Source of the DNA: a bacterium
Lineage (GTDB): Bacteria; Electryoneota; AABM5-125-24; Hatepunaeales; Hatepunaeaceae
Reading direction: 5' to 3'
NCBI GenBank assembly: GCA_021734165.1
Contig: JAIPJL010000008.1
Location: 1 to 51,046 of the forward strand
Length of the DNA stretch: 51,046 nt
Shown: piece after piece, positions 1 through 51,046 of the stretch
Layout of the letters: the number at the start of each line of letters is the position of its first letter
How positions within the stretch are numbered: position 1 is the first letter of the stretch
Program-made: the position numbers and the translations under genes
Notes under the pieces: model-generated
The model's database searches: none
The model's input: only the letters and a program-made list of their open reading frames with translations
Told to the model about the DNA's origin: nothing

Positions 1-137
1 ATATTGCAAATTCTGAGCATTTCACTATTTGAGAAAGTTCCGTTTTATCAAGTACTTACAGATTTTTGTTGCGATACCTTTAGCATTATAAATTCTAAAC
101 AATTGTTTTTATTTGACTTTTAACGGGACAGTAGTGA

Positions 138-482
138 TTGTATATATGTATCCTATATATTGGCATATCATGGATTTGGAGATCAAGATATGATATTGCA
201 CGATTCGATGGCAAAATCTGGACATTCAGACCTGTAAAAGCGCTTGATAAATCAAAAATCAAGGGAAGAAAGATTGAGATTTTTCATGAAGACATTATTA
301 GGATAGATGTTCCGAAGTTTGAGAAAAATACGAAAAATCCAAAGCTATTGATTACCTTCAATGCCTACGGAAAGGAGATGACGGTAGAGTCAAATAGTGG
401 ATCAACAGGGGACATCCTAAATGACATTCATACAAATTTTCCCACACTCCTTGGGAGTGAAGCCGAAAAGCGTTATTCATAA
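138..482 (+). CDS. Hypothetical protein, possibly PH-like fold
   Basis: I do not recognise this gene. The 114-residue product has a short hydrophobic N-terminus (about residues 3-13), then a basic stretch (WRSRYDIARFDG) and alternating strand-like segments ending in a polar tail. This resembles, only loosely, small bacterial membrane-anchored PH-type domains. The TTG at 138 directly follows two stops in the same frame (TAG TGA, 132-137), so the gene cannot extend upstream in frame. No convincing ribosome-binding site is visible, so the true start may lie inside, or this may be the tail of a broken gene. It reads in the same direction as the next small ORF, 23 bases downstream. Coding status is uncertain. 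Confidence 0.4.
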   Translation: MYICILYIGISWIWRSRYDIARFDGKIWTFRPVKALDKSKIKGRKIEIFHEDIIRIDVPKFEKNTKNPKLLITFNAYGKEMTVESNSGSTGDILNDIHTNFPTLLGSEAEKRYS

Positions 483-505
483 AGTACTGAATTAAAAGAA
501 AATCT

Positions 506-781
506 ATGTTCCATTTCAAAGTATTCCTTAGCCTGTTGCCCGGCTGGATGATAGTATTTGCTCATTATCCGTTTAATCTCGATGTGGCGCTGAGTGGGCT
601 TAGAACCCGAGGTCTTCTACCTGAACCGGTTGGAATCTGGGTGAGAATAGCCGGCGCTTTTTTCCTTGCGTATATCTGGCTGCCTAAATCAATGACAACA
701 ATTTCACTAATTATGAGGGCAGGTGGAGTAATCTGTATTGTTATCTCATTTATAGCAGGTGTCGGGAATAAGATTAGATAG
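506..781 (+). CDS. Small hypothetical membrane protein
   Basis: This encodes 91 residues starting at ATG 506. Hydrophobic stretches at about residues 6-22, 44-60 and 68-86 suggest two or three membrane segments, with a basic C-terminus (NKIR). I recognise no family motif. The ribosome-binding site is weak (an A-rich AAAGAAAA before the ATG). It sits 23 bases after the preceding small ORF and about 290 bases before the catalase gene, whose own promoter candidate lies between them. Coding is likely from the uninterrupted hydrophobic pattern, but the function is unknown. Confidence 0.5.
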   Translation: MFHFKVFLSLLPGWMIVFAHYPFNLDVALSGLRTRGLLPEPVGIWVRIAGAFFLAYIWLPKSMTTISLIMRAGGVICIVISFIAGVGNKIR

Positions 782-897
782 CAATATAGTCAAGGGATGA
801 TGTTTTTAGTATATCCAATCCTTCTAATATTACAGATAAACATTTCTTGCCTCTCATGAGATTTTAGAACATTGGTCAAGAGAAATTCATTCTAAGC

Positions 898-927
898 TTG
901 ACATTAAGTATGTTTTCAACCTATCTT
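898..927 (+). promoter_or_regulatory. Candidate sigma70-type promoter for catalase
   Basis: TTGACA (898-903) and TATCTT (922-927) are separated by 18 bases. It lies 143 bases upstream of the catalase ATG in a gene-free stretch (782-1069) that holds nothing else I can identify. I see no clear PerR, Fur or OxyR box. Confidence 0.4.
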
Positions 928-1069
928 ACTGAATATTAATAAGTTGATTTTATCGTTCTGGATGCATTCGATAATTGAGAAGTTTCTGTTGAGAATATAA
1001 GCTTCAAGCGAACGAAGCGTCATCAAGTAATAATTTGAAAAGAACAATAATATTTTGGAGGTAATTGTA

Positions 1070-2578
1070 ATGAGTAAAGAGAAACTCACAACAACTCAGG
1101 GAGCTCCGGTTGATAATGATCTCAGCTCCATCACTGCGGGACAGCACGGACCGACACTTCTGCAGGACATTCACCTTGTTGACAAACTTGCTCACTTTGA
1201 CCGTGAAAGAATTCCTGAACGGGTAGTACACGCCAAAGGCGCCGGAGCGCATGGATACTTTGAAGTCACTCATGATCTAACCAAATTTACCCGTGCAAAG
1301 TTTTTATCGAAGGTCGGTAAAAAGACCGATGTTTTTGCCAGATTTTCGACGGTTGGTGGTGAGAAAGGCTCAGCAGATTCAGAGCGTGATCCGCGCGGAT
1401 TTGCCGTCAAGTTCTACACCGAAGAAGGTATTTACGATTTTGTCGGGAATAACACTCCAGTATTCTTTATCCGCGACGCTATGAAATTTCCGGACTTCAT
1501 TCACACTCAAAAGAGAAATCCGGCAAACAATCTGAAAGATCCCGACATGTTCTGGGATTTCCTGTCATTGACGCCGGAATCGATTCATCAGGTTACAGTC
1601 TTATTCTCCGACCGTGGAACTCCCTTCGGCTACCGCAACATCAACGGATACAGCGGTCATACCTATATGTGGTATAATAAGAAAAGGGAATACTTTTGGA
1701 TCAAAATCCACTTTAAAACCGACCAGAATATTAAAACACTGACTCGTGAAGAGGCTGCAAAGCTGGCAGGAAGCGATCCTGATCATTCAACCCGCGATCT
1801 GTATTACAACATTAAAGACGGGAATTATCCTTCCTGGACGGTATCAGTTCAGATCATGTCGCCAGAGGATGCTAAAAAATATCGCTTCGATCCCTTCGAT
1901 ATAACCAAAGTATGGCCTCACGGTGATTATCCATTGCAGCCGCTTGGTAAGATGGTTTTGAATCGCAATCCTGATAATTACTTTGCTGATACCGAGCAAG
2001 CAGCATTCTCACCGGGTAATTTCGTTCCCGGTATCGGACCTTCACCGGACAAGATGCTGCAAGGCAGGTTGTTCAGTTACCATGACACACACCGTCACCG
2101 CCTCGGTACAAACTATCATCTGCTGCCGATCAACGCCAGTAAATCACCTGTACACAGTAACGAGCGGGACGGTGCTATGCGTTCCGACGCAAACGGTGGT
2201 GGTGTTTACCATTATTGGCCCAATAGCTTCGGTGGTCCAAATCCCGACCCGGATCTTGCATTGCCAAAAGTTGATATAGCAGGGATGGCTGCACGTCACG
2301 AGTATAAACTTGGAGATGTTGACTTTGTACAGGCAGGTGAGTTATATTGCAAGGTGATGACAAAGACTGACCGCGAGCATCTTGTCGCCAACCTTGTAGC
2401 TCATCTTAAAGGCGCTAAAAAGCAGTTACAGCTTCGGCAGACGGCATTGTTCTATAAAGCTGATGCTGATTATGGTAAAAAAGTAGCCGAAGGTTTGAAG
2501 TTAAATCTTGATAAAGTCAAACAACTTGCTGCGATGTCCCAGGCTGAACGAGTGAAAGCAACGACTCTTAAAAGTTAG
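1070..2578 (+). CDS. katA: Catalase (monofunctional haem, clade 3 type)
   Basis: Haem catalase that converts hydrogen peroxide to water and oxygen. The start at ATG 1070 is chosen over the in-frame TTG at 1055 because GGAGG (1057-1061) sits 8 bases before it; this gives 502 residues, the usual length for small-subunit catalases. Visible family marks are [18 protein letters not shown] with the distal catalytic His54, the [10 protein letters not shown] segment with the active-site Asn, and [14 protein letters not shown] with the proximal haem-ligand Tyr337. There is no signal peptide, so it is cytoplasmic. It is followed by a strong hairpin terminator and so forms a single-gene unit. It implies exposure to oxygen or peroxide in an otherwise FCB-like genome. 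Family assignment is very secure. Confidence 0.97.
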
Positions 2579-2609
2579 TAACTAATCCGGAAAACGGAGA
2601 ATTTTAACA

Positions 2610-2646
2610 AGCCCCCGGGTAGCTTGCTATCTGGGGGCTCTATTTT
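2610..2646 (+). terminator. Rho-independent terminator after catalase
   Basis: A 12-bp stem (2610-2621 with 2628-2639, containing two G-T wobbles) is capped by a 6-base loop and followed by CTATTTT. It begins 31 bases after the catalase stop and separates it from the ferredoxin operon, whose first codon is about 20 bases further on. Confidence 0.85.
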
Positions 2647-2661
2647 GAAGAGGCTTTGAGT

Positions 2662-3426
2662 TTGAAAACACGCGTATTACGCTATAGTATGTTAACCGTT
2701 GTGCTTGGTTTGACGACATACCTTGCCCTTGGATTTGGCAAGCGGTCTTTTGAAGCATACTGTCCGTTCGGAGGGATGGAAAGTTTGTGGGGTTTGTTCA
2801 GAGAAGGGCAGTTCAGTTGCGCTACAGGACCATTGAATCTGTCAATGCTTGTCGCTGTCATTATTCTTGCTCTGATTGCTAAAAAAGCTTTTTGCGGATG
2901 GGTGTGTCCAATTGGTTTCCTTAGTGAGTTAATTGGCAGATTGGGGTTGAAGATTATTCCGAGAAACACCAAACTTAATCCAAAACTAAATGATAGATTG
3001 AAACTTATCAGGTATGTCGGTTTAATTTTAGCGCTGTATTTTACATACAGGACAGGTGAACTGATTTTACGGGGATATGATCCTTTTTACATAATATTTT
3101 CAGGATTTGGTCACGGTACACTCGGATTAGTTACAATAATTGTTTTCACTATAACAATAATCGGTTCCTTTTTAATTCCGATGTTTTTTTGCAGATATTT
3201 ATGTCCGTTGGGAGCCACTATTGATCCATTCAGCAGACTGGGACTTATAAAAATAGCTCGCGATGAGGAATTATGTATTGATTGCGGTGACTGTCAGGCA
3301 GCCTGCCCGCATGATATCGCGCCTCACGAGATGATTTATGTCAGGCATCGCGACTGCACCAATTGTCTGGAATGTATCGACGCCTGTCCGGAAAAAGATT
3401 GTTTAACCTTGAAAGTGAAGCTCTAA
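2662..3426 (+). CDS. Polyferredoxin-type membrane 4Fe-4S protein (NapH/CcoG-like)
   Basis: Integral membrane iron-sulfur protein of the NapH/MauN/YccM group. It has several membrane segments, an early CPFGG motif, two cytoplasm-facing motifs of the type CGWVCPIG and CRYLCPLGA, then two C-terminal ferredoxin clusters (CIDCGDCQAACPHD and CTNCLECIDACPEK). Such proteins pass electrons across or along the membrane in quinol-linked redox or metal-handling systems. I place the start at TTG 2662, eight bases after AGAGG; TTG 2656 is also possible but lies only two bases from that site. The next gene, one base downstream, is an HMA-like protein, which suggests a role with a metal or redox partner. The exact electron donor and acceptor cannot be read from the sequence. 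Confidence 0.85.
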   Translation: MKTRVLRYSMLTVVLGLTTYLALGFGKRSFEAYCPFGGMESLWGLFREGQFSCATGPLNLSMLVAVIILALIAKKAFCGWVCPIGFLSELIGRLGLKIIPRNTKLNPKLNDRLKLIRYVGLILALYFTYRTGELILRGYDPFYIIFSGFGHGTLGLVTIIVFTITIIGSFLIPMFFCRYLCPLGATIDPFSRLGLIKIARDEELCIDCGDCQAACPHDIAPHEMIYVRHRDCTNCLECIDACPEKDCLTLKVKL

Positions 3427-3427
3427 G

Positions 3428-3790
3428 ATGACTATTCCGAGGTATTCTATTCCGATTTTAACTATTGTGTTGCTATTTGCAGGTTATTTTCTCAGGTTTG
3501 CTTTCACTCAGCCCACAACCTCAGTTGAATTCGGAGAAACTGGTAAGGCTAAGTTAGTCTGCATAGTAGATGGTGTCAAGTGTAAAGGTACTGCCAACTA
3601 TTTTACCAATATGTTTAACGGAGTGGAAGGTATATCTTCAATTGAAACCATTGCAACAGAGCACATAGCCACCTTTACTTACGATCCGACAAAGATTAAT
3701 AGAGAACAAATCAGAAAGATAATCGAGCAGCCAATATTGCTACGGGATGGTTCAAGCCGGCAATTTTTTAGTTGTGTTAAAATGAAGTAA
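3428..3790 (+). CDS. Membrane-anchored HMA-like (heavy-metal-associated) protein
   Basis: This encodes 120 residues: an uncleaved or cleaved N-terminal hydrophobic segment (about 8-27), then one ferredoxin-like babbab domain resembling heavy-metal-associated domains. The metal loop is degenerate: where GMTCxxC would be expected it reads VDGVKCKGTA, keeping one Cys (plus a Cys six residues before it). The C-terminal part has the usual helix-strand pattern (TFTYDPTKINREQIRKII). The ORF starts one base after the stop of the polyferredoxin gene, so the two are almost certainly co-translated and probably work together at the membrane. Domain type is moderately sure; metal binding is not shown. Confidence 0.65.
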   Translation: MTIPRYSIPILTIVLLFAGYFLRFAFTQPTTSVEFGETGKAKLVCIVDGVKCKGTANYFTNMFNGVEGISSIETIATEHIATFTYDPTKINREQIRKIIEQPILLRDGSSRQFFSCVKMK

Positions 3791-3805
3791 AGAAATGAGG
3801 AAGTA

Positions 3806-6499
3806 ATGATTAAACAAAGATTGATCACATTAGTAGTTTTAATTTCTGTAGGACTGCTACTTTGTACTGATAGATGCAATGCGGAGATATTAGAAGAATC
3901 CGGTTCTCTGCTCGAGTTTTTCGCGGGGCACGAGGAAAATTGCGCCTACGACAACTGGGTAAGTCATATATCTGAGGGGATTGCCCGTGCAGGATACAAT
4001 GATTATGCGCCTCCCGAATTAGATCGTCAGACGAATGGCTTTGGAACCTACCAAATAGTTGACAGCCTTGAAAATTACGAAGACATATTAGCTGATTGGT
4101 ATGCCATTTTTGCTAATGTCCTCAGCGGCAACCTTGAAATAGCATTAGATACGCTTGAAGGTTCATATTTTGCGGATGTTTATCAAATGGTTTTATTGGA
4201 AGATGGAGACGAGAGGTATGTTATCTTTCGCGAAATCCTTAATAATGATTACTTCGATGACAACGGCACGGAGGATGAGACAGATGACGTAACCGGTTCG
4301 TTTGATTACGGATGGGGTATATTCATTTTTAATCTAAATCCGAAGACGCCTGAGGTATCTCTCGAAGCTCCTCATCCAAACGATGATTTTATAACAACAT
4401 ATATTTGCATAGATACTTTTTTAAGGCTTGGCGCCCAGGGCTTGTTTGTTAACGGCTCAGGAAGAGAAGTTAAATGGACTGAGTCGGGATCATACGATAA
4501 TTCAAAAACCAGATCTGATCCAACCCGCACCGCTAACGAATCAGCCTTCCAGCAAGCACACAAAGCGATTGTCGATTCGGTTGAGAACGAGCTGATCATA
4601 CAGGTTCACAGCTATGATTCGGAAGGTCGTAATCTTTCGCAATGCCTGCTTTCAACCTGGGACGATGACTATCCAAATCCTCCCATTTTTGATCGTCAAC
4701 TGAATTTTGATCTACTGCACCTTACACCACTTGTTCCAATAGCTGCTAACAGTATCGGAAATGCCGAACACGATTCAATGCGCATCGATAAATATTATGC
4801 TATCTGGAATTTTGGTGAAGAAATCTTCTACAATAATGAGATAGCTATTCCTGACGATATGCCAAGTCTCCAGGGCTGGTATTCTCCACAAAGAGATTAC
4901 TCGCATCTGATACATGATGAACGACTTGATGATGAGAATTATCTTCACGTCGAGCATGATGAGTTTCCCGATGTGATAACTGAAGAACTCCTGAGCTTCT
5001 ACCCTGTTGGAGGAGTTCCGACTTATGAAACTTATGCCAATGCAGTCGAATTCTACCGACCAATGTATTCAGCAATTAATGATTATTATCATTTAGAGCG
5101 ATTACACAGAATTCCGGAGGATTATCAGAGTATTCAGAACGCCATGGATAATTCCTTTGGTGGAGATACTATTCTGGTTAATCCTGGAGTCTATACTGAA
5201 AATATTAATTTTAAGGGCAAAAGAGTAATTCTTGCCAGTCAATTTATAACGACTGATGATCCACAATACATTGAGTCAACCATCATTGATGGAAACGGAA
5301 ACGGCAGGGTTATTGAGTTTTCAAAATCGGAAAATACATTATCATCTGTAGTTGGTCTGACTATTACAGGCGGCAGCGCTGAAGACGGAGCAGGGATTTA
5401 CTGCCAAAACGCAGACCCAATTATAAAACACTGTGTTATAGCCGGAAATAATGCTTCAATAACCGGTGGTGGGATTTTTTGTGAAGGATCTACTCCGAGT
5501 TTCATTAACTGTACAATCACAAGAAATTCAGCGAACGAAAGCGGCGGAGGTGTGTTCTGTTGGGATGGATCAAATCCGCAGTTTACAAATTGCATAATGT
5601 GGGATAATCAACCGCAGGAAGTAGAATTTCTCAGATTTGGTGAATCTAATAATATTACATTCCTGTATTCAGATGTCGCCGGAGGTTTGGAAGGTATTGC
5701 GGTAAACAATAACGGTACGGTACAATGGTTGGACGGCTGCATTAACCAGGATCCTATTTTCAGGGATGCTGCGGGTGGGGATTTTCATCTCTGGGCAGGC
5801 AGTCCCTGCATTGATGCAGGCAGTCCTCAGTATCCGTTAGATCCGGACAGTACATTAATTGAAATGGGAGTGTTTCCTTACTATCATCGTAGCCTTGAAG
5901 CCACTCCAAGCGTGATAGAGTTCGCCGAATTCCAAACCGGAGTAATCGACAGCCTTCCATTAACGATCCACAATACCGGAGACGTTCCGATATTTATAAT
6001 GGGACAGAACATCGATCCCAATGACTCGCCTTTCAGCGTTGGTGTTGGTGGAGGTGAAGTTGAGATCGATTCGAATTCAACTCATACGATATGGATTCGA
6101 TTTCTTACGGAGGTAAATGGTTATTTCGAAGCATATTTATTTATTGAATCCAATGAAGAGGACCAGGACGACCTGGAAATAATCCTGCGAGCAGGCTCGA
6201 TGGATGTTGAACCTGTTGAAGAACCGCTTCCTTTTGAATTTGCGCTTTGCAATATCTACCCAAATCCTTTTAATTCTTCAACGAATATCGTATTCACAGT
6301 ACCGCATCAATCTGATGTGACATTAACCATATATGATTTAATGGGAAGACCTGCTGAAATTTTACTTAACGGTAAACTGCAATCTAACGGAAAACATTCT
6401 GTAAGTTGGAACGCTTCAACATTTCCGGCTGGACTCTATTTTGTGCGTCTGGATGCAGGAGGTTTTAGTCAATCAAAGAAACTCATATTAGTTAAATGA
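3806..6499 (+). CDS. Secreted protein: hydrolase-like domain, beta-helix, ASH-like domain, T9SS sorting domain
   Basis: 897 residues, ATG 3806 with GAGGAAG just upstream. Order of parts: signal peptide (1-27); an unfamiliar domain to about 430 with motifs EAPHPNDD, NESAFQQAHKA and QVHSYD that recall metal-dependent amidohydrolases of the N-formylglutamate type (weak inference); a right-handed beta-helix from about 435 (DYQSIQNAMD, GGDTILVNPGVYTENI, repeated GGGIFCEGSTPSFINC-like coils); an ASH/choice-of-anchor immunoglobulin-like domain from about 695; and a C-terminal T9SS sorting domain with NIYPNPFNSSTNIVF and a final KKLILVK. It starts 15 bases after the HMA-like gene and is probably its operon partner. 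Likely secreted or surface-bound; substrate unknown. Confidence 0.8.
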   Translation: MIKQRLITLVVLISVGLLLCTDRCNAEILEESGSLLEFFAGHEENCAYDNWVSHISEGIARAGYNDYAPPELDRQTNGFGTYQIVDSLENYEDILADWYAIFANVLSGNLEIALDTLEGSYFADVYQMVLLEDGDERYVIFREILNNDYFDDNGTEDETDDVTGSFDYGWGIFIFNLNPKTPEVSLEAPHPNDDFITTYICIDTFLRLGAQGLFVNGSGREVKWTESGSYDNSKTRSDPTRTANESAFQQAHKAIVDSVENELIIQVHSYDSEGRNLSQCLLSTWDDDYPNPPIFDRQLNFDLLHLTPLVPIAANSIGNAEHDSMRIDKYYAIWNFGEEIFYNNEIAIPDDMPSLQGWYSPQRDYSHLIHDERLDDENYLHVEHDEFPDVITEELLSFYPVGGVPTYETYANAVEFYRPMYSAINDYYHLERLHRIPEDYQSIQNAMDNSFGGDTILVNPGVYTENINFKGKRVILASQFITTDDPQYIESTIIDGNGNGRVIEFSKSENTLSSVVGLTITGGSAEDGAGIYCQNADPIIKHCVIAGNNASITGGGIFCEGSTPSFINCTITRNSANESGGGVFCWDGSNPQFTNCIMWDNQPQEVEFLRFGESNNITFLYSDVAGGLEGIAVNNNGTVQWLDGCINQDPIFRDAAGGDFHLWAGSPCIDAGSPQYPLDPDSTLIEMGVFPYYHRSLEATPSVIEFAEFQTGVIDSLPLTIHNTGDVPIFIMGQNIDPNDSPFSVGVGGGEVEIDSNSTHTIWIRFLTEVNGYFEAYLFIESNEEDQDDLEIILRAGSMDVEPVEEPLPFEFALCNIYPNPFNSSTNIVFTVPHQSDVTLTIYDLMGRPAEILLNGKLQSNGKHSVSWNASTFPAGLYFVRLDAGGFSQSKKLILVK

Positions 6500-6637
6500 G
6501 AGTTGTCAGCGGGGCAAACATCCCGTTTGTCATCTGATGAAAGTTCGTCTCGTAACATGTGACAATATACTACTTTTTTATACAAAAGTCAAATCTCGCA
6601 GCAGTTTTCGGGAAAGAATCCAGGCACTCAAAATTAT

Positions 6638-6771
6638 CGTCACATCGTCACAGAATCGGCGGAAAGCCATACCCAGTAAGGGTTAGAGGGTGTGACGGAA
6701 ATGTGACGGAAGTGATGGAACGGTGACGAAAGACTAAACACAAAGCGCACAAAGAACACAAAGATATTTAA
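6638..6771. repeat. Dispersed intergenic repeat, copy 1
   Basis: This is homologous to a second copy at the right end of the window. A 36-base core (6676-6711) is identical to 50969-51004, and the weaker flanks align too: CGTCAC-rich on the left, and on the right a run built from ACACAAAG-like units. Within the copy, CGTCACA on the left and TGTGACG on the right form spaced inverted arms. It lies in the gene-free stretch 6500-7357; 6500-6637 before it holds nothing I can identify. Confidence 0.8.
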
Positions 6772-7015
6772 GTAATTTAGTTTATAGTTACAAGTAAGTT
6801 ACAAGTAGCGAGCGGCAAGTGACGAGTTTTCGCACACAGGTTGCCTGCAAAAGCCCAAAGCCTGATAATGATACTGTCATTAATAATTTTTAACTGATAT
6901 AGTGGCGCAGGCATGAGAGCCTGTGTTAAATTATTATTATATTCAGATAAAAACACCTGATGATGTGGCTTAAAACGTCCCGAAACCTTTGAAATATTCA
7001 GAATACTAAACCTGT

Positions 7016-7193
7016 CATTCCTGCGAAGGAGTCTGTCCGATAATAGCGTAAATCTCGCAACGCACCATTCCAACGGAAGTTGGAATCCAGATAATGATTT
7101 ATTTATTAAGAGTTTACTGGATCCCAGCTTTCGCTGGGATGATGCTTCCCTAAGCGCTTTTAGCATTATCGGACAGACTCGAAGGCAGGAATC
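7016..7193. repeat. Hairpin repeat interrupted by a small insertion
   Basis: The left arm ATTCCTGCGAAGG (about 7017-7029) and the right part CGAAGGCAGGAAT (7180-7192) would form one perfect hairpin, ATTCCTGC-GAAG-GCAGGAAT, if the 150 bases between them and one CGAAGG copy were removed. It is therefore a REP-type hairpin split by the element at 7030-7179. Confidence 0.7.
7030..7179. mobile_element. 150-bp MITE-like element with 15-bp terminal inverted repeats
   Basis: The ends are AGTCTGTCCGATAAT (7030-7044) and its exact reverse complement (7165-7179). Both sides are flanked by CGAAGG (7024-7029 and 7180-7185), a 6-bp target duplication. It contains no gene; inside are two further hairpins, one built on ATTCCAAC/GTTGGAAT and one on CCCAGC/GCTGGG. 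A 21-base stretch at 15020-15040 matches its left end in inverted orientation. No matching transposase is present in the window, so it would be moved in trans. Confidence 0.75.
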
Positions 7194-7257
7194 CAGACAA
7201 GCTAAGTACTTAATAATGCTTATATTATGGATTCCGGTTTTCACCGGAATGACACGG
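7186..7257. repeat. REP-type hairpin region
   Basis: This contains the arm pair ATTCCGG-TTTTCA-CCGGAAT (about 7230-7249) and the motif GGAATCCAG, of the same style as the neighbouring hairpins. A 155-codon reading frame on the minus strand across 6777-7244 is built from these repeats and is not taken as a gene. Confidence 0.5.
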
Positions 7258-7357
7258 TTTTTAAATAATTCAAAGAACTCGAGACGTTTGGCTGCACATT
7301 AGTATAATCGCCTTGTTTGTAAAATGTTGAACACTTTAGATGATTTGGAGAGAGATA

Positions 7358-9880
7358 ATGATTGAAAAAATCCTGTTAATCTTGTTCATCCTGTCAAGTT
7401 TCCTGAATACTGCCTACTGCCAGGAAGATGACCGCATCGACCTTGTATGCGAATTCGAGGATTTCTACGACTTCGAGTCCTTCGCGTACGTCGATACGCT
7501 GCTTTATGTTGCCAACCGCTATGGGCTTTTTGTTTACAGTTACAACGAAAACAACATGGAAGAACCGCCTGTCGAACTCGTCCGTTATCGGACAAGAGGT
7601 GAAACCGAAGCTCTGCTGATAGTGGATTCTCTCTGTTATCTTGCTGACGGATACGCCGGATTACGCATAATCGATATTTCAGATATTTATAACATACAGG
7701 AAATAGGCTATTGCGAAGAAGCTTCGGGTGGTCAGTTTATGCAGCTACAAGACGATATTCTTTACATGGCATGCGGCAGGAACCGTTTCCGTAGCGTTGA
7801 TGTCAGCGATCCGACTGATCCGGTGCTTCTGCAAACCTTTAACCGTGGTTCCGATGATTTCAGGATTGTCGATAACTTGATATATTCTGGCTGCAGCATT
7901 CACACATACATGGAAGTCTTCGACATTACAGATCCTTCTGATATTCAGATTGCAGGTCAGTATGATTTCGGTGAAAGAGGGAGCCCAAAAGGTTTAGAAA
8001 TTCATGATGATTACCTTTACTATGTTACAGATCGTAAATTCAGGATAATATCCATCGAGGATCCTGATAATCTGGAAGTGTTGTATGAGGATGATCATCG
8101 GTCGTGGAACGTAGGTGCCAATACTGTTAGATACTTTGGAGATCATCTATTATATATGCACAGCACTCATATCTGGAATGTAGAAGATCCATATGAACCT
8201 GAGATATTGTTTGGAACAGACTATGTTGAGAGATTCAGTGATTGGTCTGAAGTAAGTGAAACAGCATCTTTTTCATGTTGCAGGACCGGCTTTTACATAT
8301 ACAATATTGAAGATTTAAGGAATGTCGAAGAAATCCATTGGTTACCCTCAGCCTGCGGTCTTTCGGATGTTTATGTGCAGGAAGATATTATGTATGTAAC
8401 GAGTAAATATAAGTATGGTTCTAAATTTGATATTTACAATATAGAAGATATCAATAATCCGGTGAAGATTGGTGAGATTGATTCAACTGAGGGTGCCGGT
8501 CCATTTACGTATGGTTTTGATGGTATCTTTGTTCAGGATGATCTGGCAGTCTTATGGGCTTGGGACGGTCGACATGCCATATTGATTTATTCAGTAGCAG
8601 ATGCCGAACAACCGCGAATACTCAGCGAAATGGATGCAGTTTACCCCAGAGATATTATAGTTGATGGTGATTATATTTACGCTAGTTGTGAGATGGGCGG
8701 AGGATTTAAAGTCATATCCTTCGAAGACCCGGAACATCCGGAAGTAGTCTGGGAATTTCTACCACCTCTGGAGTACCAATTTAGATTCTTCGGTGTTGAT
8801 GTTGCGGGTGACTATGCTTATACTATTAGCAACCCGGGACGTAGTGACGGATGGGAGAGAAATTTCCATGTTTGGAACAAGAGCGATCCTGAGAACCTTG
8901 AACTCATTGGAAGATGTGAAGCTGAAGGTTTTGAAGGGAAGGTTGTTGTTAATGGTGATTATGCTTATGTTACTGCCTTTAGAGGGGGAGGTTTACTATC
9001 GGTGATTTCGATTGAGGATCCTGAAAATCCTGAATTGGTTAATACTATCGAACTGCCACAATATCCAACGGATTGTGCGGTGAAATACGGTTTACTCTTT
9101 TTAACTTTTGATAAGATGGGTTTTTACATATTCAATCTTGAAGATCCATCCGAACCTGAACTTGTAACCTGGTATGATACAGCATATTCCACCGGTGGTT
9201 TCGCATATTATAATCAACTGCATGTGGAAGACAGTTACGTATTCCTGCCAGGTATGATCTACGATGTTTCCAGGATCACCGGACGTTGGAACGTGGAACT
9301 TTCCGCTGAATTCCATAATTTTGGTGAAGTACAACTCAACACCGATTCCACCTTTCAGTTGACAATCAGCAACCTTGCCCAGCAATCCGTTGAGATACTT
9401 GATATATTGACTGACAGCCTTGCCTTCACGGTTGACTTTGACAGTGTTTTAACTATAGACCCAAATGAAGAGGCTTCATTAAATGTCACCTTCACTCCCA
9501 CAGAGCAGCGTAATTACAACGGAATGCTCACCATCCACACCGAACGCCGTGATCTGACAGTTGATTTATTCGGCACCGGCGTCGATCTTTCTGTTGCCGA
9601 TGAAGATATGTTACCTTTGGAGTTTGGGTTGTATCCTGCGTATCCCAATCCATTTAATTCGACCACCACAATCAGGTACGGGCTCGATAAATCGGCCCCT
9701 ACGCGGTTGGCGCTCTATGATCTTTCAGGACGGGAAGTGGTATGTCTCGTTAACGAGAAACAATCGGCAGGACGTTATCAGATCACTTGGGATGCGGAAG
9801 GAAGACCTTCGGGTATGTATCTGCTTCGTTTGAAAACTGAGGATCGTGAGAGGGTAACTAAATTGATACTTATACGTTAA
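7358..9880 (+). CDS. Secreted LVIVD-type beta-propeller protein with T9SS sorting domain
   Basis: The start at ATG 7358 is preferred over ATG 7340 because GGAGAGAG precedes it at good spacing and a clean signal peptide (MIEKILLILFILSS..) results, giving 840 residues. The body to about residue 640 is a run of propeller blades of the LVIVD type, each with a strand motif like YVADRYGLRIID, DPENPELV or SIEDPEN. Next come an ASH-like immunoglobulin domain (FGEVQLNTDSTFQLTISNL) and a C-terminal T9SS sorting domain with YPNPFNSTTTIRY and a final TKLILIR. A TATAAT (about 7301-7306) lies upstream, without a convincing -35. A signal-peptidase-like gene follows 18 bases downstream. Likely secreted and surface-attached; ligand unknown. 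Confidence 0.85.
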   Translation: MIEKILLILFILSSFLNTAYCQEDDRIDLVCEFEDFYDFESFAYVDTLLYVANRYGLFVYSYNENNMEEPPVELVRYRTRGETEALLIVDSLCYLADGYAGLRIIDISDIYNIQEIGYCEEASGGQFMQLQDDILYMACGRNRFRSVDVSDPTDPVLLQTFNRGSDDFRIVDNLIYSGCSIHTYMEVFDITDPSDIQIAGQYDFGERGSPKGLEIHDDYLYYVTDRKFRIISIEDPDNLEVLYEDDHRSWNVGANTVRYFGDHLLYMHSTHIWNVEDPYEPEILFGTDYVERFSDWSEVSETASFSCCRTGFYIYNIEDLRNVEEIHWLPSACGLSDVYVQEDIMYVTSKYKYGSKFDIYNIEDINNPVKIGEIDSTEGAGPFTYGFDGIFVQDDLAVLWAWDGRHAILIYSVADAEQPRILSEMDAVYPRDIIVDGDYIYASCEMGGGFKVISFEDPEHPEVVWEFLPPLEYQFRFFGVDVAGDYAYTISNPGRSDGWERNFHVWNKSDPENLELIGRCEAEGFEGKVVVNGDYAYVTAFRGGGLLSVISIEDPENPELVNTIELPQYPTDCAVKYGLLFLTFDKMGFYIFNLEDPSEPELVTWYDTAYSTGGFAYYNQLHVEDSYVFLPGMIYDVSRITGRWNVELSAEFHNFGEVQLNTDSTFQLTISNLAQQSVEILDILTDSLAFTVDFDSVLTIDPNEEASLNVTFTPTEQRNYNGMLTIHTERRDLTVDLFGTGVDLSVADEDMLPLEFGLYPAYPNPFNSTTTIRYGLDKSAPTRLALYDLSGREVVCLVNEKQSAGRYQITWDAEGRPSGMYLLRLKTEDRERVTKLILIR

Positions 9881-9898
9881 AAGGATTTCCTGAAAATT

Positions 9899-10537
9899 AT
9901 GCCGGAATCAGTGAAAACTCAGCATTTTATTTTAGACGCAACCTTCTACACAGGACCATCCATGAATCCGACGTTGAAGGCTTCTGACGTGCTGGAGATC
10001 ATACCTTACGGAGATAGTAAAATCAAATGCGGTGATGTTATTGTATTTATTTCACCAAATGATAAACATAAAGTTACACACCGGATAATTTCTATTTCAA
10101 AAAAGGGAATTGAAACCAAAGGCGATCATAATAAACATATCGATCCTTATTTATTAACGCGAAGTGATGTAATTGGACGTGTTAAATCGGTTAAACGCAA
10201 TAACAGAATTATCCGTATATATGGTGGAATAACTGGGAGATTGCAGTCTAAAATAATTCAATTAATTAATTATGCTGATCGTATTATTTCATTTTTAATT
10301 CATCCTGTTTATTTATTAATTATTAAATCCGGAATAATTAGAAAACTATTAAAAACGGATTCTAAATTACGAATTATTAATATTGAAAAACCAAATAGTA
10401 CGGAGTTGAAATTAATGTTTGGAAAGAAATCAATCGGTTATTATAATCAAACTCAAAATAAATGGGTAATTAGAAGACCATACCGGATATTCGTAGATGA
10501 GAAATCGCTTCCGAATCTCAAGTCGAATGAAGTGTAA
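9899..10537 (+). CDS. S24/S26-type serine peptidase (signal peptidase I-like)
   Basis: 212 residues from ATG 9899, with AAAAGGA upstream. The catalytic serine lies in TGPSMNPTL (near residue 20), a HRII motif carries the likely general-base His as in the SipW/archaeal-type branch, and TKGDHNKHIDP matches the GDN box. It has no N-terminal membrane anchor, unlike housekeeping signal peptidase I. Similar soluble S24/S26 peptidases are known beside genes for secreted or modified peptides. The C-terminal half (about 115-212) is basic and strikingly AT-rich at the DNA level (10200-10480) compared with the first half. It follows a T9SS-secreted protein by 18 bases and may process a secreted partner, which is inference. 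Confidence 0.75.
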   Translation: MPESVKTQHFILDATFYTGPSMNPTLKASDVLEIIPYGDSKIKCGDVIVFISPNDKHKVTHRIISISKKGIETKGDHNKHIDPYLLTRSDVIGRVKSVKRNNRIIRIYGGITGRLQSKIIQLINYADRIISFLIHPVYLLIIKSGIIRKLLKTDSKLRIINIEKPNSTELKLMFGKKSIGYYNQTQNKWVIRRPYRIFVDEKSLPNLKSNEV

Positions 10538-10582
10538 TGAGTCTTTTTATAAACTACGTTCGAGTGTCAATCCTTTGAAAAT

Positions 10583-10704
10583 AACTTAAGGTAACCCCCC
10601 TTTCTCCCCCCCTGCTGTACAGGGAGAGATGGGCGATCATACCCCTGATTTTCATTCCCGCACAGACTGAAAGTAAGGGGGCATAAGAGAGATTTCCTTA
10701 AGTT
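10583..10704. repeat. Possible 122-bp inverted-repeat element
   Basis: AACTTAAGG (10583-10591) is matched by CCTTAAGTT (10696-10704). Inside the ends, C-rich and G-rich runs (CCCCCCTT and AAGGGGG) also face each other. It has no coding content and lies in the gene-free stretch 10538-10881. I see no clear target duplication. Confidence 0.45.
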
Positions 10705-10720
10705 TGTGTATTAGTTTTGA

Positions 10721-10777
10721 TGTCAAAGGAAACCTTTGACACGAGACTTCATCCAGAGTAACAAAGCCTGCTTCGTT
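10721..10777. repeat. Double-hairpin repeat, copy 1
   Basis: There are two hairpins in series: TGTCAAAGG-AAA-CCTTTGACA (10721-10741) and AACAAAGC-CT-GCTTCGTT (10760-10777, one mismatch). The same two hairpins occur in the same order at 15120-15198. Confidence 0.65.
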
Positions 10778-10820
10778 GTTCAATGAAAGCGCTTCAGGAT
10801 CTATTGGCAGAATCAAATCC

Positions 10821-10849
10821 TTGTAAAAAGTAATAATTTACATTATCTT
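10821..10849 (+). promoter_or_regulatory. Promoter of the glycosylase gene
   Basis: TTGTAA (10821-10826) and TATCTT (10844-10849) are 17 bases apart. Transcription would start near 10856, just ahead of GGGAG (10868-10872) and the inferred ATT start at 10882. Confidence 0.55.
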
Positions 10850-10881
10850 CCTCAGTATAACCATTCAGGGAGTTCATACTA

Positions 10882-11313
10882 ATTCGTATCTGGAGCTTAC
10901 ATCCGAAATATCTCGATTCACGGGGATTAGTCGCATTATGGCGTGAGTCTTTGCTTGCGCAGGCTGTTCTAAGCGGTAAAACCAGAGGTTATCGGCATCA
11001 TCCTCAGCTTTTCAGATTTAGAGCTTGTACTAATCCTCTCGCTGTAATCGCAGCTTATCTTAGGAGTGTGTATGATGAATCTGATGAACGAGATTATACT
11101 TTCGATATAAATAAAATCAATAGTACACGATCCGTTAATAAAATGACTGTAACAGACGGTCAGCTTAGTTACGAATGGGAGCATCTGAAATCCAAATTGC
11201 GTATCCGTAATCAAAGCTGGTTAAGCCGGTTAGAGACAATTGAAAGACTGGAACCTCATCCAATTTTTAATGTAGTATCCGGTGGTTTAGAAGACTGGGA
11301 GAACGCAAGATGA
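10882..11313 (+). CDS. Pyrimidine-dimer DNA glycosylase family protein, ATT start
   Basis: The reading frame shows the family N-terminus RIWSLHPKYLDSRGL, then LLAQAVLSGKTRGYRHHPQL and QLSYEWEHL, matching small proteins annotated as pyrimidine dimer DNA glycosylase/endonuclease V, a DNA repair enzyme. The conserved N-terminus begins at ATT 10882, where homologues have ATG; GGGAG lies 9 bases before it and a promoter 33 bases before it. The frame is closed by TAA at 10858-10860 and has no ATG, GTG or TTG before 10951, which would cut off the conserved start. The product is 143 residues, near family length. Either a rare AUU start is used or the start codon has mutated. A K+ channel gene follows 38 bases downstream. 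Confidence 0.75.
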   Translation: MRIWSLHPKYLDSRGLVALWRESLLAQAVLSGKTRGYRHHPQLFRFRACTNPLAVIAAYLRSVYDESDERDYTFDINKINSTRSVNKMTVTDGQLSYEWEHLKSKLRIRNQSWLSRLETIERLEPHPIFNVVSGGLEDWENAR

Positions 11314-11351
11314 TCAGAATCCCAAAGGACTAAGAGATGAGCAAATAAACT

Positions 11352-12182
11352 ATGCCCATATTCGATAAAACGAAGTTGCACGGCTGGCGGTTGACTTTGC
11401 ATGAAGTTATCTACGAAACCAACACCCGCGCCGGTAAGATTTTCGATGTTGCGCTGATCGTTACCATTGCCATCAGCACTATCCTGGTCATGCTCGACAG
11501 TGTACAATCGATTCACAGCCAATACGGAAGTCTGATCCGTATATTTGAATGGATCATAACCGGTCTGTTTACGATTGAGTATATCACTCGCATTATCTGC
11601 GTTTGGCGTCCTTTGCGCTATGTTTTCAGCTTCTATGGTGTGATCGATCTTATAGCTATCCTGCCGACCTACTTGCGTGTTCTATTTCCCGGTGGACATT
11701 ACCTGATGTCGGTGCGTGCGCTGCGGATACTGCGCGTGTTTCGTGTAATGAAATTGGTGTTGTACATGCACAAAGGCGAAGTCATCCTGAAAGCGTTGAA
11801 AGCGAGTGGTCGCAAGATCATTGTATTCGTGTTTGCAGTATTGCTGATCGTCTTTGTGGTTGGATCGCTGATGTACTTGATAGAGGGAGAGGCGAACGGC
11901 TTCACCAGCATCCCGCGCAGCGTCTATTGGGCGATTGTAACGGTAACAACGGTCGGTTATGGCGACATATCACCGCAGACGCCACTGGGTCAGGCGGTAG
12001 CTGCGATACTGATGATACTGGGTTACTCGATTATCGCAGTGCCTACAGGGATAGTGGGAGTTGAGGTTGCGGGGGCAATGCGTCGCTCATCGAGACAGTC
12101 AAGGATTTGTCCTTCCTGCAAGAAATCAGGACATGACGAAGACGCTAAGTATTGTAAGTGGTGTGGGGATACTCTTAACTAA
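11352..12182 (+). CDS. Voltage-gated-type K+ channel with C-terminal zinc ribbon
   Basis: Six-helix cation channel of the Kv family, 276 residues. Membrane segments span about residues 25-215; the S4-like helix carries regularly spaced arginines (VRALRILRVFRVMKLV, near 118-133); the pore has the K+ filter in TVTTVGYGDISP (near residue 198). A C-terminal ribbon (CPSCKKSGHDEDAKYCKWCG) offers four cysteines for zinc. It would let K+ cross the inner membrane in response to voltage. ATG 11352 is the first good start, though the ribosome-binding site is weak. It follows the glycosylase gene by 38 bases, possibly in one transcript. Confidence 0.9.
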   Translation: MPIFDKTKLHGWRLTLHEVIYETNTRAGKIFDVALIVTIAISTILVMLDSVQSIHSQYGSLIRIFEWIITGLFTIEYITRIICVWRPLRYVFSFYGVIDLIAILPTYLRVLFPGGHYLMSVRALRILRVFRVMKLVLYMHKGEVILKALKASGRKIIVFVFAVLLIVFVVGSLMYLIEGEANGFTSIPRSVYWAIVTVTTVGYGDISPQTPLGQAVAAILMILGYSIIAVPTGIVGVEVAGAMRRSSRQSRICPSCKKSGHDEDAKYCKWCGDTLN

Positions 12183-12337
12183 ATTCTCATGTCAAAAGTT
12201 AGGTTTATTTGAGCTGATTAAAAAGAGAACGGGAATGCGAGGGTGAAGGTGTTTTTGGCGAGGTGATAAGAGAAATAATGTCAGACTATTCGGACAGACG
12301 CTGAAGCATGAACACGAAGTGTCTCACACTCTGAACT

Positions 12338-14065
12338 CTACCTGATCAGCATGAGTTTCCTTGATTGACTAAACCCTCCCGCCTCCAGCCTCACAAAATA
12401 CAATCCCGAAGCCAGATTACCTGCTGTCAAAGTTGCTGTATGGCAACCCGCCTGTTTAAATCCTTCAAATAGTGTCACAACCTCACGTCCCGAAAGATCA
12501 TAGAGCGCCATCCGCGTAGGGGCCGATTTATCGAGCCCAAACGATATGGTGGTTGTGGAGTTAAAGGGATTGGGATAAGCTTCACACAAACCAAATTCAA
12601 TTGGAATATCAGGTTCGGTGGCTTCTATGGCGCTACTGCTGTCTTCAAGGATGGTGATGTGAAGGTAGGTGGTGTCGCAGTTGCTCTCGTCGCGGCGCTC
12701 GAAGGCGATTAGACGAAACTGCCTGTCCAGACCGTATTCACCCTCATCAGCAGTGATGATCAACTGATTGTCAACGATCTCGCCGTTGGCGTGAATGCCG
12801 TTCCTTACACTGAAACCAAGCAAAGAGTCCGGTGAAACTGATGGCGTTACATAATCGCAGAAATAGCTAAGGTCATAGATCAATGTGTCATGTTCACACA
12901 TAGCAGTATCGGGAATCGGTAGCCAGCGCACCATATCCATGCCGGTCTTAACAAGCCAGAAATTACTACCCCTTACACCCTCACGACCATAATAAAGCGT
13001 AGAGCCACCCAAGGCATAACCGCCCTCGGGAGTTCTGACAACAGCAATGCATTCCGAATGTCGTCCAAACGCTGTACGCCATATTTCATTACCATCGAAA
13101 TCTAATCTGATAAGGGCAAATCTGCCGTTTGTTCCAGCGAGAATTATCCCGCCTTCAGGGATCAATATCACCGAATAACAATGACAAGTACCATCGAAAG
13201 TCCTTGACCAAATTTCTTCACCGGTTGAATCGATACGGACGGCGTACATTAAGTAATCATCATTATCTTCTTCCGAAATAACCGCAGAACCTCCCAATAC
13301 ATAACCACCGTCAGGCATCCTTTCAATTTCTGAAAGCATTTCAAAACGTTCTGTCCCGTAGGTTCGAGACCATTCAACCTCTCCTTCGCTGTCAACCTTG
13401 ATGATGTATCCATCAGCATCACCTGCTCCGAATGAAAAGGTGGTGCCGGAAAGTATAAAACCACCATCCGGCGTCGGATCTACATCCTGAAATTCATCCC
13501 AGTGATCACCGCCGTACCAACGCGACCAGATGACTTCACCATCGCTGTTTATTTTAACCAGCCAACAGTCATTATCACCATTTACGGAATTTCCATAACC
13601 GGCAAGGATGTAGGAACTGTCATCTATGACTTTAACCATGCGGAATTGCTCCGAACTGCCATCGTGATAATTCCGTGACCATTCCATCTCACCATCAGAA
13701 TCGGTTTTAACAACATAGCCGTTTGTACCTTCCTCGTTAGTTGAAGATTCACCTGCAATGATGAAACCGTCATCTACTGTTTGTGCAACAGCCCAAGCCC
13801 ATTCACTAATTTCAGTTCCATAGGTTTTTAGCCATTCCTCTTCACCCAGCGAATCGGTTTTCACCAGACAGAATTGATAATCGTGATCATCATCGTCGTC
13901 GTCATCATATATCCCTGTCAGCGCAAATCCGCCATCAGTGGTTTGAATCATGTAATAGCAGTAATCGGTATTCATACCTCCATAAGTATTAGACCACAGG
14001 GAATCAGGCTGAGCATGGACAATTCCTGACAAGATTATCAGGATTAACAGGATTCTTGTAAACAT
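12338..14065 (-). CDS. Secreted propeller-repeat protein with T9SS sorting domain
   Basis: 575 residues reading leftwards from ATG 14065, with GGAGATTTAA before the start. After a signal peptide (MFTRILLILIILSGIVHA) come about seven or eight repeats of 50 residues with the pattern TxDGGFxLxG, LVKTDSxGExxWSRTYG, typical of bladed propellers in secreted FCB proteins. A spacer of about 100 residues with little recognisable content follows, then a C-terminal T9SS domain (AYPNPFNSTTTISF, ending RKLMLIR). A 47-base stretch encoding the middle of this domain is identical but for one base to the same place in the 7358-9880 gene. Likely exported and surface-anchored; ligand unknown. Confidence 0.85.
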   Translation of the reverse strand: MFTRILLILIILSGIVHAQPDSLWSNTYGGMNTDYCYYMIQTTDGGFALTGIYDDDDDDDHDYQFCLVKTDSLGEEEWLKTYGTEISEWAWAVAQTVDDGFIIAGESSTNEEGTNGYVVKTDSDGEMEWSRNYHDGSSEQFRMVKVIDDSSYILAGYGNSVNGDNDCWLVKINSDGEVIWSRWYGGDHWDEFQDVDPTPDGGFILSGTTFSFGAGDADGYIIKVDSEGEVEWSRTYGTERFEMLSEIERMPDGGYVLGGSAVISEEDNDDYLMYAVRIDSTGEEIWSRTFDGTCHCYSVILIPEGGIILAGTNGRFALIRLDFDGNEIWRTAFGRHSECIAVVRTPEGGYALGGSTLYYGREGVRGSNFWLVKTGMDMVRWLPIPDTAMCEHDTLIYDLSYFCDYVTPSVSPDSLLGFSVRNGIHANGEIVDNQLIITADEGEYGLDRQFRLIAFERRDESNCDTTYLHITILEDSSSAIEATEPDIPIEFGLCEAYPNPFNSTTTISFGLDKSAPTRMALYDLSGREVVTLFEGFKQAGCHTATLTAGNLASGLYFVRLEAGGFSQSRKLMLIR

Positions 14066-14105
14066 TTAAATCTCCTATAAAACATTTCAGGTATTCAAGA
14101 GCGCT

Positions 14106-14133
14106 GTCAGGTGCGTCTGGTGGCGCACCTGAC
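14106..14133. repeat. Hairpin repeat
   Basis: GTCAGGTGCG (14106-14115) faces CGCACCTGAC (14124-14133) across 8 bases. It lies 40 bases upstream of the minus-strand T9SS gene. A GTCAG/CTGAC theme recurs at 14964-15006 and, more loosely, at 44096-44115. Confidence 0.55.
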
Positions 14134-14175
14134 GCCACTTCTAATTTTTTCTTTCTTTGATTTAATCAAAATACA

Positions 14176-14209
14176 ATCGGGGTATCAGAATATCAACTGA
14201 TGCCCCGAT
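14176..14209 (-). terminator. Terminator of the decayed T9SS gene
   Basis: ATCGGGGTATCA (14176-14187) pairs with TGATGCCCCGAT (14198-14209), 12 bp with one wobble. On the minus strand it is followed by TATTTTG. It sits just past the stop codon of the pseudogene at 14222. Confidence 0.55.
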
Positions 14210-14221
14210 CTTAGATTAGTG

Positions 14222-14440
14222 TTACTTGATCAATGTAAGTTTTAAGGTTTTCTCGTGACCCTGCGCAGTTATTTTACAGAAATACACACCAGCAGGAACG
14301 TTACCGCCTTCCCAGACTATGCTGTGCATTCCAGCATGGCGATCTCCAAATCGTTCGAGCGCATCACCTTTTATGCGGAAGAAAGACACTCCCGATTTTT
14401 TTTGGGGTACTGCATTTTAAACGAGAAATACCTCACCGGC
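14222..14440 (-). pseudogene. Remnant of a T9SS-secreted protein (C-terminal sorting domain only)
   Basis: Read on the minus strand, this encodes the last part of a sorting domain: DALERFGDRHAGMHSIVWEG, GNVPAGVYFCKI and a final KTLKLTLIK before TAA (14224-14222). Upstream, the matching strand (VRYFSFKMQYPKK) continues in another frame, with the shift at a run of eight T (14396-14403 on the plus strand); in the main frame a stop interrupts it. No body of the protein is recognisable further upstream. It is followed by its own terminator, so a complete gene probably once stood here and most of it was deleted or degraded. Confidence 0.7.
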
Positions 14441-14963
14441 GCTGAAAAAAGTGCACAGTAAGGCATTGAATGCGGTTACAATATTTTGATTAAGGACAGA
14501 GTAATCTTGCCCGATATAACCGAATACTCTTTCCTGTTTTATGTAATATTCTGACTTCATCAAAAATCTACGCCCTGCAATTATAAAATAAAGCGTTGCG
14601 GAATCTGTGAAGCGCAAGGAATTTATTCAGTCACTCCCTGCATGAATTTGGTTTAAGATTGACGATTAAGAATTAATTGTTTAATGCTTAAAATGAGCAT
14701 TACATCATTATTAACGAACATTTCTGCTAAAAGAATTTAAAACTATAAACAAAATTAAGGCATATTTGTCTGTAAGTCAATAGTATATCTATTTTTTTGT
14801 TTTATGAATCTGAAGAATTAAATTTATTGACAGAGTTTTGCCGTTTCATCACAGCATCTATCCTTCAGTGGATTAAGGAAGTTTGCTTTGTTATTAGTGA
14901 TGTCGTTCTCTGTACAGCGGATGTGACCTGCCAGTTTATATACATTTGATATTTCAGCACTTA
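14441..14963. other. Non-coding stretch without recognised genes
   Basis: This stretch is AT-rich. The short reading frames on both strands show no family motif and no ribosome-binding site. It may contain degraded sequence of the lost T9SS gene, but I can recognise none of it. Confidence 0.5.
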
Positions 14964-15006
14964 CCGTCAGGTCGCACTGCGACTTCGTCGCAGCAAGACC
15001 TGACGG
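14964..15006. repeat. Long imperfect palindrome
   Basis: The outer arms CCGTCAGGTC (14964-14973) and GACCTGACGG (14997-15006) enclose inner arms CTGCGAC (14977-14983) and GTCGCAG (14987-14993) with a TTC loop. It is a REP/BIME-like hairpin in the non-coding field. Confidence 0.6.
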
Positions 15007-15019
15007 AACAACCAAGTTT

Positions 15020-15040
15020 GCTATTATCGGACAGACTCCT
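15020..15040. repeat. Solo end of the 150-bp MITE family
   Basis: This stretch is the exact reverse complement of 7027-7047, i.e. the left end of the element at 7030 plus three flanking bases. No second end is visible nearby, so it is a fragment or a differently organised copy. Confidence 0.6.
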
Positions 15041-15119
15041 TTGAAGGGATGACGGGCTTGTTTTCCGGATATTTTAATGTCTCGATGACACGTGACACCA
15101 CACTTGGAATGATATCCTT

Positions 15120-15198
15120 TGTCAAAGGAGACCTTTGACACCACAATAATATCTCCTGTATGGCAGACGTTCCGTCTGCCAACGAAGCAAGCTTCGTT
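15120..15198. repeat. Multiple-hairpin repeat, copy 2
   Basis: There are three hairpins in series: TGTCAAAGG-AGA-CCTTTGACA (15120-15140), GGCAGACG-TTC-CGTCTGCC (15162-15180) and AACGAAGC-AA-GCTTCGTT (15181-15198). The first and third match the pair at 10721-10777; the middle one is extra here. Confidence 0.65.
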
Positions 15199-15216
15199 AC
15201 TCAGATTAAGATGAAT

Positions 15217-15248
15217 AAAAAATCCTGTCGCAATCGACAGGATTTTTT
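15217..15248. terminator. Bidirectional terminator
   Basis: TCCTGTCG (15223-15230) pairs with CGACAGGA (15235-15242). A run of six A precedes the stem and six T follow it, so it can work on both strands. It lies about 20 bases past the end of the leftward SpoIID-like gene, which it most likely terminates. Confidence 0.85.
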
Positions 15249-15267
15249 AATTAACTATGTTTTACTA

Positions 15268-17019
15268 TCACTCATCTTCCTGAGCGTTTTTCCCGTAAAT
15301 TTTCTCAATCCTTGTCCCAGGATAATAGTGGGTGAGAATTTCTTTGTAGGTTTTTCCTTTGGAAGCCATCACACCGGCGCCTACCTGGCACATTCCGACG
15401 CCGTGTCCCCAGCCGGCGCCATGCAGGATGAAATTAATTGGTCGTCCGTCGGCGCCATCTTCAACCTCAACAGTGAAACATGCTGATTCTAAGTATTTGT
15501 GAGATAGGATGTTGCGAATGTTCAACTCTCTCTGTACCTTCAAATTTTTCAACGTACCGAGTATTTCTATCTCCATCAATCTGCCAGAGTTGCCGCGCTG
15601 CAACGGTACGATGTCAACAAGATTGCCGATGTCTTCACCGGATTTGCGCCTGATGATCTCCTCAAGCTCTCTTCTCGAATAAACAACCTCCCACCTGAAA
15701 TGACGATCCGCATTATAGAGGATATCCGGTAATTCCATGTGATTTGATGTGTTGCACCAGACATCCGGTCGGGCGCTGATCCATTTTTCGATGTCAAGTT
15801 CCTTCGATAAGTCAAGATTGGTTGGCAGATCAGCGTCCTCCGATGCGTCCCATTTACCCTTTAGATGAGCAGCATCAGGAGGATTCCAGACATTGACTTT
15901 ATCCTCAGTATGACCACCACAACAGGCGCTGTAAACTGCTTCAGCGACACGGTTATCAAGCATTAACACCTGCCCCAGCGTTTCATCAACAGCCTGTGAT
16001 GCGCGCTCGGCATAATGAGAACAGCCGGAATATGCCTGACAGTGAACGTGTGCACAAAGGTCAAAGGGATCGTTCGGATGCTTGAGCCCTATCTTTGATA
16101 ATACTTCACTACGCGCCGCAACAGCTTGAGCTTTAAGCGCATCAAGCGGATAATTGGAGGACATCTCCGCCGGAACAACACCTTTGAGATATAGTTCTAA
16201 CGGCAACTCGGTTATAGCCATCAGCATACCGCGATGATCAACGCAGACTTCAATAACTCCGGGATATATTCTGTCAACTTCCCGCTCCCAGTGAAATCCG
16301 GTACCCTCTCGCACATCGAACAGCTTCACAACAGCCTGTGGATTTTTGGGCATAATCTTGAAGCCGTCATCTACCATTATACTTTTTGTATAATCACTGT
16401 TGAATATCTCGATTGTACCGCTTGCCGGTTTTACAATCTGCCTGACAATACGGGGCGCGAAGTTCTCGCGAAATTCGTCAATATGCTGTCTCGCTTCACG
16501 CTCGGTTGACCAGCGACCTACCAAGACCCGGTATTTTATATTATTGGCAACTAATCTGCCATCTATTGAGACCTCTTCACCAACCTCAACAACACGTGAG
16601 GGATGGTTTTTTTGAGATAATGAACGGCGCAGTTTATCAGCAGCATCCCTTTTGGCAAAAGCGGTGGTTAAAATGCTGTAGATGGCGCGCGCCTCTTGGG
16701 TGCGATCCGGAACGACATGCCAACGGGTATCATTTCTAAGTCCTGTTTCGATAGCTTCACCGGACAACGTAACAAGATCGTATTCGTCTAAAACATTGAA
16801 GTCAATACGATCATACTCTTCCATAAGACCTACACGAACTGTCGGATCCTGTCCAACCAGTTCTTTTTTTCTAATTCGTTCGACTTTTCTGCGAGATGAA
16901 CTCTCAGAATCGCCTGATTTGGTTCTTGCCATATCCTCCTCAAGATTTTTTGACTCGCCGCCTGCAACAAGGCTATTAAGCGTCAAAAGTAAAGCTAAAT
17001 ATAATAAATGTTTAAGCAA
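15268..17019 (-). CDS. SpoIID/LytB-domain protein with SPOR-like domain
   Basis: 583 residues, TTG start at 17019, signal peptide (LLYLALLLTLNSLVAG). A SPOR-like stretch near 160-195 (YRVLVGRWSTEREARQHI) suggests binding to peptidoglycan. The SpoIID domain follows: LYLKGVVPAEMSSNYPLDAL, AQAVAARSEVL, AVYSACCGGHTED and the C-terminal GAGWGHGVGMCQVGA. SpoIID is a lytic transglycosylase that acts on denuded glycan, while LytB relatives stimulate amidases; in a non-sporulating bacterium the role is probably cell-wall remodelling. It starts 25 bases after lysC, so it appears to be the last gene of the lysine operon, and a strong terminator follows. Confidence 0.88.
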   Translation of the reverse strand: MLKHLLYLALLLTLNSLVAGGESKNLEEDMARTKSGDSESSSRRKVERIRKKELVGQDPTVRVGLMEEYDRIDFNVLDEYDLVTLSGEAIETGLRNDTRWHVVPDRTQEARAIYSILTTAFAKRDAADKLRRSLSQKNHPSRVVEVGEEVSIDGRLVANNIKYRVLVGRWSTEREARQHIDEFRENFAPRIVRQIVKPASGTIEIFNSDYTKSIMVDDGFKIMPKNPQAVVKLFDVREGTGFHWEREVDRIYPGVIEVCVDHRGMLMAITELPLELYLKGVVPAEMSSNYPLDALKAQAVAARSEVLSKIGLKHPNDPFDLCAHVHCQAYSGCSHYAERASQAVDETLGQVLMLDNRVAEAVYSACCGGHTEDKVNVWNPPDAAHLKGKWDASEDADLPTNLDLSKELDIEKWISARPDVWCNTSNHMELPDILYNADRHFRWEVVYSRRELEEIIRRKSGEDIGNLVDIVPLQRGNSGRLMEIEILGTLKNLKVQRELNIRNILSHKYLESACFTVEVEDGADGRPINFILHGAGWGHGVGMCQVGAGVMASKGKTYKEILTHYYPGTRIEKIYGKNAQEDE

Positions 17020-17044
17020 ATGTAAACCTGATTGTGGGATTATT

Positions 17045-18160
17045 CTAATGTTTTATTAACCCCTTTTTCAGACAGCAGTTATGAATAGTCTGTAATGCCT
17101 TTGTCCCCCATGTCTGTTCGACTACAATAGATAAATTTCTGTTTATTACAATCATAGTAACAGGAATGATCCCTGCTTCGGAGATTGCATCTAAAATAAT
17201 TTCAATTAATGCGCCATCAATCATGATATTGCTGCATACTACTGTGACAACAGCCACTGTTTGAGATTTACCAGGACAATTACCGTTATTTACCGCAATA
17301 AACATCCTGTCATTTTCACGAACGGCAAAATGAATTTTGTCGATTCCAGCGAGTGATTGATTTTTATCTAATGTTACTAAATGAAGATTCTCATCTAAAA
17401 CAACCGAAACAACTTTGCTGATCTCGAGGCAGCGGTCAGTAATCAGTGTTCCTCGTTGGTTTTCAACACCTGTAATTTCCAATCGAACATTGTGCTCTTT
17501 TGCCAGGGATGCAGCATGTGGCTGCACAACACAGGCTCCGGCTGAGCTTAATGCTTCGAGAGTATTATAATCTATATCCGATAGTGAGACCGCTTCGGGA
17601 ATCAGTTGAGGATCAGCGCTGTAAATAGCGCCACTTTCCTTGATTAACTCACACCTGTCGGCTTTCAAAGCGCCGGCAATTGCTACTGCGGTCGCATCGG
17701 AGCCTCCTCTGCCAAGCGTAGTTATCTCTTTATCTGTAGAAACTCCCTGAAAACCGGCAACTATTGGAATCTGTTTTTTCGTCAATGATTCTTTAATACG
17801 GAGGCATTTCACCTCGATGATGCGCGCATCGGTGTGTTTGGTGTCGGTGATAATTCCGATTTGAGAACCTGTAAAAGAAACAGCATGAAACCTGCCATCA
17901 GCGTTGATCGCCATCGCCAGTAACGCCATAGCAGTCCTTTCACCTACCGAAAGCAACATATCGGTTTCGCGTTCATCCGGTTTATCTGCAACCTGCCTTG
18001 CTAATTCAAGGAAACGATCTGTCGTGCTTCCGGGAGCTGAAACAACTACAACCGGATCGTCACCATTAATCTTTGTCTGGATGATATATGCAGCAGCGCG
18101 TTTGATGTGCTCAGGCGTCTCAAGCAGGCTGCCACCGAATTTCTGGATAATTACAGGCAA
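17045..18160 (-). CDS. lysC: Aspartate kinase, divergent
   Basis: This phosphorylates aspartate, the first step to lysine, threonine, methionine and diaminopimelate. It opens with the kinase motif QKFGGSLLETPEH and has VVVSAPGSTTDRFL, SVGERTAMALLAMA and LGRGGSDATAVAIAGAL. The TTG start at 18160 puts the motif at the usual place. At 371 residues it is shorter than most. In the nucleotide loop, where relatives read TDVDGVYTADP, this one reads KESGAIYSADP, so both conserved aspartates are replaced. The C-terminal regulatory region from about 250 has weak ACT features. It lies 8 bases after dapB, in one operon with dapA. Confidence 0.88.
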   Translation of the reverse strand: MPVIIQKFGGSLLETPEHIKRAAAYIIQTKINGDDPVVVVSAPGSTTDRFLELARQVADKPDERETDMLLSVGERTAMALLAMAINADGRFHAVSFTGSQIGIITDTKHTDARIIEVKCLRIKESLTKKQIPIVAGFQGVSTDKEITTLGRGGSDATAVAIAGALKADRCELIKESGAIYSADPQLIPEAVSLSDIDYNTLEALSSAGACVVQPHAASLAKEHNVRLEITGVENQRGTLITDRCLEISKVVSVVLDENLHLVTLDKNQSLAGIDKIHFAVRENDRMFIAVNNGNCPGKSQTVAVVTVVCSNIMIDGALIEIILDAISEAGIIPVTMIVINRNLSIVVEQTWGTKALQTIHNCCLKKGLIKH

Positions 18161-18168
18161 TTTACGCT

Positions 18169-18870
18169 TCAGTCCGTATTATAAAGATTCTTAATCGAAT
18201 AAAGTCCTGCTTCTTTATTATAGATAAACCTTATAGCGCGCGGTACGCCTTTAGCGAAAGCCTGTCGCGACCATGCTCGGTGACTTATTACCAATTCTTC
18301 GAACTCACCAACGAAATGTACCTGATGCTCGCCTACTAAGCCGCCAGCTCTTAGCGCTGCAACTTTTTCAGGTTTGTTGTCAATTCCGGCGCTTTTAACT
18401 AATTGTAGGGCAGTTCCTGATGGAGCATCACGTTTAGCTGAATGATGCATTTCAAATAGCGCCGATTCAAACTCCTTGCCGAGAAGCTTTGACGCCTTAT
18501 TCACCAGATTGTCCATTACGCCAATGCCTGTTGACAGATTCGGAGTTATCAATACCGGGCATGATTCAGCCAGATTTCGAATCTCATTGTTATCTTTATC
18601 TGAAAAACCTGTAGCGGCTACAACGATTGGTTTTCCAAGTCTTGATGCTTTGTGTATATGTACCATTGCTGCGTTTGCAATGCTGGAGTCCATCCAGACG
18701 TCGGCGTCAGGCAGGTTATCCGAATCGGGTATTATATTATTAATTCCGATTGCTTCATGTCCCGCACATTCAACACCTGCAACCAGGGAAATATCTTCAT
18801 GCTGCGCGAGTTCTTCAGTGATCAATCTGCCAAACCGTCCTGCTGCGCCAAAGAGTAATACACTAATCAA
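18169..18870 (-). CDS. dapB: 4-hydroxy-tetrahydrodipicolinate reductase
   Basis: This uses NAD(P)H to reduce the product of DapA on the way to diaminopimelate and lysine. At 233 residues it is close to the short end of the family. It has the nucleotide-binding start VLLFGAAGRFGRLI, the loop VVAATGFSD, and the signature FEMHHSAKRDAPSGTA with catalytic His142/143, Lys146 and the substrate-binding SGTA. The TTG start (18870) overlaps the end of dapA by 8 bases, so the two are translationally coupled. Family assignment is secure. Confidence 0.95.
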   Translation of the reverse strand: MISVLLFGAAGRFGRLITEELAQHEDISLVAGVECAGHEAIGINNIIPDSDNLPDADVWMDSSIANAAMVHIHKASRLGKPIVVAATGFSDKDNNEIRNLAESCPVLITPNLSTGIGVMDNLVNKASKLLGKEFESALFEMHHSAKRDAPSGTALQLVKSAGIDNKPEKVAALRAGGLVGEHQVHFVGEFEELVISHRAWSRQAFAKGVPRAIRFIYNKEAGLYSIKNLYNTD

Positions 18871-19768
18871 TCCAGTTCCCCAGCTTAATCAGGGCATCAC
18901 CGATTACTTCTCTGGTCTCCGCTTTGACCGGAACCAGCGGACTGCGAACATCTCCGACCTTTAAACCGGACAGGTTCATCACTCCTTTGATTGGCGCCGG
19001 ATTAGTCTCCAGACTTAGCGCACTAAGAAGAGGTGAGAGTTTCTGATGAACTTCGAGAGCGGATTTATAATCGTTAATGAGACAATGATCGATCATCTCG
19101 CGAAATCGCTTTGGAGCAAGATTTGAAATGACTGATATTACTCCCACGGCTCCAACCGACATTATAGGTAATGTCAGAGTATCATCACCCGACAAAACTG
19201 CAAAGCTGTCATCAGTCAACCGAGCGATCTCACCGGATCTCCAGGCGTCACCACCGGCTTCTTTAATGCCGATAATCTTAGGGTGTTGACTTAATTCCAA
19301 TACCAGATCAACAGGAATTCCGACTCCACAGCGACTTGGAATATGATAAAGTACTATCGGAATAGGTGAAGCATCAGCAACTTGCAGGAAGTGTTGTTTC
19401 AGTCCTTCGGGCGTCGGTTTGTTGTAATACGGCGTGACTACGAGCGCAGCATCTGCGCCAAGCGCGTTAGCCTGTTGAACATTAGCGATGGTTTTGGGAG
19501 TATTATTCGTTCCAGCGCCGACCATCACTCTAAGTCTATTATCGGCTGCATTTACGGCGGTTTTTATGACTTCTGTTTTCTCGTCTTCAGTGAGTGATGC
19601 AGTTTCGCCTGTTGAGCCGAGCGGGACGATACCTGTTAATCCTGCATTAGCAGCGAATTCGACGAGTTGCGTCAGTTTCGATAGGTTAACTTGTTCGTCA
19701 AAGAAAGGTGTGACAAGAGCTGTCCAGACGCCTTTCAATCCGTTTGCGTTTAATTCATCATTTTTCAT
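18863..19768 (-). CDS. dapA: 4-hydroxy-tetrahydrodipicolinate synthase
   Basis: This condenses pyruvate and aspartate semialdehyde in lysine and peptidoglycan-precursor synthesis. The TIM barrel shows PLGSTGETASLT, VVTPYYNKPTPEG, the YHIPSRCG segment (Tyr141, Arg146) and the Schiff-base Lys169 in IGIKEAGG. I take ATG 19768 (301 residues) rather than 19783 because the promoter -10 box (19774-19779) lies between them: the longer start would be upstream of the transcript. It is the first gene of dapA-dapB-lysC-spoIID-like. With the -10 ending only five bases before the ATG, the mRNA is probably leaderless. Confidence 0.95.
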   Translation of the reverse strand: MKNDELNANGLKGVWTALVTPFFDEQVNLSKLTQLVEFAANAGLTGIVPLGSTGETASLTEDEKTEVIKTAVNAADNRLRVMVGAGTNNTPKTIANVQQANALGADAALVVTPYYNKPTPEGLKQHFLQVADASPIPIVLYHIPSRCGVGIPVDLVLELSQHPKIIGIKEAGGDAWRSGEIARLTDDSFAVLSGDDTLTLPIMSVGAVGVISVISNLAPKRFREMIDHCLINDYKSALEVHQKLSPLLSALSLETNPAPIKGVMNLSGLKVGDVRSPLVPVKAETREVIGDALIKLGNWID

Positions 19769-19773
19769 GCCAG

Positions 19774-19802
19774 AATATAGCATAATTACTGTAATAAGTC
19801 AA
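19774..19802 (-). promoter_or_regulatory. Promoter of the lysine operon, apparently leaderless
   Basis: On the minus strand, TTGACT (19802-19797) and TATATT (19779-19774) are 17 bases apart. Only five bases separate the -10 from ATG 19768, so transcription should begin at or next to the A of the start codon. Confidence 0.75.
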
Positions 19803-19841
19803 GTTGGTTGAAAATTGAGGCATGAAAGACTCATCTATGAC

Positions 19842-19870
19842 TTGATTCAGTCTCAACGATTTGGTATAAT
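19842..19870 (+). promoter_or_regulatory. Promoter of the 19901 operon
   Basis: TTGATT (19842-19847) and TATAAT (19865-19870) are 17 bases apart, giving a start near 19877 and a short leader with GAGG (19893-19896) before ATG 19901. It diverges from the dapA promoter. Confidence 0.8.
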
Positions 19871-19900
19871 ATCAATTTAAAGTATTATATTTGAGGAATA

Positions 19901-21022
19901 ATGGCACATTCATATACACCAGGGCTGCGAGTTGCCCGATTAACACATATTGTCAGGGAGCGTCGGCTGCCGCTGAAAGGTGATGTTGTTGTCAGCATGG
20001 GCGATACCGTAAATGCCGATCAAGTGATAGCGCGAACGGAACTGCCGGGTAACGTGCATCCTGTTAATTGTGCGGGACAGCTCGGTATCCTTCCCGCTGA
20101 CATTGATGAAGTTCTTATTGTAAAACCGGGCACCAGCATCAAGAAGGATGAGGTCATTGGCGTTTCCAAATCATTTTTTGGACTGTTCAAATCAACCTGC
20201 CTTTCGCCGATAGACGGAGTTCTGGAAAATGCATCTCCGATAACAGGGCAGTTGATCCTCAGAGAACCTCCGATGCCGGTTGAAGTGCTTGCATACCTTG
20301 ATGGTACTGTATCAAAGGTGTTTGAGGACGAAGGCATAGAGGTTGAGACCAGTGGCGCTATCATACAGGGGATATTCGGTATTGGCGGCGAACGTCACGG
20401 TAAAATAAAGATGTTAGTTTCAAGCCCCGATCAAATACTCGATGAAGATGGAATAACAGGTGACCTCACCGGCTGTATTGCTGTCGGAGGTGGTAAGTTA
20501 ACACTTGCAGGATTTAAGAAAGCAATGGCTGCCGGCGCTGTTGCCGTAGTGACAGGCTGTTTTAAAAATGTTCACCTTAAAGGATTGCTTGGTTATGAAC
20601 TGGGCGTGGCAATAACCGGTCAGGAAGATATAGCAACAACGCTTATCTTAACCGAAGGATTCGGTGATATTGCGATGGCTAACCGCACTTTTGAGCTGCT
20701 AAGGGAAAATGACGGACGCAGAGCTTCGGTTTCAGGCGCTACTCAGATCAGAGCAGGAGTTATTCGTCCCGAAGTTATCATTCCATCCACTGAGAAAGCG
20801 CCTGACAAGGATATCGAAAAAGCGGTAAAAGGTCTTGAAATCGGCGATCAACTAAGGGTCATCAGACAGCCTTGGTTTGGAAAGATAGGAAAAGTCACAG
20901 CCCTGCCTGCGGAGCTTCAGCGAATGGAGAGCGGCGCTAAGGTGAGAGTGCTTGAACTTGAACTCGATGACGGTGAAAAGATAACATTACCAAGGGCAAA
21001 TGTAGAGATAATTGAGGAGTAA
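19901..21022 (+). CDS. Conserved hypothetical, RnfC-like barrel-sandwich N-terminus and KOW-like C-terminus
   Basis: I do not recognise a named family for this 373-residue protein. The first 110 residues have the glycine-rich turns of barrel-sandwich (RnfC/biotinyl-like) domains: PLKGDVVVSMGDTVNADQVI and KPGTSIKKDEVIGVSKSFF. The middle (160-290) is Gly/Ala rich (GGGKLTLAGFKKAMAAGAVA). The last 55 residues look like a KOW/SH3-type barrel: GDQLRVIRQPWFGKIGKV, followed by VLELELDDGEKITLPRANV. There is no signal peptide, no membrane helix and no Cys cluster, so it should be cytoplasmic and not an electron carrier. It has its own promoter and sits 2 bases before hinT. Confidence 0.75.
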   Translation: MAHSYTPGLRVARLTHIVRERRLPLKGDVVVSMGDTVNADQVIARTELPGNVHPVNCAGQLGILPADIDEVLIVKPGTSIKKDEVIGVSKSFFGLFKSTCLSPIDGVLENASPITGQLILREPPMPVEVLAYLDGTVSKVFEDEGIEVETSGAIIQGIFGIGGERHGKIKMLVSSPDQILDEDGITGDLTGCIAVGGGKLTLAGFKKAMAAGAVAVVTGCFKNVHLKGLLGYELGVAITGQEDIATTLILTEGFGDIAMANRTFELLRENDGRRASVSGATQIRAGVIRPEVIIPSTEKAPDKDIEKAVKGLEIGDQLRVIRQPWFGKIGKVTALPAELQRMESGAKVRVLELELDDGEKITLPRANVEIIEE

Positions 21023-21024
21023 CT

Positions 21025-21369
21025 ATGACCGATTGTCTGTTTTGCAAGTTTGCTGATGGGCGTATCCCTGTGGATTTTATCTATGAGGATGATGAGATTG
21101 TAGCATTTAGAGACATCAATCCACAGGCTCCTCATCATGTCTTAATAATTCCACGACGTCATATTGAAACAGTACTTGATCTGAAAGAGGATGATGCGCT
21201 GCTTGCAGGAAGGATGATCGCTACCGCTGGAAAGATAGCGACTGACCTGGGTTTATCCGAAAAAGGTTACAGGCTCGTTTTTAACTGCAAACACTCTGGC
21301 GGGCAGGAAATTTACCATATACACCTGCATCTTCTCGGTGGCAGACAAATGACATGGCCTCCCGGATAA
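21025..21369 (+). CDS. hinT: HIT-family purine nucleoside phosphoramidase (HinT-like)
   Basis: 114-residue histidine-triad protein that hydrolyses AMP-linked amides. The signature is IYHIHLHLLGG with His98, His100 and His102. The N-terminus CLFCKFADGRIP and the DINPQAPHHVLIIPRRH segment are characteristic, and length is normal. The ATG follows the preceding stop by two bases, with GAGGAGTAAC as a strong ribosome-binding site. Cytoplasmic housekeeping enzyme. Very secure assignment. Confidence 0.96.
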   Translation: MTDCLFCKFADGRIPVDFIYEDDEIVAFRDINPQAPHHVLIIPRRHIETVLDLKEDDALLAGRMIATAGKIATDLGLSEKGYRLVFNCKHSGGQEIYHIHLHLLGGRQMTWPPG

Positions 21370-21372
21370 GCA

Positions 21373-21978
21373 TTGATTGCGAGAACTAAGCCCTCTTTCC
21401 CAAATATAATAACGGATCCGGCGGATGCCCGTTTATTTGCGTCAAAGTCCGCACATCGCGGCACGCGAACCGGACAGCGAATTGCTAAAGAACTGAAAAC
21501 TTACGGATTTGCATCAGGACGTATTCTTGATGCAGGAACCGGTTCCGGTGAGATGGCTATCGAGTTGGCGAAAGCGTTTCCTGAAGCGGAAGTTATAGGG
21601 ATTGATCTATCTGAACCACTACTGGATATTGCACGATTATTCAGTGAAAGATCAAATTTACAGGAACGACTAATACTTGAGATTGGAGATGTACTCGAAT
21701 TAGCTTATCCTGATTGTTTTTTTGATATTGTAGTGAGTCTGAATGTAATTCACATGGTTGAAGATCCTGTGAAAATGCTTAATGAGATTGAACGCGTGTT
21801 AGCGCCGGCGGGTAGATTTATGCTGTGTGATAATAAGCGATCATGGATAGCCGGATTCATACAAAGGCTGAGAGATGGTTATAGTATTGATGAGATCGAA
21901 GAAATACTTGGTAGATCGCAGCTTCGCAGGTGGAGGATATTTGAAAGCCTGCAATGGTTTACCATTGTAAGCGTTTAA
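21373..21978 (+). CDS. Class I SAM-dependent methyltransferase
   Basis: 201 residues. It has the SAM-binding glycine loop RILDAGTGSGEMA (about 50-62), the acidic strand end VIGIDLSEPLL, the motif FDIVVSLNVIHMV and the late motif of UbiE/type-11 methyltransferases (LNEIERVLAPAGRFMLCD). The substrate cannot be read. TTG 21373 is the only start that keeps the N-terminus; it follows the hinT stop by three bases, suggesting co-transcription. Cytoplasmic. Confidence 0.85.
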   Translation: MIARTKPSFPNIITDPADARLFASKSAHRGTRTGQRIAKELKTYGFASGRILDAGTGSGEMAIELAKAFPEAEVIGIDLSEPLLDIARLFSERSNLQERLILEIGDVLELAYPDCFFDIVVSLNVIHMVEDPVKMLNEIERVLAPAGRFMLCDNKRSWIAGFIQRLRDGYSIDEIEEILGRSQLRRWRIFESLQWFTIVSV

Positions 21979-22021
21979 AGAAATGATTATTCGTTAAATC
22001 AGTAAACAAGTGAGAACACAT

Positions 22022-22053
22022 TACACTTTACCATAGACTTTACGGAAAGTGTA
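22022..22053. promoter_or_regulatory. Spaced inverted repeat, operator or weak terminator
   Basis: TACACTTT (22022-22029) faces AAAGTGTA (22046-22053). It lies between the methyltransferase and the DUF2087-like gene, and could be a binding site for that possible regulator or an RNA hairpin. Function not shown. Confidence 0.35.
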
Positions 22054-22087
22054 TTAAATTTGTAATTGTTAGATTAAGGAAACTATC

Positions 22088-22504
22088 TTGAGTAATTACC
22101 AAATAGGCGCTGAGAAGTTTAAGAGTCGTCTTTCCGATCTTTGCTTGAAAGGCGGCGGCACAGGACTTCCGCGTAAAGAAGCGAATAAGCATATTTTGCT
22201 TAAAAGTATTTCGTTGACTCTGGAAAAAGATACTGATTACTCTGAAGGTGAATTCAATGAGAAGCTTCAGATTTGGCTAAATCTTGTTGGTGAAAAGGTT
22301 GACGTCGATCATGTTTCGTTAAGAAGAGAATTGGTCGATGCGCGATATATTATCAGAGAAACCGATGGATCAAAATATCGGTTGAATTTATCGGGAGTTC
22401 CGACAGGGATGTTCGATCCTGAAATAGACGGATATGATCCGGAACAGATTATTGCTGAAAGAAAAGAATGGATCGAGAAGAAGAAGCAGGAATACATGAA
22501 ATGA
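22088..22504 (+). CDS. DUF2087-like protein, putative regulator
   Basis: 138 residues. Its core matches DUF2087 in pattern: LPRKEANKHILLKSISLTL, YSEGEFNEKLQIW, DHVSLRRELVDARYIIRETD and SKYRL. In other bacteria this domain is often attached to helix-turn-helix regulators; here it stands alone, with a lysine-rich tail. The start is TTG 22088, with AAGGA about seven bases before it. The spaced palindrome upstream could be its own operator, but this is inference. Confidence 0.75.
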   Translation: MSNYQIGAEKFKSRLSDLCLKGGGTGLPRKEANKHILLKSISLTLEKDTDYSEGEFNEKLQIWLNLVGEKVDVDHVSLRRELVDARYIIRETDGSKYRLNLSGVPTGMFDPEIDGYDPEQIIAERKEWIEKKKQEYMK

Positions 22505-22540
22505 AAATGACAAAAAAATAAAGCTAAAGGAGATTTCAAA

Positions 22541-23683
22541 ATGCAGACTTCAATTCGTCTAATGTTGAGCATACTGGTTCTTTGCTTTTTATTGCCATTT
22601 TTATTTCAACTATCAGCAGATGAGAAAATCAACGCTGGATCATTAGAACCTGAACTGATTGATCCAACTCAGGAAGGTTTATTAGACTTCCTTGATAAGG
22701 ATACCAATCAATATTTGAAAAAAGCCTGGGAAGCTTATCAAGAGAAGAATTATGATAATGCCGCTAAGTACTATATTGCTTACATTAAACGTGATTATAA
22801 AAACGCAACGGCTATCTATAACCTTGCCTGTTGCTATGGTCTTCTCGGCAACGAAAAGCTCGCTGCTAAAAATTTAGAGAGAGCTTATAAAGCCGGTTTC
22901 ACCGATCTCAATCACATCTCGAATGATACCGATTTTGATAGAGTCAAAGACGGTGAAGCTTTCAAAGCGGTGATTGCGAACATTAAGAAAAAACAGCAGG
23001 ATAAACAAAAGGATAGTTCAAGTAAGATTATCTATCTTGACTCAAAGGTTTATCTAAAATGTAATCTTCATTTCCCGCAAAATTATGATTCAACGAAAAG
23101 TTACCCTCTTGTTGTCGGACTACATGGCTATGGTGGAAACTGCGAGAATTTTGTAGATACCTGGAAGCATTTTGACGGTCTGGAGTTTATTTTTGCTACT
23201 CCACAAGCTCCCTATGCAGTTGCCGGTGGTAATAATTTTGGCTATAGCTGGGCTTTGAATGCCAAGGTAGATGAAAAGCTGAATTCTAAGATGATAAAAA
23301 CAACTGAGGATTACATAGCTGAGACAGTAAGGGTATTAAAAAATAAATATAGAATTGCTGACGTCTATCTGTTTGGATTTTCACAGGGTGGTTTTTTTAC
23401 ATATCAAACAGGTATCTGCAATCACGAACTATTTAAAGGTTTGATCTGTTTTGGAGCCTGGCTTGATACCGATATTATTAATGAAAAACAGCTTGATAAT
23501 GCGAAAAATCTGAAGGTATTCATCGCACATGGAAAAGAAGATCCCGCTGTTCCCTTCGAGGATGCTATGAAAGCCAGAGACATTCTCTTATCTCACGGAT
23601 ACAAAGTTACTTTCGCTGGTTTCGAAGGTGGTCATGTTTTATTAGATGAAAGTATAGAACAAGTCGTTGAATGGATGAAATAA
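22541..23683 (+). CDS. Exported TPR protein with esterase/alpha-beta hydrolase domain
   Basis: 380 residues. A signal peptide (LMLSILVLCFLLPFLF) is followed by a helical TPR-like part (60-150: AWEAYQEKNYDNAAKYYIAY, ATAIYNLACCYGLL) and a C-terminal alpha/beta hydrolase of the carboxylesterase/phospholipase type. The triad is visible as Ser281 in FGFSQGGF, Asp334 in HGKEDPAVP and His365 in EGGHVL; the oxyanion segment is VVGLHGYGGN. It probably acts in the periplasm on an ester substrate I cannot name. It is preceded by AAAGGAG and followed three bases later by a small membrane protein, its likely partner. Confidence 0.85.
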   Translation: MQTSIRLMLSILVLCFLLPFLFQLSADEKINAGSLEPELIDPTQEGLLDFLDKDTNQYLKKAWEAYQEKNYDNAAKYYIAYIKRDYKNATAIYNLACCYGLLGNEKLAAKNLERAYKAGFTDLNHISNDTDFDRVKDGEAFKAVIANIKKKQQDKQKDSSSKIIYLDSKVYLKCNLHFPQNYDSTKSYPLVVGLHGYGGNCENFVDTWKHFDGLEFIFATPQAPYAVAGGNNFGYSWALNAKVDEKLNSKMIKTTEDYIAETVRVLKNKYRIADVYLFGFSQGGFFTYQTGICNHELFKGLICFGAWLDTDIINEKQLDNAKNLKVFIAHGKEDPAVPFEDAMKARDILLSHGYKVTFAGFEGGHVLLDESIEQVVEWMK

Positions 23684-23686
23684 CTT

Positions 23687-24190
23687 GTGACAACAACTCT
23701 TGAAGAAAGCAGTTGGCACAATCGTATTTCCACCGAGATTGATCGTTGTCTGGAGAGATTCGATTGTAAAGATGCAAAGGATATCAGAGATAAGCTCGAA
23801 GATTTAAAAAAGGTTGCAGGTCAGATTGCCATACATTCAGCCTCATGTCGTCAATGCCGAAAGTATTTCGCTAAAATTGACGGCTTAACAAGCATGCTTC
23901 ATGATTTCAACAAAGAACCTGATGAGTATAAGGACGGTTATTTCAATATAATTGACGAAATAGCTTCACATCTCCAGAAAGATCACGGATATACATTAAC
24001 TAACACCTATATACGGATGTGTACAATCTTCGGTGGATTGCTTGGGATTAGCATTGGTTGTGCGATAGGACAATCTATCGAAAACCTGATAATTGGATCA
24101 GTTGTAGGATGTATAGTTGGTCTTATTTCAGGTTTTTCAATTGGTAGAATACTTGAAAAAAAGATTGATAGCGAAGGTAAACTTTTGTAA
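23687..24190 (+). CDS. Hypothetical membrane protein with glycine-zipper C-terminus
   Basis: 167 residues from GTG 23687. The N-terminal half is helical and charged and includes one CRQCRKYF motif, where a single pair of Cys could bind a metal. Two glycine-rich hydrophobic segments (about 104-125 and 130-152; GGLLGISIGCAIGQ, GSVVGCIVGLISGFSIG) form a membrane hairpin of the glycine-zipper kind. No family recognised. It follows the TPR-esterase by three bases. Confidence 0.6.
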   Translation: MTTTLEESSWHNRISTEIDRCLERFDCKDAKDIRDKLEDLKKVAGQIAIHSASCRQCRKYFAKIDGLTSMLHDFNKEPDEYKDGYFNIIDEIASHLQKDHGYTLTNTYIRMCTIFGGLLGISIGCAIGQSIENLIIGSVVGCIVGLISGFSIGRILEKKIDSEGKLL

Positions 24191-24252
24191 TTTCTACGCT
24201 TTAATTCTTCTACAAAGATAGATTTGGGTAATAATTTGATATTTTTATACAG

Positions 24253-25278
24253 ATGAGCGAAAAAGAACGCATAGCATCTCCCGATCCGCTTCCGGGTGAT
24301 CTGGATTTTGATAAAACTCTAAGACCACTTGCCTGGGATGATTTTGTCGGGCAGAAACGGGTGGTTGAGAATCTAAAGGTCTTCCTGACGGCGGCAAAGA
24401 ATCGCGGTGAAGCTCTTGATCACTGTCTTTTCCACGGACCGCCAGGACTTGGGAAGACGACCTTAGCTCATCTTATTGCGCGTGAACTTGATGTTGAGGT
24501 TCGCGTCACATCAGGTCCGGTGCTTGAGAGACCGGGTGATCTGGCAGGGCTGTTAACAAATTTGACCGAGCGCGATGTTCTTTTTATTGACGAAATCCAC
24601 CGCTTGAACAGCGTCGTAGAGGAATACCTCTATCCTGCAATGGAAGATTTTACTCTCGATATAATGATCGATAAAGGCGTTGCAGCGCGCTCAGTGCAAC
24701 TCACACTACCTCGTTTTACTCTAATTGGAGCAACTACGAGGGCAGGATTACTGACGTCTCCTTTGAGGGCGCGCTTCGGGATTATTTCGCGTCTTGATTA
24801 CTACGGCACGGAGGAGTTGTTCACTATTTTACAGCGATCTGCTCAAATCCTCGGCGTCGGATTTGACGAAGATGGCGCTATGGAAGTCGCGCGCAGAGCG
24901 CGTGGGACACCGCGTATTGCTAATCGTTTACTCAGAAGACTAAGGGATTTTGCTGAGGTTGAAGGTGAGGGGATAATTACGCTGGAGATTGCCAAACATG
25001 GACTCCACAGATTAGAGATCGATCCCAATGGTCTCGATGATATGGACGTTCGTATCATTAGGACTATTATTGATAATTTCAACGGAGGTCCTGTCGGTCT
25101 TGGGACAATAGCAGTAGCTGTTGCTGAAGAAGCTGACACAATCGAGGAGATATATGAGCCTTTCCTTATACAACAGGGTTTTCTTGAGCGCACACCACGC
25201 GGCAGGAAAGTAACACGCAAAGCTCGTAAGATGTTCGGATACCCTGACGAAAAAGATCCTCAGATGAAAATACTGTAG
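24253..25278 (+). CDS. ruvB: Holliday-junction DNA helicase RuvB
   Basis: AAA+ motor that drives branch migration with RuvA. Walker A is GPPGLGKTT (62-70), Walker B is FIDEIH (112-116), the sensor segment is [12 protein letters not shown] with the arginine-finger region PLRARFGI, and the C-terminal winged helix ([28 protein letters not shown]) binds DNA. At 341 residues it is of normal length. RuvA and RuvC lie about 16 kb away, so the ruv genes are split into two places. Secure assignment. Confidence 0.97.
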
Positions 25279-25342
25279 TATGAATCCTGTCCAGCTTGTC
25301 AGGACATGAGTTTTACGGCTGCTTATTTAGGATAGAAAAGAG

Positions 25343-26248
25343 ATGATTAAATACTTACAATTCTTGATTGTCCTACTAATTACACTTCTACTCTCATCGT
25401 GTAATAGTCAGAAATCAGAACAATCTGTAAGCTCAGATAAAATTTATATCTTTGTCTCTATCCCACCCCAGAGCGCCATTGTTAAGCGCATCGGCGGTGA
25501 GCATGTCAGCGTTGATATTCTAGTAAAACCCGGCGCCAGCCCTCACACTTTCGAACCAACTCCAACGCAGATGATCGATATTGGCAAGGCTAAGATATTT
25601 TTCAGCATAGGTCTGCCTTTTGAGAAATCGTTGATTGATAGAATACGTAAGAGCAATAAACAGCTTGTATTTACCGCTATGGATAAGGGCATTAATAAGC
25701 GGGAGATAGGGCGTCATCACCATGAACATTCAGAGAACACACACTCAGAAGATAACCTCGATCCTCACATCTGGTTAGCGCCCGATAATATCCGTATTAT
25801 GGCAAGAAATACAGCGGAAATGCTTGCTAAGTACGATAATGCTCACGCAGATGATTACAGAAAAAATCTGATAGATTTTCTTTTAGATGTTGATTCGGTT
25901 GATATAAAAATATCTGACATATTAGCGCCTTTTAAAGGTTATCATTTCTACGTATTTCACCCGTCATTCGGTTATTTCGCTGACGCTTACGGATTTCATC
26001 AGGAAGCTGTTGAGATTGAAGGTAAAAGCCCGTCCATCAAACAGTTAAATGAGCTTGTTACTAAAGCTAAGTCCGAGAATGTGAGGATTATCTTCGTTCA
26101 ACCGCAGTTTGATGCTAAAAGCGCAGAGTCGATTGCAGAAATAATTGACGGCGCTGTTATTCCGTTAGATCCTTTGAAGAAAGATGTGTTGGGAAATCTT
26201 GAGGAGATTGCTAATCAGTTAAAGAAAGCATTTAGGTCAAACCTTTAG
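25343..26248 (+). CDS. znuA: Zinc/manganese ABC transporter substrate-binding lipoprotein (ZnuA-like)
   Basis: Binds Zn(II) or Mn(II) and delivers it to an inner-membrane ABC transporter. The N-terminus is a lipoprotein signal with the lipobox LSSC (Cys20). The family fold shows VKPGASPHTFEPTPTQM, the histidine-rich loop GRHHHEHSENTHSEDN, NLDPHIWLAPDN and FHPSFGYFADAYG. There is no transporter ATPase or permease gene next to it in this window, so it works with a system encoded elsewhere or stands as an orphan. Its last 12 bases overlap the convergent glycosyltransferase. Confidence 0.9.
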   Translation: MIKYLQFLIVLLITLLLSSCNSQKSEQSVSSDKIYIFVSIPPQSAIVKRIGGEHVSVDILVKPGASPHTFEPTPTQMIDIGKAKIFFSIGLPFEKSLIDRIRKSNKQLVFTAMDKGINKREIGRHHHEHSENTHSEDNLDPHIWLAPDNIRIMARNTAEMLAKYDNAHADDYRKNLIDFLLDVDSVDIKISDILAPFKGYHFYVFHPSFGYFADAYGFHQEAVEIEGKSPSIKQLNELVTKAKSENVRIIFVQPQFDAKSAESIAEIIDGAVIPLDPLKKDVLGNLEEIANQLKKAFRSNL

Positions 26249-27328
26249 TAGCCCTTTGACTCTATTTAAAATAACTTGATTATCAGGTATTTGTATTCCA
26301 TAGCCGTTGTAATCCTTCTCAACCTCCAATAAAGCTCTTTCAAGATTGAAATCCTGCTGTTTCTCACAGTAAAATATCTTCTCGCTCATCACCTTGTCAG
26401 CGAGATACTCTTGTTCAGTCTGCCCCGGCGTCGGCACGAGGATCGCTCGTTTGCTGAGTGTAACCAAATCCATTATAGTACTATATCCAGGTCTGGCGAG
26501 TATCATTTCCGCTGATAGCAGCGCTTCGTTCATATTGTTTGTGCTTAGGTGTGATATAATCCTGATATGATCAGCAAGCTGTCTATCGGTTGTTTCCTCA
26601 GATTTGCCTTGCAATATCAAAGTATTTAACTTCGGCAGGTTCATAAGTTGATCTATTACAAGTTCTTCAAAGATCGTTCTCTGAGGTTCAGGTCCAGAAA
26701 GCATTACCAATAGACCATATTTTTCCGCATTACTGTTCTTGCTGGGATTTTTAGAAAATCGTGAAAGCGCTCCCACAAAATAAGCGTTGGATGGAGCTTT
26801 ATATTTATGTGACAGATCACCTGAAAGATTTAGATGTCCATGAAAATCTGGAATCCAGCATTCAGTGTAATGTTTGATCACCCGGCAATGCCAATGATAG
26901 AATAAAGGCTCAAACATCGTAAATGCACCAGGAAATTTAACCATGAGCTGGTGAGTCAGATAAACACAGGGTATATTTTTACTCCAAAGACCAAATCTGC
27001 CATCGGAAATCACAAGATCAATCTGTTTCTTATTGATAATTTGCCTAAGTGTTCGATGTTCTTTCATTATCCCGGATAACATCTGAGGAGTCTGACGGAT
27101 CATCATCAAAGTCATTCCATTGCTCTCGGGATATGTCACATTGTATCCAGGAAATCTGATCATCTCAAGATCGGGAAATTCTTTTTCCAACAGTGCATAC
27201 GGACGTCCATCGGCAGCGATTATCACGTTCATATTTGCTCCTAAGAGCATACGAATAATCGGAATACAGCGCGTTGCGTGTCCAATTCCCCAGTCAAGTG
27301 GACAGATTAATATATTCTTACTTTGCAT
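26237..27328 (-). CDS. Glycosyltransferase of the MurG/GT28-like superfamily
   Basis: 363 residues. The N-terminal loop CPLDWGIGHATRCIPIIRML and the C-terminal donor-binding segment LARPGYSTIMDLVTLSKRAI with PGQTEQEYLA are typical of GT-B enzymes that use UDP-sugars. It is probably involved in making a cell-envelope glycan, but the acceptor cannot be told. The start ATG 27328 lies six bases after a TATATT -10 box, so its mRNA may be leaderless. It converges with the ZnuA-like gene, overlapping by 12 bases. Confidence 0.8.
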   Translation of the reverse strand: MQSKNILICPLDWGIGHATRCIPIIRMLLGANMNVIIAADGRPYALLEKEFPDLEMIRFPGYNVTYPESNGMTLMMIRQTPQMLSGIMKEHRTLRQIINKKQIDLVISDGRFGLWSKNIPCVYLTHQLMVKFPGAFTMFEPLFYHWHCRVIKHYTECWIPDFHGHLNLSGDLSHKYKAPSNAYFVGALSRFSKNPSKNSNAEKYGLLVMLSGPEPQRTIFEELVIDQLMNLPKLNTLILQGKSEETTDRQLADHIRIISHLSTNNMNEALLSAEMILARPGYSTIMDLVTLSKRAILVPTPGQTEQEYLADKVMSEKIFYCEKQQDFNLERALLEVEKDYNGYGIQIPDNQVILNRVKGLLKV

Positions 27329-27334
27329 AGCTGT

Positions 27335-27364
27335 AATATATGAAAAAAAAGAACAATCTGGTAA
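27335..27364 (-). promoter_or_regulatory. Promoter of the glycosyltransferase, apparently leaderless
   Basis: On the minus strand, TTACCA (27364-27359), an 18-base spacer and TATATT (27340-27335) lead to ATG 27328 after exactly six bases. The -35 is weak and the -10 good. Confidence 0.5.
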
Positions 27365-27489
27365 TCGTTATCGGAGATAACTAAATTTTGAATACTACCT
27401 TAGTGAAGTTTGTTAGGAATTTATTAGATTTACATTAGTTTTAAGTTAAGAATATTTAAGCTTTGTATCCTTATAAACAGCCAATCTAC

Positions 27490-27518
27490 TTGACAATCAT
27501 TGACTTGCTTGTTATATT
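27490..27518 (+). promoter_or_regulatory. Consensus promoter with a long leader
   Basis: TTGACA (27490-27495) and TATATT (27513-27518) are 17 bases apart. Transcription from about 27525 would leave a 5' leader of about 207 bases before ATG 27733. Between 27329 and 27732 there is no convincing gene, only a short reading frame with no family motif. Confidence 0.75.
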
Positions 27519-27732
27519 TCCGCTCAACATACCTGTTAACCGGTGTGCTCAACCTCCTTGGACAGCTACATTTGATTCTTATTTTGAACACGGTTTCTTG
27601 CGTAGAGTTACGGGTGATCATTATCAGCTTCTGGATTTAATCGTTTTAACGCATGTGTTCATTAAAGATTACATCAACCTAATAGGACAATAATTACAAA
27701 ATAAACAGTACAATTTTAAAGGAGTCTGTACA

Positions 27733-29853
27733 ATGCTGAAATGCAAAGTATTTACCGTTTGTGTACTAAGTCTTGCGCTGCTGCTAACGGTCGCATTCCC
27801 AACGAATGCGAAAATTATGCCCGATCCCATAACCGGTGAGCTTTCATTGAAAGTTTTACCGAGTCACAGGGCATACACCCCACAGAGGGATGATGAAGAC
27901 GCCTTCTGGACATACCGCTTCATGCACACCGCTGATGGTGGCGCTAATTGGGGTGATATTACAGGAATCGGTGATCTTGGAATGTGGGAGATTGACGGTG
28001 AAGATACGCTTTCTGTTTACGCCAGCGCTTTTGAGGCGTTCGGAACGGTAGTCTGCGCTAACAACATCCTTCACATTATTGCCGTGAATAACGGCTTTGG
28101 TGAGTTTAACCCAATGGAGAAGCTTAATGGCCTTTATCATTATGGTGTCACTGCTGATGGTCAGGTAGCCTGCGATCTAATCGCTGCTCAAGCCGAAGGA
28201 CAAGATTTCCTTTGGTCTGACGCCGGTATCGATGCGGACGGCAACCTCTACGCCATCTGGTGGAATCCTGTTGTTCCCGATGAAGGTGACTCTTACGGTG
28301 AATTATTCGCTTCAAAATCAACCGACGGCGGCGCCAACTGGTCAGATGCATTCCTAGTTTCAGAAGAACTTGATGTTGAATATGCATTTCCCCATATGAC
28401 ATCAATGGTTGGTGAGTATTTCTATGTTATCCATCAGATGCCGAATGCTGAAACCGAAAATTACGACCAGTATGTGATTAAAGTACCTGCAGCACTCGCA
28501 GGTGAAATTGTTAACATGGATCCGGGAGTTGCTTCCGGTACTGAGGTCAGCTATTACACAGCAGCAGTTGATCCTATTGCTCAGGATGTAACTACCGGGT
28601 ATGTTTTTTTCTGTGTCCGCAACGCAGACCTATCTGCTGTTTCCGTAACAGCTACTTCTGATGGTGGCGCAAACTGGACGACCGTTGATGTTGGAGGCGC
28701 ACAACGCTATCCAAGCCTTGTTTTCGATACTGCTGAAGGAATTCCGTGGGTATTCAGCAACGTAGGTGTACCTGTGGATCGTCCTGATACATTAGATTAC
28801 CATACCTGCTGGTATGCCTTTGATGAAAACGGCTATGGCGGTAACCTTTGGACTGATGCTACCAATTATATGCAGGTTGACTATCCGGGTGAAATGCTCT
28901 ACACTGCCGGTGGCGCTTTTACGACCGGAGGTACTCTGATTGCAGGCTGCAACATCTGGGCTTATCCCGATCCCTACATTACACCGATTGGTTACGCAGT
29001 AGTCACTACAGACGACTATGGTGAAAACTGGAGTGAAATGATGCGTCTCTGGGACATCTGGGATACCGGTCTAGAAGGTGGTCCTCTTTCACATTGCCAG
29101 TTGATGGCTGGTCCTGATAATGCAGCCTGGTTGGTCTTCGGTGGTCGCTACGGTTACACAGACCTCGTGCCACCCGAAATCAAAGTGGCTGATATTTCCT
29201 CAGTTATGCTCGGAGAGCCTAAAGTCGTTACCGTAGATGTAATGGACGAAGTCGGTATCTATGATTACGATGGCGAAGGTCCCTGGGATGTTTGGATGGA
29301 CCTCTACCTCGTTACCGAAGATACACTCTGGATGGGAATGTCTGAAATAACCTACGATTCCGTTCATATTGATAATCACGGTCTTGGATGTTATTTCTAT
29401 CATCTGCCTGATTCACTCGGATACATGGTTAATGACTCAACTATGGAAAAACGTGCTCTGTCACCGGGTGACGCTGTCGAGTTTTATGCTTACGGCTGGG
29501 ACGAAGCAGGCAACCTCGGCATGGATGATACTCGCACCTGGACAGTCAATCAGGGTTGGACTGAGGTTAAGGATAATGTTTCTCTTCCGATGGATTTTGA
29601 GATCGGTCAGAATTATCCTAATCCATTCAACAACTCAACAGTGATTCCGTTTACACTCAATCGACCTGCTAATGTTGAAATCTCGGTCTTTGATCTTAAC
29701 GGCAGATTGGTCAGCAAGGTTTACAACGGTAAAGCTGCTGCCGGTAAGAACGTTGTTTCCTGGGAAGGCAATGGAATCACAACAGGTGTTTATATCTACA
29801 CCGTTGAGGCTAATGGTGTGCGCCGGGTCGGCAAAATGACTTTGCTGCGCTAA
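27733..29853 (+). CDS. Secreted Asp-box (BNR-like) protein with T9SS sorting domain
   Basis: 706 residues. Signal peptide to about residue 27. The body has several Asp-box motifs on propeller turns: TADGGANWGD, STDGGANWSDAF, TSDGGANWTTVD and TDDYGENWSE. A presumed immunoglobulin-like part follows (EIKVADISSVMLGEPKVVTV) and then a C-terminal T9SS domain, QNYPNPFNNSTVIPF, ending GKMTLLR. Asp-boxes occur in sialidases and many non-enzymatic propellers; I see no sialidase FRIP motif or catalytic set, so enzymatic function is not claimed. It has a strong promoter, AAAGGAG before the ATG and a strong terminator, so it is an independent and probably highly expressed unit. Confidence 0.85.
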   Translation: MLKCKVFTVCVLSLALLLTVAFPTNAKIMPDPITGELSLKVLPSHRAYTPQRDDEDAFWTYRFMHTADGGANWGDITGIGDLGMWEIDGEDTLSVYASAFEAFGTVVCANNILHIIAVNNGFGEFNPMEKLNGLYHYGVTADGQVACDLIAAQAEGQDFLWSDAGIDADGNLYAIWWNPVVPDEGDSYGELFASKSTDGGANWSDAFLVSEELDVEYAFPHMTSMVGEYFYVIHQMPNAETENYDQYVIKVPAALAGEIVNMDPGVASGTEVSYYTAAVDPIAQDVTTGYVFFCVRNADLSAVSVTATSDGGANWTTVDVGGAQRYPSLVFDTAEGIPWVFSNVGVPVDRPDTLDYHTCWYAFDENGYGGNLWTDATNYMQVDYPGEMLYTAGGAFTTGGTLIAGCNIWAYPDPYITPIGYAVVTTDDYGENWSEMMRLWDIWDTGLEGGPLSHCQLMAGPDNAAWLVFGGRYGYTDLVPPEIKVADISSVMLGEPKVVTVDVMDEVGIYDYDGEGPWDVWMDLYLVTEDTLWMGMSEITYDSVHIDNHGLGCYFYHLPDSLGYMVNDSTMEKRALSPGDAVEFYAYGWDEAGNLGMDDTRTWTVNQGWTEVKDNVSLPMDFEIGQNYPNPFNNSTVIPFTLNRPANVEISVFDLNGRLVSKVYNGKAAAGKNVVSWEGNGITTGVYIYTVEANGVRRVGKMTLLR

Positions 29854-29890
29854 TCAAGTAAGTTATCAGTCGATTATGTCTGAAAATCTG

Positions 29891-29938
29891 CCACGGTATG
29901 CCGGATGCTGTAACTGGCGTCCGGCTGCTGTGGTATTT
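29891..29938 (+). terminator. Terminator after the Asp-box protein
   Basis: A long stem (29891-29908 with 29917-29933, one bulge and a few wobbles) is built on GCCGGATGC/GCGTCCGGC and followed by TATTTTAATTATT. It separates this gene from the surface operon that starts at 30041. Confidence 0.8.
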
Positions 29939-30040
29939 TAATTATTCAAGCTACCTACCAGGTCTTCCTGCCTAAAAGACATTGACCTAAGCAGCAGGTT
30001 TTCACAGACAAATCCGACTGTAATCCACACAGGAGGTTTC

Positions 30041-33000
30041 GTGAAGGTTGTGCGCAAATTACTTAATGCCCCGATCTTGCTTATTGTTATACTCTCTCTG
30101 TCTTTGAGTAGTATAACATTGGGTGGGGTAACTGGTAAGATCTCCGGAACGGTTGTGGACGCGCGCACCGGTGAACCGATAGCGAGCGCTAATGTGGTTG
30201 TTCTGGGAACACCCTACGGCGCTGCTACGTCGCTTGACGGCGAATTCTATATTATGAACCTCAAACCCGGACAATACACTATAAAAGTGAGTTACGTGGG
30301 TTATGTATCAATTACCCAGGAAGATGTTATAGTGTACGCTGATTTCAATACAACACTTGAATTCAGCCTGGAGTCCACGGTAATCGAGGGTCAGGAGGTA
30401 ACCGTTAAAGCGCCTCGAAAGGTTCTGCGGCACGATGCGACAGCAACTACCAAGCTAACTACAGGCGATGAGATCTACAATATGCCCGTCACAACTTATG
30501 TAGGCGCACTGGCTAATGTCGGTGGCGCTGTTGGTGGCGGAGCTAATATACACATCCGCGGTGGTCGCCGCGGTGAAGTAGCATACCTGATTGACGGCAT
30601 GGAGGTTAAAGACCCTATGAACAATCTGCGTATGCTGAATGTTGGAAGCCCAGCAGTGGCGGAGATGATCGCCCTGACCGGTGGTTTTGATGCAGAGTAC
30701 GGCAACGCTCAATCGGCAATTGTTAATGTTGTCACTAAAGAAGGCTCAAAGGAATACCACGGTAAAATTAAATACTTATGTGACGATTTATCCTCGTCTC
30801 CGGCTAAATTCGAGGATTATACCACAGAGTTCGATGTTCTTGATACGACAGTAACGACCCGTTATCAACCTCCTTCGAGCTACCAGAATTATGATCGTTT
30901 TGAGGGTTCTCTTGGTGGTCCCGAGCCTATTACACAGTATCTGCTGCCAATGATTGGGTTGAAAATTCCAGGTTCTCTGACATTCTTTGCAGCAGCGGAT
31001 ATGACCGGTAGAAATACAAACAGCAATGGTGTAAGGATAAACTCTTCTGACTGGTATAATCATAATATGCTTGGAGGTTTGGCTCTTGATGAAACCCGTG
31101 CTCAGGCATTTATGAATAATAACTTTCAGTTGACCTACCAGATGAATCCTAAGATGAAACTGAAAGCTGCATACAGGTCAACGAAAGAGTGGTACAATAT
31201 TTACACCATGCGGCAGAGTAGGTATTTTCCATATGATGAATTCTCACAGGAAGACATTAATAAAACTTATCAAGCATGGACGGGAAACGATACTACTTAT
31301 ACCTATGTCTTCGAGAAATACAATCCTTCAGAGTTGAATCCCGATGATGACGGTGATGGACTCATCGATGAGGAGGCGCTAAACGGAATCGATGATGATC
31401 TCGATGGTCGAGTTGATGAAGATTTGCAGTGGTATGAATACAATGCAGCGGATCATATACCAACTCGGCGCATTGATGACGAGCAATTTATTCTCGGATG
31501 GGATCAAACTCTCAGCAGAAGTACTTACTATCATTTAAAACTGTCACGCTATAAAGCCTCCCGCAAAATGACCGTTGGAGATAAATCACCGGCGGATTAC
31601 GGTGAATTACAGGAAGAATATACTGATTTGCCGGGAGCTGACGGGAAGTACAATGGTCGTTATGATCCAGGCGAGCCCTTCGTTGACAGGGATGGTGACG
31701 GTACGTGGGACGAAGGCAATCCCTCGAACCTTTACAATAACTATGAAGGTTTTCTGGTCAGCGGTGACGGTACGGAGGACAATATCGGTCAACCTGTACC
31801 ATACTGGTTAAAAGAAGAATCCTACGTTTGGGCAGCAAAGTTTCAGATCACCAGTCAGATTCATCAGAATCATCAACTGCGGGCTGGCGTCGATATGAAT
31901 TACTTCGATCTGAGCCTGATAAATTTGCCTTATCCCTCGATTGACAACCTCGGCACAGGTATTTATACCGACATCTATCATGTCTTTCCCAACGATGGAG
32001 CAGCCTATTTTCAGGACAAGATGGAGTTCAAGGATGTGACGTTCAATCTTGGACTTCGCTTTGATTACTACATGCCTGGTGACCAGGTTCAATACTGTGT
32101 TGCGCTGGATACAACGGTTGCGGATAGAAACAACTATGTGCCTTTTAAGATTCCTGAAAAGTTTAAGGGCTTTGTGTCGCCGCGTCTTGGTGTTTCTTAT
32201 GCAATAACCGAGAACGCATATCTCCATGCACATTACGGACATTTTTATCAAAGACCAGCTTGGGATAACCTTTATGAAGCGGTGAACCAGCCACAAACAG
32301 GCGGAACGCCGAGAATGGGTAATCCCGATCTCGATCCTGAAAAAACAGTCTCTTACGAACTCGGTGTTTCTTGGAATCCCTTTGGTAGTTACCTTGTTGA
32401 TGTGACAGGTTTTATGAAGGACGTCAAAAACTGGATCAACACTCGCGAAGGTAAATACTGGTATCCTGAGAACTTCGGTGAACCTCTGATCGGTTCAAAT
32501 TACGCTGTTTATGACAATCAAGACTATGCCTTCTCGCGGGGAATAGAGTTTAATCTCTCGAAAGAGTACGGTAGTAACTGGTCTGGACGCGTAACTTATA
32601 CCTTAAGCTGGACAAATGCCAAGAACTCATACAACATCAGTACTCAGGCAATTCGAGGCAACTATGTTGAACCACCACTGGCTCTGCCGGCAGGTTGGGA
32701 TCAACGACATTCCATAGTAGCTAATCTTGGGCTGCAATACGGTCCTCATCAACCACTCTTTGGTATTAACGGAGCGCCTGGTGACTGGCAGTTCAATCTG
32801 ATATGGAATGCACGCAGCGGACTGCCATATACTCCCACAGATGCATCAACAACGCTCATCGAAGGGAAATATATGTCTGAGCGCACACCCTGGACTTATG
32901 TAGCAGATCTCAACATTACGAAATATTTCAGAATTGGTAAATGGAGCACCTCAATCTGGCTGGAAGTTCGTAATTTACTCGATGAAAGAAATATCCAGAA

Positions 33001-33181
33001 TGTTGACGACTACTATGGCAGGGTTGGAGCGCCGGAAGCGTTTGACAGCTACACGGGTGAACCGGGATGGGTGAATGATCGTTCATCACCGAATGATTCG
33101 CAGAATCCATTTGCCGGTCCGAATCCTGAAGCGTGGAGTAATCCACGCTATGTGAGGATCGGGCTCGGATTAGAGTTCTGA
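30041..33181 (+). CDS. TonB-dependent outer-membrane receptor with carboxypeptidase-regulatory domain
   Basis: 1046 residues from GTG 30041, with AGGAGG four bases before it. A signal peptide (1-28) is followed by a CarboxypepD_reg-like domain (GKISGTVVDARTGEPIASAN, 31-115), a plug (IHIRGGRRGEVAYLIDGMEV, ALTGGFDAEYGNAQSAIVN) and a 22-strand-type barrel ending NPRYVRIGLGLEF with the C-terminal aromatic residue. Two insertions in loops carry acidic Ca-binding-type repeats (DDDGDGLIDEE, near 434; DRDGDGTWDEGN, near 549). It would import, or with its partners export, a large substrate. It is the first of five cell-surface genes with almost no gaps. No plausible promoter was found in the 100 bases before it. 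Confidence 0.88.
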   Translation: MKVVRKLLNAPILLIVILSLSLSSITLGGVTGKISGTVVDARTGEPIASANVVVLGTPYGAATSLDGEFYIMNLKPGQYTIKVSYVGYVSITQEDVIVYADFNTTLEFSLESTVIEGQEVTVKAPRKVLRHDATATTKLTTGDEIYNMPVTTYVGALANVGGAVGGGANIHIRGGRRGEVAYLIDGMEVKDPMNNLRMLNVGSPAVAEMIALTGGFDAEYGNAQSAIVNVVTKEGSKEYHGKIKYLCDDLSSSPAKFEDYTTEFDVLDTTVTTRYQPPSSYQNYDRFEGSLGGPEPITQYLLPMIGLKIPGSLTFFAAADMTGRNTNSNGVRINSSDWYNHNMLGGLALDETRAQAFMNNNFQLTYQMNPKMKLKAAYRSTKEWYNIYTMRQSRYFPYDEFSQEDINKTYQAWTGNDTTYTYVFEKYNPSELNPDDDGDGLIDEEALNGIDDDLDGRVDEDLQWYEYNAADHIPTRRIDDEQFILGWDQTLSRSTYYHLKLSRYKASRKMTVGDKSPADYGELQEEYTDLPGADGKYNGRYDPGEPFVDRDGDGTWDEGNPSNLYNNYEGFLVSGDGTEDNIGQPVPYWLKEESYVWAAKFQITSQIHQNHQLRAGVDMNYFDLSLINLPYPSIDNLGTGIYTDIYHVFPNDGAAYFQDKMEFKDVTFNLGLRFDYYMPGDQVQYCVALDTTVADRNNYVPFKIPEKFKGFVSPRLGVSYAITENAYLHAHYGHFYQRPAWDNLYEAVNQPQTGGTPRMGNPDLDPEKTVSYELGVSWNPFGSYLVDVTGFMKDVKNWINTREGKYWYPENFGEPLIGSNYAVYDNQDYAFSRGIEFNLSKEYGSNWSGRVTYTLSWTNAKNSYNISTQAIRGNYVEPPLALPAGWDQRHSIVANLGLQYGPHQPLFGINGAPGDWQFNLIWNARSGLPYTPTDASTTLIEGKYMSERTPWTYVADLNITKYFRIGKWSTSIWLEVRNLLDERNIQNVDDYYGRVGAPEAFDSYTGEPGWVNDRSSPNDSQNPFAGPNPEAWSNPRYVRIGLGLEF

Positions 33182-33200
33182 ACCAGGAAGGAGTGAATAT

Positions 33201-35693
33201 ATGAAAAAACCTTTTAGGACACTGACAACAGTAACTCTGTTCCTGGCATTCAGCTTATTTTTAGCCGGTTCAGCGCTTGCGCGCCAAACCGATGTCGGAC
33301 CTGTGCGATACAAATCAGACGCGACAATAGCTGCTGACGTACAAGGCGAAAGAGTACTGTTTGTTCATGATGTCGGGAACGTCCGCATGACGCTCTCGAA
33401 TTGGGGTGAACAGGGAAATCCAGATGGCGTACCCGGATACTTCGGTTTTGAATTTCCACTCGGAGCGGAAACAGATTTTCTTTTCAGTTCCGGTATTTGG
33501 GTAGGCGCTATCAAAAATGGAGAAAAGTTAGTTTCAACCGGTACCGACGGTGATAACGGCACTAACGAATTTTCACCGTCCGTTACAGATTATTCCCATT
33601 ATTACATTGATGGGAGCGGAAACAACCAGCAGGTTTCGATAGAAATTCCAGGACGTGAAATAGAATATCCTTACTATTTAAGGACTTCTAAATCATTAAG
33701 CGTCGTTGAAACCGCTGAAGGCGGTAAGTATTGCTACACCAAAGGCGCCAAAGAAATCGACGATGATGGAGACTGGAATAAAGATACCGACGATCTCGAT
33801 GGTGATGGTAAACCATCATCGAACTGGGACCTCGGTGGAGGTAACATCGGTAGGGACGATGACGGTGACGGACTCGTTGATGAGGAAGCCGCTGATGGTA
33901 TTGATGATGACGGTGATGGACTGACAGACGAGGATACATTCGACGGTGACGATAATGGTGATGGAAATTGTAATTACGATCCTGAACCTCATATCGATGA
34001 AGATCCTGCAGGTGACATGTCCGCAGACTTCGTTGACAATGATTTTGACGGCAAGGTAGATGCTGCTGATGATGATTTCGACGGTGACATTGTACCGGGT
34101 TCGCCAGATGATGATGGTGACGGAGTCTTCGACGAGGACGGAAGCGCACGTGGCACCCAGGAGTTCTTCTGTGTTTATGATGACACCAATGTCGATCTCG
34201 TACAAAATCCCGACAACGACGGGCATACACCGCTTAATGTTCAGGTTCTTCAGAGAACCTATGCCTGGGGTGAAGAATATGCCGCAGATTTCATCATTGT
34301 AGATCTAATCATTCGCAATATTGGTGAAGTTCCAATTGAAGATGTCTATCTTGGCCTGTTCGCTGATCCGGATATTGGCGCTAAAGGCGAAGGCGGTGAT
34401 CCCGCCTCGCTCGATGACTGGAACTACTACTATGAGGGTGTGTTTGATGAAGAAGAAATAAGAATGATGATTCAGGGTGATGATGAGAATGACAACGACG
34501 GTATAAAGCCCGGTGTTTTTGGAATGCAGGTATTGCGTTCACCGGCGCCCCTGGAGGATTTAAATGTTGCCTTCAGGAATTTTGAGCGTGTCGCGGGTGG
34601 CGATCCTGATTTGAACTTCCACAAATACGATATGATCTCAGCAAGTTCTGCTGATAATTCACCTCCTACAACCGCATTTGGTGACTGGCGTTTTCTGATG
34701 GGCTTTGGGCCGAAAACAGGTGGTTGGTTTCCCGGCGAGACGTCAAACATCCTGAAACCGGACAGTTCACTGCCTGTGACGGTGGCTTTTGTAGCCGGTG
34801 AAACAGAGGAAGATGCGCTCAGGAATGCTGTTTGGGCACAGCGCATTTATAATAATGACTTCCAGGGACCTGCCGCGCCTGATCAACCTAAGTTTTCGAT
34901 TACTGCCTACCCAGATCATATTAGGGTTACATGGCAGGATAACGCAGAAGGCTCGAAAGATCCTATCACCGGTGATGAAGACTTCGAGGGCTACGTTCTT
35001 CAAAGGTCTAGCGATACCAATAAATGGACAACCATCCAGCAGTACGACCTCATTAACATATTGGATGATCCAGCTTTCGAACGTGAAAACCTTAATCTCG
35101 GTATGCCCTACGATTTATACCCGGAAGGCTCTAACTGGCGCTGGGTTGTAACAAGTGTTAACAATAACGTCTCGCCGCCCGACACAACCTGGAACAGGGA
35201 GTATTGGATTGATGACTATGACGTACTGCGGGGATGGACATACTACTACATTGTAAGATCGTTCGATCAGGGCGTCAAAGGCGCGGGTGTTTTGATAACT
35301 CCGATTGGCAGAACCTACCAGACGGCAGTTGTTGGTTACACAGAAGAGACTTCCACAATCGGCAACTCCGTTCAGGATGTTTTTGTGGTTCCGAATCCGT
35401 ATCGTGGTGGTCATTCTCAGGAATACAGTGGAGGCTTGGACGAAAGTGGCGTGAAGATATACCCTCGCAAGCTGTATTTTATGAACCTGCCTGCTACCGG
35501 CGCCGAGCTTAATATCTTTTCCTTATCCGGCGATCATATTGTATCACTTGATCATCCTGCCGGAAACGATCTTCTCATCTGGGATATGGAGAATAAATAC
35601 GACCAGGAGATAGTCAGCGGTATTTACTACTACATAGTTAAAGCCGTTGAAGGGAATGATATCAAGATCGACAAATTTGTCGTGTTGAAGTGA
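33201..35693 (+). CDS. Secreted protein with dense Ca-binding Asp repeats and variant T9SS tail
   Basis: 830 residues. Signal peptide (LFLAFSLFLAGSALA), then a beta-rich first part. Residues about 185-315 are packed with DxDxDG-type loops (DDDGDGLVDEEAADGIDDDG and further copies) like thrombospondin type 3 or dockerin calcium motifs. A fibronectin-like region follows. The end is a variant of the T9SS sorting domain: FVVPNPYRGG, SGIYYYIVKA and a last KFVVLK. The start (ATG 33201) has GGAGTG upstream and sits 19 bases after the TonB receptor. It is probably a calcium-dependent surface partner of that receptor, which is inference. Confidence 0.8.
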   Translation: MKKPFRTLTTVTLFLAFSLFLAGSALARQTDVGPVRYKSDATIAADVQGERVLFVHDVGNVRMTLSNWGEQGNPDGVPGYFGFEFPLGAETDFLFSSGIWVGAIKNGEKLVSTGTDGDNGTNEFSPSVTDYSHYYIDGSGNNQQVSIEIPGREIEYPYYLRTSKSLSVVETAEGGKYCYTKGAKEIDDDGDWNKDTDDLDGDGKPSSNWDLGGGNIGRDDDGDGLVDEEAADGIDDDGDGLTDEDTFDGDDNGDGNCNYDPEPHIDEDPAGDMSADFVDNDFDGKVDAADDDFDGDIVPGSPDDDGDGVFDEDGSARGTQEFFCVYDDTNVDLVQNPDNDGHTPLNVQVLQRTYAWGEEYAADFIIVDLIIRNIGEVPIEDVYLGLFADPDIGAKGEGGDPASLDDWNYYYEGVFDEEEIRMMIQGDDENDNDGIKPGVFGMQVLRSPAPLEDLNVAFRNFERVAGGDPDLNFHKYDMISASSADNSPPTTAFGDWRFLMGFGPKTGGWFPGETSNILKPDSSLPVTVAFVAGETEEDALRNAVWAQRIYNNDFQGPAAPDQPKFSITAYPDHIRVTWQDNAEGSKDPITGDEDFEGYVLQRSSDTNKWTTIQQYDLINILDDPAFERENLNLGMPYDLYPEGSNWRWVVTSVNNNVSPPDTTWNREYWIDDYDVLRGWTYYYIVRSFDQGVKGAGVLITPIGRTYQTAVVGYTEETSTIGNSVQDVFVVPNPYRGGHSQEYSGGLDESGVKIYPRKLYFMNLPATGAELNIFSLSGDHIVSLDHPAGNDLLIWDMENKYDQEIVSGIYYYIVKAVEGNDIKIDKFVVLK

Positions 35694-35701
35694 GGTGAAC
35701 A

Positions 35702-37057
35702 ATGAAAACAAGTAAAATACCTGTTCTGACCTTGATCGGTTGTCTGCTTGCAGGCATGTTTTTCATGACCGCCTGCGATGACGAACGTACACCTGTTGCC
35801 TCACCTTCCGATACGACTTACTCTGAAACAATCATCCTGGTGGATACACTGACGTCTAACGGACAACTAATTGATGCTTCTTTCACACTGCTTGATACTG
35901 TGAAAGAAGGTTTTATAAAAGTTTCGTGCTTCTTTGATCCGGAAGAACATCTTGCCGATTTCGAGCGATTTGGCAATGAAATTGATTCGCTTGAAACCGA
36001 CAACGAAGCGCTAAATGTTAACATAATAAACCTCGGTCTCGAATTGAATGAGCTTCCAGGGAGAATTAATAGAATTCCTGCTGATACTACTGCTCTAAGA
36101 GTTCAGATAAATGATCTGGACAGCTTAATCAATTTAGTCCAAGTAAAGATTGACAGTCTTGAGAATATTGATCCAAGAGATGAAGAACAACAAGAATATC
36201 TTGATAATCTGATTGCTGAGAAGGAAGAGTATTTACTTCTTCAGGATGATTATGCAAATCAGATTGACTCTCTAATCGAGCTACGCGATTCACTACGTAT
36301 CCGGAATGAAGTGATCAAAGTAGAAAGAGAAGGAAATAGAGTAACAAAAGCGATGAATCAGGCGCTTATAAACGAGTGTCTTGCTTATCGCGACATACTT
36401 GACGTCTATCTCGATAATCTTTACAGTCTCTCACTTGGTTTTGGTACAGACAGCATTAATTATTATCCTGATGCTATCTTTGTTAATAAAAACGTAGAGC
36501 TTACTGAAACCTATTTCAACTTGGATACAACGTTTTTTGATCCTGCTACCGGTTCAGTTAAAGCAAATGCAATAATGGATCCGGCGCAGATCGATCCCAC
36601 TTGGCTTGAGACAGCTTTATACGATTCACTACTGCTAACGCTTGATGGTTTAACACCGACTCTTGAAATTCTTAAAGCAAACAATGATACAGGTCAAACC
36701 AACTGGGCGGAAATGCGTGCCAATATGCTTGAAGACAGTCTCTCCATGGTTTGGGGTCAGGGAGTATTCCTGGCGCCAGAACCCGATGATACGACTAAAA
36801 TGCGCGGTATTAGTTTCAGGTTTAATCTCGATGAATTTTGGGCTGCTGACAGTGGTTGGACGATTGGCAGACCTTTTATCCATGGTACAAGACCTGAGAG
36901 AGGAACTGCGTATTCAAACCAGTATCCGGTACGTCGTTATCTGTCGAAAATGACTGAAGGAGACCATTCACTTCATTTCAGATTCGGCGGTGAAGCTACC
37001 AATACGAAGATCATAGTAACTCTGTATGTGGTTTACTATGAGAAAGTGGGGCGATGA
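35702..37057 (+). CDS. Coiled-coil lipoprotein, hypothetical
   Basis: 451 residues. The N-terminus is a lipoprotein signal (LLAGMFFMTACDDE, lipid Cys25). Residues about 88-215 are a long heptad-rich helical region (EIDSLETDNEALNVNIINLG, DSLINLVQVKIDSLENIDP), probably a coiled coil. The C-terminal part is beta-rich (RGISFRFNLDEFWAADSG). I recognise no named family. It is separated by 8 bases from the Ca-repeat gene and the next start is within 36 bases, so it belongs to the same operon. Likely attached to the outer membrane and holding or bridging partners. Confidence 0.75.
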   Translation: MKTSKIPVLTLIGCLLAGMFFMTACDDERTPVASPSDTTYSETIILVDTLTSNGQLIDASFTLLDTVKEGFIKVSCFFDPEEHLADFERFGNEIDSLETDNEALNVNIINLGLELNELPGRINRIPADTTALRVQINDLDSLINLVQVKIDSLENIDPRDEEQQEYLDNLIAEKEEYLLLQDDYANQIDSLIELRDSLRIRNEVIKVEREGNRVTKAMNQALINECLAYRDILDVYLDNLYSLSLGFGTDSINYYPDAIFVNKNVELTETYFNLDTTFFDPATGSVKANAIMDPAQIDPTWLETALYDSLLLTLDGLTPTLEILKANNDTGQTNWAEMRANMLEDSLSMVWGQGVFLAPEPDDTTKMRGISFRFNLDEFWAADSGWTIGRPFIHGTRPERGTAYSNQYPVRRYLSKMTEGDHSLHFRFGGEATNTKIIVTLYVVYYEKVGR

Positions 37058-37092
37058 TGATTAAATATATTTCCAAAACAAGGAGAATATCG

Positions 37093-38157
37093 ATGCCCCG
37101 AAACTACATCGTGTTCGGTGTTCTCGTCCTAATGTTACTGATGTTATTCATTAGTAATACTCAAGCAACAGAAGTTCAGAAGGTGGGAACTACAAGTTTA
37201 CAGGTACTGAAAATTGCCACCAATGTTCGTTCCATTGGAATGGGCGAAACTGCCGTTGCCTTTACTGATGACATTCAATCGATATTCTGGAATCCCGCCG
37301 GTTTGATTCATTTAGAGGGTTCTTCGGTTTTATTGTCACAGATCAACATGCCTGCGGATATTCAGTACAACACCTTTGCAGTGGCAAGAAACTTCGGTAA
37401 CAGCAGTTTAGGTTTACATCTTATGTCGATGACTACCGGTGACATGAAGGTTACAACGATTTCTCATCCTGAAGGTACTGGTGAGAATTTCATGTGTTAC
37501 GATATTGTCGCTGGTGTATCCTGGGCTCAAAGGCTTACAGACAGGTTTACTTTCGGTCTTAACCTCAGAGTTGCTAATTCAGGTATTGACGATGCAAAGT
37601 ACACTGGCGCTCTTGCTGACCTCGGGACGCTTTACGAAACATCGTTGAGAACGCTGAAGGTTGGCATGTCGGTACAGAACTTCGGTCCTGACGTGAAATA
37701 TGATGGTAGTTTCCTTGACTACCGCGATCAGGGCAGAAGAAATCGCGAAGAGCCGAATTCAAATAGTTACTCTAGCGCTCCACCACCAACAATTTATCGT
37801 CTGGGATTGTCTGCTAATTTCTTTGAGATGACTGGCATTCCCAAACATCCCGATTTTGATGGTTTGATTGCTTTTGAGATGAGTCATCCCAATGACAATC
37901 GAGAACGGATAAATTTTGGTTTGGAGTTTACATACCTGAAAACCTTAGCGCTTCGCGCTGGGTATAAGGTCAGGTATGAAAATGTCCTCGGTTATGACGA
38001 GGAGAGGTGGACGGGCGGTTTTGGAATCATGCTCCCCTTACCCGGAGAGGTTGATTTCATATTTGATTATGCCTATATGGACTTCGGTCAAATTGCTGAT
38101 GCAACAGACAGTTTTGTAGGCACACCGCATCGTTTTTCAATAATCCTTAATTTCTAA
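37093..38157 (+). CDS. PorV/PorQ-like outer-membrane barrel protein
   Basis: The start at ATG 37093 is preferred to ATG 37054, because AGGAGA (37081-37086) and a clean signal peptide (FGVLVLMLLMLFISNTQA) follow this choice; it gives 354 residues. The sequence has the pattern of the PorV/UPF0164 family of T9SS-linked outer-membrane proteins: LQVLKIATNVRSIGMGETAV, IQSIFWNPAGLI and a barrel ending FSIILNF. In known T9SS, PorV helps release cargo at the cell surface. Finding it between lipoproteins and a TonB receptor suggests a dedicated export or surface-assembly set. Confidence 0.85.
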   Translation: MPRNYIVFGVLVLMLLMLFISNTQATEVQKVGTTSLQVLKIATNVRSIGMGETAVAFTDDIQSIFWNPAGLIHLEGSSVLLSQINMPADIQYNTFAVARNFGNSSLGLHLMSMTTGDMKVTTISHPEGTGENFMCYDIVAGVSWAQRLTDRFTFGLNLRVANSGIDDAKYTGALADLGTLYETSLRTLKVGMSVQNFGPDVKYDGSFLDYRDQGRRNREEPNSNSYSSAPPPTIYRLGLSANFFEMTGIPKHPDFDGLIAFEMSHPNDNRERINFGLEFTYLKTLALRAGYKVRYENVLGYDEERWTGGFGIMLPLPGEVDFIFDYAYMDFGQIADATDSFVGTPHRFSIILNF

Positions 38158-38175
38158 CCCACAGCGGAGGTAAAC

Positions 38176-40020
38176 ATGAAATTTAGAAATCTCCTGATAA
38201 TCGCCCCGTTGCTTCTGATTCTGGCGTTGCTGTTGGGTTGCGAAGCGGAGGATCCAGGAGCGCCACTACCTAATAAGCTGCCGGATACCCGGATTGTAGT
38301 CGCTCCGCTTGAAGGAACGGAGTATGACCATTATGTATCCCCGACAAAGTTGTTTAATATACAATGGTTCGGTAGTGATACTGATGGAATTATCGCAGGT
38401 TATTATGTCCAGATTGATAACGGACTGGCGGTCTGGACAACATCGACAGATAGCGCCATTGCTTTTGAAGCGTCAGAACCTGACTCTAATGATGCATCAC
38501 GTCTGTTGGAGAACCACACAATCAGAATAACGGCTGTTGATGATCTTGGTGATTCAGATCCGACACCAGCAATCCGCACCTTCTGGGCTGTTAATTATAT
38601 GCCGGAAGTCAGTAAATTCACTGCTGATTTTGAAGAAGGTGACACGGTTGGCAGAGGCGTATATTTTGAGATTGAATGGGCTGATCAGAACATCTCTGAC
38701 GCACTCGTTCGCTTGAATATCGATGGATCGCCTGTCACAAATTGGGATTCTCGTCTTAAATTCCAGTTCTGTGAGACAGCTTTGGGAACCATTGTTGAGT
38801 CTATTGATACGATAAATGTTTATCCTGTTGATATTTCTCTCTTACGGGCAGGAAAACGCTCAATCTCAATTGAAGTCAAAGACCTCGGTGGTGCAATAAG
38901 TAATGCGTTTGTCAGAAACGTTTTCGTTGCTGAAGGTGTACTGCCAAAGGTAACAGCATTTACTGCTTCTTACGGAGGCACGGACTTCTTCCCCGACGGA
39001 TCAATATTTTATGACGATAACATCACAACCGTCATGAGTATCCAGGCTACAGCAGAAGATTACTTCGGTATTATTCAGGCATATCGTTACAGAATGCGTT
39101 ATCGTGCTATTGGCGATACGGCAGCCTGGATAGATTGGCCTGATTGGTCGGATGAAACATGGAGCGGTTCAACTATTGAGTTTACCAATCTCAATCTCGG
39201 TGAATATCAGTTCCAGGTGCAGTGTCGGGATTATACCGGCGCTCTGAGTGAAATTTATGAGAATAAGCTCGCTATAGTCACGCCTGATCTTGGAGGAATG
39301 ACTATCTTGATCGTTGATGAAACAGCGGCAGGCAATGATCGACCGGGCAGTCCTGCAGATTCCACAAACGATAAATTCTGGGCAAGAATTACTGCCGATT
39401 TACCGGATGATGGCTGGACTTTATCTTCTGTGGATATTGACTCTGTTGGCAGAATTTCACCGCTGCATGTCTATAATAAAAACATTATTATCTGGCATGC
39501 CGGTGATTATTCGTCCATTCTGCTTAGTGAGAACCTTGGTATTCTTGAGCAATATCTCGAAGCCGGTGGCAAGTTGATCATTTCCGGCTGGAGTTCGTTG
39601 AAAGCATTTGCTGCTGATCCGGCGTCTCTGGATTTAACATTTGAAGCTGATTTTGCAGCGGATTATCTCAGAATCACCGAAGGACACAAAAATCCGGATA
39701 AGGAATTTGCGGGTATTTACGGTAATTCGGAATTTGGTTGTCCGGATCTTACAATTGATCCCGAAAAACTACCTTCCCGTTGGAACGGATTAATGAATAA
39801 CTGCTGGATTATGACGCCTGGGTGGCGTTCAGAAGCCATCTGCACATGGAAAGGACCTGCCGACCCGGTTTCTTCATTTGAGGGAAAAACCTGTGCTGTC
39901 AGAAATTACTCACCGGTTTACCCATGGCGAACAATGATCCTCGGTTTTGAATTATTCTTTGCCTATGAAGATCAGGCAAAGGAGTTCATTGAATGGGCTG
40001 TAACCGATATCAGTCAGTAG
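38176..40020 (+). CDS. Modular lipoprotein with Ig-like domains and a GATase-like C-terminus
   Basis: 614 residues. Lipoprotein signal (LILALLLGCEAED, Cys22). The first 360 residues are several beta-sandwich repeats of fibronectin/PKD style (TKLFNIQWFGSDTDGIIAGY, VRNVFVAEGVLPKV). From about 375 an alpha-beta part begins MTILIVDETAAGNDRPGSP and has NIIIWHAGDYS and LEQYLEAGGKLIISG, reminiscent of glutamine-amidotransferase-like folds seen in secreted FCB proteins; no catalytic Cys-His pair can be identified, so it is probably a binding domain. It is the last gene of the surface operon, 18 bases after the PorV-like gene, and is followed by a terminator. Confidence 0.75.
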   Translation: MKFRNLLIIAPLLLILALLLGCEAEDPGAPLPNKLPDTRIVVAPLEGTEYDHYVSPTKLFNIQWFGSDTDGIIAGYYVQIDNGLAVWTTSTDSAIAFEASEPDSNDASRLLENHTIRITAVDDLGDSDPTPAIRTFWAVNYMPEVSKFTADFEEGDTVGRGVYFEIEWADQNISDALVRLNIDGSPVTNWDSRLKFQFCETALGTIVESIDTINVYPVDISLLRAGKRSISIEVKDLGGAISNAFVRNVFVAEGVLPKVTAFTASYGGTDFFPDGSIFYDDNITTVMSIQATAEDYFGIIQAYRYRMRYRAIGDTAAWIDWPDWSDETWSGSTIEFTNLNLGEYQFQVQCRDYTGALSEIYENKLAIVTPDLGGMTILIVDETAAGNDRPGSPADSTNDKFWARITADLPDDGWTLSSVDIDSVGRISPLHVYNKNIIIWHAGDYSSILLSENLGILEQYLEAGGKLIISGWSSLKAFAADPASLDLTFEADFAADYLRITEGHKNPDKEFAGIYGNSEFGCPDLTIDPEKLPSRWNGLMNNCWIMTPGWRSEAICTWKGPADPVSSFEGKTCAVRNYSPVYPWRTMILGFELFFAYEDQAKEFIEWAVTDISQ

Positions 40021-40061
40021 AGTAAGGTCAATTAAGCTCAACAATAGTAAAAAAGAAATTG

Positions 40062-40088
40062 CGCCCTGCCATAACTTACGGCAGGGCG
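40062..40088 (+). terminator. Terminator of the surface operon
   Basis: CGCCCTGCC (40062-40070) pairs with GGCAGGGCG (40080-40088), a 9-bp GC stem with a 9-base loop, followed by a U-rich but mixed tract (TAGTTGTTTAGT). It lies about 40 bases after the last stop codon. Confidence 0.7.
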
Positions 40089-40112
40089 TAGTTGTTTAGT
40101 CAGTAACAATAC

Positions 40113-40141
40113 TTGACTTCTCTGTGGTTTGAAATTATATT
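40113..40141 (+). promoter_or_regulatory. Promoter of the B12-yebC-ruvCA operon
   Basis: TTGACT (40113-40118) and TATATT (40136-40141) are 17 bases apart, giving a start near 40148 and a leader of about 100 bases before AAGGAG and the first gene. Confidence 0.8.
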
Positions 40142-40246
40142 TCCTAAGTGATAATGAGAAAGTTATGCAACTAATGTGATTTTCTCTATCCACTTGTAAA
40201 ACAAGTAATCTAATCTTCCTATAATTGGTTTAATAAGGAGCCTAAC

Positions 40247-40657
40247 ATCAATACAGAGCAGAAAATACGGATTCTTCTTGCAAAACCCGGACTTGACGGT
40301 CATGATCGTGGCGTCAAAGTGCTCGCTGCAGCTTTCCGTGATGCGGGAATGGAAGTCATATATCTCGGTTTGAGGCAGACGCCTGAGATGATAGTAGAAG
40401 CGGGATTACAAGAAGATGTAGATGTAATTGCGCTATCAATATTATCAGGCGCTCACATGACAATTCTGCCAAGGATTAAAAAACTAATGAACGATAAGGG
40501 TTTAACGGATGTTCTGCTGACGGGAGGTGGAATTATTCCTTCTGAAGATATGGATGAACTTCAGAAAATGGGCGTCGGAAGACTTTTCGGACCCGGCACT
40601 CCTGTCAGTGAACCGATAGAATATATCAGCGCTTGGGTTGCTGAAAACAGGAATTAA
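40247..40657 (+). CDS. B12-binding protein of the methylmalonyl-CoA mutase C-terminal type, ATC start
   Basis: Stand-alone cobalamin-binding domain. It has [17 protein letters not shown] with the DxHxxG cobalt-ligating motif (His in DGHDRG), [13 protein letters not shown] and [14 protein letters not shown], then [10 protein letters not shown]. The conserved N-terminus needs a start upstream of the GTG at 40319, which would remove the DxHxxG motif. The frame has no ATG, GTG or TTG between the TAA at 40211 and 40319, but has ATC at 40247 six bases after AAGGAG (40235-40240), giving 136 residues starting MNTEQKIR. In other bacteria this protein joins a mutase or its chaperone; the large mutase subunit is not in this window. 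It is first in the operon with yebC. Confidence 0.85.
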
Positions 40658-40668
40658 GTGAGGCGCAA

Positions 40669-41409
40669 ATGTCCGGACACTCAAAATGGGCAACAATTCG
40701 ACGCAAGAAAGAAAAAACCGATGCAGCTCGCGGTAAAACTTTCTCTAAACTGATCAAAGAAATCACCATTGCGGCTCGCATGGGAGGTGGAGATATAAAC
40801 GGAAATCCACGCCTGCGTACTGCGGTTGATACAGCTAAAGCTGCAAATATGCCATCATCTAATATTGATAAGGCAATCAAGAAGGGTACCGGTGAACTAC
40901 CTGGTGTCAATTACGAAGAAGTTACTTACGAAGCTTACGGACCGGGAGGCACCGCATTACTTATTGAGGTTGTCACAGATAACCGAAACAGAACTGTTAG
41001 CGAAATACGCAACATGCTTGGAAAAAACGGCGGCAATATAGGTGAAACCGGTTCTGTTAACTGGATGTTTAGCCGTATGGGGCAAATTAGCGTTCCTGCT
41101 GAGGGAGTTGATGAAGATGAACTGATGATGGTTGGATTGGAAGCAGGCGCTGAAGATATTAAACTCGATGATGAAGCATTTCTTATAAGCTCGTCTCCTG
41201 AGGATTTCGATGCTGTTCGCTCAGCGCTTGCCGAAGCAGGTTACACAGTTGAATCTGCCGAAGTGGAGATGATCCCACAGACTTATGTGCCTCTTGAAGG
41301 TACGAAGGCAAAACAATTGCTAAGGCTGATGGATACTCTGGACGAGCACGATGACGTTCAGCAGGTCTGGTCGAATGTTGACTTCCCCGACGATGTTTTT
41401 GACGATTAA
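40669..41409 (+). CDS. yebC: YebC/PmpR-family protein
   Basis: 246 residues. It is unmistakable from the N-terminus MSGHSKWATIRRKKEKTDAA, then AARMGGGDINGNPRLRTAVD, EAYGPGGTALLIEV and the SVNWMFSRMGQI domain border. YebC proteins are now linked to translation of difficult (proline-rich) stretches and were earlier called transcriptional regulators; the role is not certain here. ATG 40669 has GAGG upstream. Its stop overlaps the ruvC start by one base. This yebC-ruvC-ruvA order is common in bacteria. Confidence 0.95.
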   Translation: MSGHSKWATIRRKKEKTDAARGKTFSKLIKEITIAARMGGGDINGNPRLRTAVDTAKAANMPSSNIDKAIKKGTGELPGVNYEEVTYEAYGPGGTALLIEVVTDNRNRTVSEIRNMLGKNGGNIGETGSVNWMFSRMGQISVPAEGVDEDELMMVGLEAGAEDIKLDDEAFLISSSPEDFDAVRSALAEAGYTVESAEVEMIPQTYVPLEGTKAKQLLRLMDTLDEHDDVQQVWSNVDFPDDVFDD

Positions 41410-41915
41410 TGATAGTAGTGGGAATTGATCCCGGTCTTTCAGCGACCGGCTATGGCGTTGTCGAGAAAATTGGCAATCGAATCACCCCCCTAAGTTGGGG
41501 GGTGATTCGCTCGAAGTCTAATCTCCTGCCGGAAAAACTTGAGAGGATTCACAGGGAAATTGTTTCTGTCCTTGAAAAGTATTCGCCTGATATTGTTGGA
41601 ATAGAGGATATTTTTACAGGGATTAACCCTCGATCAGGATTAAGGCTTGGGCACGCAAGAGGCGTTGCTATCCTTGCTGCTGCGCAGGGTGGATTTTCTG
41701 TTAAGGAGTACACTTCTGCTACTGTTAAACAATCGGTCGCCGGAAACGGCAGAGCCGCCAAACAGCAGGTTCAGTTCATGGTAGGAAAACTATTAAATAT
41801 AAAGGACGTTAAAATTGCCGAAGATGCTGCTGACGCACTCGCGGTTGCTTTGTGCTGCCTTATCCGTGAGAAGTCACCTTTGAATATGTTAAAAGGACGT
41901 CAGAATGATAGATAG
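41409..41915 (+). CDS. ruvC: Crossover junction endodeoxyribonuclease RuvC
   Basis: This cuts Holliday junctions left by RuvAB. At 168 residues it has the RNase-H-like acidic sites: VGIDPGLSATGYGV (Asp7), VGIEDIFTG (Glu) and the C-terminal DAADALAVALCC motif. The NPRSGLRLGHARGV motif is typical. The ATG overlaps the yebC stop by one base (TAATG) and the 3' end overlaps ruvA by 11 bases, so the three genes are translationally coupled. Confidence 0.96.
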   Translation: MIVVGIDPGLSATGYGVVEKIGNRITPLSWGVIRSKSNLLPEKLERIHREIVSVLEKYSPDIVGIEDIFTGINPRSGLRLGHARGVAILAAAQGGFSVKEYTSATVKQSVAGNGRAAKQQVQFMVGKLLNIKDVKIAEDAADALAVALCCLIREKSPLNMLKGRQNDR

Positions 41916-42492
41916 AATTCGCGGTAAATGCCTTCAGAAAAATCCCGCTGAGATTGTTGTTGAAATCGGAGGGATTGCGCTTGCCGCAGCAATACCCTTG
42001 ACAACATTTGAACGTGTTGGACGCGTTGGCAGTGAAATAAGCCTGTTTACATACCTCTATGTGAGGGAAGCAATACTTGATCTGTATGGATTTTCAACCG
42101 TTGAAGAACGCGACCTGTTTAAGCTTCTGATAAATGTCAACGGAGTTGGTCCTAAAATGGCTCTGGCGATTCTTTCTCAGTTCTCACCACAAGACCTTTT
42201 GCAGGTAGTGTTGGATGGTGAAAGCAGACGCTTAACGGCTGTTAAAGGTATCGGCGCGAAAACTGCCGAAAGGCTGATGGTGGAGTTGAAAGGTCGATTA
42301 AGAGGAATATCATCTGAAATTACCGATAAATCAGCCGGTGGATCGGTCTCACCAAAAAGTGAGGCTATTAAAGCTCTTGAAGCGCTGGGATTTACGCTTC
42401 AGCAGGCGGATAGCGCTGTCAGAAAGGTTTGCTCTGATCAGGGAGATGATCTGCCAGTTGAGGAAATCGTCAGAACTGCTCTTAAAGGTTAA
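41905..42492 (+). CDS. ruvA: Holliday-junction DNA helicase RuvA
   Basis: This binds four-way DNA junctions and loads RuvB. At 195 residues it has an N-terminal OB fold (MIDRIRGKCLQKNPAEIVVE), the helix-hairpin-helix pair NGVGPKMALAILS and KGIGAKTAERLMVEL, and the C-terminal RuvB-binding helix (SEAIKALEALGFTLQQADSA). AAAAGGA precedes the ATG inside ruvC. Length and order are normal. Confidence 0.96.
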   Translation: MIDRIRGKCLQKNPAEIVVEIGGIALAAAIPLTTFERVGRVGSEISLFTYLYVREAILDLYGFSTVEERDLFKLLINVNGVGPKMALAILSQFSPQDLLQVVLDGESRRLTAVKGIGAKTAERLMVELKGRLRGISSEITDKSAGGSVSPKSEAIKALEALGFTLQQADSAVRKVCSDQGDDLPVEEIVRTALKG

Positions 42493-42507
42493 GCGTCCAA
42501 AATCAGC

Positions 42508-42536
42508 TTGTAACACGTGTAATGGTTAAGTATATT
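42508..42536 (+). promoter_or_regulatory. Promoter of the molybdenum-hydroxylase genes
   Basis: TTGTAA (42508-42513) and TATATT (42531-42536) are 17 bases apart, and transcription would begin near 42543, about 84 bases before the ATG of the FAD subunit. Confidence 0.6.
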
Positions 42537-42626
42537 AAACTAACTTGAGGAGTGTTGTCGGATTTGTCCTCAAGCCCGACATAGTACATTTCAAATAGCA
42601 ATTCACAAGGATTGATGAATTAACTT

Positions 42627-43595
42627 ATGCGACTTCCGAAATTTGATTACTTATCTCCAACCAGCCTGACAGAAGCGCTGGAAATTATGGGTGGCTATAA
42701 AAACAGACGGCTGAAATTACTCGGTGGTGGCACCGATCTTCTTGTCGATTTGCGCGATAAAGTCATCCTTGATGTGCATAATCCACACAATCAGGAGCAT
42801 CGCTGCCATATCAAACCGGTTCAGTCTGCTTTCAACGAACCTCCAGAATACTTACTGTCTCTTTCCCGCATAGCTGACCTGAGAGGTATTCGGTCTGAGG
42901 GAAATAAAATAATTATCGGAGCAATGACCACAATTACCGATCTTGAGCGGTCAGATATTGTTAAGAAAAAACTTTCCGGTTTGCATGATGGAGCATGGCA
43001 ACTTGGATCACCGCTTGTGAGAAATCGCGGAACTTACGGAGGTAATCTATGTAATGCCCGTCCTGCAGCGGATACCGCTATTCCCACGATGGCGCTTGGT
43101 GGAAAGTTAGTCTTAATCTCTAAGCGTGGTGAGAGAACCGTCGAGCATGACGATTTCGTCCTCGGACCCGGTAATACGATAATAATGCCGGATGAAATCC
43201 TCAAAGAGATAATATTTGATCTGCCGGATGTTCAATATGGCAGCGCCTATATCAAACTTGCCAATCGCAAAGCGCTTGAAATATCTGTTGTAGGAGCAGC
43301 CGCATCGGTAATCATAAAAGATGGCATAGTTATAAGCGCTCGAATCACACTTGGAGCCGTCGCTCCCAAACCATTGTTAGTCCCTGAAGCAGGTCAATTA
43401 CTGCTTGACAGAGAATTGACTGATGACAACATCGAAAAAGCAGCCAAGACAGCTTCAAAGAAAGCCAAACCGATTACCGATCACCGCGGTGGGGCTACTT
43501 ACAGAACATCCATGGTGGAAGTCCTAACCAAACGCGCCTTAATGATCTGCCGTGCCAGAGCGCTTAACGCAGAGAGAATGGAGGCATCGTCATGA
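42627..43595 (+). CDS. FAD-binding subunit of a xanthine dehydrogenase-family hydroxylase
   Basis: 322 residues. The FAD-binding glycine motif is LLGGGTDLLVDLRD, the second signature RNRGTYGGNLCNARPAADTA, and the CO-dehydrogenase-flavoprotein C-terminus follows (GAVAPKPLLVPEAGQLL). Between LRDKVI and YLLSLSRI there is an extra stretch of about 25 residues (VHNPHNQEHRCHIKP..) beyond the usual family length; with only one Cys it does not match the 4Fe-4S insert of 4-hydroxybenzoyl-CoA reductase. It overlaps the 2Fe-2S subunit by 4 bases. The large subunit is not next to it but at 48470, after four unrelated genes. Confidence 0.9.
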   Translation: MRLPKFDYLSPTSLTEALEIMGGYKNRRLKLLGGGTDLLVDLRDKVILDVHNPHNQEHRCHIKPVQSAFNEPPEYLLSLSRIADLRGIRSEGNKIIIGAMTTITDLERSDIVKKKLSGLHDGAWQLGSPLVRNRGTYGGNLCNARPAADTAIPTMALGGKLVLISKRGERTVEHDDFVLGPGNTIIMPDEILKEIIFDLPDVQYGSAYIKLANRKALEISVVGAAASVIIKDGIVISARITLGAVAPKPLLVPEAGQLLLDRELTDDNIEKAAKTASKKAKPITDHRGGATYRTSMVEVLTKRALMICRARALNAERMEASS

Positions 43596-44068
43596 AGCGC
43601 ATCATCCATTTGAAGGTCAACGGACTTGATCACGAAATCGCTGTCGAACCACGTCGCACACTCGCTGAAGCTCTCAGGATTGACCTTGGACTTACAGGCA
43701 CAAGGATCGGTTGCAGTATAGGTGATTGTGGCGCTTGCACGGTACTCATAGACGGAGTTCCTTCATTCTCATGCTTAACTCTTGCGGTTGAAGCGGAAGG
43801 ACATGAAATCCTGACTATCGAAGGCGTGGCTGACGGCAATAAGCTTCATCCTGTTCAGGAGGCGTTTGTAGAGGTTGGCGCTATACAGTGCGGTTTCTGT
43901 ACGCCCGGAATGGTACTTAGCACACTGGCGCTGCTTGATTACAATCCTGATCCCACTGAAGACGAAATAAGAAGGGCGTTGTCAGGAAACCTCTGCCGCT
44001 GCACGGGCTACCAGAAGATTATCGATGCGGTTAAGGATGCTGCGAGGCGAATGAAAGAATTAAGTTAA
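43592..44068 (+). CDS. 2Fe-2S subunit of a xanthine dehydrogenase-family hydroxylase
   Basis: 158 residues with two 2Fe-2S clusters: the plant-type CSIGDCGACTVLIDG with a later CLTLAV Cys, and the helical one with CGFCTPGM and NLCRCTGY. It passes electrons from the molybdenum site to FAD. The ATG overlaps the FAD subunit stop by 4 bases (ATGA), so the two are co-translated. Normal length. Confidence 0.95.
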   Translation: MKRIIHLKVNGLDHEIAVEPRRTLAEALRIDLGLTGTRIGCSIGDCGACTVLIDGVPSFSCLTLAVEAEGHEILTIEGVADGNKLHPVQEAFVEVGAIQCGFCTPGMVLSTLALLDYNPDPTEDEIRRALSGNLCRCTGYQKIIDAVKDAARRMKELS

Positions 44069-44080
44069 ACTATTCAAAAA

Positions 44081-44115
44081 CGCCAGTTTAGTGGCGTCAG
44101 ACATCCTCGTCTGAC
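44081..44115. repeat. Hairpin repeat at the left edge of the inserted block
   Basis: CGCC/GGCG (44081-44096) and GTCAGAC/GTCTGAC (44096-44102 and 44109-44115) follow each other. They lie directly after the 2Fe-2S subunit gene and recall the GTCAG-type hairpin at 14106. Confidence 0.5.
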
Positions 44116-44160
44116 ATGTAAGTCATGTTACAGTAGCAAAATACAACAAAGGACAACCAA

Positions 44161-45147
44161 ATAGACAACGTAAAACAAATACATTCTAAAACCAAACCAA
44201 CTGTAATGGTAAAAAACCTTTTATCAGGAGCAATTCTATTCCCGTTTTTTACTGCATTGCTCAAATTTTATTTTTTGGAAGAGCTGCTGTCCACGTTTGA
44301 AACTTTGGCGCTGATAGTTGTTGGAGCATTTTTAGGAATTATTGCTGGAGTTTTTGTAAGAAGATCACAACGAAATTTACATAACAGGATTGATTTATTA
44401 ACCGCTAAGGATACTGAATCCAATCGTATAATTGATGATTTTAACGAAGTAGTCAGTTCTTATAAATCGGAGATTGAAAATATAAATGAGTATCTTCACA
44501 ACGCAATCGAGGAAAATGAAAAAGTTAAACAGATTCTCTGGGAAAGTGAAGAGCGACTATCGAATGCGGTAACAAATGCACCTATTGTACTATATATATT
44601 GGACGATGAACACAGATTTACTTTCATACAGGGTAATGTTCTTGATTCTTTAGGTGTGAAATCAGGCGATATTGTTGGCAAGCTGCTGTCAGATGTTTTC
44701 CCAAAATCTATAGGACTTCAAAATGGTCTCGAAGTAGTCTTGAAAGGTGGAATATTCGAAACAGAAATAAAAATTAGACGAACTTGGCTAGAGGCTCGCA
44801 TCATCCCCCAGAAGAATGAGTCAGGTGAGATTGTTGGCGTGGTTGGCGTCGCTACTGATATTACTGATCGCAAAATGGCAGAGAGACAGCGAGAGAAATT
44901 AATCAAAGAACTTAAGCAGGCAATTTCAAAGATTAGAATACTAAGTGGATTAGTTCCTATATGCGCTAATTGTAAAAAGATACGTGATGATAAGGGTTAC
45001 TGGAACCAGATCGAGAAATACATTTCCGAGCATTCCGACGCCGTGTTCAGCCATGGAATATGTCCCGATTGCGCGCAAAAATTATATCCGGAATTATACA
45101 ACAAAAAAGTTACTGAAAACGCAGAGGTAAATGATGGTAACAATTAA
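44161..45147 (+). CDS. Membrane PAS protein with a C-terminal zinc-ribbon motif, ATA start
   Basis: The start is inferred at ATA 44161, seven bases after AAAGGA (44148-44153); ATG 44206 lies 15 codons further on with no ribosome-binding site. The product of 328 residues has one or two membrane segments (about 20-65), a coiled coil (70-125), a PAS domain (about 127-240: ERLSNAVTNAPIVLYILDDE and GVVGVATDITDRKMAE) and a ribbon motif PICANCKKIRDDKGYWNQIE with HGICPDCA, which puts four cysteines in place for zinc. There is no kinase, GGDEF or other output domain. It is likely a sensor or scaffold in signalling. It overlaps the next gene by 17 bases. Confidence 0.7.
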   Translation: MDNVKQIHSKTKPTVMVKNLLSGAILFPFFTALLKFYFLEELLSTFETLALIVVGAFLGIIAGVFVRRSQRNLHNRIDLLTAKDTESNRIIDDFNEVVSSYKSEIENINEYLHNAIEENEKVKQILWESEERLSNAVTNAPIVLYILDDEHRFTFIQGNVLDSLGVKSGDIVGKLLSDVFPKSIGLQNGLEVVLKGGIFETEIKIRRTWLEARIIPQKNESGEIVGVVGVATDITDRKMAERQREKLIKELKQAISKIRILSGLVPICANCKKIRDDKGYWNQIEKYISEHSDAVFSHGICPDCAQKLYPELYNKKVTENAEVNDGNN

Positions 45148-46372
45148 CGCCTATCTGATATTCATTCTCGCAGTAATAGTCGGAGGTTTTTTACTCGACC
45201 TGGTAGTCGAATACCTTAATCTGAAGCGTTTAAAACCTGATTTACCGGAAGAGTTTGATGGATTTTACGATGCAGAGAAATACTCAAAATCTCAGGATTA
45301 TACTCGTACACGAACCCGGTTCGGATTTATTGTCGGGACATTCAATCTGATACTATTATTAGCTTTTCTGTTGGCTGGTGGATTCAATTATATTGATCAA
45401 CTTGTAAGAAGTATTGGTTGGGGAATGATACCGACAGGACTGGTATTCGGGTTTATACTCACCATCGGATCGAAAATTATTCATATTCCTTTTTCAATAT
45501 ACAGCACATTCGTCATCGAAGAAAAATTCGGTTTTAATAAAACCACGGCACGAACCTATATTGTTGATGTGATAAAGGCAACAATAATCTTTGTTATTAT
45601 AAGTGTACCTATATTTGCGATGATACTCTGGTTTTTCGCTGAAACAGGAGAACTTGCCTGGCTTTATATCTGGGGCGCGCTTACACTTTTCCAGATAATT
45701 ATGATGTTTATAGCGCCTGTGTTGATCATGCCATTGTTTAATAAATTCACACCGTTAGAAGATGGTGAGCTGCGATCCGCAATTGAGCAATATACAGAGA
45801 AACATAACTTCAAGATGAAGGGTGTGTTCACTATGGACGGCTCAAAGCGTTCTACAAAGTCGAATGCGTTCTTCACAGGTTTGGGCAAGTCTCGACGGAT
45901 TGCTTTATATGATACTCTTATAGCGAGACATACAGTCGGTGAGTTGCTTGGAGTCCTGGCTCATGAAATCGGGCATTACAAGCTTAAACACATTCCTAAA
46001 CAAATAATTGCAGCAATTCTGAGCAGTGGTTTGATGCTTTTTATTCTCAGTCTATTTATTAATAATCGTGGTTTATTCGATGCTTTCGGCATGGAAGAAA
46101 CGTCCATTTATGCGAGTCTGGTGCTTTTCGGCTTTCTTTACACACCGATTTCAATGGTTATTAGCATTTTGTCGAATATATCCTCGCGTAAACACGAATT
46201 CCAGGCTGACAGGTTTGCTGTTGAAACAACAGGCGACAACAGCAGCTACACAACAGCGTTGAAGAAGCTTAGCGTAAACAATCTTTCAAATCTTACACCT
46301 CATCCGTTAAAAGTGTTTTTAGAGTACGATCATCCACCGGTGTTGGAGCGGATTAAAGCGTTGAATAAATAG
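45131..46372 (+). CDS. M48-family (Ste24-like) membrane zinc metalloprotease
   Basis: 413 residues. Ste24/CAAX-protease pattern: a membrane helix at each end of the first half, the zinc motif LAHEIGHYKLKH (His278, Glu279, His282), and the third ligand Glu in EFQADRFAVETTG. The KRSTKSNAFFTGLGKSRRIA segment before it is typical. In bacteria it degrades damaged or misfolded membrane proteins; prenylation is not expected. The ATG overlaps the PAS gene, which suggests co-expression. Confidence 0.9.
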   Translation: MMVTINAYLIFILAVIVGGFLLDLVVEYLNLKRLKPDLPEEFDGFYDAEKYSKSQDYTRTRTRFGFIVGTFNLILLLAFLLAGGFNYIDQLVRSIGWGMIPTGLVFGFILTIGSKIIHIPFSIYSTFVIEEKFGFNKTTARTYIVDVIKATIIFVIISVPIFAMILWFFAETGELAWLYIWGALTLFQIIMMFIAPVLIMPLFNKFTPLEDGELRSAIEQYTEKHNFKMKGVFTMDGSKRSTKSNAFFTGLGKSRRIALYDTLIARHTVGELLGVLAHEIGHYKLKHIPKQIIAAILSSGLMLFILSLFINNRGLFDAFGMEETSIYASLVLFGFLYTPISMVISILSNISSRKHEFQADRFAVETTGDNSSYTTALKKLSVNNLSNLTPHPLKVFLEYDHPPVLERIKALNK

Positions 46373-46391
46373 ATTCATAGAGAGATAGATA

Positions 46392-47657
46392 ATAGACCTA
46401 AACAAAATAAAATCAAATTTCAAAAATCTGAGACGCTTCATTCACTTGACCGTCCGGGAATTTATTGATGATAATCTGTTCCTGCGAGCGATGGCATTGA
46501 CCTTTGTGACTTTGCTGTCAGTCGTGCCGATGCTGGGAATAATTTTCAGCATGTTCAAGATGTTCGGGGGGGGCGAATGGTTTATGGAGTATATCAGACC
46601 ATTCCTGCTGCGTACACTCGCTCCCGGTAGCGGACCTGTTGTCGCTCAACGAATCGAAGAACTGCTTCTGACAAAGGGCGGGTCAGCCGTAGGAAGTATC
46701 AGCTTGATCTTTCTCGTGGTTACTGTTTATGTCATTTTCAGCGCTATTGAAAGCACATTCAACCTGATTTGGCGAAGTAATTCCAGAGCAGGAGCGCTTA
46801 ATCGGATTCCGTTGTACTGGGGTTTGGTCAGTATTATTCCCGTCCTGGTCATCAGTTCTCTGGCTTTAACAACATACCTGAAGGCTCTACCTTTTGTACA
46901 TCAAGCAGTGAAGCATGTAGGTTTTGCAGAGAGCATTTTCAGCAGAACTCTTCCCGTATTGATGATAATGCTCGGTTTTTTCCTGTTGTACAGATTCCTC
47001 CCAAATGCCTCCGTTAAAACACGATCTGCGATTGTTGGCGCAATAACTGCTGGAATCGTTTATGAGATTGTGAAGATGGGTTTTATTTTCTATACCGGCA
47101 AGCTGGTAAAGTTTGATATTTTCTACGGTTCTCTTGCAATTATTCCATTGCTGATGATCTGGGTGAGCCTTTCATGGGTTGTTGTTTTAATGGGAGTTGA
47201 AGTCTGCTATGTTACCCAGCATTTTAACCTTTTGCGCATTCGACGGAAACATGTGCTTATTTCAAGGGATCAGGAGGATGCGCTTGCCTATCAGATTCTA
47301 ACTCAGGTTACTTTTGCGTTCAGGGGGCAGAGAAAACCTGTGATGCTTGAGGAATGGAGCGAAATCTATACAATGCCGCCCGGTAATGTGAGAGCAATTG
47401 TAGAAAGGCTCAAACGAGGTGGATTTATTGACATTAATGGCAAGAACAAAAACGAAATACGACTGCTAAAAGATCCCGATTATATAACTATAAACGATGT
47501 AAACAAAGTACTTTCTGCTGAAGATCTTACTGAGTGGGACTGGCCCGATGACAGCTCTTGGCGAAAAGTTCAGGAGTGGTTAAAATTAAAAAAGGATTCG
47601 GGAACGCTTGATCAATTAGTAAGAATTATAGACAGTGAGAGCAAAGCTGTTGAATGA
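46392..47657 (+). CDS. YihY/virulence-factor BrkB family protein, possible ATA start
   Basis: YihY-type membrane protein with six helices (LTFVTLLSVVPMLGI; SISLIFLVVTVYVIFSAIE; FLLYRFLPN; DIFYGSLAIIPLLMIWV). After residue about 285 comes a winged-helix-like region (PGNVRAIVERLKRGGFID). The first ATG/GTG/TTG in this frame is TTG 46446, but the family's charged helix (NFKNLRRFIHLTVREFIDD) starts earlier, in frame from ATA 46392; AGAGAG lies about 8 bases before it. I take 46392 (421 residues), with TTG 46446 as the alternative. Often annotated as ribonuclease BN, but this family is not the nuclease. The 3' end overlaps the methyltransferase. Confidence 0.75.
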   Translation: MDLNKIKSNFKNLRRFIHLTVREFIDDNLFLRAMALTFVTLLSVVPMLGIIFSMFKMFGGGEWFMEYIRPFLLRTLAPGSGPVVAQRIEELLLTKGGSAVGSISLIFLVVTVYVIFSAIESTFNLIWRSNSRAGALNRIPLYWGLVSIIPVLVISSLALTTYLKALPFVHQAVKHVGFAESIFSRTLPVLMIMLGFFLLYRFLPNASVKTRSAIVGAITAGIVYEIVKMGFIFYTGKLVKFDIFYGSLAIIPLLMIWVSLSWVVVLMGVEVCYVTQHFNLLRIRRKHVLISRDQEDALAYQILTQVTFAFRGQRKPVMLEEWSEIYTMPPGNVRAIVERLKRGGFIDINGKNKNEIRLLKDPDYITINDVNKVLSAEDLTEWDWPDDSSWRKVQEWLKLKKDSGTLDQLVRIIDSESKAVE

Positions 47658-48348
47658 TCGCTTAACTTTGTATCACGGTGATTCCTCTGAATTGCTCAAG
47701 AATATTCCCGATAATCAAATTGATTTTATTCTGACTGATCCGCCATATAACCTAGGCCCGTATTCAACCGGTAATATGAAGTTTGGCTGGCGATCGGACA
47801 TTAACAATGATCTTGCCGAATGGGACGGAAAATTTGATCCTGCTGATTATAAAGACGAATTTTTAAGGATACTGAAACCGAGTGGAAACCTGTTTTCGTT
47901 TTGCTCATATAATATGCTTGGACGCTGGCATGAAGTGTTCGATCCGCTGTTTGATACGTTTCAGTACTTCATCTGGCACAAAACCAATCCGGTTCCGAAA
48001 TTTCGTAAAGCTGGTTTCCTGAACAGTTGTGAGATGATCGTGTGCATGTGGAATAAGGGGCATACCTGGAATTTCGGTAAGCAGAGCGAAATGCACAATC
48101 ACTTTGAATGCCCGATCTGCATGGGATTAGAAAGGGTAAAAGAACCCAAACATCCGACTCAGAAACCTTTGAAGCTTCTAAAATATCTGATTGGGATTGC
48201 ATCTAACGAAAACAACCTCGTGCTTGATCCTTTCATGGGAGTTGGCTCGACTGGCGTCGCTGCTATGGAGCTGAACAGACGCTTCATCGGTATCGAATTG
48301 GATAAAGAATACTTCAAAGCTGCTCAGAAGAGATTAAAGATAGACTAA
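47635..48348 (+). CDS. DNA methyltransferase, beta class (DPPY)
   Basis: 237 residues. The catalytic motif DPPYNLG (Asp35) comes first and the SAM motif PFMGVGSTGVAAMEL with IGIELD comes at the end, the order of the beta group, which makes N6-adenine or N4-cytosine marks. A short zinc-like insert NHFECPICMGLER sits between them. No restriction endonuclease or phage neighbour is visible, so it looks like a solitary methyltransferase. GTG 47635 overlaps the preceding gene by 23 bases; TTG 47650, with GAGAG before it, is an equally good start. It is followed by a hairpin that probably terminates it. Confidence 0.88.
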   Translation: MRAKLLNDRLTLYHGDSSELLKNIPDNQIDFILTDPPYNLGPYSTGNMKFGWRSDINNDLAEWDGKFDPADYKDEFLRILKPSGNLFSFCSYNMLGRWHEVFDPLFDTFQYFIWHKTNPVPKFRKAGFLNSCEMIVCMWNKGHTWNFGKQSEMHNHFECPICMGLERVKEPKHPTQKPLKLLKYLIGIASNENNLVLDPFMGVGSTGVAAMELNRRFIGIELDKEYFKAAQKRLKID

Positions 48349-48350
48349 AC

Positions 48351-48371
48351 TAATCCGCCTTTGGCGGATTA
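48351..48371 (+). terminator. Hairpin after the methyltransferase
   Basis: TAATCCGCC (48351-48359) pairs with GGCGGATTA (48363-48371) around TTT. It starts three bases after the stop codon. No strong T run follows, so termination is likely but not certain. Confidence 0.5.
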
Positions 48372-48382
48372 AATGTGAATAG

Positions 48383-48441
48383 CCACCGGCTTAGCCGGTG
48401 GAGATGATTACATAACAAAACTAACAACCCTGAAGGGGTTG
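48383..48441. repeat. Hairpin cluster at the right edge of the inserted block
   Basis: CCACCGGC-TTA-GCCGGTGG (48383-48401) and CAACCC-TGAAG-GGGTTG (48425-48441) follow each other. Together with the hairpin at 48351 they fill the gap before the Mo-subunit gene. Confidence 0.6.
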
Positions 48442-48469
48442 AACCTGAATGAAACACTCAAGTTAAACC

Positions 48470-50836
48470 ATGACCTACAAAATCCTTAACACCCGCGCGC
48501 CGCGCGTTGACGCCATTGACAAAGTCACAGGCAGAGCCCAATACACCGACGACCTTTCGCGTCCCGGTCAGCTTTACTGCGCTATACTCCACAGCCCCAT
48601 CGCTCACGGACGCATCCTGAACATCGACACATCGAAGGCTGAGAGTCTGCCCGGAGTTAAAGCAGTCATCACAGGCAAAGACACCGGAACGATCAAATAT
48701 GGCGTATCTCCCGCACGCTATGATGAGACAATACTCTGCCTTGACAAGGTTCGTTATATCGGTGATGAAATTGCTGCGGTTGCGGCGATTGACAAAGATA
48801 CTGCGCTTGATGCAATAAACTTAATCGATGTGGAATTCGAAGAGCTTCCTTATGTACTTGATGGTATTGAAGCCATGAAAGAAGGCGCTCCGCAGCTTCA
48901 CGAGAAGTACAAGCGCAATATCTGTGCGAAGGTGAACTGGAATTTTGGTGATGTGAAATCAGTCGAAAAAGATGCTGATGTTGTCAGAACGGATAAGCTG
49001 ACTTCCCAGATGCAGGATGGAGCTTTTATAGAACCACAGGCGATCCTTGCTGAGGTTGATGGCTCCGGAAGGCTGACTATGTACAGCTCCACGCAAGCTC
49101 CACATTATATCCAGCGCACGCTGGCTATGGCGCTTGAGATTCCGCTTGAGAAGGTCAGGGTTATCAAGCCTGCCGTTGGTGGAGGATTCGGACCGAAGGC
49201 GTCCTGCTCCACTGCCGAGCTTGTTACCTGTAAATTGGCGATGATAACGGGTAAACCTGTCAAGATGACGTTTGACAGAGAGCAGGTATTCCTTCATTCA
49301 CGCGCCAGACACCAGTTTTTTCACACCATGACCACCGGCGTTAAGAAGGACGGGACAATACTATTCCTCAAGCATAATTGCATTCTGGATGGAGGCGCTT
49401 ATGCCAGCTTTGGGATTGCAACGGTTTACTACGCCGGATCTCTGCTCGGTGGACCATACCGCTTGAAACACATGGATTATGATGGTTACCGGGTAGTTAC
49501 AAATAAACCCACCAGCGGCGCTCAACGCGGTCATGGAGCGGTACATGCGCGCGCCTTGTTCGAGATGCAACTTGATCTGATAGCGAAAGAGCTGGGTATG
49601 GACCCAATTGAACTGAGGCTTAAAAACGTCATGGGAGCAGGAGAGACCACCTGCAACGAGCTTTATATGTCCAGCCTTGGAATGCGCGAGTGCCTTGAAG
49701 CGGTCAGAGATAAATCCGGCTGGGCTGAAATATATAAGTTAAAAAAGACTAAAAGAGGTAATAACAACCATAAAGCCCGCGGCATCGGCGCAGCCTGTGG
49801 ATTCTTCGTATCAGGCGCAGGCTATCCCATCTACCGTTCGCAGACTTATCATGCGACGGTTGTGACACGTATCAGTGAAACCGGAGGCTTTGCAATTGTT
49901 GAATCCGGTGCTGCTGATATAGGGCAGGGATCGGACACGGTTCTCGCTATGATCACAGCGGAAGTGCTCGGTATATCGCTTAACGAAGTCAAAGTCAAAT
50001 CTGGTGACAGCGATCTGTCGGTTGACCTTGGAGCGTACTCAAGTCGCACGACTTTAATGGCAGGGCATGCCTGTAAGGAAGCCGCAGAAGCCTGCCGCGA
50101 TAAAATCCTCAGTTCAGTCGCAAAAAGAGTAAATGCAAAGCAAACTGATCTCTATATTGAAGAAGGGTTGGTCAGAAGTAGGAAAGGCGAGGTTGATTTC
50201 AGTGGCATCCGCGAGGAATTCCTGCAGGAGCACGTAGGATTTACTGACCATCCGACTGATGAGTATCTGACATTCCGTGAAGCGGCTCGCATCGCCTTCA
50301 TGGAGCATGGCAGCATCGTCGGAACGGGTAAGTATAAACCACCCAAGCTCGGCGGTTCGTTCAAAGGAGCTACTGTAGGGACGTCACCGGCATTCGGCTG
50401 CTCGGCTCAGATTGCGGAAGTGGAGGTTGATCTGGAGACAGGGGAGGTTGACGTTAAGAAAATAACCGGATCGCATGACTGCGGGTTTGCGATCAACCGC
50501 ACCCAGGTCGAAGGTCAGATGCAGGGATCAATGTCTATGGGCTTGGGCGAGGCGCTGATGGAGGAGATCATGTTCGACAACAAAGGAAGTGTGCTTAACC
50601 GAAATCTCGCTGAATATAAGATCCCGACTTCGCTGGACATGCCGCAGTTGGATTCCATCATCATCGAAACCAACGAACCCAACGGACCTTTTGGCGCAAA
50701 AGAGGTTGGAGAAGGCGCTATCATGCCGGTAATACCGGCTATACTGAACGCCATCCGCGACGCAACAGGAGTGCAGATCACAGAACTGCCCGCAAAACCT
50801 GAACGAATCGTAGAGGGGATGAAAAAGAAAAAGTAG
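48470..50836 (+). CDS. Molybdenum-cofactor subunit of a xanthine dehydrogenase-family hydroxylase
   Basis: 788 residues. The first domain has TRAPRVDAIDKVTGRAQYTD. The molybdopterin motifs are VGGGFGPKA, the TSGAQRGHG loop and, near the end, the active-site region FGAKEVGEGAIMPVIPAI with the catalytic Glu of this family (KEVGEG). The AQRGHG loop replaces the usual AFRG(F/Y)G, as in aromatic-acid or purine-like branches; I do not assign a substrate. The FAD and 2Fe-2S subunits it needs are encoded 4.4 kb upstream. The ATG has no strong ribosome-binding site, and expression may depend on a promoter in the preceding hairpin region. Confidence 0.9.
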   Translation: MTYKILNTRAPRVDAIDKVTGRAQYTDDLSRPGQLYCAILHSPIAHGRILNIDTSKAESLPGVKAVITGKDTGTIKYGVSPARYDETILCLDKVRYIGDEIAAVAAIDKDTALDAINLIDVEFEELPYVLDGIEAMKEGAPQLHEKYKRNICAKVNWNFGDVKSVEKDADVVRTDKLTSQMQDGAFIEPQAILAEVDGSGRLTMYSSTQAPHYIQRTLAMALEIPLEKVRVIKPAVGGGFGPKASCSTAELVTCKLAMITGKPVKMTFDREQVFLHSRARHQFFHTMTTGVKKDGTILFLKHNCILDGGAYASFGIATVYYAGSLLGGPYRLKHMDYDGYRVVTNKPTSGAQRGHGAVHARALFEMQLDLIAKELGMDPIELRLKNVMGAGETTCNELYMSSLGMRECLEAVRDKSGWAEIYKLKKTKRGNNNHKARGIGAACGFFVSGAGYPIYRSQTYHATVVTRISETGGFAIVESGAADIGQGSDTVLAMITAEVLGISLNEVKVKSGDSDLSVDLGAYSSRTTLMAGHACKEAAEACRDKILSSVAKRVNAKQTDLYIEEGLVRSRKGEVDFSGIREEFLQEHVGFTDHPTDEYLTFREAARIAFMEHGSIVGTGKYKPPKLGGSFKGATVGTSPAFGCSAQIAEVEVDLETGEVDVKKITGSHDCGFAINRTQVEGQMQGSMSMGLGEALMEEIMFDNKGSVLNRNLAEYKIPTSLDMPQLDSIIIETNEPNGPFGAKEVGEGAIMPVIPAILNAIRDATGVQITELPAKPERIVEGMKKKK

Positions 50837-50908
50837 TAGTCAATGTTTGAAATATTGGTATATATGTGATAATTGTATTGCTTTTTGACTGAATTTGTTG
50901 TATATTGC

Positions 50909-51046
50909 CGCCAAGTGTATGTAAAATTTGCGTCACTACGTCCCACTATCGCTGGAATGCCTTGCCGGGTAAGGGTTAGAGGGTGTGACGGAAATGTGAC
51001 GGAACGTGATGGAAAATTAAACACAAAGCACACAAAGGACACAAAG
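50909..51046. repeat. Dispersed intergenic repeat, copy 2
   Basis: The 36-base core (50969-51004) is identical to 6676-6711. The left flank aligns less exactly, and the right flank repeats the ACACAAAG run. The copy reaches the end of the window, so it is probably cut off. Between 50837 and 50908 I see nothing else. Confidence 0.8.

Follow-up and report, generated by a model that had tools for sequence, protein, structure and literature searches.

Outer-membrane barrels of the PorV, PorQ and PorP types are shuttles of the type IX secretion system (T9SS), and TonB-dependent receptors are importers. In P. gingivalis, PorV anchors PorU and PorQ anchors PorZ, and both PorU and PorZ retain their CTDs (PMC5562754, PMC11285876). 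T9SS substrates of type B are collected at the translocon by cognate FadL-type barrels of the PorP/SprF kind, which then anchor them (PMC12618676, PMC9143113).

Here we describe a gene cluster that brings together a T9SS CTD-barrel pairing, a surface lipoprotein and a TonB receptor; each part is known, and we found no description of the combination. The cluster lies in a window of 51,046 nucleotides, contig C94 in a draft genome of 3.4 Mb (86 % complete) from the phylum Ca. Electryoneota. Five ORFs of the window are called A to E, and the gene preceding A is called Z. No published description of the cluster was found in the open-access literature, subscription papers being outside the scope of the search.

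The secreted protein B and the barrel D resemble the PorU:PorV and PorZ:PorQ pairs of P. gingivalis in that a protein with a PorZ-like CTD, putatively exported by T9SS, is matched with a barrel of the PorV/PorQ family. However, B has neither the propellers of PorZ nor a sortase domain, and the B:D pair, one of several copies that exist beside a canonical set, goes together with a TonB receptor and a lipoprotein. The type B substrates of F. johnsoniae are likewise encoded near their own FadL-type barrels, with some orphans; in contrast to these, the CTD of B is type A/PorZ-like, D belongs to the PorV/PorQ family, and the cluster further includes a TonB receptor and a lipoprotein. SusCD(E) systems share with the cluster a TonB-dependent receptor with a CarbopepD_reg extension and surface-exposed partners, but the cluster has no SusD, and its proposed capture protein, B, would reach the surface by T9SS and is matched with a barrel. 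In Myxococcus xanthus, Oar has the CarboxypepD_reg, Plug and TonB barrel domains of A; it differs in acting in PopC export, and a PorV-like partner of Oar is not described (PMC6434023). The BAM canopy of Bacteroidota (BamG/BamH/BamM) also combines a barrel and surface lipoproteins, of which one binds calcium; D, however, is not BamG, and the cluster is without BamA.

The module seems to connect two surface machineries of bacteria that are usually studied separately. Co-inheritance of a T9SS barrel and a TonB receptor links protein secretion with energised transport in a way that can be tested, and suggests a third kind of CTD-barrel pairing. It also points to a possible function for many unassigned PorV-family genes outside Bacteroidota, and to a first hypothesis for surface genes that are near-universal in an uncultured phylum.

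Genes and transcript signals of the locus

An earlier note on this DNA had described five genes in tight order: a TonB receptor with acidic loops, a secreted repeat protein with a variant T9SS tail, a coiled-coil lipoprotein, a PorV-like barrel, and a modular lipoprotein with a GATase-like part. We verified the five ORFs at the coordinates given there, all on the + strand, spaced by 19 bp (A/B), 8 bp (B/C), -4 bp (C/D) and 18 bp (D/E). They form a same-strand unit bounded by terminator-like hairpins, and the receptor, the repeat protein and the barrel are as the note had them.

Gene A (30041..33181) begins with GTG at 30041, preceded by AGGAGG. The gap between Z (27733..29853, +) and A holds a terminator-like hairpin (29889..29935, +; 20 bp, -34.7 kcal/mol) followed by UAUUUU, and a stem-loop is found 3' of E (40057..40095, +; 14 bp, -25.4 kcal/mol). 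Hairpins are also present in the Z-A gap of 14 of 16 other loci, with the U-rich tail missing in some, and 3' of E in 16 of 17 other type 1 loci, which are those of the window's own arrangement. Because most relatives are alike in having hairpins in the gap and after E, A to E are probably one transcript and Z a separate one. The gap hairpins of relatives are unlike each other in sequence, so Z and A to E may be expressed at different levels. An Rfam search gave no match.

Protein A carries a CarboxypepD_reg N-terminal extension, a TonB-box-like motif, a plug and a barrel, and on this composition of plug, barrel and motif is a TonB-dependent transporter. In Pfam, the barrel (PF00593) was matched with 103.5 bits and CarbopepD_reg_2 was also found; the plug (PF07715) scored 22.5 bits, just under its cut-off of 23.9. 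Since the TonB-box-like motif is kept in all 17 orthologues of A, energisation by TonB is likely. A is well below the cut-off of the SusC/RagA model (66.8 bits against 368 for TIGR04056), no protein of the SusD family was found among A to E and Z with Pfam and NCBIfam profiles, and a PDB sequence search with A returned no match.

The secreted protein B (33201..35693, +) consists of an N-terminal part with the DGDG repeats (residues about 187-313), in which seven to eight DxDxDG-type motifs lie around residues 198-308, a conserved middle (about 306-535), a possible FnIII domain (about 560-690) and, at about 728-830, a divergent T9SS sorting domain that is PorZ-like and ends in KFVVLK. For B, AF2 gave a low-confidence model, too poor for use (pLDDT 50), and a PDB sequence search with the B profile gave no match. 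Two long antisense ORFs (33688-34230 and 33816-34226, - strand) overlie the repeats and are probably a by-product of repetitive codons.

Gene C (35702..37057, +) encodes a coiled-coil lipoprotein with lipobox Cys25 and no useful Pfam match; an assignment to LmuB by PADLOC was rejected, as it looks like a coiled-coil match. No full-length family was found for B, C or E in Pfam and NCBIfam.

E (38176..40020, +) is a lipoprotein (Cys22) with an Ig-like stalk (Y_Y_Y) and a C-terminal alpha/beta domain at residues about 374-614. Its AF2 model is good overall (pLDDT 82), showing Ig-like domains and an alpha/beta C-terminal half. A Foldseek search with E recovered Ig and FnIII domains only, at low TM-scores and without informing on the C-terminal half, and a PDB sequence search with the E profile had no match. 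The lipoprotein character and modular build proposed in the note were confirmed. The GATase-like part has thin sequence support, DUF4159 being matched in just one of 19 relatives. A class I glutamine amidotransferase would have a catalytic Cys at the nucleophile elbow, but E has no conserved Cys beyond the lipobox, so it is no Cys amidotransferase.

The preceding gene Z encodes a secreted protein with a type A sorting tail (residues 628-699; TIGR04183, 41.3 bits, cut-off 23) and weak BNR/Asp-box matches. Three further proteins with T9SS type A tails are encoded in the window at 3806-6499, 7340-9880 and 12338-14065, one of them with LVIVD repeats.

Conservation, duplication and fusion of the module

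The order, strand and spacing of Z-A-B-C-D-E are kept in 18 further genomes from three families of Ca. Electryoneota, a set found with B as the sole search key, while amino-acid identity in these type 1 relatives falls to about 26-30 % for Z and E. Among the 18, a contig end cuts three loci short (L052, L054 and L059), A is split in L046, and a different ORF stands where Z would be in L050 and L053; some of the breaks are frame errors. In type 1 loci that extend far enough 5' of A, Z is nearly always its direct neighbour. Downstream neighbours vary, and genes for B12-binding, YebC and RuvC proteins follow only in the window's own family.

Over 291 genomes, the B profile found members in 37 of the 39 genomes of the phylum and in 33 of 252 outside it. 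Profiles built from the module genes led to additional loci, in which A, B, D and E stand together in at least four other gene orders. Type 2 (A-X-B2-D2-Z2-C2-E2) is spread across the phylum, with Z2 missing between D and E in families f3 and f8. Type 3 (B-Z-E-A-D) occurs in family f6 and in five outside genomes (G039, G082, G186, G227 and G252). Four other genomes outside the phylum have the order A-B-D-E (G041, G046, G189 and G194), and G118 has A-B-E-Z-D. Of the B loci, 46 are flanked by 6 kb or more on each side; among these, A, D and E are all found on the same strand within five genes in 31, A and D in five, and none of them in eight.

The window's genome carries a type 2 paralogue on contig C40 (3028-17133), which comprises A2 (cut by the contig end), a beta-helix lipoprotein, B2, D2, the T9SS-tailed Z2, a TPR-like lipoprotein and E2; a 585-residue protein with a membrane-like N-terminus and no Pfam match is encoded 3' of E2. 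In a genome from outside the phylum (G039, contig C10, 918-18800), A-B-D-like units stand in tandem.

Trees were built for A, B, D and E, and each recovers types 1, 2 and 3 as separate clades (support 0.75-1.0), even where one genome carries two types. The same type clades in all four gene trees indicate that the module has duplicated as a unit. Patristic distances among the four trees correlate at 0.91-0.97 (no correction for how closely the species are related), and the agreement of the paralogue clades carries more weight.

Further evidence for a connection between the surface proteins comes from four genomes (G005, G008, G015 and G031), in which the N-terminal part of B is fused to the C-terminal half of E and followed by a type A T9SS tail (L049 at 7736, L055 at 9172, L057 at 8603 and L058 at 7419). 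As judged from its sequence, the fusion links B with E and puts both outside the cell, although the four cases may stem from few events. In L055 and L058 the fusions sit within runs of other T9SS-tailed genes.

The earlier note had inferred one uncharacterised system and had proposed a search of relatives for the five-gene order, with genes standing apart speaking against it. Since the order persists in the 18 further genomes, this challenge was mostly passed, and permuted recurrence, type clades, fusions and hairpins likewise favour one system. Its composition, however, is not that of the note. We exclude C from the core, because no homologue of C is found in other locus types and C is clade-specific to type 1, and Z had been missed; the core comprises A, B, D and E together with the T9SS-tailed Z. 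On these comparisons the idea of one uncharacterised surface system holds, and the system extends beyond the phylum.

The sorting domain of B and the barrel D

The tail of B falls under the cut-off of every CTD model tried. In the window's B, the T9SS type A model (TIGR04183, cut-off 23 bits) had no match and CHU_C (Pfam) reached E=1e-3, under its cut-off. Among 24 B relatives, TIGR04183 gave weak matches in seven, CHU_C gave three matches, all sub-threshold, and no T9SS type B sorting domain was found with NCBIfam. With the PorZ model, 17 of the 24 gave a match of the last 80-120 residues to its CTD part (best E=2.9e-8), and these matches outnumber those to TIGR04183 and PorU. It is only the CTD part that matches (best 32.6 bits), whereas full-length PorZ, with two propellers and a CTD, has a cut-off of 260. 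B proteins of every type share a conserved terminal motif of the GKFVIIK kind.

D (37054..38157, +) is an outer-membrane barrel of the PorV/PorQ family (NF033709, 172.7 bits, cut-off 90), and matches PorV of structure 6h3i with E=1.8e-6. It scores below the equivalog models of both PorV (NF033710, 66.6 bits, cut-off 250) and PorQ (NF033711, 94.2 bits, cut-off 220). Because a PorZ-like tail is found together with a PorV/PorQ-family barrel, B and D fit a CTD-barrel pairing, and the proposed export of B by T9SS, with D as its dedicated shuttle or anchor, is well grounded.

All 55 B genes that stand beside D have the tail characteristic of B. A further 24 have no D nearby; four of these, all B-E fusions, have a type A tail and 20 have the characteristic tail (tail type against presence of D, Fisher p=0.007, without correction for relatedness). 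For these 20, D must be encoded elsewhere or there must be none. They resemble the orphan substrates of F. johnsoniae, which share a barrel encoded elsewhere (PMC12618676).

The window's genome encodes a PorV beside PorU on contig C73, and this PorV-family gene scores above D for the family model. PorQ-like genes (the best, on C61, with 133 bits) and PorZ-like genes are present as well. With this canonical set in place, B:D is an addition and not a replacement, apparently an extra pair. In the window's draft genome, 86 % complete, no SprA was found; it was over its cut-off in 36 of the 41 genomes of the set. Outside the phylum, PorU was strong in 30 of 33 B-positive genomes, compared with none of 33 sampled B-negative ones, a pairing that partly reflects lineage.

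Possible functions of the module

We hold with moderate confidence that the locus is one outer-membrane surface module in which B is held by D and acts with A and E, probably in uptake. B would exit via T9SS and is predicted to retain its divergent PorZ-like CTD, which would dock on D in the manner of PorZ on PorQ and PorU on PorV. Together with the surface lipoprotein E, B may form the outer face of a complex with the TonB-energised receptor A. Such an assembly would capture a ligand, most likely for uptake; B and E would stand to A as SusD/SusE do to SusC. Transport by A would be inward, uptake being the usual role of TonB-dependent receptors. Z would be a T9SS-secreted accessory, propeller-like here and a beta-helix in the paralogous operon. 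Accessory proteins vary by copy: Z has weak BNR repeats, and X2 and Z2 contain right-handed beta-helices. This hints at ligands that differ and may be glycans.

Two other functions can be proposed for an intact module. A, B, D and E could be an extracellular platform that helps to fold, glycosylate or anchor other proteins of the surface, much like the BAM canopy or the attachment complex of T9SS. The BAM of F. johnsoniae has an extra barrel, BamG, which carries the surface lipoproteins BamH and BamM, the latter with calcium ions (PMC12611786); the B of the type 2 module is near-universal in the phylum (37 of 39 genomes), and the tail of B resembles that of PorZ, a member of the attachment complex. 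However, D scores just 14 bits against BamG (NF053685, cut-off 250), A looks like a complete TonB-dependent transporter, and accessories that vary by copy are what different ligands would lead one to expect, so we regard an envelope role as unlikely. Somewhat less probable still is a module for export, in which an Oar-like A aids the exit of B, Z or another protein and D and E are exit or anchoring factors. Oar, a TBDT with the same CarboxypepD_reg-Plug-barrel build, is needed for PopC secretion in M. xanthus (PMC6434023), and A shares its N-terminal domains and a TonB-box-like motif; but this domain layout is also common in importers, and with T9SS present and T9SS-type tails on B and Z a second exit route would be unneeded.

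The earlier note had linked A to B through calcium, supposing that DGDG loops common to both bind the ion and join the proteins. Acidic motifs are indeed found in both A and B in type 1, including three DxDxDG-type loops in the A of the window, and the spacing of those in A is kept across that type. In type 2, however, the receptor has 9-13 acidic motifs and B has none, and in type 3 the receptor has none or one and B has one to four. The motifs of A and B do not co-vary although the module is intact, so the likeness of the loops stands for the window and type 1 and fails as a property of the system; we consider a calcium-linked complex very improbable. We give even less weight to the idea that these surface genes merely adjoin and do not work together. 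The genome and its relatives encode many PorV-family barrels and T9SS-tailed proteins, of which some would be adjacent by chance, but recurrence in permuted order, duplication of the unit and fusion all argue against it, and identical orders in distant genomes contradict it.

Elsewhere in the window's genome, on contig C37 (5049-7173), the gene for a 339-residue protein with D-rich repeats precedes that for a barrel with weak likeness to D; the two may be another, distant pair.
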